A DNA stretch of 43,255 nucleotides from Candidatus Stygibacter australis (GTDB lineage Bacteria > Cloacimonadota > Cloacimonadia > Cloacimonadales > TCS61). Both the position numbers and the translations under genes were made by a program. Each line of letters starts with the position of its first letter. The stretch's first letter is position 1. The notes under the pieces were generated by a model, which was given only the letters and a program-made list of their open reading frames with translations, did not search any database and had not been told where the DNA came from. Shown piece after piece: positions 1 to 43,255 of the stretch. The stretch lies in NCBI GenBank assembly GCA_030765845.1, contig JAVCDJ010000059.1, positions 1-43,255 on the forward strand, given 5' to 3'.

Positions 1-675
1 CCCTTGGCAAGAAACACTGAAAATCAAAACTGATCACGTTATAATAGATGAAGTTCGTTAATATTAATAGCAGAAATAATAATAACATCTTCCCCATTTG
101 TTCCTCCAATACCATTTAATGCTGATGTAATTGCCAATTGCATTATCATTCTTTTCACAACTAACACAGTTGTCATATTATAGTAAACAAATAATACATA
201 CTGTAAACGGTTTTATGCCCCTCTGCCTGATTTAAGTTAATTTTACATCACAATTTCACAATTATATTAATTACAGCTTACGTTAACATCTTTTACAATA
301 GTATTGCATGCATAATTTGTTCCACAAATAGGCAACCATTTTTTCACCCGCTAAACCTTGCTAATGTACATATCTTCGCAAGGTCTCAGCAAAATCAATT
401 TCAGTATATATCCTCATCAATCAGAATATGTGCACTTTTGAGCAGCAATGATTAAAAACCTACAATGATATCAATTACTGCATTGAACAGTTTCGTTGAG
501 ATAGAAATTAGTTCTTCAGTATGATCACATGCTTATTGCCTCTTTTCTGAATACTTTTTCTTCATCCGATTGATGCCAGATCCCTTCCCGGCTCAATCCT
601 TTGCGGAATAACTCAATTATATGGGTTAATGCCATTTCACGTTATCTTGTGTATAAAAGATAAGGAAGTGATATA
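1..675. other. AT-rich stretch with no supported gene
   Basis: No convincing coding region is visible on either strand. The minus strand has a short open frame (about 39-212) without a good ribosome binding site. Around 354-392 there is a degenerate ACCTTGC...GCAAGGT inverted pair that resembles the arms of the element at 5226-5375. The last 30 bases before 676 hold the ribosome binding site of the first gene (AAGGAAG at about 661-667). Confidence 0.6.
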
Positions 676-2460
676 ATGATAGATATAGAAAGAAACAATC
701 TGGGGGCTTCGACATCACCTTATTTAAGGCAGCATGCAGATAATCCGGTGCACTGGCAGGAATGGACTCCGAAAGTGCTGGAATATGCCAGAGAACACAA
801 TAAACCGCTTCTGGTTTCTGTAGGATACGCTACTTGTCACTGGTGTCATGTTATGGCTCAGGAAGCTTTTTCTGATGACCAGATAGCCAGTTATCTCAAT
901 TCTAATTTCGTTAATATCAAGGTAGATCGTGAACAGCGACCGGATATAGACAACTATTTGATGTCTTATATCCAGGCAACTGGCGGTCACGGTGGCTGGC
1001 CCCTGAATGCCTTTTTAACACCTGAGCAAAAGCCGTTCTTTGCTGCAACATATCTACCTGTTAAAGCAAAATTTAATCTGCCGCCTCTTCTTACTATTTT
1101 GCAGAGACTGATAGGGCATTTCAAGGAACATGGTAAGGATATTCCCGACTATTATCCTCAAGCTTTTCAGCAGCAGGCAAGCAGCGAAAAAGAGATCATC
1201 GCTAACTTGAAGCGGCATCTAAGCCATTCCCAGGGAGCTCAGTTTCCTGCCCATAGCAGTCTGCTTTTTCTGCTTAGTTACTTTGAAACATATCCTGATA
1301 TAGAGCTTAAAAAACTGCTGCAAATCTGGCTTGATAATATGGCCCAAAAGGGGCTGCACGATCATTTGCAAGGTGGTTTTTACCGCTACTGCGTAGATGA
1401 CAAATGGACAATTCCGCACTTTGAAAAGATGCTTTATGATCAGGCTATGCACCTCTGGGTATATAGTCTTGCCTATAAAGTACTTAAAATAGAAAATTAT
1501 AAGACAATCGCTAAAAAAATAGTGAACTGCCTGGAACAAAGTTTTGAAGGTGATGGACTATACTATTCTGCTCATGATGCAGATACCGACCATCAGGAAG
1601 GGATGACTTATCTGTGGACAAATGACGAACTGAAAACGGTATTAACTCAAGAAGAACTAGCAGACTTTTCCCGGATATATGAATTGCAGGAAAATTTCGA
1701 GGGCAAAATCCACCTGCTGAAAAAGCAAAACAACTTCCTGTCTGAAATAGAAAATAAGCTTTTGCAGGTCAGAAAGAAACGCCAGCAGCCCTTTTTGGAT
1801 AATAAACTACTGACCAGCTGGAATGCTTTGACAGGAATAGCATTGCTGCAGGCAGGTCGCTGGCTGGGTGAAGAGAAGCTAATTCTGAAAGCAGCAACAC
1901 TATTTGAACATTTGCTTGCCAGACACTATAAAAAAGGTAAACTCTTTCACAGCTCTAATGAAGGGATTTTGCAAAAGAATGAATTTCTGGAGGACCATGC
2001 AGCTGTTTTACTGCTTGCGACTTATCTGCAGGAAGAAACGGGTAATTACCGGGAGCAGATTATCAAGCTCAGAGACAGCCTGAAAGGGTTTAATCAGGAT
2101 GGATGGAAAAGCAATCGCAGCGAAGATTTTATTACCATACCCGCGGACAGTTTTGATCATCCATCACCTTCGAGTGTGTCAATGGCAGAAGCAGCTTTAT
2201 TGCGTACTGCTCTACTTTTAGAAGAGGATTATACCCCCAGGGAATATCGACAGCCTTTTATCAATGATTTTCATAATCTGATGGCATTCGTTTCCCAGGA
2301 CAACTGGCATATCATCCATTCTCCCATCAAAATTGACTCGCAGAAATTACCGGCTAATTCCCTGATCATTAAAAGCTCTCATTTTCAGGACTGCTTTCAG
2401 GGTACGTGCAGAGAATTTTCCAGCCTGGAAGATTTTTTAACCGCTAAAAGCGCTAAATGA
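676..2460 (+). CDS. Thioredoxin-fold DUF255 / YyaL (SPATA20-like) protein
   Basis: Predicted cytosolic protein of the DUF255/YyaL family (COG1331): an N-terminal thioredoxin-like domain followed by an alpha/alpha-barrel domain of the glycosidase or epimerase type. Visible hallmarks are the SPYLRQHADNPVHW opening at residues 14-27, the redox-type CHWCHVM motif at 54-60, DREQRPDID at 84-92 and GGHGGWPLN soon after. The second half carries GGFYRY...W..PHFEKMLYDQ and TSWNAL, typical of the barrel part. At 594 residues it is somewhat shorter than the usual 650-690, but the C-terminal pair of cysteines (DCFQGTC) is kept. The last residues, LTAKSAK, and the TGA stop are encoded by a dispersed repeat, so the natural C-terminus may have been replaced. 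Start ATG follows AAGGAAG. The exact reaction is unknown for the family. It stands alone here. Confidence 0.9.
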   Translation: MIDIERNNLGASTSPYLRQHADNPVHWQEWTPKVLEYAREHNKPLLVSVGYATCHWCHVMAQEAFSDDQIASYLNSNFVNIKVDREQRPDIDNYLMSYIQATGGHGGWPLNAFLTPEQKPFFAATYLPVKAKFNLPPLLTILQRLIGHFKEHGKDIPDYYPQAFQQQASSEKEIIANLKRHLSHSQGAQFPAHSSLLFLLSYFETYPDIELKKLLQIWLDNMAQKGLHDHLQGGFYRYCVDDKWTIPHFEKMLYDQAMHLWVYSLAYKVLKIENYKTIAKKIVNCLEQSFEGDGLYYSAHDADTDHQEGMTYLWTNDELKTVLTQEELADFSRIYELQENFEGKIHLLKKQNNFLSEIENKLLQVRKKRQQPFLDNKLLTSWNALTGIALLQAGRWLGEEKLILKAATLFEHLLARHYKKGKLFHSSNEGILQKNEFLEDHAAVLLLATYLQEETGNYREQIIKLRDSLKGFNQDGWKSNRSEDFITIPADSFDHPSPSSVSMAEAALLRTALLLEEDYTPREYRQPFINDFHNLMAFVSQDNWHIIHSPIKIDSQKLPANSLIIKSSHFQDCFQGTCREFSSLEDFLTAKSAK

Positions 2461-2805
2461 CGCGAAAAAGAAATGTAAAATGTGAATATAGACTGCGGAA
2501 TTCTTGTTGTAACCAGGGCATCCCTGCGCTGGGTGGGGGAAGAATTGGATGTTAAGATTTTTTTACCACAGAGGCACAGAGATCACAGAGAACGCAAAGG
2601 GAAGAGAATAATTGAAAATGTAAAATGTAATCAGAGCAGGAGAACGAGGGGGTGAAGAGGAGAAGAGGCGAAAATGCTAAGGTTAGAAGGTTAGAAGAAA
2701 ATTTAGCTGGTATTTCATTAAATTGTTCGCGTTTGTTTGGTTTGTTCGCGGCTTAATGATCTTACATTACATTTTTTCGCGTTATTTAGCGGCTTTCGTG
2801 GTTGA
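2438..2805. repeat. Composite of dispersed intergenic repeats with inverted ends
   Basis: The left end (2438-2486) reads ACCGCTAAAAGCGCTAAATG then ACGCGAAAAAG and AATGTAAAATG. An inverted, diverged copy lies at 2764-2805 (TTCGCGTTATTTAGCGGC and CTTTCGTGGTT). Between them are a third AAAATGTAAAATGTAA stretch (about 2616-2631), the ACCACAGAGGCACAGAGATC motif (from about 2567) and a GC-rich CCAGGGCATCCCTGCGCTGG piece (about 2514). No gene is seen from 2461 to 2868. This looks like accumulated small non-coding repeats; mobility or function is not shown. Confidence 0.7.
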
Positions 2806-2821
2806 TGAATTTTGTATTATT

Positions 2822-2849
2822 AAAAAAGCCCCGGAAACCGGGGCTTTAT
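2822..2849 (-). terminator. Rho-independent terminator of the 705-residue secreted protein gene
   Basis: Stem GCCCCGG (2828-2834) and CCGGGGC (2838-2844) with an AAA loop, extended by A/T pairs and followed on the minus strand by six T. It lies 20 bases past the minus-strand stop at 2869. The A/T flanks could make it work in both directions. Confidence 0.9.
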
Positions 2850-2868
2850 TTTATTTATAATGCAAGAC

Positions 2869-4986
2869 CTATTTGAGTAAGATCATTTTGCCGGTAGCAG
2901 ATTCCTGATCAGTAATAATGCGATAGAAATATACTCCGGATGGAGCATCTTCCGCATTCCAGACCAGATCATGCTGTCCCGAATCGAAATGTTCATCGGC
3001 AATAGTTTCTACTTTCTGTCCCTTGATATTATAAACATCAATTCTTACATTAGAAGATTGATCAAGATTGAAAGCAATTTTTGTCTCAGGATTGAAGGGA
3101 TTAGGATAATTCCTTGCTGAGAGATTATTAGAGACTATTTCGGCATTACCATTATCAGAATAGGTGATCCTGATGGAAGCATACTCGAAAGTAGAACCAT
3201 TATTAAGACCCTGAGTCTGACTGTGGAATGAGCCATAATCATTATCATCAAGGAAGAATAAGTGCAATATCATATCTCCATTATCAGCTTCTTCGATCTT
3301 ATCTCCAGGATATACAAAGCAGGGGATCATGCCATCAAGTTCTGTTACATAATTGTCACTTTCAGAATTTGCATTCATAAAGATGGGATCGCTCCAGTTC
3401 ATTCCCCAATCTTCTGAAACGCAGATGGCAATTTCAGGTTTGGCAACCCAGGATTCAAATCCTGCAGTTCCTTCATTTGCTTCCTTGGCATTCAAACCAT
3501 CTACCCAAACATAAGCCATCCAGCCATTTTCAGGATTGCTGGTCAAATAATATTGATTATAATAGAATCCGCTATCTTCATCAAAATGGAAGATCGGCCA
3601 GTCCATTGCCCACATAGGGCTTCTATCATCATAAGTCTCATCATATTCACCATCTTCATCCAGATCCCAGGGCTTCATCGGTATTCCATCATTGGGATTG
3701 GCTCCCGCTGGATATACATCAGTAAAGCTGAATTCATGAGTATTAAGATCAAATCTGAAGACTTTGGGATAAATTTGATACCAGAGAGGACGATACATAC
3801 TAAGTTGGGTAGCATCAATATCAAAAAGAATACCTAATGAACCACCCCAGGAAACAGAATTACCTTCTTCTGAAGGATATAGATTAAATCTTCCAGAATT
3901 GATAAATGTCTGATATACTGCCGGATATGGTTCTGTGGGAGAAGTAGCTAAATCGGAATACAGGTAGTGGAGATCCCCAGAAACTGAATCTATCCAGGTA
4001 GGATTATCCTCTTCTATCTGCATCTCCTCATAATATTCCACAAATTCACCTTCGCCATAATTCTCATTTACAAAGCAAAACATATCATCAGGATCATAAT
4101 CTACATTAGATAAACGGTATCCGGCAAATATGACCTTGTTATCGATTACTGTCCAGGATTTGAAAGCTCGATACCACATGGGTTCTTCAGCATTCCAATT
4201 GTCAAATGTTGTAATTGAGCGATAAGTCCAATCCAGATCGCTCTGCATGGATAGATCATCAGCATCAAAATCTGCATAACAGATAATTGGATTTTCTGAT
4301 GGTAATGTCTCAGTTCCATCAGATGGATTAGCATTTGTAGCTACAGCATAAATCCTCTGCTTACCAGCTACAGGTGATGGTCCAATCTGTAATTCAGGCC
4401 AGATAAATTCATCATCATCAGTGGGATCAGGGAAAGGCGGATCATCTGAATCTATCACTGTGATCACTGGATCTTTCCATAATCCATGACCCTGAATAAT
4501 ATGATAAAGATCATAAGTAACAAAGCAATCCATTGTTTCCGGGGTTGAAGGCATTGCTGCATGCCAGGTGGCAAACACATCTCCAGTCTGCTGATCCACT
4601 TCCGCATCGCAGTAATAGCCAACTTCGCCAAGTCCTGCTGATGCCAGCACATTTCCATTGGCATCAATATAGGTGTAATTTACTTCGCTATTTCCTGCCT
4701 GATCTTTCACACGGTAAACAATATAAATTCCGCCACCGTGTTCATCAGGCTGCAAAGCAATTGGTAAGGCACTATATGCCTGGAAATAATCAGCGTAATT
4801 TGTCAGTAGGGGTTGTGGGGGAATATCCCATTCCCAATCTGGAGCGTCTCGGGTTACGGGTGGAGTATTTGCTACGGCATTAACTGAAAAGTCAGGTGTC
4901 CCATCTTTGGTTTTGATGGGCATTCTTTCAGCAAAGGCGCTTAGGGCAAATACCAATAAAATGCAGATTATGAAGAATTTCTTCAT
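2869..4986 (-). CDS. Secreted protein with BNR/Asp-box motif and T9SS-type C-terminal sorting domain
   Basis: Exported protein of 705 residues with a signal peptide at 1-19 (MKKFFIICILLVFALSAFA). The body looks like a beta-rich propeller-like domain: one Asp-box (SEDWGMNWSDP, near 522-532) resembles sialidase BNR repeats, and a DLDEDGEYDE loop near 435 looks like a calcium-binding loop. The C-terminal 80 residues (from NYPNPFNPETKI near 624, then VRIDVYNIKGQKV, SGVYFYRI and MILLK) are a type A T9SS sorting domain, so the protein should cross the outer membrane and be cell-surface bound or released. It is a clear paralogue of the 723-residue protein at 24975-27146; DLYHIIQGHGLWKDPVITV is identical in both. 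The gene is monocistronic, with promoter, long leader, AGGAGG site and terminator. The substrate or partner is unknown. Confidence 0.9.
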   Translation of the reverse strand: MKKFFIICILLVFALSAFAERMPIKTKDGTPDFSVNAVANTPPVTRDAPDWEWDIPPQPLLTNYADYFQAYSALPIALQPDEHGGGIYIVYRVKDQAGNSEVNYTYIDANGNVLASAGLGEVGYYCDAEVDQQTGDVFATWHAAMPSTPETMDCFVTYDLYHIIQGHGLWKDPVITVIDSDDPPFPDPTDDDEFIWPELQIGPSPVAGKQRIYAVATNANPSDGTETLPSENPIICYADFDADDLSMQSDLDWTYRSITTFDNWNAEEPMWYRAFKSWTVIDNKVIFAGYRLSNVDYDPDDMFCFVNENYGEGEFVEYYEEMQIEEDNPTWIDSVSGDLHYLYSDLATSPTEPYPAVYQTFINSGRFNLYPSEEGNSVSWGGSLGILFDIDATQLSMYRPLWYQIYPKVFRFDLNTHEFSFTDVYPAGANPNDGIPMKPWDLDEDGEYDETYDDRSPMWAMDWPIFHFDEDSGFYYNQYYLTSNPENGWMAYVWVDGLNAKEANEGTAGFESWVAKPEIAICVSEDWGMNWSDPIFMNANSESDNYVTELDGMIPCFVYPGDKIEEADNGDMILHLFFLDDNDYGSFHSQTQGLNNGSTFEYASIRITYSDNGNAEIVSNNLSARNYPNPFNPETKIAFNLDQSSNVRIDVYNIKGQKVETIADEHFDSGQHDLVWNAEDAPSGVYFYRIITDQESATGKMILLK

Positions 4987-5138
4987 TTTTCCTCCTAAGG
5001 TTTTTTATATACACACAAGTACCGGACAAGCTATTCCCCCGAATATTTATCACCCCTCCGGTACCTGTATTCTTACCTTTTTATGAGCTGCTGTTCTAAC
5101 AGTTTATAAAGATCTTTCCTATTTTCTTCTTCTAATTA
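4987..5138 (-). promoter_or_regulatory. Long 5' leader with nested hairpins (5017-5066)
   Basis: On the minus strand, AGGTACCGG (5066-5058) pairs with CCGGTACTT (5025-5017) as a 9-bp stem with one G-U. Its loop holds a second hairpin, TATTC-GGGG-GAATA (5045-5032). The leader from the predicted promoter to the ATG is about 145 bases and ends in TTAGGAGG before the start. I do not recognise a known riboswitch class. It may be a protein- or ligand-responsive leader or simply an mRNA-stabilising structure. Confidence 0.5.
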
Positions 5139-5168
5139 ATAATATCGATATTTATTTCTGTTTGTCAA
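5139..5168 (-). promoter_or_regulatory. Sigma70-type promoter for the 705-residue secreted protein
   Basis: Minus-strand TTGACA (5168-5163), an 18-base spacer and TATTAT (5144-5139). The -35 is perfect and the -10 matches at five of six positions. It points toward the gene starting at 4986. Confidence 0.6.
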
Positions 5169-5225
5169 GCTTAAATTTATTTTTCCTGTAATATTCACCA
5201 TGAGACTGTTCAATTATCACCAGCC

Positions 5226-5375
5226 AAAACCTTGCGAATGGTGCTTGCACCTCCGCAATGGCTGATCAGAGGATATAATTTATTAAACCTATACCATTAT
5301 GCCATTTAGCGTTGTTTATATTTCGTTAAAATCGGCCAACCATTGCGGAGGTCTATCGACCATTCGCAAGGTTTT
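5226..5375. repeat. 150-bp inverted-repeat element (MITE-like)
   Basis: The left arm is AAAACCTTGCGAATGGT (5226-5242), six unpaired bases, then ACCTCCGCAATGG (5249-5261). The right arm is the exact mirror: CCATTGCGGAGGT (5340-5352), six unpaired bases, then ACCATTCGCAAGGTTTT (5359-5375). The arms therefore have 30 paired bases in two perfect blocks, around a 78-base centre with no coding content. No target-site duplication is obvious. It could be a non-autonomous mobile element or a large RNA or DNA cruciform. Confidence 0.7.
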
Positions 5376-5417
5376 TGAAAGGTTAATTTCATTATTATGT
5401 CCTATTGATTTTATTTT

Positions 5418-5441
5418 ATCCGTGATAATCCGCGTCATCCG
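5418..5441. repeat. ATCCGTGNNAATCCG-type short dispersed repeat, copy 1
   Basis: Three near-tandem ATCCG units (ATCCGTGATAATCCGCGTCA then TCCG). The same style of repeat recurs at 42645-42671. It sits 17 bases past the stop of the ABC permease. Confidence 0.6.
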
Positions 5442-5457
5442 TAAGATCAGTGTTCAA

Positions 5458-6168
5458 TTATCTCCCCTGGATATTCCTCACCCAGCACAGCAGCAGATGA
5501 TCGATTATAATCCCGGCAGCTCCCATCAACAATAGATAAAACACCATATTCTCATACTGCAGCAAATACCTGAAATCCAGCAGCCGAAAACCCAGACCTT
5601 GTTTAACACCGAGCATTTCTACTGCGATCACGGTTGTCCAGCCTAAACCCCAAAGTATCCTAAACAAATTTATAAACTCTACTCTCAGTAACGGAATTTC
5701 CACTAAACTAAAAACCTGCCAACCAGTTGCCCCACACATCTCTGCTTCTTCACGATATTCTGTTTGCACCTGCTCATAAAGCTCCGTGGTCATGATAACT
5801 GCCGGGAAAAATAAAGCAGTGAACATTATTGCCGCAGCAGGGGTTTCTCCTAACCCAAACCAGATAATTGCTACAGGCAGCCAGGCATATGGTGAAATAT
5901 GTCTGATAAAATTTAAAGCTGGTAAAGCAATGATCTTAAGCCATGAAAAAGAATATAGCAGCTTACCAATAATAATAGCTACAATCCAGGCAAATATTGC
6001 CGTAAGAGTTACCCTTAAAAAGGAATATACAAAATCCGATGACATTTCATGCCAGTTGATCTTAAGCTGAAATATATCATGCACTGAAATCTCCAGGCTG
6101 AATAATAATCCAGCCACGATCAACAGCAAAAAAAGCAGACTAAGGCTGAATCTGATGATATACTTCAT
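5458..6168 (-). CDS. ABC transporter permease, NitT/TauT/SsuC type
   Basis: Inner-membrane permease of 236 residues, normal for the SsuC/TauC/ThiX family (BPD_transp_1). About six hydrophobic segments are visible, starting with one at 5-25. The cytoplasmic coupling (EAA-type) loop is seen as EYREEAEMCGATGWQVFSLVEIPLL around 136-160, the part that docks on an ATPase. The start ATG at 6168 lies inside the 3' end of the preceding lipoprotein gene (29-base overlap), with AAGGAAG about ten bases upstream, so translation is probably coupled. The ligand is not predictable; relatives import sulfonates, nitrate or thiamine precursors. No ATP-binding subunit gene follows; the next 470 bases are repeats and leader. 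Confidence 0.9.
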   Translation of the reverse strand: MKYIIRFSLSLLFLLLIVAGLLFSLEISVHDIFQLKINWHEMSSDFVYSFLRVTLTAIFAWIVAIIIGKLLYSFSWLKIIALPALNFIRHISPYAWLPVAIIWFGLGETPAAAIMFTALFFPAVIMTTELYEQVQTEYREEAEMCGATGWQVFSLVEIPLLRVEFINLFRILWGLGWTTVIAVEMLGVKQGLGFRLLDFRYLLQYENMVFYLLLMGAAGIIIDHLLLCWVRNIQGR

Positions 6169-7042
6169 CTACAAAAGTCTTCCTTGCCAGATAACCTTTT
6201 AATAGCATAAGTTCTGCTGCCTCTACCTCAAAATCTTTTCCTGATGCTTCCAGACCCATCATATATTGCGTGTGAGCAAGCGACTGACTGACGATTTGCT
6301 CTGATAAACCAAAGCGTTGTTGAGCAATGCGAAACGTATTTTGAGGATTATCCTTCATCAAAGCAATAGTATCATCCAGCAGCTTCACAAATGCCCTCAC
6401 CTGAGCAGCTTTAGATTTCAATGCCTTGTCTGAAGCCACCAGATCACAGCAAGGATGGGCTGGAAATGTGTTACTATACCAGTCAACTATCTGAAACCTG
6501 TCTGCCAGATTAAATATAGAAGGTACATAATAGCTGATAGCATCCACTTCCCCACTTTGTAAAGCAGCAGCCATGTCCATTGGTGTCCTGAATGGCACCA
6601 TCTCAGGCATTGATAATCCCTGCCTCTCAAAAACCATTTCCGGAATGATCTCCAAAGTTGAATTTTTCAATATTCCCATTTTTGCCTCAGCCAGATCCTG
6701 TAATTTTGCAAATTTCTTAGCAGCTATGATCCCATCACTTTCCCGCTCCAGGAATGAGATGATCTTCACTTTTTTATCTTGAGAAACATCCATCCAGGCA
6801 TAAGTGAATGGCATAATTGCTAGATCTATCCTGCCGGCAACCAGCGCTTCATTAGTCTCCCAACCAGAATGAAAATACTCAAACTGGTAATTTTTTTGCT
6901 CTCCAGAAATATTATCAAGAGCATATTGCACTGGAAGATGATTCATGGAAGGCTTTATCAAACCTATCACAAGTTTATCTGTCTGCTGAGTTCCGCAAGC
7001 AGTAAGGATCAAACAGCAGATAATGATCATAAAATATTTCAT
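6140..7042 (-). CDS. NMT1/SsuA-type ABC substrate-binding lipoprotein
   Basis: Periplasmic solute-binding component of the importer whose permease follows. I place the start at 7042 because AAGGAGGTC lies just before that ATG, while an upstream in-frame start at 7072 falls inside a hairpin. The resulting protein (about 300 residues) begins MKYFMIIICCLILTAC, a lipoprotein signal with lipobox LTAC. The body has the NMT1/THI5-like pattern: GLIKPSMNHLP at the start of the mature part, ALVAGRIDLAIMPFTYAW, and ALQSGEVDAISYYVPS. A HPCCDLVAS segment with adjacent cysteines is present. Ligand unknown; sulfonate, nitrate/bicarbonate and pyrimidine (thiamine precursor) binders share this fold. No TPP riboswitch signature is seen upstream. 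Confidence 0.88.
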   Translation of the reverse strand: MKYFMIIICCLILTACGTQQTDKLVIGLIKPSMNHLPVQYALDNISGEQKNYQFEYFHSGWETNEALVAGRIDLAIMPFTYAWMDVSQDKKVKIISFLERESDGIIAAKKFAKLQDLAEAKMGILKNSTLEIIPEMVFERQGLSMPEMVPFRTPMDMAAALQSGEVDAISYYVPSIFNLADRFQIVDWYSNTFPAHPCCDLVASDKALKSKAAQVRAFVKLLDDTIALMKDNPQNTFRIAQQRFGLSEQIVSQSLAHTQYMMGLEASGKDFEVEAAELMLLKGYLARKTFVDEVYHQIQP

Positions 7043-7103
7043 TAGACCTCCTTGATATAAAAAAACAGCCACCTTGACCTTTACAGTCAGGGTGGCTGAA
7101 CCT
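7043..7103 (-). promoter_or_regulatory. Terminator-like hairpin in the leader of the ABC importer operon (candidate attenuator)
   Basis: On the minus strand, AGCCACC (7097-7091) pairs with GGTGGCT (7073-7067). Inside are one A-C mismatch and a further TGAC/GTCA stem, and seven T (7065-7059) follow. The T run ends 6 bases before AAGGAGG and 17 before the ATG. A terminator placed between promoter and ribosome binding site suggests attenuation, but no competing antiterminator or ligand domain was identified. It could instead end an upstream transcript. Confidence 0.55.
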
Positions 7104-7206
7104 ATTTCTTAACTGATTACTTTTTTCTTCTGCATCCAAAACTTTCATTCCCGGTTTTTGTGTCAAGTATACTACTCTCACCAATCTGGAAGCATTAAAG
7201 TACCAT

Positions 7207-7273
7207 CCCTGAGAAACAACTCAACCCGGCATAACATAAAAATGTCATGCCGGGTTGAGTTGTTTCTCCTGGG
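7207..7273. repeat. Long palindrome family, copy 1
   Basis: The core arms ACAACTCAACCCGGCATAAC plus AT (7216-7237) and their mirror (7242-7263) flank an AAAA loop, with one mismatch. The stem extends outward through GAGAA/TTCTC and CCC/GGG. The same core with the same AAAA loop recurs at 24792-24857, where the outer stem has a different sequence. No T run follows, so it is not an ordinary terminator. It lies between divergently transcribed genes. Confidence 0.85.
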
Positions 7274-7448
7274 GTTTACTGTATTGGCGGTGAAGAACAT
7301 AAATAGCTTTTTTTATTGGAGTTATTGGGCTTATTTAACCTATTAGCAGTGTAAAAGGATATTGCTGATAAATTAATATTTGACTTTAAGGCAGTGCTGA
7401 TAAAAAAGTAATTATTAGAAAAAAGATTAATGTAAGAGGAAATAAATT

Positions 7449-8198
7449 ATGAGAATATTACTGACAAATGACGATGGGATAGAAGCAGCGGGGATAAATA
7501 TTCTGGGCAGGCATCTGGAAGAGGCAGGTCATCAAATCACCTATTGCGCTCCGAAAACCCAGCAGAGTGCTGCTTCTCATTCCATCACTCTACATGCACC
7601 AATACGCTTATATAAAAGTAGTGAGAACAGGTTTTCTGTATCAGGAAAACCAACTGACAGTGTACTTATCGCTTATCATATTTTTGGTGCAGATGCTTTT
7701 GATCTGGTGATTTCCGGGATCAATCAGGGACAGAATATGGCAGAGGACATATTATATTCAGGCACAGTAGCAGCAGCGATTGAAGCCTGTTTTCTGGGAT
7801 ATAAATCTATAGCAATATCTGTAACCAGCTTCACAGACGTGCATTATGATACGGCAGCAGCGTATCTTTGCCGTCTATTAAAAGCGGGACTTGCTGATGA
7901 GATCAAAGAAAAAGAGGTGCTTAATATCAATGTGCCTAATGTGGATATTGAAGAGATCAAGGGCGTGAAGATAACCCATCCCGGTCACAGGCATTATGAG
8001 AACTTTGTTACTGAGATCAAGGCACCACAAAATAATAAACTTTATTGGATATCAGGAGAAGTGGTCTGGGCAGAAGATGATGAAGCAGACACAGCAGTAA
8101 TCCAGGAAAATTATATCTCCATCAGTCCGATTTTTCCGGATTTCAGTAAAAATCAGGCCAAAAAGCGTTATCAGAACTGGCTTAAAACCAATAATTAG
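7449..8198 (+). CDS. surE: 5'/3'-nucleotidase SurE
   Basis: Metal-dependent nucleoside monophosphate phosphatase of 249 residues, the usual SurE length. The N-terminal MRILLTNDDGIEA carries the catalytic Asp pair (residues 8-9). SAASHSITLH and the SGINQGQNMAEDILYSGTV segment supply the metal-site Ser and Asn and the active-site loop, followed by AAAIEACFLG. The enzyme is cytosolic and linked to nucleotide salvage and stress survival. It is the first gene of a five-gene plus-strand operon, with AAGAGGAAATAAATT just before the ATG. Confidence 0.97.
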   Translation: MRILLTNDDGIEAAGINILGRHLEEAGHQITYCAPKTQQSAASHSITLHAPIRLYKSSENRFSVSGKPTDSVLIAYHIFGADAFDLVISGINQGQNMAEDILYSGTVAAAIEACFLGYKSIAISVTSFTDVHYDTAAAYLCRLLKAGLADEIKEKEVLNINVPNVDIEEIKGVKITHPGHRHYENFVTEIKAPQNNKLYWISGEVVWAEDDEADTAVIQENYISISPIFPDFSKNQAKKRYQNWLKTNN

Positions 8199-8218
8199 TA
8201 ATATAAGGAATATTAATA

Positions 8219-9175
8219 GTGAATTATTTGATAGATATGGTGAAGGGTTTAGTAATTGGGGTGGCAAATATTATACCGGGAATCAGTGGCGGAACTTTTG
8301 CCTTGATCCTGGGGATTTATGAGCGATTGATAAGTGCAATCGGCAATTTAAATGGTGAATTTGTCAAAGAGCTGTTTTCCCACAGGATATTAAATTCGCT
8401 CAAGCGCATAGATTTCTGGTTTCTGGTGCGGATATTCCTGGGAGCTATAATATCAATTGTTCTGCTTTCCAGGGTAATAGAATATTTTCTAGAGCAGCAG
8501 CATGATCCCACTTATGCTTTTTTTGTGGGTTTGATAATACCTTCGATTGCCGTACCCTGGAAAATGATGCAACGGAGAAAAATGCCGGAACTAATCTGGT
8601 TTATGGTGGGAGCAATATTTCTACTGTTACTTTCAATCGGTTTTGGACATTTAAATGATCAGAAGCTGGAGATCAAGGCTCAGGCAGAGCTATTGACAGC
8701 AGTAGACCTTCACAGTGTGTGGCAACTTGTATTTGCTGCGTTCAGTGGAGCTTTGGCAATCAGTGCCATGATCCTGCCGGGGATCAGCGGATCATTTGTG
8801 ATGCTGCTTCTGGGGCAATATAAAAATATGGTGACTGCGATCAATAATCGTGATCTGATCTTTATTGCTGCCCTGGGGATAGGAATGGTGATCGGGATCA
8901 TCATGTTTACCAGATTATTGAATATGCTGCTGAAGAAATTTCATTCGCAGACCATAGCCTTTTTAATCGGACTGATGATCGCCAGTTTATATACATTGTG
9001 GCCCTTTAAGAAAGTGATAGAACAGGGCGGAGAATTATATCACACCTCGGTGAATATATTACCTCAGTCGGGAGCAAATCTGTGGATATCGCTGTTATCA
9101 TTTGCAGTAGGATTTTTTATTGTATGGATATTCCTGAAACAGGAAAGAAGGTTAATAGTGAGAAGTGAGACGTAG
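8219..9175 (+). CDS. DUF368 membrane protein (PopT-like polyprenyl-phosphate transporter)
   Basis: Integral membrane protein of 318 residues with about eight hydrophobic segments and the two diagnostic PGISG motifs of DUF368 (PF04018): IIPGISGGTFALILG at 18-32 and LPGISGSFVMLLLG in the second half, suggesting an internal duplication. DUF368 members have been implicated in recycling undecaprenyl phosphate across the inner membrane, a carrier needed for cell-wall and surface polysaccharide synthesis; that role here is family-based. The start is GTG at 8219 with AAGGAA about 10 bases upstream, 20 bases after surE. Confidence 0.92.
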   Translation: MNYLIDMVKGLVIGVANIIPGISGGTFALILGIYERLISAIGNLNGEFVKELFSHRILNSLKRIDFWFLVRIFLGAIISIVLLSRVIEYFLEQQHDPTYAFFVGLIIPSIAVPWKMMQRRKMPELIWFMVGAIFLLLLSIGFGHLNDQKLEIKAQAELLTAVDLHSVWQLVFAAFSGALAISAMILPGISGSFVMLLLGQYKNMVTAINNRDLIFIAALGIGMVIGIIMFTRLLNMLLKKFHSQTIAFLIGLMIASLYTLWPFKKVIEQGGELYHTSVNILPQSGANLWISLLSFAVGFFIVWIFLKQERRLIVRSET

Positions 9176-9213
9176 AAATGCGAAGAATAATAAAGGGAAA
9201 CAGGAGTAGAAAA

Positions 9214-10134
9214 ATGCGAAGAGTTACCCTGATCATAGCCTTAATGCTAGTTTTAAGCAGTTGCACACGTAAGGTGAATGAAGTTGTGGAGAAATATGAA
9301 AATGGTAACTGGAAAAAGGTGATCGTTTATCAGGAGAAAGGCGATGAACGAAAGAGGGTCAAGTCAATTGAGTATTATGAAAATGGCAAAGTGAAGCAGG
9401 AAATTGACTTGCGGAAGGTGAAAGATTATTCTGTGAAAAAGGAAACGACACCAGAGGAGAATGAAGCAGTCTCTGAACCACTTCCAGAACAGGAGATAGA
9501 ATATCAGGGACCTTATGCCGACATGATGAATCAGCCGGGAGCAGTAACGCGCAAGCTGGAGGGAGAAGAAAAGGAACGTGTTCTGGAAGCTATGCGTAAA
9601 CGGAAAGAGGAACAGCAGCAGGGCGAAGAATTCACTGAACTTAATGAAGATGGTGAGGAAGTAACCAAAATCCGTCAGGTTCTGGAGAGCTTTGAAGATG
9701 GCTCTGTGAAGCATGAGCAGATATTCGTGAAAGAAGAAGCCGGAGGAGAACTGGAGAAGGATATCGAATATTATGCTAATGGACAAATCCGCACTTATGT
9801 ACCTTATGTGGCTGGCATAGCAAATGGGAAGTGGTTAAATTATTATCGTAATGGACAGCTTAAGACCGAGGGATATTCACGTGATGGTGATCATAATGGT
9901 GAATATACGCAGTATTATGAGAACGGTAACCCGATGATGAAGGGACAATTTATAGCTGGTAAAATGGATGGTTTGTGGGAAAATTACTGGGAAAATGGTA
10001 ATAAGAAGATGCAGACGACCTTTAAAGATGACAAAGAGATAGGACCTATGCAGCGTTATGATGAGAATGGAGAACCAATTAAACGTCAATCACCCTTTAA
10101 GGTTGGAGAAAAACTCGATTTAGATGGAAATTAA
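9214..10134 (+). CDS. Lipoprotein with MORN-type YENG repeats (YwqK-like)
   Basis: Outer- or inner-membrane lipoprotein of about 306 residues. I choose the ATG at 9214, preceded by CAGGAG, rather than the one at 9178, because it gives a compact lipoprotein signal (MRRVTLIIALMLVLSSC). The mature protein has at least six MORN_2-type repeats built on Y-ENG: YENGNWKKV and YYENGKVKQE near the start, then YYANGQIRTY, YYRNGQLKTEGY, YYENGNPMMKGQF and YWENGNKK at the C-terminal side. A charged Glu/Lys-rich linker separates the two repeat groups. Such repeats form elongated beta sheets and are often annotated YwqK-family; partner and function are unknown. Its TAA overlaps the next ATG by one base, so translation is coupled to the RqcH-like gene. 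Confidence 0.85.
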   Translation: MRRVTLIIALMLVLSSCTRKVNEVVEKYENGNWKKVIVYQEKGDERKRVKSIEYYENGKVKQEIDLRKVKDYSVKKETTPEENEAVSEPLPEQEIEYQGPYADMMNQPGAVTRKLEGEEKERVLEAMRKRKEEQQQGEEFTELNEDGEEVTKIRQVLESFEDGSVKHEQIFVKEEAGGELEKDIEYYANGQIRTYVPYVAGIANGKWLNYYRNGQLKTEGYSRDGDHNGEYTQYYENGNPMMKGQFIAGKMDGLWENYWENGNKKMQTTFKDDKEIGPMQRYDENGEPIKRQSPFKVGEKLDLDGN

Positions 10135-11591
10135 TGCAATATAAATATCTTGCCCAATTTGCCCGAGAAGAGATCAATCCCGGGCTTTTTTACAGGTCAG
10201 TTAAGCGCTGGCGTGATCAATATGCAATTATCTTTAATGATGGAAAATATCTGCAGGTAAGCCTGATGCAGCAGGATCCGCTGTGTTTTTTTACTGATAA
10301 AGATATCATTGAATGGGGGCCTGCACCAGAGCTGGCGATGATGGATCAGCATTTGAACCGGGCAAAACTTGATAGAATTTCCATTTCAGATACAGATCGC
10401 ATCATAATTCTGCAGTTCAGTAAACCAGATCCATTTCAGGGACGGCAGCAATTCACCCTGATCCTGGAACTGATACCGCAATTTGGCAATATTATCCTTA
10501 CTCGCAATGAAAATGATAAGCAGGTTATTATTGATTGTGCCAAAAAGATCAGTCTGGCAGAAAACCGTCAACGTCAGATATTACCGGTAGTTGAATATGA
10601 AACACCCCCGGCAGGATTTGTGAATGATAAATCTGAGATAAGCTTTCCCCTGGACTTTGCTGAAAATATGAAGGTGGTCGAGGAAGCTGAGGCTGGTTTT
10701 CAAAATATAAATGACCTTCTGGAAGCTTTATATTATGAAGGATGGCTGCAAAAACTCAGTGATCAAAATCTGAAAAGCCAGCGAAAAAGCTTAAATAATA
10801 AGAAAAAGAAAAAAACAGCAAAACTAATAAAACTAAAAGCTGAGCTGGATGACGCTGAAAAACAGAATAAATGGCTGCAAATGGGTGAATTATTAAAAGC
10901 AAATATACAGCAGGTAAAACCTGGAAGTGATCACATCTCTCTTATAAATTATTATGATCCGGCAATGGCAAAAATCACTATTGACCTTCAGCCGGAAAAA
11001 TCAATCCAGTGGAATATCAATCATTATTTCAAGAAATATCGCAAGGCGAAAACAGGAAAGCTAATGATCGCCAGGCAGATAAAACTAACAGAAGAAGAGA
11101 TATCTGAGTTTGATAATGCTCTGGAAAAGCTGGATGAGATCAATCTGCTCTTACCCGGTGAAAAGCTTCAGCATGTGAGTGGGAAAAATCCTGTAAGTGC
11201 AAATATTACCCGATTGGTAATTGATGATAACTGGGTATTTCTGATCGGAAAAAACAGTACTGAAAATGATCTGATCACAACTAGAATTGCTCAATCCCAG
11301 GATTGGTGGTTTCATACTCGTATTTATAAAGGTACTCACGTAGTATTGCGTAATCTGAAAAAGCAGGAACTGCCAGAGCATCTTCTAAGACTTGGCTGCA
11401 GACTGGCAGCATATTTCAGTAAAGCAGGGAAATCTACTAATGTTCCCGTGGATTATACTCAAATCCGTCATGTACGCAAACCTCGCGGCAGTGCTCCAGG
11501 CTATGTGATCTATACGAATCAAAAAACCTTATATGTTGATCCTTTGAGTCTTAGAGATGCCCGTCAGGAAATAGCTGAATGGCGGAAATAG
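10134..11591 (+). CDS. rqcH: NFACT-family ribosome quality-control protein (RqcH-like), short form
   Basis: Homologue of bacterial RqcH and eukaryotic Rqc2/NEMF, which bind stalled 50S subunits and recruit tRNA-Ala to add C-terminal alanine tails. The NFACT-N domain covers about residues 1-135 and keeps the Asp-Arg pair (DTDRIIILQF, D88 R89) associated with tail synthesis. A Lys-rich coiled-coil stretch lies around 210-320. The C-terminal NFACT-R (DUF814) domain is clear: DWWFHTRIYKGTHVVLR, then DYTQIRHVRKPRGSAPGYVIYTNQKTLYVDP. At 485 residues it is shorter than the roughly 570 of B. subtilis RqcH, and the helix-hairpin-helix part looks reduced or absent. Older annotations call such genes fibronectin-binding proteins. 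It overlaps the upstream gene by one base and the downstream gene by 13. Confidence 0.9.
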   Translation: MQYKYLAQFAREEINPGLFYRSVKRWRDQYAIIFNDGKYLQVSLMQQDPLCFFTDKDIIEWGPAPELAMMDQHLNRAKLDRISISDTDRIIILQFSKPDPFQGRQQFTLILELIPQFGNIILTRNENDKQVIIDCAKKISLAENRQRQILPVVEYETPPAGFVNDKSEISFPLDFAENMKVVEEAEAGFQNINDLLEALYYEGWLQKLSDQNLKSQRKSLNNKKKKKTAKLIKLKAELDDAEKQNKWLQMGELLKANIQQVKPGSDHISLINYYDPAMAKITIDLQPEKSIQWNINHYFKKYRKAKTGKLMIARQIKLTEEEISEFDNALEKLDEINLLLPGEKLQHVSGKNPVSANITRLVIDDNWVFLIGKNSTENDLITTRIAQSQDWWFHTRIYKGTHVVLRNLKKQELPEHLLRLGCRLAAYFSKAGKSTNVPVDYTQIRHVRKPRGSAPGYVIYTNQKTLYVDPLSLRDARQEIAEWRK

Positions 11592-12469
11592 ATCAACTGC
11601 TCAATTGCCGGATGTGCCCACGTAATTGTGGAATCAACCGCTATCAGGAAATTGGTTATTGCCGTTCCGGTGCCCTGCTCAAGATCAATACCTGGCAAAA
11701 ACATTTTGGTGAAGAACCTTATATATCAGGCATGAATGGCAGCGGGACAATCTTCTTTTCCAGCTGTAATCTATCCTGTGTATTTTGCCAGAATTACCAG
11801 ATCAGTCAACTCAATCATGGTAAAGAATATACTATAGCTCAAACGGCAGAGATCATGCTGGAACTTCAATCTTCTGGAGTTCATAATATCAATCTGGTTA
11901 CTCCCAGTCATTTCAGTATTCAATTAATAGAAGTTTTGCAGCTTGCCAGAAAAAAGGGTTTGTCGATTCCAGTGGTCTGGAATACTAATTCCTATGAGAA
12001 AGTAGAGATATTAAGGGAATTAGGGGGACTGGTGGACATTTATCTGGCAGATTTCAAGTATGCATCCAATGCAGCGGCAGAGAAATTATCTCAAGCAAAG
12101 GATTATTTCAGTATTGCCACAAAGGCGATCAGGGAAATGTATCGTCAGACAGGTCATATTATGCTGGATGAAGATAATATAGCCATAAAGGGTCTGGCAA
12201 TTCGGATGCTGGTTTTACCTGAAGATGCGAATGGCACTGAGGAACTCTTGAAATGGCTGGCTGATAATATAGGAAATGATGTATTGCTGAGCCTGATGTC
12301 ACAATATTATCCTGCCTGGCAGGCAGATAAATATCCCGAAACTGCTCGCAGTCTGTCTTGTTCAGAATATGAACTGGCTATGGAGCTGGCAGAAAAATAT
12401 GGTTTTGAAAATTGTTTGGTTCAGGAACTGGATCCATCGGTTGACTGGACTCCAGATTTCAATCAATGA
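11579..12469 (+). CDS. PflA/PflX-like radical SAM protein
   Basis: Cytosolic radical S-adenosylmethionine enzyme of 296 residues, of the COG1313 group related to pyruvate formate-lyase activating enzymes. The radical SAM cluster motif is C63-N-L-S-C67-V-F-C70. An N-terminal four-cysteine motif (C10, C13, C17, C28 in NCRMCPRNCG...GYCRSG) could hold a second Fe-S cluster or zinc. Downstream elements SGVHNINLVTPSHF and VWNTNSYE match the family barrel. The natural substrate of this group is not known; no glycyl-radical enzyme is encoded nearby. The ATG overlaps the end of the RqcH-like gene. Its stop is only three bases from the stop of the convergent gene at 12473. Confidence 0.9.
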   Translation: MAEIDQLLNCRMCPRNCGINRYQEIGYCRSGALLKINTWQKHFGEEPYISGMNGSGTIFFSSCNLSCVFCQNYQISQLNHGKEYTIAQTAEIMLELQSSGVHNINLVTPSHFSIQLIEVLQLARKKGLSIPVVWNTNSYEKVEILRELGGLVDIYLADFKYASNAAAEKLSQAKDYFSIATKAIREMYRQTGHIMLDEDNIAIKGLAIRMLVLPEDANGTEELLKWLADNIGNDVLLSLMSQYYPAWQADKYPETARSLSCSEYELAMELAEKYGFENCLVQELDPSVDWTPDFNQ

Positions 12470-12472
12470 TCA

Positions 12473-13414
12473 TTAAATTGACATCTTAAGCCCGAATATA
12501 AGATTATTATATCCCTGCCATTGAGTAAATATCCTATAGGCAATATCAAGCTGAAACTCTTTTGAAGCGATCTTAAAGGCAATGCCACAACCCAGATTAT
12601 AATGCTGTGTATCCAGAGAATAAAGCTTTGTTGCCATACCAGTTCGTAATTTGAGAATGTTATTGATAAGGGCAATTTCCAGACCCGTTCTGAGATAATT
12701 TTCCCTGTCACTGTAAAGAGATAGATCATAATCAAGAGCAAATTGTACTTTGGGAATTTGATAGCAATAACCCAGCACCAGTGAGACCGGTCTGGACTCA
12801 TTATATTTTCCTTCTGCTGTTCCCACTTCATTCTGGCTGTCATAGAATATTGTGTTCACAAGATTTCTATTAAATATCCCCAATCTCTGCTGAGCATTGA
12901 TCTCGTATTGAAGCCCCCAGTCAATTGCAAATCCATATGAAGAACCTTGCACCTGATGATTAAATCCATTCTCATCATACCAGGCTCCATTTGTGTTATT
13001 TCCATAACTGCTGCCAAGCAGCTTAAGATTTATTCCCAGATCAAATTTACTTAGAATTCTGCTGTAACTGAGGATCATTTCATATTCGCTCAAAGCTTCA
13101 TCTCCGGAAAAATCCATTGCCAGAGATAGAACCTGCCCCGGCTGCTGCCGCCAGCTTACTCCAGCGTAATTATAATTGATCAGGTCAAGATAGGTGGAAT
13201 TACTAACCTGAAAATAGTATTGTTCAGTTTGACCAGCCAAAGCCGCTGGATTGGCGATAATAGCGGCAGGAGATGTACCCTGTACGGCAACTGACGCCCC
13301 TCCCATTGCTATAATGCGGGGATCAAAATCATAATAAGCAGCATCAATACCACTCAGATCACTTGCTATTAGAAATAATGGAAAAAGTATTAATATTAAA
13401 ATCAGGATTCTCAT
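12473..13414 (-). CDS. PorV/PorQ-like outer-membrane beta-barrel protein
   Basis: Exported protein of 313 residues with a signal peptide (MRILILILILFPLFLIAS). The mature start has the PorV/PorQ or UPF0164 hallmark: DPRIIAMGGASVAVQGTSPA followed by NPAALAG. The rest is alternating beta strands with aromatic ends, as in 14-stranded FadL/PorV-type barrels, ending IFGLKMSI. In T9SS, PorV shuttles cargo from the translocon to the attachment complex, and PorQ is a related component; which role applies here is not clear. It is the last gene of the operon encoding the 3145-residue surface protein, nine bases after its stop, with TAAGGA as a modest ribosome binding site. Confidence 0.8.
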   Translation of the reverse strand: MRILILILILFPLFLIASDLSGIDAAYYDFDPRIIAMGGASVAVQGTSPAAIIANPAALAGQTEQYYFQVSNSTYLDLINYNYAGVSWRQQPGQVLSLAMDFSGDEALSEYEMILSYSRILSKFDLGINLKLLGSSYGNNTNGAWYDENGFNHQVQGSSYGFAIDWGLQYEINAQQRLGIFNRNLVNTIFYDSQNEVGTAEGKYNESRPVSLVLGYCYQIPKVQFALDYDLSLYSDRENYLRTGLEIALINNILKLRTGMATKLYSLDTQHYNLGCGIAFKIASKEFQLDIAYRIFTQWQGYNNLIFGLKMSI

Positions 13415-13423
13415 CTCTATTCC

Positions 13424-16400
13424 TTATTTTATCAATACGATGCTTTTCAGCAATTCACGTCTTTTACTGCTGTCTTCAGCAATCAGATGGATCAGATACC
13501 TGCCGTTTCTTGCCATCCTGCCACCATCCGTATATCCATCCCAGTAAAGGGTATTCACTTCTCCAGCATCATGCTGGCCCTTGAGCATTGGCTCGTTACG
13601 AGCGATTTCACGCACCAGTTCTCCTGTCATATTATACACTCTAGCAGTGATATTAATGTAACGACTGCGAGGTGTAGAAAGTCGGAACTGGATTTGTAGA
13701 CCCATATTATTGCCAATCACATCATTTGGTGTGAAGGGATTGGGTAGTAATTGGAGATCATAAATCCCGAGTTCATCAGAGCTTTTTAAGGCACAATAAT
13801 CCTCAGCGAGCAGGTCTATATGCACAAGTGATGACCGTGAATCATTGATTATATCCCATCTGAGTTTTTGAGAATTCCAGCGCGCAATAACCGAGCTATC
13901 ATCCGCTTCAAACTGCAAGCCCGGCAGAAATTCAAATGCTGATTCAGCCAAATCAGAATTGGGTTCAAATACACTGCTTACGGTTTCATATTCCACTCCC
14001 GTTTCTTCAAATGGGGGTACAGATTTTGAAAGCAGATACACTTTAGCCTGATTTTGAGGATTTTTGAGCATATTATCATAAAGCAGCAATTCGCAACCTT
14101 CTCCGGTAGTTAATGACCCCTGACTAGTGGAAGAATTGATCACATCATACACGACCAAAGGAAATTCCTGATCATACTCAATTCCTGTTCCCGGATCCTC
14201 TACAGATATTCCCAGAATTACCCTTCCCAAGAAACTTTCAGAAGGAATATAAATGATATTATCTTGATCTTTCAATAATTCACCGGCATAGGCTTCCAGA
14301 GATTGATAACTCCAGGGAAGATTCAATAATCTACCGGTTTGAGAATAGATATGCACATTATAAAGTGCAGAGGAGCTGTTATTAACTTCTAAAGGTCCAG
14401 TTATCTGCAAATTTGCTATCTGATAATTACCTGTTGTGAGATCAGTTTCCAGGTTCAGATGAAATCCCTGATAATCAATCTCTGCTCTGATCTTACTATT
14501 TATCTCAAAAACTTCCAGCCAGTATGCTTCAAAGTGTGCCTGTAATGGGGCTGATTCATCATAAATGAGATTTCCCATTTCAGGATTATCAAGAATCCAT
14601 TCCACTTCTCCTTCAGATTCAATTTCATCATTCATAATATTCCCCAAATCATCTTTGATCAGTAGCGATAGATCTATCTCTGCATTATATGGCAGGATGG
14701 GATGTTGAGGAGTGATAGATGAATATTCCAGAGCAGGTATTCCCGCTGAGGATATGGTTATTAATGTGGTTTCTGCCGAATTCGTATAAATAATCCCTGT
14801 ATTGGAATCAATTGCCCTGAACCAGAATTCTAATTCACCTGCTGCCTGTTGAGCAGGGATTGTCTGATAAAATCTATCGATATCAGAATACATGATCAAT
14901 TCCCTGAGATTATCATTTACTGACCTGAAGTATAGTACTGATGAACCCTCAAATTCAGGTAATTTATATAAATACACAGGTATCTCAACGTCATATTGAT
15001 AGCTGGTTGCATAATCAGTATTATCCTGCCACAATGACAGAACATATTCCTGCTGATAAAATCCTAGACTGTCTAAAATGATTGTCTGCTGAACAAGTGA
15101 TATATGCAATTCACTCAAGTTTGCAGGTGAAGTTATCCTGATACTATACTCACCTGTATGCAGCACACTTCCCGTCGTGCAATAGCCAAATGAATTTGTG
15201 CTGAGATTGATTTGAATATCCTCACTGCTGATCCTGACCTGGGTTGCTGGTAAAGGCAGATTCTCATGCTGACGAATATAAAATCCAACTTCACTCAGAA
15301 TATACTGGAAAATATGCGAATAGTGATAATTTTGAGTTATGTAAATCCAGGGAGTTGTATCTGAAAATAATTCCTCACCATATTCAACTACAATGCTCAG
15401 GCGATATTCACCTTCAGGTAAATTACTGAAATTATAATACCCGCTGCTGCCAGTTGTTATCACCAGACTATCACCGCTGCTGCTTTCCAGAAGCAGGAAC
15501 GCATCAGGCAGCGGAATCTGTTCTTCATCCTGCATATAGATATAACCACTCCAGGTATATCTTTCCGGGATATAAGTGAAAGTAAAATACTCAGTCCAGA
15601 CCTGAGGAGAATTAATCTGGATATTCTCTCTCCTCTCAACAAAGATTGTCTCATTATATTCTGCTGTCACCTCCAGACTAAATGTCTCTGGAATAATCAA
15701 ATCCTCAAAACACCAGGTACTATCAGGACTAATTAACTGTAAAAGACTATCAATTCCAGAATCTGATTGCAATCTTATTTCACAACTTTCTGGTGATTGC
15801 CAGTCTTCATCCCAAATACGCACTGAACCACAAATATCTGCATAATATATTATAGGCTGCAGGTAGAAATTCTGCTGATAGAACAAATCTTCCCAGTTAA
15901 GTTCGATTATTACCGGTTGAGATGAATAGTAACCCTCACAGTTTACAGAAACCTGCCAAAATCCTATTGTATCCACCTGCACTTCATAATATCCGCTGAT
16001 ATCAGTTGTGTCAGTAAATGTCCGCCAATGAGCTAATTTAGATCTTTCTCTTCCCCTGCTGAATATTTCATCAATCCTTTCAATTTCCACTTCTGCACCA
16101 TATACCGGAATCCCTCCATCGGTGTACACATAACCAAAGATATTCAATTCCTTTGGCAGCATATTAAAATCTGCTGTAGGGGGTTCAGATCCACCATCAG
16201 ACAATATTATCTCTATTTCATCGATCGGTAAATAAGCGGGATGGGATGCCTGAACATAATAAAGCCCATCAGCAAGTGGACTAAAAAAGAAAGTACCATC
16301 AGGTCCTGTAGTAATTTCTTCCAGAATATTATGCAAACTATCTGTAAGTACCACCTCTGCCCCACTTATCCCAATTCTGGTACCTTCTCTTTGTACAATT

Positions 16401-19400
16401 CCGCTGATGCTGTTCTGTAAAAATGTCATATTTACTGGTGAGAGCACAATATCCTCTCCAGCATCGAGAGTAATTATTCCCGGTAAATTGCTAAATGTAT
16501 AACCTTCGCAATAATAACTTACCGTGTAACTCCCCGAGGGCAATCCAGTCAATTCATATAATCCATCCTGCTCAGTGATATCCCTCGACCATCTTCCACT
16601 ATTGAGATTTGTTGCGGTTACACTTACACCAGGTTTAGGTTCTCCCTGATACAGTGTTAAACCGGAAATCGAAGCGGCATCAATCAGCTCAGGGAAAAAT
16701 CGTTCCGAGCCACCTGCTGGAATATTTACTCCAAAACTTATACTCGTATATTCTTCTCCATATTCTGCCCACACATCACGGTAGCCATTAATATTTGAGA
16801 ACATATAGTCACCAAACTCATCAGTTTGTGTATCAGAAATTTCCATTGCCTGATCTCGTATCACAACGCGAGCATCAGCAATCTCATTTTCATCCAGAAA
16901 TACTGTACCACTTAGACTGTTTTGCCACTCGCTTAGAACTATCTCCAGCATCAAGCTGTCCACAGCTACTGAATCAGGATATATATAATCAATAAATCCT
17001 GTTTTTGTCACAGAAATTTCATATAGCCATCCAGCTGGTAATGAATCAAGTTGAAATGCTCCACTGGCATAGGTTGTGTCCCTTGCAATAATTTCAATAT
17101 CATGCCTGGCAGTAACTACTGCATTTTTTAGTCCGGCTTCCTCCCCACTTCTTACTACACCGCTGATTGTCCCGGCTAACTGTTCTATGATGATATTCTC
17201 TATAAGTTCATCATTATCATTGATCTGAATATTCTCTGCAAATAATTCATAACCCGGTCTGTAGGCAGAAAGTTCATATTGTCCTTCATATAGTTTATCA
17301 AAATTGTAGTAACCATTTCCAATAGTGATATCAGTAAAAGTTGTATCGGCTGAAATCAGATTTATTTCCACACTCCCAAGGGAATTAAATCCATCTGTAA
17401 CCTGCCCACTTAGATTGGCATTATGCACATCCATTTCCAGAAGGATACCAGTGATATCCTCATTCGTTATAATTAGCTCTACCCAGTAATTATCATATTC
17501 CAAAGGATTCATATCTGTTGTGACTATTACCTCTGAATGAGGTATCACCTGATCAAAAGTAAAACTTCCAGTACTATCTGAAGTAGTTGCCATACTGATA
17601 TCTGAGCCAACTATATCGATTAAAATAGCTGACATCGGTCGATTATCCGTATCTCTCACGTTACCACTCACTATCAGTGGTTGAGTGAATTCCATTTCAA
17701 AATCAAGTTGAATTTCTTCCCGATGGCCGAGATATATGCTGTCAATCTCTACTGATGCATATGAAGGCTTCTGAGCCTGAAGTGTATAGATACCTTCATA
17801 TAAATATCTTATTCGGTAACTGCCATCTGATTGAGAAACTGCCCCACTTGTCTGCCCACCAATTATTTCATTCACATTAATAAGAGCACCTGCTACAGGT
17901 TCTCCCGTATCTATATCTGTGATTATACCTGAAATTATACTAATATGAACTGGTATTACCACTTCTCCAAGATCGAGATCACTATTGAATATTTCTGATT
18001 GCCAGCTAATATTTTCGTAACCATTTTCAGATGCTATTGTCCAGCAATTATATATACTGAAAGGAGCTAATGGTTCCAGCACAAAACTTCCATCTGCTGA
18101 AGACTGGGTTTGGACACCAGTGATCTGACTCTGACAATTTACCTGTATGCCTGGCAATTCATAACCCACCTGGTCGACAAGTATCCCCGTTATCTGGTAA
18201 TTATGTTCATAAATGATCAGATCAAGATTATATGGCTCAGGTGTGAGATAGATATTCACGATCTCGTATTGAGAATAGCCCTGTTTGAGCACTTCTATCT
18301 GATAATACCTGTCCACAGGCATATCCTCAAGTATATAGGCACCATTTGCTGAAGTAAAACAATTTTCTTCATAACCATCATCACTGGTAGCAATTACGTT
18401 TGCGCCTACCACAACATTATTCTCCTGATCACGTACAAAACCATAGATAAGCCCATCAACCCGGATCAAATCAAAATTCAGCTCTAATGTATCTCCCGGC
18501 ACTGGATAGACCAATGTATCACTGCTGGTATAATTCTCAAGATTTACACTCACTTCATAAGGTTGCAGACTTGCCAGATCAGTTATCAAACTCACTCCAG
18601 ATTCATTAGTTACATCATATACTACTTCACCATTGACCAGGTTTTCAGCTGCAACTGTCACTCCCCCCAATCCTTCACCCTGATATCTAACTATAGATCT
18701 TATCGCAGCTTCATAAGGTTCTAATAGCACATCTATATTAGTAGTATAACTTCCAGGTAATAATGTATTTGCTTCAATGTGAGAATAATATCCTTCTCTG
18801 GAATATATAATGGATTCATATAGTCCTGGGAGCAGATTTTCGAGACGATAATATCCATAAATATTGCTGTAACCGCTATTCCCCCCCCCATTATTATAAT
18901 TAGCTGTTATCAATACTTCCGACAGGGGTTCTCCTGTATTCTGTCCGATCACATAACCCTCAAGTATCGCAAAATTCTCCTCAAGATAAAAATCAAGTGA
19001 GTCTAATTGTGTTCCCGGCACCAGAGTGATTTCCATACTATCTTCTATATAACCGGGCTTTGCGGCTGTCACCAGATATGTCCCGGCAAAAATGCTTATT
19101 AACCAGCTTCCATTCAGGCTGGTTTCAGTACTGTAAACATCATCTCCTTCAGCAGTCACGTTCACACCCTGCAACGATATTCCATTCTGGTTATAAACCC
19201 TTCCCGAGATCGTGGAAGGCATTTGTTGAAGCATTATCTCAAGTTCAACCTCTTCTCCAATCTCCAAAATACCGGTTTGTCCTGATCCACTGCTATATCC
19301 CGCTTTACTTGCCATAACCAGGTAATCATTGCCGGGTTCTACTGTTACACTGAAATTACCATAATTCCCGCTTATGGAATTATAATAAATATCTCCACTC

Positions 19401-22400
19401 ACCAATTCCAGCAAAGCACCTGATATTCCCAGTCCCTGATTACTGATCACCTGACCATTCACATAAGCTTCTACTGGTGTAAGATTAATATCCACATTCT
19501 CCAGTCCTTCTCCGGGTGCTACTGTCACGAAAACTGTATCTGCCGGCATGCACACAAAATTCGTTTTCTCTGCCCATAATTTATAACTCCCATGCAATAA
19601 ACTGAAACTATATTCTCCATGCTGATCAGAAATTTCCATATTAGTTATTAATACACCATTCTGCTTCTCGGCATATACATTTGCTGCTGCTATATTGATC
19701 CCCTCATGATGGATTCTTCCATTAATCACACTCGCATTGGGATAAAGGATAAAATTTATGTTTTCCAAAACTTCATCAGGGGCTAATGAAAGCTGATAGC
19801 TCCTGTTGGTAGTATAACCCTCGCGATAGGCAGTCAGTTCATAAGTTCCCGGATACACGATCAGTTCAAATTCTCCATTCTCATCAGTATAAGTTTCATT
19901 ATCTCCTGCTCTTATCCGCACAGCTTCCAGCCGGTCTCCTTCACTATCTACTCTTCCTCTGATGATTGCATCATTGGGTAATAATACAAAATCAAGATTA
20001 TCAAGAGTTTCACCGGTGTTTAAGGTTACTTGATAGGTTGTCTGATTTGTATAATGGGTCTTATATGCTCCAATGTAATATGTTCCTGCAACCAGGTTCA
20101 GTTGATAATCCCCGTACTCATTTGTAATCGTTTCCACGGCATCACCCATAGCTGGCACAGCGGTTATCGTTACCATTTTAAGTCCCACCAGACCGTTTCT
20201 GGCAGTTCCAATTATCATACTCGATGGCTGTAATATCAGATCAATAATATTCGTCATCTGGGGAGAAGCAGTAGAAATAATAACACTTCCTTCATTTATT
20301 GGAGTATAACCTGCCTTTTCAGTTAATATTCGATAGCTGCCATAATTTAAACCACTGAACTGGTAATATCCATTTGCATCAGTGATACTTCGCACAAAAC
20401 TTTCATCCGTTTCTGCTGTTATCAGACATCGCATCAAAGTAAGTCCACTGCTGTTATACACATAACCCTGAACGGATTTAGTGCTTTCTGTCATTTGAAT
20501 ATCTTCTAATTGCAGATTCTCTCCTGCCTCAATAATTACCTCGATATTATTCGTTTCAATCCAGCCATTTTTTTCAGCCCAAATACTCCATTCACCTGAT
20601 GTTACTGATAATAGATAAGTCCCATTGATGGAAGTTATCTCACGTCTTTCTCCCTCATCACTTTCTGCTTTTATTATCACATTATTTAAATTATATCCTG
20701 CCAGACCAGTGACTCTTCCATAAAAACAGGAGGGAGAATATTCCAGAATCACTGTCACATCCGTAAATTCTCCTTCGTTGATTGTGAACACTGTATCAGC
20801 CGGCTCATAGCCATCTTTACTCACTTCCAGAATATATTCACCTTCCGGAATTATTTTTGTCTCATTACCACCTGCATTTACTGCCAGTGGAAAATTATCT
20901 GATGAACCCTCAATGGGATCTAGTTCTGCAGTAGCAAACGATACTCCACTCCCATAATTATCTCTTACGTGCAGGTTCAGTGTTCCCACTGCAATATCAT
21001 AGCTGAAATTCTCTGATGCACTCACAGAACTGATCTCTGTGGAACTGGTGGCGTACACCTTCCAATTATAATCTGCTGCTATCAGGATAGAAGATGCATT
21101 CATATCTATATCTGTATTTGTGGTTACCTGATCCCATACCAGGTAATTGCCAATATTGCTACCCTCTTGTCGTATCTCAAATACCTGTACCTGGTAATAC
21201 ATTGCCTCTGCTACATCTGACCAGTTAAAATTGATCTCACTGCTGGAGAGCATTGTTCCATTAACGGGTGAAATTAATTCAGGAGACTCTATGGTTTCAT
21301 CGGAACTGAAATAAAAAGAAAATGGATTACCGGCTACCCTTGAAGTGAATAGGGGATCGTTGTCATAGGTATTTGCCACTATCCAGTTATATTCCTGTCC
21401 AGGGATCAAAGGTGGAGCATTATCACTGAAAAATCCTGATGGATCGGGCATACCATACATTATTGACGTATCATAAGTGATCACCTGCCAGACAGTCTCT
21501 ATTCCCGTTATTATTGTTTCGCCATTTTCATCATGCTCAATTATAAAAGGAGTATCTGATATACCAAGTATATAGTAAGGTACTCCAGGATTAACCTGCC
21601 ACTGAAATATCGGCAATGGGTCTGAAATTGTTCCTCCATTAGGCGGATAGATCATCTGTGGAGCTGTGGAACTCTCCACTATCAATGGAAACTCTATTGA
21701 TAAATAATTAAACTCAGGATTATGTAATACCCCACGGTAAACACCAACCCCTAACCCCAGTTCTGCTGGACTGGTCAACAGAATATCTTCTCCCCATATT
21801 CCACTTGCATCGTAATTGGAAAGTATCTCTCCACCTGGTGAAGAGCTGGTATATAGCTGATTATATAATCCCGCTGGTCCCCAGATAATCTCTATGGTCT
21901 CATCAGATTTATATAATCCAGCTGGTAATTGACTGATCTCAATATAGCTGGAATATCGGGCATAATAGCTCAAATGGGATGGATACCCCTCATATTCCTC
22001 ACCGCAAGTGAAATAGGCATCATCTCCATAACTCCAGCATATAGCCTCTCCCTGGGGTTCTAGCTCATAATTCACTTGAACACCTGACTCTGAAAACAAT
22101 TCCTCAACTGACATTCCCGGTTCTATTTCCCAGAAATATACCCTATCATAAGTTTTTAATAATAATTCCAACCCGCTGCTTGAAAGATCACCCCCTGTTA
22201 TACCATAACCCTGATATAGATCTAAAGACAACTCACTGACCTCTTCCAACAGGTTCACATTGATCAGATCCTGCGGATATTCTGCTTTGAAAATAATATC
22301 AGTATCACCACTAAATGGATTAGCAGGATTGCGTTTTGTAACCACATATATGTCATTACTCTGATTATCAATAAACACCGTCTCAGCATCGTAATTCGCC

Positions 22401-22861
22401 CCGTCAGGATAAACCACAGCAATGACTTCGATATCTTCTGCGGAGATATAATAATCTCCTGGTATTTGCTGAGCATCCACCTCAGGTTCTTTTATCCTGT
22501 AGATATATTTTTCCGGATAGATCCCTGAATTATCACCTACATCTGCCAGATAAAGATATGAGTCTCCGGTTAATGGTCCTGACCCGCTGGCAATATCTTC
22601 CACATCCCTGAAATCTATACCTTCCAGATAGTATTTCCCCAGATGTTCGCCATATACACTAAGGGCATAGATCGCAGTCTCACCTCCAGAATCATTATGA
22701 GTCCACAGCACTTCAGCATCCCAGCCAGATACTGCCAGTCCTGATGCCTCACTGATCTCATCATTCTGCAGCATCCCTCTATCAATCCTGGGACCAAAGG
22801 ATATCCCATACAAAAGACTTGATATTGTCACAAAAATAAGTATTATCAGCTTCAGCTTCAT
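13424..22861 (-). CDS. Giant (3145 aa) surface protein with about 22 carboxypeptidase-regulatory-like repeats
   Basis: Very large exported protein. Residues 1-19 are a signal peptide. Residues about 20-300 look like a beta-propeller (SEASGLAVS, LWTHNDSGG, LYLADVGDN). About 300-620 holds fibronectin-III-like segments (PPNGGTISDPLPIFQW, SPVNGTMLSSSEINFNW). From about 625 to 2600 run some 22 Ig-like repeats of about 85 residues of the carboxypeptidase D regulatory type, each with a pattern like ISGRV...L.GV.VTA...T...G.Y....PGTY...A.K.GY. A further beta region leads to a FlgD-like C-terminal domain (LLPNPFTPNDVI near 3035, ARVYNMTGELVREI, NGRYLIHLIAED, SIVLIK) that resembles sorting domains. A G9 run encodes Gly1325-1327. 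The start overlaps the upstream stop as ATGA. Likely an adhesin or fibre-like stalk; ligand unknown. Confidence 0.9.
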   Translation of the reverse strand: MKLKLIILIFVTISSLLYGISFGPRIDRGMLQNDEISEASGLAVSGWDAEVLWTHNDSGGETAIYALSVYGEHLGKYYLEGIDFRDVEDIASGSGPLTGDSYLYLADVGDNSGIYPEKYIYRIKEPEVDAQQIPGDYYISAEDIEVIAVVYPDGANYDAETVFIDNQSNDIYVVTKRNPANPFSGDTDIIFKAEYPQDLINVNLLEEVSELSLDLYQGYGITGGDLSSSGLELLLKTYDRVYFWEIEPGMSVEELFSESGVQVNYELEPQGEAICWSYGDDAYFTCGEEYEGYPSHLSYYARYSSYIEISQLPAGLYKSDETIEIIWGPAGLYNQLYTSSSPGGEILSNYDASGIWGEDILLTSPAELGLGVGVYRGVLHNPEFNYLSIEFPLIVESSTAPQMIYPPNGGTISDPLPIFQWQVNPGVPYYILGISDTPFIIEHDENGETIITGIETVWQVITYDTSIMYGMPDPSGFFSDNAPPLIPGQEYNWIVANTYDNDPLFTSRVAGNPFSFYFSSDETIESPELISPVNGTMLSSSEINFNWSDVAEAMYYQVQVFEIRQEGSNIGNYLVWDQVTTNTDIDMNASSILIAADYNWKVYATSSTEISSVSASENFSYDIAVGTLNLHVRDNYGSGVSFATAELDPIEGSSDNFPLAVNAGGNETKIIPEGEYILEVSKDGYEPADTVFTINEGEFTDVTVILEYSPSCFYGRVTGLAGYNLNNVIIKAESDEGERREITSINGTYLLSVTSGEWSIWAEKNGWIETNNIEVIIEAGENLQLEDIQMTESTKSVQGYVYNSSGLTLMRCLITAETDESFVRSITDANGYYQFSGLNYGSYRILTEKAGYTPINEGSVIISTASPQMTNIIDLILQPSSMIIGTARNGLVGLKMVTITAVPAMGDAVETITNEYGDYQLNLVAGTYYIGAYKTHYTNQTTYQVTLNTGETLDNLDFVLLPNDAIIRGRVDSEGDRLEAVRIRAGDNETYTDENGEFELIVYPGTYELTAYREGYTTNRSYQLSLAPDEVLENINFILYPNASVINGRIHHEGINIAAANVYAEKQNGVLITNMEISDQHGEYSFSLLHGSYKLWAEKTNFVCMPADTVFVTVAPGEGLENVDINLTPVEAYVNGQVISNQGLGISGALLELVSGDIYYNSISGNYGNFSVTVEPGNDYLVMASKAGYSSGSGQTGILEIGEEVELEIMLQQMPSTISGRVYNQNGISLQGVNVTAEGDDVYSTETSLNGSWLISIFAGTYLVTAAKPGYIEDSMEITLVPGTQLDSLDFYLEENFAILEGYVIGQNTGEPLSEVLITANYNNGGGNSGYSNIYGYYRLENLLPGLYESIIYSREGYYSHIEANTLLPGSYTTNIDVLLEPYEAAIRSIVRYQGEGLGGVTVAAENLVNGEVVYDVTNESGVSLITDLASLQPYEVSVNLENYTSSDTLVYPVPGDTLELNFDLIRVDGLIYGFVRDQENNVVVGANVIATSDDGYEENCFTSANGAYILEDMPVDRYYQIEVLKQGYSQYEIVNIYLTPEPYNLDLIIYEHNYQITGILVDQVGYELPGIQVNCQSQITGVQTQSSADGSFVLEPLAPFSIYNCWTIASENGYENISWQSEIFNSDLDLGEVVIPVHISIISGIITDIDTGEPVAGALINVNEIIGGQTSGAVSQSDGSYRIRYLYEGIYTLQAQKPSYASVEIDSIYLGHREEIQLDFEMEFTQPLIVSGNVRDTDNRPMSAILIDIVGSDISMATTSDSTGSFTFDQVIPHSEVIVTTDMNPLEYDNYWVELIITNEDITGILLEMDVHNANLSGQVTDGFNSLGSVEINLISADTTFTDITIGNGYYNFDKLYEGQYELSAYRPGYELFAENIQINDNDELIENIIIEQLAGTISGVVRSGEEAGLKNAVVTARHDIEIIARDTTYASGAFQLDSLPAGWLYEISVTKTGFIDYIYPDSVAVDSLMLEIVLSEWQNSLSGTVFLDENEIADARVVIRDQAMEISDTQTDEFGDYMFSNINGYRDVWAEYGEEYTSISFGVNIPAGGSERFFPELIDAASISGLTLYQGEPKPGVSVTATNLNSGRWSRDITEQDGLYELTGLPSGSYTVSYYCEGYTFSNLPGIITLDAGEDIVLSPVNMTFLQNSISGIVQREGTRIGISGAEVVLTDSLHNILEEITTGPDGTFFFSPLADGLYYVQASHPAYLPIDEIEIILSDGGSEPPTADFNMLPKELNIFGYVYTDGGIPVYGAEVEIERIDEIFSRGRERSKLAHWRTFTDTTDISGYYEVQVDTIGFWQVSVNCEGYYSSQPVIIELNWEDLFYQQNFYLQPIIYYADICGSVRIWDEDWQSPESCEIRLQSDSGIDSLLQLISPDSTWCFEDLIIPETFSLEVTAEYNETIFVERRENIQINSPQVWTEYFTFTYIPERYTWSGYIYMQDEEQIPLPDAFLLLESSSGDSLVITTGSSGYYNFSNLPEGEYRLSIVVEYGEELFSDTTPWIYITQNYHYSHIFQYILSEVGFYIRQHENLPLPATQVRISSEDIQINLSTNSFGYCTTGSVLHTGEYSIRITSPANLSELHISLVQQTIILDSLGFYQQEYVLSLWQDNTDYATSYQYDVEIPVYLYKLPEFEGSSVLYFRSVNDNLRELIMYSDIDRFYQTIPAQQAAGELEFWFRAIDSNTGIIYTNSAETTLITISSAGIPALEYSSITPQHPILPYNAEIDLSLLIKDDLGNIMNDEIESEGEVEWILDNPEMGNLIYDESAPLQAHFEAYWLEVFEINSKIRAEIDYQGFHLNLETDLTTGNYQIANLQITGPLEVNNSSSALYNVHIYSQTGRLLNLPWSYQSLEAYAGELLKDQDNIIYIPSESFLGRVILGISVEDPGTGIEYDQEFPLVVYDVINSSTSQGSLTTGEGCELLLYDNMLKNPQNQAKVYLLSKSVPPFEETGVEYETVSSVFEPNSDLAESAFEFLPGLQFEADDSSVIARWNSQKLRWDIINDSRSSLVHIDLLAEDYCALKSSDELGIYDLQLLPNPFTPNDVIGNNMGLQIQFRLSTPRSRYINITARVYNMTGELVREIARNEPMLKGQHDAGEVNTLYWDGYTDGGRMARNGRYLIHLIAEDSSKRRELLKSIVLIK
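18881..18889 (-). repeat. Homopolymeric G9 tract inside the giant surface-protein gene
   Basis: Nine C on the plus strand, so nine G on the coding strand, encoding three glycines in the ninth repeat (ANYNNGGGNSGYS). It is the longest G/C homopolymer I noticed in the window, in an AT-rich gene. A slip of one base would shift the frame about 1820 residues before the C-terminal domain. Confidence 0.9.
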
Positions 22862-24393
22862 TGTTTTTTACCTAAATCATAAATCAGATTGAGCTTCATA
22901 AAAGGTCCCGGAAATCCAAAAATCAGGCAATCTGCGGTTAAATTACTGCTTATTTGCCAGCTCATCCCAAAATTTCCCGTGATTAGATTCATCAATGTCT
23001 CTGGCTCTATCTCTACACCGTTTTCATCCTTGATATTATCCATCACTTCTTCAAGTGAATAATACTGCAAACTCAAAAATATCCCAAATTTATCTGATAA
23101 TAGATGTGCCAGATTATATTCCAGTTTAGATTTCAGCTTGATTCCATAGGTATAATCCACATCAGTTGAATTTTCATAATCTTCAAAATGATTGCCATTT
23201 TTCTCTCTGCCCGTTTCATATACATTACCCTGATACCTGAGTGATAATTCTCCGGGATAGGTGGACATGCTGATCTGATGCTGAGTTCTACCTCTGTCAA
23301 TCCCCAATCCCAACCTTATTATCCCCGGATAATTAATGATCAAACTTCTGCAGCTATACACAGTTTCATAGGTAAATGTCATCTTACTGGGTTCCAGAAG
23401 GAGCTCATCAAATAATTCTTCCTCTGATTCTCCTATCAACGATTCATAATTAACTGCCCCCAGTCCATGAACTATCAATTCACTATTACCTGAAACCTCC
23501 TGTTGATATGGCTGTGATAAACCAAGATCAATTATGGTTCTTTCTCCTATTTGATATGATAAACCACCATTAAAGCCAAATAGAGTCTCTTCAAAATCAG
23601 ATTGCCACGTATTATCAAGCGTATTGCGGAAGTACTGACTGTCTTGTGGATCATTAAATGCCTGATTTATATCAGTATCTCCACCAAATTGCCTGATGTA
23701 ACCTTCAGTACGCGTGTAACCATCTCCTTCAATCTTCAAATTCAATATATCAATCCCTAAACCAATATTGATCCCATTATTTAGACGATGTACATATCCT
23801 GTTCTGATCTGTGACATCTCGATATTCAAACCTATCCGGAAGTCATTTCCTAACACTATTTTGGTTTCTTCATCCTCTCCCATCCCGGCATCAGTACGTA
23901 AGGTCATTAAAAAGGAATTTCCTGTAATATTTCCACCCAAAACCAGGGGCTGCCACATTGATATCCCCCAGCAACCACCATAACCGGATTCGATTTTACT
24001 GGTTAGTTCCTGAATCCCTCCTGCCTGAGCCAATTGCAAATCCATCTCTGGAAAAACAATCTCCAGACTATCTGATTTCACGCTCGAAACCAGGCTCTCC
24101 AATTCTTCATTCAAAGTTGATCTGTAATTTGGATATAATGATCCTGCGTTGATTTTTATCCCTGGTGAAATACTTGTCTTGATTATATTGTCTTCACTCT
24201 CCGCAATCAGAGCAGGATTCTCCCGAAATTGCCCGGCATGATTTATTCCGCTATCCCAACCTGAAAACATGTCCAGATAGTAATAGAAATCTGCTTTTAC
24301 TCCGCCGCATTCAAGCTGACTAAGCTCACTCGCTCCCGCCAGACCATAAAATATTAACAGAATGAATCCAAAAATAATATATCTTTTTAACAA
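22858..24393 (-). CDS. Outer-membrane beta-barrel protein of the giant-protein operon
   Basis: Exported 511-residue protein with a signal peptide (MLKRYIIFGFILLIFYGLAGA). The mature part is made of alternating amphipathic strands (for example FRIGLNIEMSQIRTGYVHRL, LSYQIGERTIIDLGLSQPYQ, IIRLGLGIDRGRTQHQISMS) and ends FMKLNLIYDLGKKQ, consistent with an OmpP1/FadL- or PorV-like barrel. REN-PALIAES near residue 58 loosely resembles the NPA segment of that group. I cannot assign a named family. Its TGA overlaps the ATG of the 3145-residue gene by four bases, so the two are translated together. It may be the anchor or export partner of that protein. Confidence 0.7.
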   Translation of the reverse strand: MLKRYIIFGFILLIFYGLAGASELSQLECGGVKADFYYYLDMFSGWDSGINHAGQFRENPALIAESEDNIIKTSISPGIKINAGSLYPNYRSTLNEELESLVSSVKSDSLEIVFPEMDLQLAQAGGIQELTSKIESGYGGCWGISMWQPLVLGGNITGNSFLMTLRTDAGMGEDEETKIVLGNDFRIGLNIEMSQIRTGYVHRLNNGINIGLGIDILNLKIEGDGYTRTEGYIRQFGGDTDINQAFNDPQDSQYFRNTLDNTWQSDFEETLFGFNGGLSYQIGERTIIDLGLSQPYQQEVSGNSELIVHGLGAVNYESLIGESEEELFDELLLEPSKMTFTYETVYSCRSLIINYPGIIRLGLGIDRGRTQHQISMSTYPGELSLRYQGNVYETGREKNGNHFEDYENSTDVDYTYGIKLKSKLEYNLAHLLSDKFGIFLSLQYYSLEEVMDNIKDENGVEIEPETLMNLITGNFGMSWQISSNLTADCLIFGFPGPFMKLNLIYDLGKKQ

Positions 24394-24422
24394 ATTGCTC
24401 CCTTACCTCGCTTTTCTATGTT

Positions 24423-24671
24423 TTAGTCAAATATTCCCATTTGAAAAATACTGATCAATGTTCCCCACATCATTATTGCGAACACGTAACCTATTACCTG
24501 CAATACTAACCATGCTTTCGCCCAATTTGCCTTGCATATGTTTGTGCTGCGACTAAATGCCCACATCAGCAACATAATTATACCTACAAATGGTATTGAT
24601 GATATTATCAGCGTGCCTAACCATTCTCCAACTGTCATCTCGTGATCTGATCTGCCATCATAATTTTCCAT
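24423..24671 (-). CDS. Small two-helix inner-membrane protein
   Basis: Protein of 82 residues with two clear membrane helices (about 19-40, LIISSIPFVGIIMLLMWAF, and 55-76, LVLQVIGYVFAIMMWGTLIS) separated by a short polar loop (SRSTNICKANWAKA). The MTVGEWLGTLIISSIPFVGI...NWAKA layout is common in small uncharacterised proteins of Bacteroidetes and related phyla, which supports a real gene. It lies 29 bases before the barrel gene at 24393 and is probably first in that operon, with GGGAG before the ATG. Function unknown. Confidence 0.75.
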   Translation of the reverse strand: MENYDGRSDHEMTVGEWLGTLIISSIPFVGIIMLLMWAFSRSTNICKANWAKAWLVLQVIGYVFAIMMWGTLISIFQMGIFD

Positions 24672-24721
24672 TGCTTACTCCCGGTTCTTATATTGATTCT
24701 TCTCTTTTCAGTGCCTGACAA

Positions 24722-24750
24722 ATCATCTTCATACCCTTAATCACTGTCAA
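24722..24750 (-). promoter_or_regulatory. Candidate promoter of the giant-protein operon
   Basis: Minus-strand TTGACA (24750-24745), 17-base spacer, GATGAT (24727-24722, four of six matches). It lies about 50 bases before the ATG at 24671. Confidence 0.4.
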
Positions 24751-24791
24751 TCCCTTTATTTCCAAAATCGTTCTCAGCAATAATCTGCCTT

Positions 24792-24857
24792 CCCAGTGCC
24801 ACAACTCAACCCGGCATGACATAAAAATGTTATGCCGGGTTGAGTTGTGGTACTGGG
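24792..24857. repeat. Long palindrome family, copy 2
   Basis: The arms (24792-24822 and 24827-24857) are 31 bases each around an AAAA loop and pair throughout with two G-T pairs. The inner 22 bases match copy 1 at 7216-7237 except for one G/A change. The outer nine pairs (CCCAGTGCC with GGTACTGGG) differ from copy 1. It lies between the terminator of the upstream operon and the promoter of the giant-protein operon. Confidence 0.85.
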
Positions 24858-24920
24858 TGTATTCTGGTTATCTGGAAATATGATATTTTAGGACTAATAG
24901 GCAGGATGGGTCAGCAAATA

Positions 24921-24955
24921 AATAATGCCCTCTATCGGATGATAGAGGGCATTAT
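24921..24955 (-). terminator. Terminator of the Ton/PorV/cargo operon
   Basis: A 15-bp perfect stem ATAATGCCCTCTATC / GATAGAGGGCATTAT with a four-base loop, followed on the minus strand by TTATTTG. It begins about 20 bases past the stop at 24975. Confidence 0.8.
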
Positions 24956-24974
24956 CAGTATATTAATGATCAGA

Positions 24975-27146
24975 TTATTTCATCAGGATCATTTTCTTTG
25001 ATGTAGTATATTTTCCAAACTTTGTTTTGTAGAAATAAACTCCAGAAGGAACTTCTGAGCCATTATCATCAGTACCATTCCAGGTTACTGTGTTGATACC
25101 AGCTTCATAAGTTTCATTTGTCAGAGTTCTGATCTTCTGGCCTCTTACGTTGTAAACATCAATTCTTACATTACCAGCAGTTTCATTTCTGAACTGAATA
25201 GTAGTAGTAGGATTGAAAGGATTAGGATAATTTTTGATCTCTAATGGAACAGAAACAAGATCATTTTCATCAGTATCGTCACCAATACCAAAATAAATAC
25301 GCATTGCAGCATATTCAAATGTAGAGCCATTATTAAGACCATGCTGCTGGCTGTGGAATGATCCATAATCATTATCATCGAGGAAGAATAAATGAAGAAT
25401 ACCATATCCATCACCATCATCTTCAATTCTGTCACCAGGATAAGCAAAGCAGGGGATCATACCATCAAGTTCTTCAACATAAGTTTCACTGTTTACATTA
25501 GCATTCATAAAGATAGGATCACTCCATGTAGCACCCCAGTCATTGGAAACACATATAGCCATTTCTGGTTTTGCTACCCAGTCTTCGTAACCTTCCCATC
25601 CTTCATTAGCAGCTTTTGCCATCATTCCATCAACCCACATGTAAGCCATCCAGCCATTTTCTTCATTAGTAGTTAAATAATATTCATTATAATGGAAAGC
25701 ACTATCTTCATCATAATGGAAAATGGGCCAGTCTTCTGCCCAAAGAGGATAATGAGGAAGACTTGGATCATCATCTGGAGTAAATTCATCAATTTCACCA
25801 TCTTCATCCAGATCCCATGGTAATACGGGATTACTATCTGCAGGATTAGCACCCTGAGGATAAACATCAGCCTGAGTGAATTCTTCATTAACAAGATCAA
25901 AGGTGAAAGTTTTTGGATAGATCATGAATCTCAGTGGCCAGTAGTAACCTGGACCTGAACCGCTGTCAAAAGTAAGACCCATAGCACCAGCCCAGGTAAC
26001 AGCTGTATTACCATGAGTGGGAACCAGGTTAAAATGTCCAGTATGGATTATATCTTGATTTACAGAGGGATATGTATATGTGGGTGGATCTGTAGGATAT
26101 CCGGCAACGTTGTCTTCAAATAGATGCCATGTAATACCGTTCCATTCCCAGGAAGGATTCTCAACATCATATACCCAATCCTCATAATATTCCTGCCAGT
26201 TATCACCTTCACCATAATTATCATTGATAAAGCAGAACATCTTATCCTGCTGGTCAGGAGCAGCATCTCCAGCGACTCTGTAACCCATAAAGATAAGCTG
26301 GTTATCTATAACGCAGAAAGATTTGAAAGGACGATACCAGTACGGATCACCAGAATTCCAGGTATCCAGAACTGGAATTGTATTGTAGTTCCAATCCAGA
26401 TCACTTTGTGCACTTAAATCTAATTCATCAAAATCAGCATACATGATCATTACATTTTCTGAAGGATTAGCTTCTGTGCCATCCGCAGTCTGATGGTTGC
26501 TGGCAACGCAATAAATTCTCTGCTTGCCTGCTACTGGTGAAGGGCCAATAGCCAATTGGGGCCAGATAAATTCATCATCTACTGTAGGATCAAGATCATC
26601 TTGAACGTCAGAATCAAGAACTGTGATCACTGGATCTTTCCAGAGACCATGTCCCTGAATGATATGATAAAGGTCATAGATTGCAATACAATCATAAGTG
26701 TCAGTACCATCATCAAGAGCATAATGCCAGGTTCCGAATACATCTCCAGTTTCCTGATGTACTACTGCATCAGCATAGTAACCTGGGCTACCAATACCCT
26801 GAGAAGCTTGAACTACTCCCATATTATCAATGTAACTGTAACTGATCTCGCTGTTTCCAGCTTGATCTTTCACACGATACATGATATAAACGCCACCACC
26901 GTGATCTTCTGGTTGAAGAGCAATCGGAGTCTGGTTATAGCACTGGAAGTAATCTGCATAATTAGTTAACAGATCCTGTGGTGTTACCGACCATTCCCAT
27001 TCAGGAACGTCACGTGAAATAGTTTTTCGAGCAGGTGCAGATACTGAGCGATCTGGTGTAAACTTGTCCGTTTTCACCGGCATCAATTCTGCCCATAAGC
27101 TTACTACAAAAATAATAAGTAAACTGATTAATAATACTTTCTTCAT
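24975..27146 (-). CDS. T9SS-type secreted cargo, paralogue of the 705-residue protein
   Basis: Exported 723-residue protein. The signal peptide is MKKVLLISLLIIFVVSLWA. The body aligns along its length with the protein at 2869-4986, including HGGGVYIMYRVKDQAGNSE, the GPSPVAGKQRIY segment and FFLDDNDYGSFHS. It has an Asp-box (CVSNDWGATWSDPIF, near 530-545) and an acidic DLDEDGEIDE loop near 440. The C-terminus from NYPNPFNPTTTI near 638 (VRIDVYNVRGQKIR, SGVYFYKTKFGKYTTSKKMI) is a type A sorting domain. It is the last gene of the TonB-dependent receptor operon, 18 bases after the PorV-like gene, with TTAGGAGG before the ATG. Probable surface-attached binding or sensing protein; substrate unknown. 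Confidence 0.9.
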   Translation of the reverse strand: MKKVLLISLLIIFVVSLWAELMPVKTDKFTPDRSVSAPARKTISRDVPEWEWSVTPQDLLTNYADYFQCYNQTPIALQPEDHGGGVYIMYRVKDQAGNSEISYSYIDNMGVVQASQGIGSPGYYADAVVHQETGDVFGTWHYALDDGTDTYDCIAIYDLYHIIQGHGLWKDPVITVLDSDVQDDLDPTVDDEFIWPQLAIGPSPVAGKQRIYCVASNHQTADGTEANPSENVMIMYADFDELDLSAQSDLDWNYNTIPVLDTWNSGDPYWYRPFKSFCVIDNQLIFMGYRVAGDAAPDQQDKMFCFINDNYGEGDNWQEYYEDWVYDVENPSWEWNGITWHLFEDNVAGYPTDPPTYTYPSVNQDIIHTGHFNLVPTHGNTAVTWAGAMGLTFDSGSGPGYYWPLRFMIYPKTFTFDLVNEEFTQADVYPQGANPADSNPVLPWDLDEDGEIDEFTPDDDPSLPHYPLWAEDWPIFHYDEDSAFHYNEYYLTTNEENGWMAYMWVDGMMAKAANEGWEGYEDWVAKPEMAICVSNDWGATWSDPIFMNANVNSETYVEELDGMIPCFAYPGDRIEDDGDGYGILHLFFLDDNDYGSFHSQQHGLNNGSTFEYAAMRIYFGIGDDTDENDLVSVPLEIKNYPNPFNPTTTIQFRNETAGNVRIDVYNVRGQKIRTLTNETYEAGINTVTWNGTDDNGSEVPSGVYFYKTKFGKYTTSKKMILMK

Positions 27147-27164
27147 TTGTCCTCCTAAGATAAA

Positions 27165-28214
27165 TTAATATAACAATTTTATAGTGAAACGCTGTGGCGT
27201 TTCGATAAATGATTCGGTCAAATCTCCGAAATCAGAATATGAGTAATCGAGCATAATGATGAATGAACTGGTGGGAATGATGAATCCCATTCCACAACTG
27301 AAACCGGCAGCATCATATTCAAACTGATATCCACTTCTCAGGAAGAATTTCCCGATTTTATATTCAGCTCCAAGATTATAAGTTTCCTGGCGGTCAACAT
27401 AACTATCTAACTGCAAAGAAGCAAGCAGATATGAACTTTCATCCGGATTGCGGAAAACATCACCAGCAATAGCTAAAGAAAAATTCATTGGTAATTTGAA
27501 AGGCATCTCATCTCTATCTTCATCGATTAAGCCATCACCGTCATTATCCAGCAGGTCAAAAACGTCCTCGTCATATTGACCATCACCATCTTCATCGACG
27601 TCAAATTCCATGTCCGGTCCAAAATTCCTCATAGCCATACCAATAGTAATATTATTCCAACCAGTATTATAAAGAGTTCCCAGATCAAAGGCAAAAGAGC
27701 CCCAATCATATAAACCAGTGGCAACATATTCATCAAGTTCTTCTCTGATATATTTTACTGTAAAACCAAAAGAAAACTTATCTGTGAACTGGTTAGCATA
27801 GGAAAGTCCTGCTGCCAGATCATAGCAATTAAACATTTCGCCAGTAGGTCCAAATTGCTCCTCAGTAGTCACTTCCATTTCTGGCATGTGCAAATATGAC
27901 ATACTAAATGCCAGAACACCAAAATCATAGTAACGGGAAGCGGCAAAATATTCATGCTGAATGTCTGCTACCCATTCGGTGTGAGAATAGAATACCTGAT
28001 TTTGTGTGCTCAATGCAAGTCCTGCAGGATTCCAGTAAACTGATGAGATGTCATTAGTTACGGCAGTATAGGCCTCTCCCATTCCAATAGCACGAGCATC
28101 AATTCCTAATTTCAGGAATTGAACTCCCGCAGTTGCAGATTTTGGGAAAATATCCGCTGCCAGGAGCAGGGGTAATAATACTACCAATGTGATTATTAAT
28201 AATTTCTTTTTCAT
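27165..28214 (-). CDS. PorV-like outer-membrane protein with an acidic calcium-loop insert
   Basis: Exported 349-residue protein with signal peptide MKKKLLIITLVVLLPLLLAA. The N-terminal mature part, FLKLGIDARAIGMGEAYTAV followed by SSVYWNPAGLA, is the classic PorV/UPF0164 signature. Strong beta strands continue to the C-terminal RFTIKLLY. Unlike ordinary PorV, residues about 204-240 hold two acidic DxDxDG-type loops (DVDEDGDGQYDED and DNDGDGLIDEDRDE) that resemble thrombospondin type 3 or EF-hand calcium loops, probably in an extracellular loop. The gene lies between the 1024-residue surface protein and the T9SS cargo, so a dedicated carrier or docking role for these is plausible. Confidence 0.87.
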   Translation of the reverse strand: MKKKLLIITLVVLLPLLLAADIFPKSATAGVQFLKLGIDARAIGMGEAYTAVTNDISSVYWNPAGLALSTQNQVFYSHTEWVADIQHEYFAASRYYDFGVLAFSMSYLHMPEMEVTTEEQFGPTGEMFNCYDLAAGLSYANQFTDKFSFGFTVKYIREELDEYVATGLYDWGSFAFDLGTLYNTGWNNITIGMAMRNFGPDMEFDVDEDGDGQYDEDVFDLLDNDGDGLIDEDRDEMPFKLPMNFSLAIAGDVFRNPDESSYLLASLQLDSYVDRQETYNLGAEYKIGKFFLRSGYQFEYDAAGFSCGMGFIIPTSSFIIMLDYSYSDFGDLTESFIETPQRFTIKLLY

Positions 28215-28224
28215 GATTCACCCC

Positions 28225-31200
28225 CTACTTTATTATGACAAACTTGCCGACTTTCTTATCGCCGGAATCTTTGTCTTTTACTGAGAATAGATAAACACCT
28301 GGGGCAATGATCTGATTATGCCTTGATAAAAGATTCCAGGCATGAATTCCACCAGCAGCCTGAGCTTCATTAGCAGCTTTGGATACTGTCAGGATATCTT
28401 CGTAATTCTCGTTACCATTATGCTCCAATTGATCAACCAGGTCTCCTGCCAGAGTCCATATCTTGATCGTGCATCTTTCTGGAAGATTAACAAACCATAA
28501 CCTGCGACTCTTATCACCTTTATTATCTGTATCATACTTGCCATCAAACTTGCTGAAACCTATATAAGGATTCGGTACTACATAAATATTATCCATAGCA
28601 CTATTAGAAGCGGGTCCAGGGAAGAATATCTTCATGTTTGCATCAGCATCTCTGGCAGATTCCAGTACAGGTATATCCAATGAAGGCATACCTCTATCCC
28701 AGGATGATACTGCCACGTAATATTCAATGCCTTTGGGTGGATGATTGATAGTTTCAGTATAATAACGACGGGCAAGTCTATCTTTTCGCAGCTTTGCGAT
28801 TTTTACTTCATCATCTATATTTGATTGACCAAGGTGATTTGAGATTGGAATTAACCTGTCATCATAGAGTTCAAGATATACATCGTCACTGACATCAGGA
28901 TGTTTAAATAATAATGCCTGATCATTAAATGATTTGCCTACTGCCTCAGTAGCTGCTGTTGCTGCATCCATCTGATAATTATACAAAGGTGCACCATAAA
29001 CAGTTATACCATCATTAAAATCATCTATGGTATAAGGAATAAGGTCATATAGCTCATTAAAATGATAATAACTTGTATCTGCTTCAGTAATTTGATGAGC
29101 ATCAGGGAGTCCTTTATCAATACCCAGGTCTCCACCAAAATCCAGGAAAAATTCAGTACTATAATTTACCATATAGTCTTCATAATCCTGATCAGTTTCA
29201 AACTTATCCCAGCGTCCTTTCTGCATCCAGTATTCCTGAGAACCACTTCCTGATCTTCCCCAGAGTGAATAGCCCTGGAAATCATGACGAAGCCTGTAAC
29301 CTGTCCAGGGATTCAGATAGGCATTAATATTGCGATTTGCTTCTATATCTGTATAAGCTTCCAGGTCTTCATCCCAAACATAAGGAGCAAATTCATGAGG
29401 ACAATCTTCTCTAAATTGAGGATCATTTTCCCAGACGGTCATATAGCTATTAAGAGTTGAGAGTGTATCTTCTACCTGCCAGCCAATCTGCTGAATTTTA
29501 ATTGTTTTTGTATCTATATTATCAATTTCAGAGCGGTTATCCCAATATACATTAATTGAATTTCCGGTCTCTGATAATTCACCAAACATCATAGGAATCT
29601 CTGGTGGTTCCGGCGGAATATAATGAATAAATGTATCTGGTTGAGTAACAGTTATCAAATCCTGTGCCTGTCCATAAGTATCCTTGGCATGAATTGATGT
29701 CTGCATCAGATCAAGTCGGGAATCTCCAGGAAATACTGCCACAACAATCTTCATTGTTTTACCAGGTGCCAGATTCCAGCGTTTGTAGTAGTTTCCTTCA
29801 TCATCTGTCTCATTATATTCAGGAGTATCTGGCAGAGCACCATAAAATCCAAACAAATAACGTGTATCCAATCCACCAGATGCTTCCTGAGCATTGGGCT
29901 GATCTCTTAGAGAAGTATATTTATCATCATTAGGGTTTATATTAGTTAATAACCAGTATTTCTCATTTGCTGTTGTAGTAGGATTAATATCTAAAGGATC
30001 TGAATCATCAGGGCCATCACCAACATCCCATGTCCAGCAGGCAAATTCCAGAATATCAGGATCAGGAGTACAAACTCTTGAACCGATCAAACCGGTTGTA
30101 AGACCATTATCACCATCAAAATCTTTGGTGTAGGCAAATTCATATCCAGGTCCAGCCACGTAGGAACTGTAATCATCAGAATGCACATTATCCCAGGCTT
30201 GAGGTCCCACATCAGAATCCATATAAACACCCATGGCACAATCAAATAATGTATCCTCATAGGTACTGGTAAAATTCATATTAGTAATATCAAATTCCAC
30301 ATAAACCAGATTTTTTATATGTTCATAACTCCACTGGTAACTAAGCTGTCTTACTCTTACTTTCAGTGGAAAATGATCAGATGAACCCTTGCTGTCTCCC
30401 CAGTCACGTTCAGTAGATGTACCAAAAGGACTATAGTCATAATAATAGGCAATAAAATCCTGCTCTGATACCGGATATCCATCTTCATCAAGTAAGCCAT
30501 CGCCATCATCATCATGTGCTTTTGTAAAGCAGAATACATCATTACTGGGATCCTGAGAAAGATCAACAAAACCCAGTGGGAACCAGATTTCTTCATTATT
30601 TATTACTGGTCCAAACTCTATAGGATTCAATTCGTGAAGATACATTCCTCCGTAACCTGAAAAGGCAATTGGTAATTCATCAGCAACTCTAAATGGGAAA
30701 GCAAAGCCAACGGGATCTTCATCAATCCGTCCATCACCATCATCATCTTCACCACGACGCTGCTTTCTGATTGAAGTGGTCGCTACAACGTCTTCACTGT
30801 TATAATCATTATACATCTGCCCCAATGGAGAAGTTTCCAGCGGATTATATGCCGGTAGAAATTCCTTTAGATCAAGGTCTCCATCAAAACCTACTGTCAC
30901 TAAAGTATCAATTACCAGTTCCAGATCCTCTGTCCATTCATCAGAACCTTCAGGGATTACGTCATTTTCATCTTCAGGATCTTCTGCCCAATACAGCTTC
31001 TGTCCCAAACCGTTTCGTCTAATTTTCTTTGCTCCAAACCATAGTGCTCCACGATAGAGATAATCTATGCCGCTACCACCCGGATACTCGAGTGAAGGCC
31101 ACTCAGGGGTGATGTCTCCACCAGAACCAAAAAAACCATAGTTACTGATACGTAACCAGATATTTCCAACATTGTGGTAACGGACAAGATCGAGCTTCTT

Positions 31201-31299
31201 TCCAGAAGCAGGTTCTACCAGGGCTTTGGCATATAATACGCCAAAAGCTATTAGCAAAATGAGGCAAATTACAAATATCCTGGTTCTCAGTAAATTCAT
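28225..31299 (-). CDS. Large (1024 aa) exported protein with calcium loops and a C-terminal PNPY-type domain
   Basis: I choose the ATG at 31299, which follows GGAGGAAAG, over the in-frame ATG at 31314. The signal peptide is about MNLLRTRIFVICLILLIAFG. Residues 30-100 carry VRYHNVGNIWLRISNYGFFG, a segment I associate with long uncharacterised proteins of FCB bacteria. Two acidic loops (EDDDGDGRIDEDPVG near 181-195 and DDDGDGLLDEDG near 260) look like calcium sites. The end, VVPNPYIGFSKF near 905, then IKIWTLAGDLVDQL, PGVYLFSVKD and VGKFVIIK, is a FlgD-like or sorting-type domain. It follows tonB by 19 bases and precedes the PorV-like gene by 10. No enzyme motif is recognised; it is probably an extracellular partner of the receptor complex. 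Confidence 0.8.
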   Translation of the reverse strand: MNLLRTRIFVICLILLIAFGVLYAKALVEPASGKKLDLVRYHNVGNIWLRISNYGFFGSGGDITPEWPSLEYPGGSGIDYLYRGALWFGAKKIRRNGLGQKLYWAEDPEDENDVIPEGSDEWTEDLELVIDTLVTVGFDGDLDLKEFLPAYNPLETSPLGQMYNDYNSEDVVATTSIRKQRRGEDDDGDGRIDEDPVGFAFPFRVADELPIAFSGYGGMYLHELNPIEFGPVINNEEIWFPLGFVDLSQDPSNDVFCFTKAHDDDGDGLLDEDGYPVSEQDFIAYYYDYSPFGTSTERDWGDSKGSSDHFPLKVRVRQLSYQWSYEHIKNLVYVEFDITNMNFTSTYEDTLFDCAMGVYMDSDVGPQAWDNVHSDDYSSYVAGPGYEFAYTKDFDGDNGLTTGLIGSRVCTPDPDILEFACWTWDVGDGPDDSDPLDINPTTTANEKYWLLTNINPNDDKYTSLRDQPNAQEASGGLDTRYLFGFYGALPDTPEYNETDDEGNYYKRWNLAPGKTMKIVVAVFPGDSRLDLMQTSIHAKDTYGQAQDLITVTQPDTFIHYIPPEPPEIPMMFGELSETGNSINVYWDNRSEIDNIDTKTIKIQQIGWQVEDTLSTLNSYMTVWENDPQFREDCPHEFAPYVWDEDLEAYTDIEANRNINAYLNPWTGYRLRHDFQGYSLWGRSGSGSQEYWMQKGRWDKFETDQDYEDYMVNYSTEFFLDFGGDLGIDKGLPDAHQITEADTSYYHFNELYDLIPYTIDDFNDGITVYGAPLYNYQMDAATAATEAVGKSFNDQALLFKHPDVSDDVYLELYDDRLIPISNHLGQSNIDDEVKIAKLRKDRLARRYYTETINHPPKGIEYYVAVSSWDRGMPSLDIPVLESARDADANMKIFFPGPASNSAMDNIYVVPNPYIGFSKFDGKYDTDNKGDKSRRLWFVNLPERCTIKIWTLAGDLVDQLEHNGNENYEDILTVSKAANEAQAAGGIHAWNLLSRHNQIIAPGVYLFSVKDKDSGDKKVGKFVIIK

Positions 31300-31318
31300 A
31301 TATCTTTCCTCCATTGTC

Positions 31319-31966
31319 TTAATTTTCTAAATAGAAGTTCACGGGAAATGTTACCCAGACAGCAATGGCTTTACCATTCGTCTTTGCTGGTTCAAATTCC
31401 AGTTGACGTGCATATTCAATAGCAGCTTCATCCAGACCGCCTGGTCCGGGTAAAACTGATTTTTTTACATCTATTGCCCCAATTTTACCGCTACGGAGCA
31501 CTTCCAGTTCCAATATTACTGTACCCTGGATATTTGCTTCTTTGGCAAATTTGGGATATCTCAGTGGCGCTTCATTCAACTTTTTGGGGGGTTCATCGTA
31601 ATATATGAATTCTTTAGGTGTAGTATTCCAGCCATCAGGTTTTGCGATCTCTTCATACGGATCTAAAGTTGTCTTATCTATAGTATCCAGTTCCATCAAT
31701 TCATCATCATCATCATCATCTGATAATTGATCATCGATCACGATCTGGATCTGTGGTTTAATTTGTGTCTCCGGTGGTTTGATCTTCTCTTTGATCTCTG
31801 GTGGGATCTCAATAGCTTCAGTAGTTTTCACCTCTGCTTTATATGCTTTGATTTCAATATTTGGTGATACCAGAAAGGCAAATAAAATTAATAATATAGC
31901 TAAACTGAAAGCTTTGTCATAGTAGCTGTTGGCTACGTCTTTCCAATCCTGATATTTTCTTTCCAT
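31319..31966 (-). CDS. tonB: TonB-family energy transducer
   Basis: Inner-membrane protein of 215 residues that carries proton-motive energy from ExbB/ExbD to the outer-membrane receptor. A short cytoplasmic start is followed by one transmembrane helix (about 19-36, FSLAILLILFAFLVSP). The periplasmic linker is Pro/Lys/Glu-rich (IPPEIKEKIKPPETQIKPQI) with a run of six aspartates encoded by a GAT trinucleotide repeat. The C-terminal TonB domain (about 125-215) has the RYPKFAKEANIQGTVILELEV core and EYARQLEFEPAKTNGKAIAVWVTFPVNF. It begins five bases after exbD, fixing its place in the motor operon. Confidence 0.95.
   Translation of the reverse strand: MERKYQDWKDVANSYYDKAFSLAILLILFAFLVSPNIEIKAYKAEVKTTEAIEIPPEIKEKIKPPETQIKPQIQIVIDDQLSDDDDDDELMELDTIDKTTLDPYEEIAKPDGWNTTPKEFIYYDEPPKKLNEAPLRYPKFAKEANIQGTVILELEVLRSGKIGAIDVKKSVLPGPGGLDEAAIEYARQLEFEPAKTNGKAIAVWVTFPVNFYLEN
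31701..31720 (-). repeat. GAT trinucleotide repeat in the tonB linker
   Basis: Six full TCA units on the plus strand (GAT on the coding strand) encode the poly-Asp run. Gain or loss of units would change linker length without a frameshift. Confidence 0.85.
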
Positions 31967-31971
31967 ATCCG

Positions 31972-32379
31972 TTACCTCTTCAGTTTAGCTTCAAATTGTA
32001 CCCGCAGAGCATTCGCATCCTTGAGTTGATTTAATATATCTGACATGATACCGTAGTTTGTATCTTTATCTGTCCGGAAACAGGTTATGGTATTGATATC
32101 TTCTGCCAGTTTCTGCTGCATTATCACACTCACCTGGGGAATTTCCACAGCATAATCATCAATCGTAATAGTTCCCGTGCGGTTCACATAGATAGTAGTA
32201 GCATGTTTGCGAGGAATCTTTTGGATTTCTTTTGCTTTTGGCAGGATCACATCTAAACCTTTCTCTTTTACAAATACCGTACTTACCATAAAAAATAACA
32301 GCAAGAGAAATGAGATATCTCCCATGGATGTTGTAGGTATCTGTGTCTCAGGTTTTGCATTACGTCTAACTTTTGCCAT
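31972..32379 (-). CDS. exbD: ExbD/TolR-family motor subunit, second copy
   Basis: Inner-membrane protein of 135 residues: short basic N-terminus (MAKVRRNAKPETQIPTTS), one transmembrane helix with the proton-conducting Asp (MGDISFLLLLFFMVSTVF, Asp at about 21), and a periplasmic domain (IYVNRTGTITIDDYAV, then CFRTDKDTNYGIMSDILNQL). It differs enough from the neighbouring copy to be a distinct subunit. In FCB bacteria two ExbD genes commonly follow one exbB. Nine bases separate it from the upstream exbD. Confidence 0.95.
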   Translation of the reverse strand: MAKVRRNAKPETQIPTTSMGDISFLLLLFFMVSTVFVKEKGLDVILPKAKEIQKIPRKHATTIYVNRTGTITIDDYAVEIPQVSVIMQQKLAEDINTITCFRTDKDTNYGIMSDILNQLKDANALRVQFEAKLKR

Positions 32380-32388
32380 AATACCTTC

Positions 32389-32796
32389 CTAGTTAGTGGA
32401 TAACGAGATTTTTTCTGCTCCCGCTGCCTGTAAAAGGTCAAGAACCCTTACCATGTAATCATAATTGCTTTTTCTATCAGTTTTTAAAGAGATAACCATA
32501 TCAGGGTTACCCTTTACTTTATTCCGAATTACTTTCTCAAGGTCTTCCAGAGGGACTTCTTCTTCGTTTACAGCTACCAGTCCGTCTTTATTGATCCAGA
32601 CCTTGGTGAGATTTTCATCTTTGATCTTTGCCTTTTGCTGGGTCGGATCGCTCGCTGGAGGTAACACCAGACCTAATCCCTTTTTGATATCAAAGGTAGT
32701 GGTTGATAAGAAGAAAACCAGAAGCAGGAATGATATATCAGACGTAGATGTTGTCGGAATACCACCCAGATTCTTTCTTTTCCTGCCTAATTTCAT
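32389..32796 (-). CDS. exbD: ExbD/TolR-family motor subunit, first copy
   Basis: Also 135 residues, with the same plan: MKLGRKRKNLGGIPTTSTSD, helix DISFLLLVFFLSTTTFD carrying the conserved Asp at about 20, then a periplasmic domain (LTKVWINKDGLVAVNEEEVP, VISLKTDRKSNYDYMVRVLDLL). It would pair with ExbB as proton-driven rotor or stator with TonB. It lies 14 bases after exbB. Confidence 0.95.
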   Translation of the reverse strand: MKLGRKRKNLGGIPTTSTSDISFLLLVFFLSTTTFDIKKGLGLVLPPASDPTQQKAKIKDENLTKVWINKDGLVAVNEEEVPLEDLEKVIRNKVKGNPDMVISLKTDRKSNYDYMVRVLDLLQAAGAEKISLSTN

Positions 32797-32810
32797 CTTT
32801 GCACCCCCTG

Positions 32811-33617
32811 TTAATTCTCAATCAGGGTTTCCACAACCTTCTCTGAACCTCTCTGCATATCAAGAACTATACCATCTACATTACCAAGAAGTAGATTATT
32901 AAAAAACTGTACAGGGATTGCCACTGCCAATCCGGCAGCAGAAGTAATCAAAGCTACATTAATACCACTTGCCACAATAGTAGGATCCACTTCACCAGCT
33001 TTGGCAATAGCATCAAATGCCTGGATCATGCCCACAAGAGTTCCAAAGAATCCCAGCATCGGTGCCAGATTAATAACTGTGGACATTGGTACAAAACCCT
33101 TTTCCAGAAATGCCATCTCGATGGTTCCTGCGCTTTCCATAGCCTTTTCAACAGCATCCACTCCGCGATCTGCTTTCAATAGACCTGCATGGATTATAGC
33201 TGCTACTGGTCCCTTGGTTTTAGCGCACACATTTGCTGCATCCTGGTACTTTTTTTCCTTAAGTAAAGGTATAATTTTATCAAATAAGGCATTAATATTG
33301 ATTCTGGCATATGATAAGGCAATAATCTTATATATTATAACTGCTATTGCCCATATAAGAAGAACCAGAATCGGCCACATGGCGAATCCACCATCAAGGA
33401 ACAGATCTACAAATCCGCTTCCAACCAGACTTCTGGCAAATGCTTCAAATCCACCTACCTGGGGAGATTCATCAAACATCATCTCCTCATTTGCTGCTGA
33501 TGTAGTTTCTGTTATTCCTGTTGCATTATTCTCTACATCCTGGGCATAAAGACTCACTCCGAAAAGTAATGTTAAGATTGTTACCATCATGAAGAGATTC
33601 AAAAACCTTTTCTTCAT
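32811..33617 (-). CDS. exbB: ExbB/TolQ/MotA-family proton channel with signal-like N-terminus
   Basis: Inner-membrane proton channel subunit of 268 residues. An N-terminal hydrophobic segment resembling a cleavable signal (MKKRFLNLFMMVTILTLLFG...YAQ), typical of ExbB in Bacteroidetes-type bacteria, precedes a Glu/Asn-rich linker. The MotA_TolQ_ExbB core follows: helix around 80-98 (MWPILVLLIWAIAVIIYKII), then two C-terminal helices with LAPMLGFFGTLVGMIQAF and ALITSAAGLAVAIPVQFF that line the channel. It follows the receptor gene by 29 bases, with TTTAGGAGG before the ATG. Confidence 0.96.
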   Translation of the reverse strand: MKKRFLNLFMMVTILTLLFGVSLYAQDVENNATGITETTSAANEEMMFDESPQVGGFEAFARSLVGSGFVDLFLDGGFAMWPILVLLIWAIAVIIYKIIALSYARININALFDKIIPLLKEKKYQDAANVCAKTKGPVAAIIHAGLLKADRGVDAVEKAMESAGTIEMAFLEKGFVPMSTVINLAPMLGFFGTLVGMIQAFDAIAKAGEVDPTIVASGINVALITSAAGLAVAIPVQFFNNLLLGNVDGIVLDMQRGSEKVVETLIEN

Positions 33618-33646
33618 TATATCCTCCTAAATATTATTCTCTTTTT

Positions 33647-36600
33647 TTACCAGTTAAAGGTGAAACCAATACTATATGTTCTGCCTTCGCTGGCTCTTGA
33701 CGGGTCATCTATGCCCATCTGATGAATTAGATATGTCTCTTCTGAAACATAGTCACCATTATCATCTATATAACCATCACCATTAGGATTTGGTTCATAT
33801 AATCCGTCATCATTCGGTCTGCCAGTTCTTGGAAATACACCATAATAATTAATCTTATCGAACAGGTTACTGATCGTTAGGTAAAACTTGACTGATGATT
33901 TTTTACTAAAAGAAAATTTCTTGTAAATTGTCAAATTTGCATTTGATGTATAAGGCTTATTTGAACTATTGATATCATCAGAAGTATCTTCATCATTTAC
34001 GCCTGTATATGGTGATCCGGAAGCAATATTATAGAGGAAATTCATTGAGAAATCATCAAATGGTACACGTACATTAATAAAAGGCAGATAGAATTCCTCA
34101 TCATTTTGAATCCTGAATCCCATATTGAAATTGAAATTGTGTCGTGTATCCCAATCCAGTGGAAATTCGCGAAGATTAGTAGTCTCATCCTGAACTACAG
34201 TACTGGAATTGTTTCCATTTGCCCATGATAATGAGTACGAAGCTGATCCCGAAATGAAATTAGATAATTGCTTGCTCAAATTAAGATCAATCCCTTTTGC
34301 AGAGCCGTAATCCTCTGAATAATATTCGTACCAGTAAACTGTCTCATCGCCTTCCTTTTCTACTTTACGTGTACTTACATAATTATATATATTTTTGTAA
34401 TAAGCTGTTAAATCCATCATTATATCTTCTGTCAACTGCTGTTGTAATCCCACCTCGTATGTTACTGTGATCTGTGGTTCCAGTGAAGGATTACCAACTA
34501 CTACATTGGAATCACTTGTATAGGCATCAGTGGAATCCACTGTAGTAAATATATACTGCATCTGAGGTAATTGATTTTGATAATTATAAGCAAAATGCAG
34601 CACTGAACCCTCAACAATTGGGTGAGATACGCCAAGACGTGGAGAAACCATCATCTGGAATTTCTCATCATTGTCAAAGTCACGTTCGCGATATGATCCA
34701 TCTTCCTTTAATATCTCATAGCTTTCACCCAGATACCAGAAATCTAACCGGACTCCGGCATTTACTATCATACCTTCCCATTCCATCTTGTCCTGAAGAT
34801 AATAAGCTGCCTGCCAGGGATCTGCCCTGTAACCATCAGTAGTTCCCGATGCAGCAACTATTGCATCAAAATTATCCTGTTGTGAATAAAAATCAGTATC
34901 TTCTGATAATTCCAGATCCATTATCCCATCACCATTTGTATCCAAACTGTCACCAGCATCATAATGCTCTATTGCAATACGACTTGCCAGATATTCATCA
35001 TAGCGATATGGGTCTATTATCCAGGGATTATACAACCTGTCTTTTTCAATATGATGTTTGATCAATTCAAAACCTGATTTAAAACCATGAATTGTATTAA
35101 CCTGATACTCAAAATCAGTTCTTAAAGTCATTTGCTCACTGGAATCATCCTGATAAGTTCCATAAATGGCTCCAGGAGTTACAAATGAGCCTACCGGGTA
35201 TTCATTACCATCACTAAAGTACTGCCAGTTATATACTTCTCCTTCTCCTATTACACCATTACCGTTCTCATCCAGAAAATATATTCCGCTGGTATTACGA
35301 CCATTGGAATCCATATAATAAATATCCCATTCTGAACTATCCATCATTGTATAATAATCATCTCTATCAATATCCTTAGGCTGAAGAGTATAGCTCTTTT
35401 GGTAATATGATCCCTTTATTTTTAAATTCATTTGTGAATTGAACATGTGATCATAGGTGACAATATACTGGTTCTGCAACTGTTCATACTCCAGATAATG
35501 CTCAAGTGCATATCTCCAGGCATGACTGTATGGAGTACTGTTGCTGGTATCCCCACGCATGGCAAAAGTAATATTCTGACGAGGATTTAACTGGTATTTA
35601 ACCTTTAAATTTGCATTATAGTAATTATAATTTCGCTCATCTAAAACAATATCATCAAAATCCATTAACCAGTTTTCATCATGGTATGGATTATAACTGG
35701 ACCATTCACCACTAAGGTTTGGTATATCATCGTTAGGGTCAGTGGAATAATAATCTCTGTATCTACCATCAGTAAATTTAATTGCACCGTTTAAGAAAAA
35801 GGTTAAATCGTTTCGAAGGTTGGGTCCCAGGTCACCTAGTACAGGTCCACCAAGGGCAAATTTTAATTCATCTTCATTAGAAGGATTGTCAAAATTCAGT
35901 TTTTCAGACAACAGATCAAAAGTTAATTCTTTCAAACCTAATAAATGATCAGTATTAATTTCCAGCTTACCACTGTAATTCTCTCCACCACTCTTGGTTA
36001 CGATATTTACAATTCCAGACTGAGCATTACCGTATTCAGCGGTAAATCCACCAGTCATCACGCTCATATCTGCAATTGCATCCTGATCTAAAGTCAAGGC
36101 AGAACCTCCATCAACTGGATCTGAGACGCTCATCCCATCTACAGTATAAACTACCTCATTCGCTCTACCACCACGAACGTGAAGCTCTCCACCGGTATTT
36201 ACAGCACCTGCCTGGATCGCTACGATATCTTCAATACTCTCTGCAGCTATTTCTTCGATTGTATCCGAAGTTACTGTTGATGAAGAACCAGAGCGATCTC
36301 TTTTCACTCCCTGATTCTTTGCTTCAATAATCGTTACACCTTCCAGAGCTAATGCATCTTTGCTCAATGTGAAATTCAAGGTCGTTGTCTCATCGATTCC
36401 GATCTTAACTCCTTCAACCAATTGAGTACCAAAACCCATTGAAAGGCATTTTACATTATAAGTCCCGGGAGGTATGTTTATGATTATATATTGACCGTTG
36501 TCTTTTGCTGCTGCGCCAATCTGCGTACCCTCCAGAATAATATTTGCCGGTGCTGGTCTACCTTGTTCGTCTCGCACCTTTCCTGCTAATTGTCCTGTAG

Positions 36601-36670
36601 TTCCCGCATTTAACATCAGACCGATGAAAACAGTGAATATAAATATAAACAATATCTTCTTCTTCATCAA
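33647..36670 (-). CDS. TonB-dependent outer-membrane receptor with carboxypeptidase-regulatory-like N-domain
   Basis: Outer-membrane transporter of 1007 residues. A signal peptide (about 1-22) is followed by a CarboxypepD_reg-like Ig domain (about 25-100: GQLAGKVRDEQGRPAPANII, PGTYNVKCLSMGFGTQ). The plug domain (about 120-230) has the segments VAIQAGAVNTGGELHVRGGR, VVYTVDGMSVSDP and GNAQSGIVNIVTKSGG. The remainder is a 22-strand-type barrel rich in aromatic strands, ending RTYSIGFTFNW with the terminal aromatic expected for BAM insertion. There is no SusD-like partner next to it, so it is not a standard Bacteroidetes Sus pair. It heads the operon with the Ton motor. The substrate is unknown. 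The 103-base gap upstream has a minus-strand TTGACA (36733-36728) but no good -10. Confidence 0.93.
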   Translation of the reverse strand: MMKKKILFIFIFTVFIGLMLNAGTTGQLAGKVRDEQGRPAPANIILEGTQIGAAAKDNGQYIIINIPPGTYNVKCLSMGFGTQLVEGVKIGIDETTTLNFTLSKDALALEGVTIIEAKNQGVKRDRSGSSSTVTSDTIEEIAAESIEDIVAIQAGAVNTGGELHVRGGRANEVVYTVDGMSVSDPVDGGSALTLDQDAIADMSVMTGGFTAEYGNAQSGIVNIVTKSGGENYSGKLEINTDHLLGLKELTFDLLSEKLNFDNPSNEDELKFALGGPVLGDLGPNLRNDLTFFLNGAIKFTDGRYRDYYSTDPNDDIPNLSGEWSSYNPYHDENWLMDFDDIVLDERNYNYYNANLKVKYQLNPRQNITFAMRGDTSNSTPYSHAWRYALEHYLEYEQLQNQYIVTYDHMFNSQMNLKIKGSYYQKSYTLQPKDIDRDDYYTMMDSSEWDIYYMDSNGRNTSGIYFLDENGNGVIGEGEVYNWQYFSDGNEYPVGSFVTPGAIYGTYQDDSSEQMTLRTDFEYQVNTIHGFKSGFELIKHHIEKDRLYNPWIIDPYRYDEYLASRIAIEHYDAGDSLDTNGDGIMDLELSEDTDFYSQQDNFDAIVAASGTTDGYRADPWQAAYYLQDKMEWEGMIVNAGVRLDFWYLGESYEILKEDGSYRERDFDNDEKFQMMVSPRLGVSHPIVEGSVLHFAYNYQNQLPQMQYIFTTVDSTDAYTSDSNVVVGNPSLEPQITVTYEVGLQQQLTEDIMMDLTAYYKNIYNYVSTRKVEKEGDETVYWYEYYSEDYGSAKGIDLNLSKQLSNFISGSASYSLSWANGNNSSTVVQDETTNLREFPLDWDTRHNFNFNMGFRIQNDEEFYLPFINVRVPFDDFSMNFLYNIASGSPYTGVNDEDTSDDINSSNKPYTSNANLTIYKKFSFSKKSSVKFYLTISNLFDKINYYGVFPRTGRPNDDGLYEPNPNGDGYIDDNGDYVSEETYLIHQMGIDDPSRASEGRTYSIGFTFNW

Positions 36671-36773
36671 AATCCCCCTTAGTTATTGGATTTCATTCAT
36701 TACACAAAAAAACTTTGTAAAGTATAATGTCAATTTAATTTTTTTGCCTGTCTTAATCATCTTTACACTATCT

Positions 36774-36983
36774 TTATTCTTTTTGTTGTTCTTGACTCTC
36801 GGTTTGAATTGTATTTCGCCAGTACTCACCAAAATTTCTGCCATTTGGACTGATTATAAAACGAATTAATAATATTAGAAGGATAAAAATCGCCAGCTTG
36901 AATAATAAACCACCCCAGGTTGATGCTCGCTTACTGCGTCGTTCTGCCTTTCTTCGCTCTATTTCTTCCCGAAATACTTTCAT
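36774..36983 (-). CDS. Small single-helix membrane protein
   Basis: A 69-residue protein with a basic N-terminus (MKVFREEIERRKAERRSKRA), one transmembrane helix (about 26-45, LLFKLAIFILLILLIRFIIS) and a polar tail ending ESQEQQKE. No family is recognised. Its ATG overlaps the stop of the aminotransferase gene by one base (TAATG), so coupled translation supports its being real. It may be a small membrane partner of unknown role. Confidence 0.65.
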   Translation of the reverse strand: MKVFREEIERRKAERRSKRASTWGGLLFKLAIFILLILLIRFIISPNGRNFGEYWRNTIQTESQEQQKE

Positions 36984-38191
36984 TAGTCCTGACTTATCAG
37001 TGAACGTAGACCTTCACCAAACCACTCAATTCCACGACGAATATTATCTACACTATTGGCATAGGAAAATCGCACAAAGCCTTCAGCCTGAAAAGCACTA
37101 CCTGCAACTAATGCCAGATGATACGTACTCAAAAGATAACTGCATAGTTCTTCACTGGTATTGATACCTCGCTGATTTTTTTTCAGATACCAGCTCACAT
37201 CTGCCATTATATAAAATGCCCCTTGTGGTTTCATGCAATGCACTTCGGGAATTTCATTTAATCCCTTAAACATATAATCTCGTCGTTGGGAAAATTCCTT
37301 CCGCATATATTCCACACTTCCATCATCTTCATCTAAAGCAGTCACACAGGCTCGCTGGGTTATAGAATTTACGCAAGATGTTGTATGGCTTTGAATCTCA
37401 CTCGCTTTACTAACTATCTCCTCTGGTCCCGCCATATATCCCAGCCGCCAGCCGGTCATGGCATATGCTTTGGATACTCCATTCACTACCACAGTATTTT
37501 TCTTTAATTCAGGTGATAATGAGGCTATTGAGACGTGCTCAGTACCATCATAGATCAGCTTTTCGTAGATTTCATCTGAGAGTATGAGTATCTCATTTTC
37601 CAGACATACTTCACCAATTGCCTCGAGTTCTGAGCGGGTATAAACCATTCCTGTTGGATTATTGGGACTATTAAGGATCAATACCTTTGGATTGCTTAAT
37701 TTCTTGATCCGTGCTGAAAGCTGCTCAGCAGTTATTTTAAAATTATTTGCCATACTGGCTTCCAGTATTTCCGGATGTGCATCACATAACCATACCTGGC
37801 TTTCATAGCTGACCCAGCTTGGTGTCGGGATGATGACTTCATCCCGGGGGTCACAGATTGTCATTAGTACATTGATCAGAGAAGCTTTTGCTCCAGGGCT
37901 CACCAGAATATTTTTGGGTTCATATTCCAAGCCATTATCACGCTTGAATTTCCTGATAATTGCTTCTTTTAATTCTATTATTCCTGCACTGGGCGTATAT
38001 CTGGTATAATTATCATCTATTGCCTGCTTTGCTGCTATTTTAATATATTCTGGAGTATTAAAATCAGGTTCACCTACTCCAAAATTAATTACTTCAATTC
38101 CATCCTTTATCATCTTTTTAGCTAATGCAGATACTTTTAAAGTTGGAGATGGCTGCATACACCTTGCGCGATGAGATAATCTTTTTTTCAT
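36983..38191 (-). CDS. Class I/II aminotransferase, aspartate-aminotransferase type
   Basis: Cytosolic PLP enzyme of 402 residues of fold type I. Visible landmarks: INFGVGEPDFNTPEYI (substrate-side Gly), SPGAKASLINVLMTI (phosphate-binding loop), LNSPNNPTGMVYTRSEL (Asn that contacts PLP), LSDEIYEKLIYDG (Asp/Tyr), VSKAYAMTGWRLGYM (Schiff-base Lys near 240) and FVRFSYANS (carboxylate-binding Arg). This pattern fits the AspB/PatA-like aspartate or prephenate aminotransferases that move amino groups between aspartate or another amino acid and 2-oxoglutarate. The exact substrate cannot be fixed from sequence alone. It overlaps the pta stop by four bases. Confidence 0.93.
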   Translation of the reverse strand: MKKRLSHRARCMQPSPTLKVSALAKKMIKDGIEVINFGVGEPDFNTPEYIKIAAKQAIDDNYTRYTPSAGIIELKEAIIRKFKRDNGLEYEPKNILVSPGAKASLINVLMTICDPRDEVIIPTPSWVSYESQVWLCDAHPEILEASMANNFKITAEQLSARIKKLSNPKVLILNSPNNPTGMVYTRSELEAIGEVCLENEILILSDEIYEKLIYDGTEHVSIASLSPELKKNTVVVNGVSKAYAMTGWRLGYMAGPEEIVSKASEIQSHTTSCVNSITQRACVTALDEDDGSVEYMRKEFSQRRDYMFKGLNEIPEVHCMKPQGAFYIMADVSWYLKKNQRGINTSEELCSYLLSTYHLALVAGSAFQAEGFVRFSYANSVDNIRRGIEWFGEGLRSLISQD

Positions 38192-39195
38192 TTCTCTTCT
38201 CCTTGATTTTGGGCTAAAAGAATTACTAATGCTGTGGTATTAACCACATCTTCCCATTCGCAACCTCGCGAAAGGTCACAGATTGGGGCTGCAAGTCCCT
38301 GGATTATGGGTCCTATCATTTGTGCTTTGGCAAAATGCTCAACTAATTTACAGCCGATATTGCCACTTTGTATTTCCGGGAAAATCAAGATATTTGATCT
38401 TCCGGCAACAGGGCTGTCAGGTGCTTTTCGCTCAGCTACCATAGGCACGATAGCTGCATCAAGCTGCAATTCACCATCAAAATCAAAATCTACGTTGCGA
38501 TCTTCAAGAAGCTTCTTGGCTCTGCGAACTTTGTTTACCCTTTCATGCTCAGCACTGCCTAAAGTGGAAAAACTCAATAAAGTCACTTTAGGATCCATTC
38601 CCAGCAATTGTCGCCCGGTATGAGCAGTTTCGATCGCAATATCTGCCAATTGCTCTGCTGTAGGTACTGGTACCACTGCACAATCTGAAAACAAAAAGAT
38701 TGACTCTTTCCCCTGAAAATCCGGCACAACCATGATCAATGCACTGGATACAGTATTTAAACCCGGGGTTATTCCCACAACCCGTAAACCTGCCTTGATC
38801 ACACTGCCGGTTGTATTTGCTGCTCCTGCCACCATGCCGTCTACTTTACCAAATTTCACCATCATGGCGCCAAAATATAAGGGTTTAGTAACTGTCATCA
38901 ACGCTTCATCGTAGCTGATTCCCTTTTTCTTCCGCTTGGCATAATAATAATCTGCAAAGGCTTCTATTTCATGATATGAGCCAGGATCCACAATTTCAAT
39001 GCCACTCACATCCAAACCTTCCAGCTTGGCATAAGTCCTGATCTCATCAGGTTTACCAACTAAGACTATTTCCGCCAATCCTTGTTTAGTGATCTCTTGC
39101 GCAGCTTTCAAAATCCGCACATCATGCGATTCCGGCAAGATCACTCTCCCACCGATTGCTTTAGCCTTTTCTCTAAACTCTTTCAATATCTCCAT
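38188..39195 (-). CDS. pta: Phosphate acetyltransferase
   Basis: Pta/PTB-family enzyme (335 residues, the short form without the regulatory N-terminal domain). It interconverts acetyl-CoA plus phosphate with acetyl phosphate plus CoA, a key step of acetate-forming fermentation. Characteristic segments: RVILPESHDVRILKAAQ at the start, ALMTVTKPLYFGAMMVKFG, DGMVAGAANTTGSVIKAGLR, FLFSDCAVVPVPTAEQLADI, LSFSTLGSAEHERVNKV, and the CoA-site region FPEIQSGNIGCKLVEHFAKA. No ackA is visible in the window. It begins 21 bases after glyS and overlaps the aminotransferase gene. Confidence 0.95.
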   Translation of the reverse strand: MEILKEFREKAKAIGGRVILPESHDVRILKAAQEITKQGLAEIVLVGKPDEIRTYAKLEGLDVSGIEIVDPGSYHEIEAFADYYYAKRKKKGISYDEALMTVTKPLYFGAMMVKFGKVDGMVAGAANTTGSVIKAGLRVVGITPGLNTVSSALIMVVPDFQGKESIFLFSDCAVVPVPTAEQLADIAIETAHTGRQLLGMDPKVTLLSFSTLGSAEHERVNKVRRAKKLLEDRNVDFDFDGELQLDAAIVPMVAERKAPDSPVAGRSNILIFPEIQSGNIGCKLVEHFAKAQMIGPIIQGLAAPICDLSRGCEWEDVVNTTALVILLAQNQGEEK

Positions 39196-39216
39196 AATTG
39201 TCCTCTATTTATTTTT

Positions 39217-41304
39217 CTATTTTTCTTCTACTACGATCAAAGCCAGATCTGCTACCCGTAAAAATTCCTCTCGGATCTTGCTCAATAGATTATATCTGTT
39301 CTTCCTGACTCCCTGATCTTCCACATTTACCAGCACTTCGTCAAAAAATCTGTTAATGTATTCACTAAAATGTACCAATTTCTCCATCATTTTATCATAA
39401 TTTCCGGCTAACTCAGATAATTCTTCTGCCAGTATCAGGTATTCCTTAAATAATTGTTTCTCCGCTGTGTCTGCAAAGAGTTCTTCCTTTACCTTACCAA
39501 AATCTGATTGTTCACCAATGATATTTGATACTCGTTTAAATCCCAATACCAGCCTGATGAAATCATCTCTTTGCCGAAAACTTTCCACTTCCTTTGCCCT
39601 GACTAAGAGATCAGGAATATTTTCCCTGCCCACATGCATCACACTTTCGATCACATCATAGCCAATTCCATTCTGTTTCAATAACCAGTTTACTCTCTGG
39701 TTAAAAAAGTCCTGAACTATTATTAGATTATGATCTGGCTCTTTCAGCTTGTCTGCCAGTAGTTCAAAGCTCTTATCTATCGCCTTCTCCAGATTAAGCT
39801 CTATTCCCTTATCTGCCAGAATGCTAACTATCCCATTAGCTGCTCTTCGCAAGGCAAAGGGATCATTGGAACCCGTGGGAAGCATGTCCACTCCCATTAT
39901 CCCGCAAACAGTATCAAGTTTATCTGCTATTGCCACAATAGTTCCCGTTTCTGTCTCAGGAAATCCATCATTTTGACCCTTTGGTTGATAATGTTCATAT
40001 ATTCCGGCAGCCACTTGCTGGTTTTCTCCACTCTTGATAGCGTATTTCATCCCGATGTAACCTTGTAATTTAGTAAATTCCTTCTCACCCAGCATTTGCG
40101 TCACTAAGTCTGCCTTGCATAAAAGGGCAGTTCGCAGTACATCTGATTTCCTTCCCTTATCTATTTGCAGCTCTTCACATATATATTCACTTAAAGCTGC
40201 AATCCGCTTTGTCTTTTCCAAAAGATTCCCTAAATCCTTCTGAAATAATACCTCTGTAAGCTTATCCACATAGAATTCCAGCTTTTCTTTGGTATCTTCC
40301 TCATAGTAAAATTCTGCATCTGCAAGTCTGGCACTTATCACCTTCTCATTTCCGCGCCGGATTAAGGATTCACTATTTTTATCTGAATTATTTGTAAATA
40401 TAAACCGGTTAGCTAATTTGCCATCTGACCCGCGCAAAGCAAAACATTTCTGGTTTTGACTCAGGGTAGATATTATTATTTTTTCAGGCAATCTCAAATA
40501 TTTCTCTGCAAAACTTCCCAGCGTTGCTGTGGGATATTCCACCAGATTTGTTACTTCTTCCAGCAATCTGTCATCTTTGATAACTTCCAGACAGTTCTTC
40601 TTCTCGATTGCTGCCATCTGCTCTGCTATCAATGATCTGCGCTCATCGCGATCAGCTATCACATCCACTTTTCTCAGCTTTGCCAGATAATCATCACTAG
40701 CGGAGATTTCTACCGGATTCACCAGTTTTTTATTTCTGTTTCCATAACTTATCCTGCCTGAGTCTATCCCATTGATATTTATTTCTATTAATTTATCACC
40801 ATAAATACTTATCAGCCATCTTACTGGTCTGGCAAACCACATCCTGCTACTGCCCCAACGCATGGTTTTGGGAAATGTTATACTCTCCACTGCTTCAGTA
40901 ATAACTGATGGTAAAAGCTCCTCGGTAGTCTGTCCCTTTTTCTCTATGCGTACAGCTATTTTATCACCTTTGGGACTGGATACCTGAAATATATCCTGTT
41001 CATTCGCTCCCGCACCTCTCACAAATCCCAATGCTGCCTTTGTTAGATTTCCTTCACTGTCAAATGCTATTTTCACTGCTGGTCCCACTCGCTCTATCAC
41101 TTTATCCTGCTGTTCACTCTCCAGATCGCGAATGCACAATGCCAGCCTACGAGGCGTACTATATCTTTCTACTTTATTATATCCCAGCCCAGCTTTCTTT
41201 AAACTGGCTTCTATACTGGAGCAAAACTTCTCCATCGCAGGCTCTATATAACCCGCAGGGATTTCCTCTACTCCCAGTTCTATCAGCATATCTCTTTTAT
41301 CCAT
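39217..41304 (-). CDS. glyS: Glycyl-tRNA synthetase beta subunit
   Basis: Beta subunit of the bacterial alpha2beta2 glycyl-tRNA synthetase, about 695 residues as usual. I place the start at the ATG at 41304 (MDKRDMLIELGVEEIPAGYI), which has AGAAGG in the right place; a GTG at 41319 is in frame but lacks a site. Landmarks: the LGVEEIPAGYI opening, RVGPAVKIAFD, FPKTMRWGSSRMWFARPVRWL, VEYPTATLGSFAEKYLRLPEKII, LSQNQKCFAL, the central HD-like region, PFALRRAANGIVSIL and a C-terminal DALR-like helical anticodon-binding part. The glyQ alpha gene, usually adjacent, is not next to it: the upstream neighbour is divergent and unrelated. Confidence 0.97.
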   Translation of the reverse strand: MDKRDMLIELGVEEIPAGYIEPAMEKFCSSIEASLKKAGLGYNKVERYSTPRRLALCIRDLESEQQDKVIERVGPAVKIAFDSEGNLTKAALGFVRGAGANEQDIFQVSSPKGDKIAVRIEKKGQTTEELLPSVITEAVESITFPKTMRWGSSRMWFARPVRWLISIYGDKLIEININGIDSGRISYGNRNKKLVNPVEISASDDYLAKLRKVDVIADRDERRSLIAEQMAAIEKKNCLEVIKDDRLLEEVTNLVEYPTATLGSFAEKYLRLPEKIIISTLSQNQKCFALRGSDGKLANRFIFTNNSDKNSESLIRRGNEKVISARLADAEFYYEEDTKEKLEFYVDKLTEVLFQKDLGNLLEKTKRIAALSEYICEELQIDKGRKSDVLRTALLCKADLVTQMLGEKEFTKLQGYIGMKYAIKSGENQQVAAGIYEHYQPKGQNDGFPETETGTIVAIADKLDTVCGIMGVDMLPTGSNDPFALRRAANGIVSILADKGIELNLEKAIDKSFELLADKLKEPDHNLIIVQDFFNQRVNWLLKQNGIGYDVIESVMHVGRENIPDLLVRAKEVESFRQRDDFIRLVLGFKRVSNIIGEQSDFGKVKEELFADTAEKQLFKEYLILAEELSELAGNYDKMMEKLVHFSEYINRFFDEVLVNVEDQGVRKNRYNLLSKIREEFLRVADLALIVVEEK

Positions 41305-41355
41305 AATGCCTTCTATCACGTTTTTTTTAGTGAAAAATCAAAACTTAATATCTTC

Positions 41356-41383
41356 CAGATATTGTCCATAAATTATTTGTCAA
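41356..41383 (-). promoter_or_regulatory. Candidate promoter of the glyS operon
   Basis: Minus-strand TTGACA (41383-41378), 16-base spacer, TATCTG (41361-41356). The -35 is perfect and the -10 is weak. Confidence 0.35.
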
Positions 41384-41463
41384 ATATGATAATTATATCA
41401 ATAATCCGTCAATCACCCATAACTTTGCCATCCACCTAGATGAAATCATATTTCTCAAATAAT

Positions 41464-41492
41464 TTGACACATTTTAACCTCAATGGGATATT
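41464..41492 (+). promoter_or_regulatory. Candidate promoter of the 327-residue lipoprotein gene
   Basis: Perfect TTGACA (41464-41469), 17-base spacer, GATATT (41487-41492). The start codon at 41524 follows with ACGGAGGATCA. Confidence 0.5.
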
Positions 41493-41523
41493 GCATTAAT
41501 TAAAGTAAAAATACGGAGGATCA

Positions 41524-42507
41524 ATGAAAAATATACTTAAACTTATACTGATTGCCCTTTTGGCAATGTTTTTCTTTGCCTGTGAAACTGATGATGAAGA
41601 TAATGATAAGGATACAGCTGATATCCAGATATCAAACCTTTCTAATAACCCTGCCAAAGTGTATATTTACAATTCTGGCAGCAGTTCATATCTACAGGAC
41701 ACTATTCCTGCCAATGGTTCCAAAATTGTTACTGTTGAAGACGGAACAGCTGGACTTAATGTTAATGGTGGCAGAGCTATTATTGATTACAGACACGTGA
41801 TCAATTCTGAAGAAGTTGATGTGATCTCTTCCATTTATGCTGATCTCAGCATCGCTACCACTGCCTTTGTTCAGATCGATAATGAATATGGATGCCTGGA
41901 TATTGAAAGCTATAGTCAAAGTGATGAAATGTGGGTAAGTATAGATTTCGGACTTCCAGAAATTATCCCTGCCTGGAGTGATCTCACTAAATTCTATGAC
42001 CCTCCCGGTCTTGCTGTTAATAAATTTATTGAGTATAATGGTTATACTCTTTTTGCTGGAGAAATTAATATCACTGTCGTTGAAGATGATTATTCCAGAC
42101 TGGATATTTATCCAGATGCCGGCTGTTTCAGGATAAATAATACTTCCACATCATTTGTGATCGAGGAAGTATATCTTTCTCCTTCCACCGAAACCACCTG
42201 GGGAACAAATGATCTCATGTTCTATATTGATCCTGGAGAATTTTATACCTGGACCTGTACTTCTGATATGGAATGGGATCTCAAGGTTGTGGATGACTGG
42301 GAAGATGAGTTCACTTTCTTTAATATTAATATGGGCACTGATGATGTATATACCTATAATTATGATGGCTTCCGTGCATCCAAAAACCCAAATGCTGATC
42401 AGGATAAAATCACCAATGCCAAAAATGCTGAAATTACTGTAACTTCACCAAGATGCGAAGCTAATGATCGCCCTGCATCTGCCATCACCATCAGTTCAGT
42501 TAAATAA
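41524..42507 (+). CDS. Secreted lipoprotein of unknown function
   Basis: A 327-residue lipoprotein with signal MKNILKLILIALLAMFFFAC (lipobox FFAC, Cys20), followed by an acidic stretch (ETDDEDNDKDTAD) that probably serves as a flexible stem or surface-export cue. The mature part is beta-rich and begins IQISNLSNNPAKVYIYNSGS, which resembles an Ig-like or DUF4397-like start. A related pattern recurs later (GCFRINNTSTSFVIEEVYLS), suggesting a two-domain duplication. No catalytic motif is seen. The gene is monocistronic, with its own promoter, GGAGG site and terminator. Confidence 0.8.
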   Translation: MKNILKLILIALLAMFFFACETDDEDNDKDTADIQISNLSNNPAKVYIYNSGSSSYLQDTIPANGSKIVTVEDGTAGLNVNGGRAIIDYRHVINSEEVDVISSIYADLSIATTAFVQIDNEYGCLDIESYSQSDEMWVSIDFGLPEIIPAWSDLTKFYDPPGLAVNKFIEYNGYTLFAGEINITVVEDDYSRLDIYPDAGCFRINNTSTSFVIEEVYLSPSTETTWGTNDLMFYIDPGEFYTWTCTSDMEWDLKVVDDWEDEFTFFNINMGTDDVYTYNYDGFRASKNPNADQDKITNAKNAEITVTSPRCEANDRPASAITISSVK

Positions 42508-42531
42508 TGTTATAATAATATTTCAATAAAT

Positions 42532-42561
42532 AAAAAAGCCGGTACCTACCGGCTTTTTTTT
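42532..42561 (+). terminator. Rho-independent terminator after the 327-residue lipoprotein gene
   Basis: AAAAAAGCCGG pairs with CCGGCTTTTTT around a TACCTA-type loop (42544-42547), with T8 on the plus strand. It starts about 25 bases after the stop at 42507. The A run makes it potentially bidirectional. Confidence 0.92.
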
Positions 42562-42567
42562 ATCCCT

Positions 42568-42626
42568 GGAACTACGAGCACCAGCTCGTAGAAATTTAAA
42601 AGCTACGAGCTGGTGCTCGTAGTTCC
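42568..42626. repeat. Perfect double palindrome (BIME/REP-like)
   Basis: GGAACTACGAGCACCAGCTC plus GTAG (42568-42591) is repeated exactly in reverse complement at 42603-42626, separated by 11 bases. Each arm contains its own hairpin: CTACGAGC-ACCA-GCTCGTAG. The unit could therefore fold as two small hairpins or one 24-bp cruciform. It follows directly after a terminator, as REP elements often do. Confidence 0.85.
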
Positions 42627-42973
42627 CACAAATACACACCCCTTATCCGTGAATATCCGTGTAATCCGTGGCTTCTTCCTTCTCGCCTGCTATTAAGTAG
42701 AAATTTTGAAGTTACATACTTATCTTCATGAAACATATTTTGTTAAGATGAACAAATTATGTAATATATAGGCAAATTTGTCCCACAGCACCAAACAAGC
42801 CATTGTATAAGCATCTTACAGCTTTTCAACAACCCCATAGACTGCTTAATGCCTGAGCAAATTAGCACTATCTAACAATATAATGTCACTACGTGCTAAG
42901 TTGTTGTGGGAGATATAGGGCTTATCGGTCGTATAGTACCTATAAAATGGGGTGATGGCAGATAGTGATCTAT
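42627..42973. other. Gene-free stretch with an ATCCGTG repeat
   Basis: At 42645-42671 a second copy of the ATCCGTG-type repeat is seen (ATCCGTGAATATCCGTGTAA then TCCGTGG). The rest (to 42973) is AT-rich with no supportable gene on either strand, and no clear terminator for the gene ending at 42974. Confidence 0.6.
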
Positions 42974-43255
42974 TTAAAAAATTATGGGAAAGACAATCAC
43001 TACTATAAATGTCCATACCCCATAGAGAGGTAGAAATCTGGTGATGTTGCGAGAGATAGATAGCGGATCTCGTTTTGATATCTGGATTTGGAATAGATTG
43101 ATACCGATCGTGATCAGGTTGGCGAATACTATCAGATTCATTCCGGTTACTGCCAGTTTATTGGGTGTGATGCCATAAGTGAAAAGGCGGTAGAGTATAG
43201 CCGAAAGCGCGATCAAATTCAAGACGCAGGCAAATAGAGTGAGAAAATAAAGGAC
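42974..43255 (-). CDS. C-terminal fragment of a membrane protein (DUF4153/DUF4173-like), cut by the window edge
   Basis: The frame stays open from the window edge to the stop at 42974, so only the last 93 residues are visible. A TTG at 43222 could be taken for a start, but the preceding codons (VLYFLTLFACV) are also coding-like. Three hydrophobic helices are seen. The LYRLFTYGITPNKLAVTGMN segment resembles the R-x-Y-G-hT-x-N-R region of DUF4153/DUF4173 multi-pass proteins. That assignment is tentative; function unknown. Confidence 0.6.
   Translation of the reverse strand, partial: VLYFLTLFACVLNLIALSAILYRLFTYGITPNKLAVTGMNLIVFANLITIGINLFQIQISKRDPLSISRNITRFLPLYGVWTFIVVIVFPIIF

Follow-up and report, generated by a model that had tools for sequence, protein, structure and literature searches.

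A conserved seven-gene block in Cloacimonadota joins a TonB-dependent receptor and Ton motor genes to a predicted T9SS cargo and a PorV-like barrel

A block of seven genes, encoding a TonB-dependent receptor (TBDR), ExbB, two ExbD proteins, TonB, an exported protein of 1024 residues (P1024) and a PorV-like outer-membrane barrel, is conserved as a unit in the phylum Cloacimonadota in the order TBDR-exbB-exbD-exbD-tonB-P1024-porV. On balance, the encoded proteins are taken to form a SusCD-like, Ton-powered uptake receptor, the surface partner of which would be exported by the T9SS with its own PorV shuttle and would not be a lipoprotein. The finding points to a TonB-dependent receptor unit with a T9SS-displayed surface partner across a whole, largely uncultivated phylum. 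If this is true, two machines usually studied apart become linked, and a handle on the feeding of Cloacimonadota is obtained.

The window analyzed is a whole contig of 43,255 nucleotides (JAVCDJ010000059.1; G000:C59) from a 3.8-Mb Cloacimonadota MAG. Eight open reading frames (TBDR, exbB, exbD, exbD, tonB, P1024, porV and a cargo gene) extend along the minus strand from 36667 to 24975, and all window coordinates given below refer to features of that strand. The successive gaps are 29, 14, 9, 5, 4 or 19, 10 and 18 bases, the fifth depending on whether P1024 starts at ATG 31314 (1029 aa) or at ATG 31299 (1024 aa). The receptor start is ATG 36667, preceded by the Shine-Dalgarno sequence AGGGGGA; the listed TTG 36670 lies one codon upstream. 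Downstream of the last gene is an intrinsic terminator (24921–24956) with a 16-bp stem followed by a T-rich tail. Other terminator-like matches on the minus strand inside the cluster were weak 5–7-bp stems within coding sequence, and no second convincing terminator was found there. The first-pass annotation had described eight genes running in one direction with gaps of 5–29 bases and a single strong terminator at the end, all of which were found again. Upstream of the receptor, a 69-aa small protein with a single membrane span (36774–36983) begins at the aminotransferase stop codon, and many relatives have similar small proteins encoded between aminotransferase and receptor.

The receptor (33647–36667; 1006 aa) has a SusC/Oar-type layout, with a signal peptide, a CarboxypepD_reg-like N-terminal domain (36329–36589, limits approximate; PF13620, 1.2e-12; PF13715, 4.5e-11), the TonB-box-like segment EGVTIIEA, a Plug domain and a barrel. 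It is followed by ExbB (32811–33617; 268 aa; PF01618, MotA_ExbB, 2.2e-27), two ExbD proteins of 135 aa each (32389–32796, PF02472, 2.4e-25; 31972–32379, PF02472, 3.8e-20) and TonB (31319–31966; 215 aa), which matches the TonB_C family. The motor is therefore complete by homology, including a TonB with its C-terminal domain. The last gene (24975–27146), which is not a constant part of the locus, encodes a T9SS-type cargo protein with a weak sialidase-like match and an FlgD_ig/Por_Secre_tail C terminus. Family scans of the eight proteins gave no match to SusD, in keeping with the earlier statement that a SusD-like protein is absent.

P1024 was present in 114 of 125 genomes of the phylum (67 of the 71 good ones), and its distribution extends to families outside the order. 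Scanning of named genome records with a P1024 alignment yielded 80 loci, all belonging to Cloacimonadota/Cloacimonetes or genera thereof except for three labeled Armatimonadota/Armatimonadetes, which are apparently genomes of the same family. In 57 of these loci, P1024 is preceded by TonB and followed by PorV, and a further 14 had one correct flank with the other lying past the contig edge; the remainder were mostly paralogs, contig ends or failures of ORF picking. Full-length P1024 relatives were ∼50–85% identical, median gaps within the seven-gene block were 7–24 bases, and the same gene order was found in the loci fetched from families f1–f13. Mean pairwise identities were 57% for P1024, 60% for PorV, 50% for the receptor and 63% for the linked aminotransferase. 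Given that the order is kept across the phylum, the arrangement is far beyond chance, and this synteny rules out chance neighbors or an assembly artifact. A pre-set test asked whether the motor is regularly found apart from the three downstream genes; within the phylum it is not. The eight-gene unit originally proposed stood in seven of its genes, which are deeply conserved and include no SusD-like gene, but not in the eighth, the T9SS cargo gene being missing or swapped in several families. The scan of all GTDB genomes relied on two strict peptide patterns and may have overlooked distant relatives in other phyla. No P1024 was found in viral contigs.

Frequent upstream neighbors of the block are glyS, pta and the aminotransferase gene aspAT, together, in relatives, with kinase-like, PurM-like and lipoate-ligase-like genes that were named by eye from their translations. 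Second copies of P1024, 67–72% identical and without a Ton motor, were observed at G000:C162:4698-7790 (L044), G001:C32 (L058) and G015:C32 (L059); PorV and cargo genes adjoin the copy in G015, and no PorV gene adjoins those in G000 and G001. Shorter P1024-like proteins of ∼680–800 aa at G000:C22 (L045) and similar loci match mainly residues 255–545 of P1024, which suggests that this segment may be a separable central module.

The cluster had been suggested to be a dedicated machine, and the relation of its motor to the other receptors of the cell was assessed by family counts. All 40 genomes scanned had a TonB_C match. The closed genome G048, with three Plug proteins (receptors), contains a single such match, which is the operon TonB. 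In the genome under study there are six Plug matches, and the operon TonB scored 64.6 bits compared with 39.3 and 35.4 bits for two partial matches near other ExbB/ExbD genes. With the operon TonB as the principal or sole TonB and with several receptors per genome, the motor is probably shared by all TonB-dependent receptors in a cell. A dedicated motor is not supported by these counts, nor by a related receptor–giant protein–PorV triad in Rhodothermus (see below), which has no linked motor. Another set of ExbB-ExbD-ExbD genes, with a gene for a 312–465-aa protein after it, occurs at L197, L198 and L196 (G009:C151, G018:C39 and G042:C4) and is possibly an additional envelope motor; at L198, this protein matches TonB_C weakly and a 1422-aa TPR protein adjoins the cluster.

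P1024 (28225–31299) is kept phylum-wide as an exported protein with a hydrophobic signal sequence. A lipobox-like site was absent from all 36 orthologs, no ortholog matched any Pfam family, SusD included, and a profile of P1024 found no relative among PDB sequences. The last 126 residues (899–1024; 28228–28605) resemble a T9SS C-terminal domain; in 34 of the 36 orthologs, they match PorZ in its C-terminal part. This match is confined to that region, scoring 28 bits against the PorZ equivalog NF052228 (cut-off 260), and P1024 did not match the plain type-A T9SS C-terminal models TIGR04183/PF18962. Foldseek searches with a mediocre structure model (pLDDT 69) placed PorZ and PorU among the best matches and neither SusD nor BtuG among the top ones; matches to glycoside-hydrolase or phosphorylase domains had low TM-scores and were set aside as a weak hint only. 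Every ortholog contains one to four calcium-type DxDxDG motifs, of which P1024 itself has a first at residues 185–198 (30706–30747) and a second at residues 263–276 (30472–30513). From these features, export of P1024 by the T9SS is predicted, and the protein is the best candidate for a surface partner of the receptor. The earlier proposal that the exported proteins capture substrate can be retained to this extent for P1024; the cargo protein is not a fixed component of the unit.

The barrel encoded next to P1024 (27165–28214; 349 aa) scored 206 bits against the PorV/PorQ family model NF033709 (cut-off 90) and 92 bits against the PorV equivalog NF033710, below the cut-off of 250. In Foldseek comparisons, PorV (TM 0.67) was a better match than FadL (0.5) or BamG (0.47). 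The AlphaFold model has 14 strands, and two DxDxDG motifs (27507–27608) are inserted between strands 7 and 8. Given that seven of the 14 strands come after the insert, strand parity would place it outside the cell. Of 22 orthologs, 20 had two such motifs, one had three and one had none; no such motif occurred in the six closest paralogs of the barrel in this genome. The PorV family is expanded here, with 15 matching stretches, and several of its genes adjoin genes with T9SS-type C-terminal domains. The PorV-like barrel probably delivers P1024. Elsewhere in the window, a 3145-aa giant protein (13424–22861) with ∼18 CarboxypepD_reg repeats and an FlgD_ig C-terminal domain is followed after 9 bases by a 313-aa PorQ-like barrel (12473–13414), another pair of giant cargo and barrel; the giant protein was considered as SprA and rejected on account of its repeats.

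The same features allow another reading: P1024 and the PorV-like barrel could constitute a complex for surface assembly or attachment, resembling PorZ-PorQ or BamH-BamG, and the receptor or Ton motor would help to build the outer surface instead of importing a nutrient. The resemblance of the P1024 C-terminal domain to the attachment-complex proteins PorZ and PorU is consistent with such a role, as are the housekeeping-like conservation of P1024 and PorV and the frequent position of the block beside the core genes glyS, pta, aspAT and a purM-like gene. The BamGH plan, a FadL-type barrel plus a big surface protein (PMC12611786, PMC12578637), is also comparable. Nevertheless, the barrel fits PorV better than BamG, P1024 is not a lipoprotein, PorZ is matched in the C-terminal domain only, and both the receptor and its correlation with P1024 (described below) are left unexplained. 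A surface-assembly complex is considered unlikely.

A search of plasmids with P1024 (tblastn) returned one record, Rhodothermus marinus pRMAR01, with the match in the C-terminal domain; it was through this plasmid collection that Rhodothermus was found. The region encodes a TonB-dependent receptor, a hypothetical protein of 1132 aa and a PorV/PorQ family protein; in strain DSM 4252, the receptor is RMAR_RS14120 and its two partners are RMAR_RS14115 and RMAR_RS14110. A separate receptor search of plasmids gave the same pRMAR01 receptor as the best match. In profile comparisons with the operon proteins, the receptors aligned over 857 columns (E 2.4e-84), the PorV proteins were 32% identical, and P1024 aligned with the 1132-aa protein over the last 107 columns only (46% identity, E 1.2e-21). 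The rest of the 1132-aa protein appears P1024-like by eye only, the alignment giving no support. Given that three pRMAR01 genes are related to operon genes, the receptor–giant protein–PorV triad reaches another phylum, as judged by these sequence comparisons.

Exploratory analyses of distance correlations used 16–22 genomes. With the aminotransferase as species control, 22 genomes gave the groups {receptor, P1024, PorV} and {ExbB, ExbD, ExbD, TonB}. Among 16 genomes, the correlation between TBDR and P1024 was 0.64 with AspAT, PorV and SprA controlled, and that between PorV and SprA was 0.63 with AspAT, P1024 and TBDR controlled; the correlation between P1024 and PorV fell to 0.10 with AspAT and SprA controlled. 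Hardly any correlation between the motor genes and PorV remained once the species signal and SprA were removed. These exploratory values fit P1024 as a partner of the receptor and PorV as a shuttle of the translocon. They also bear on the possibility of mere co-regulation, in which an ordinary housekeeping Ton motor and one receptor just happen to precede a T9SS cargo and shuttle to which they are linked neither physically nor functionally. Although the motor is probably general, motor and surface genes fall into separate correlation groups, and P1024 paralogs occur alone, co-regulation would not account for an order kept across the phylum, for the receptor–giant protein–PorV arrangement in another phylum, or for a TBDR-P1024 correlation that survives the controls, and we regard it as rather improbable.

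In the uptake reading that we prefer, the ExbB-ExbD-ExbD-TonB motor, assigned by homology, probably energizes every TonB-dependent receptor present. P1024 would pass through Sec and then, by virtue of its C-terminal domain, through the SprA (T9SS) translocon, a route built on the homology of SprA and of this domain. The neighboring PorV-like barrel would act as its cognate shuttle and probably stay as a surface anchor, with Ca2+ loops perhaps located at the P1024-barrel interface. P1024 would then sit on the receptor and capture or gate a substrate that the receptor imports with Ton energy. We infer this last step from the conserved linkage, the correlated divergence and the motor-less Rhodothermus triad. 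The existence of P1024 paralogs without an adjoining motor or receptor counts against this model, as do the P1024-PorV correlation of 0.10, the mediocre P1024 model and the eighth gene, the cargo, which has no role in the scheme. Cloacimonadota often ferment amino acids, and oligopeptides or complex glycans are guesses at the substrate; no Rfam match to a riboswitch hinting at it was found in the window or in the loci of five relatives.

The T9SS of the phylum raises a question of its own. SprA was found in 28 of 28 good genomes and above the cut-off in 35 of 40 genomes. By contrast, GldM (two models, 0 of 30 and 0 of 40 genomes) and GldL (0 of 40) gave no match above cut-off with models presumably built on Bacteroidota, and this absence is not proven because the set included no T9SS control genome. 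Sub-threshold GldM matches were discounted: one and the same gene, conserved and HD-domain-like by eye, was present at four of five loci inspected, and the fifth carried other non-GldM genes. In Flavobacterium johnsoniae, GldLM energy pulls PorV-bound cargo out of SprA (PMC10994853), and type-B cargo proteins use cognate shuttles encoded next door (PMC12618676). The power source of the T9SS is thus in question in a phylum with SprA but no recognizable GldL/GldM. One answer would be that PorV-type shuttles receive P1024 and other cargo from SprA and that ExbBD-TonB, perhaps via the receptor in the manner of Oar-PopC, supplies the pull of GldL-GldM. The distribution of SprA and GldL/GldM, the PorV-family gene within a Ton operon and the requirement of PopC secretion in Myxococcus for a TonB-dependent transporter plus ExbBD-TonB (PMC6434023) would agree with this. 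Against it are the missing positive control for GldL/GldM, the near lack of correlation between motor genes and PorV, the other ExbB-ExbD sets in these genomes and the Rhodothermus triad without a linked motor. It is judged quite improbable that the Ton motor replaces GldL-GldM as the T9SS power source in Cloacimonadota, with the operon keeping motor, shuttle and first client together and the receptor coupling TonB to the export of cargo or the assembly of the surface, either in place of import or in addition to it.

Comparison with known systems revealed partial likenesses. SusC-SusD, RagAB and BtuB-BtuG of Bacteroidota similarly combine a Ton-driven receptor carrying CarboxypepD_reg and Plug domains with an exported surface partner encoded alongside, but P1024 is neither a lipoprotein nor SusD-like, ends in a T9SS-type domain and has a PorV-type barrel gene beside its own, and the operon here also includes the Ton motor. 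The SprB-SprF pair of F. johnsoniae (PMC12618676) shares the large exported protein with a barrel gene directly downstream, and SprA is present in the phylum; here, by contrast, the barrel is of the PorV and not the PorP/SprF family, the C-terminal domain is PorZ-like, a receptor and Ton motor are linked, and no GldL/GldM was found in 30–40 genomes. The PorQ-PorZ and PorV-PorU attachment complex of Porphyromonas gingivalis likewise pairs a PorV/PorQ-family barrel with a protein bearing a PorZ/PorU-like C-terminal domain, to which the PorZ likeness of P1024 is limited. Oar/PopC secretion in Myxococcus xanthus (PMC6434023) ties a TonB-dependent transporter and ExbBD-TonB to an exported protein; in Cloacimonadota, T9SS parts are present, and the operon receptor gives no sign of an export role. 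BamG-BamH of the Bacteroidota BAM complex (PMC12611786, PMC12578637) is a highly conserved FadL-type barrel with a large surface protein. BamH, unlike P1024, is a lipoprotein, and no linkage to bamA was seen; identity with BamG/BamH was rejected on the closer fit of the barrel to PorV and the lack of a lipobox in P1024. The ExbB-ExbD-TonB motor itself is complete and homologous, with two ExbD genes, and differs in its operon partners. No described system of such composition and no paper combining Cloacimonadota and TonB were found in the literature searched, in agreement with the first-pass annotation, which knew of no named system of this kind. The arrangement suggests an undescribed way of building an energized surface receptor.

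Two more receptors of this genome are encoded directly upstream of T9SS-type cargo genes, which is consistent with the uptake reading. A further receptor, of 637 aa, lies between an ABC ATPase gene and a CbiQ-like gene (G000:C210; L189), which suggests a possible function in cobalt or cobalamin uptake.
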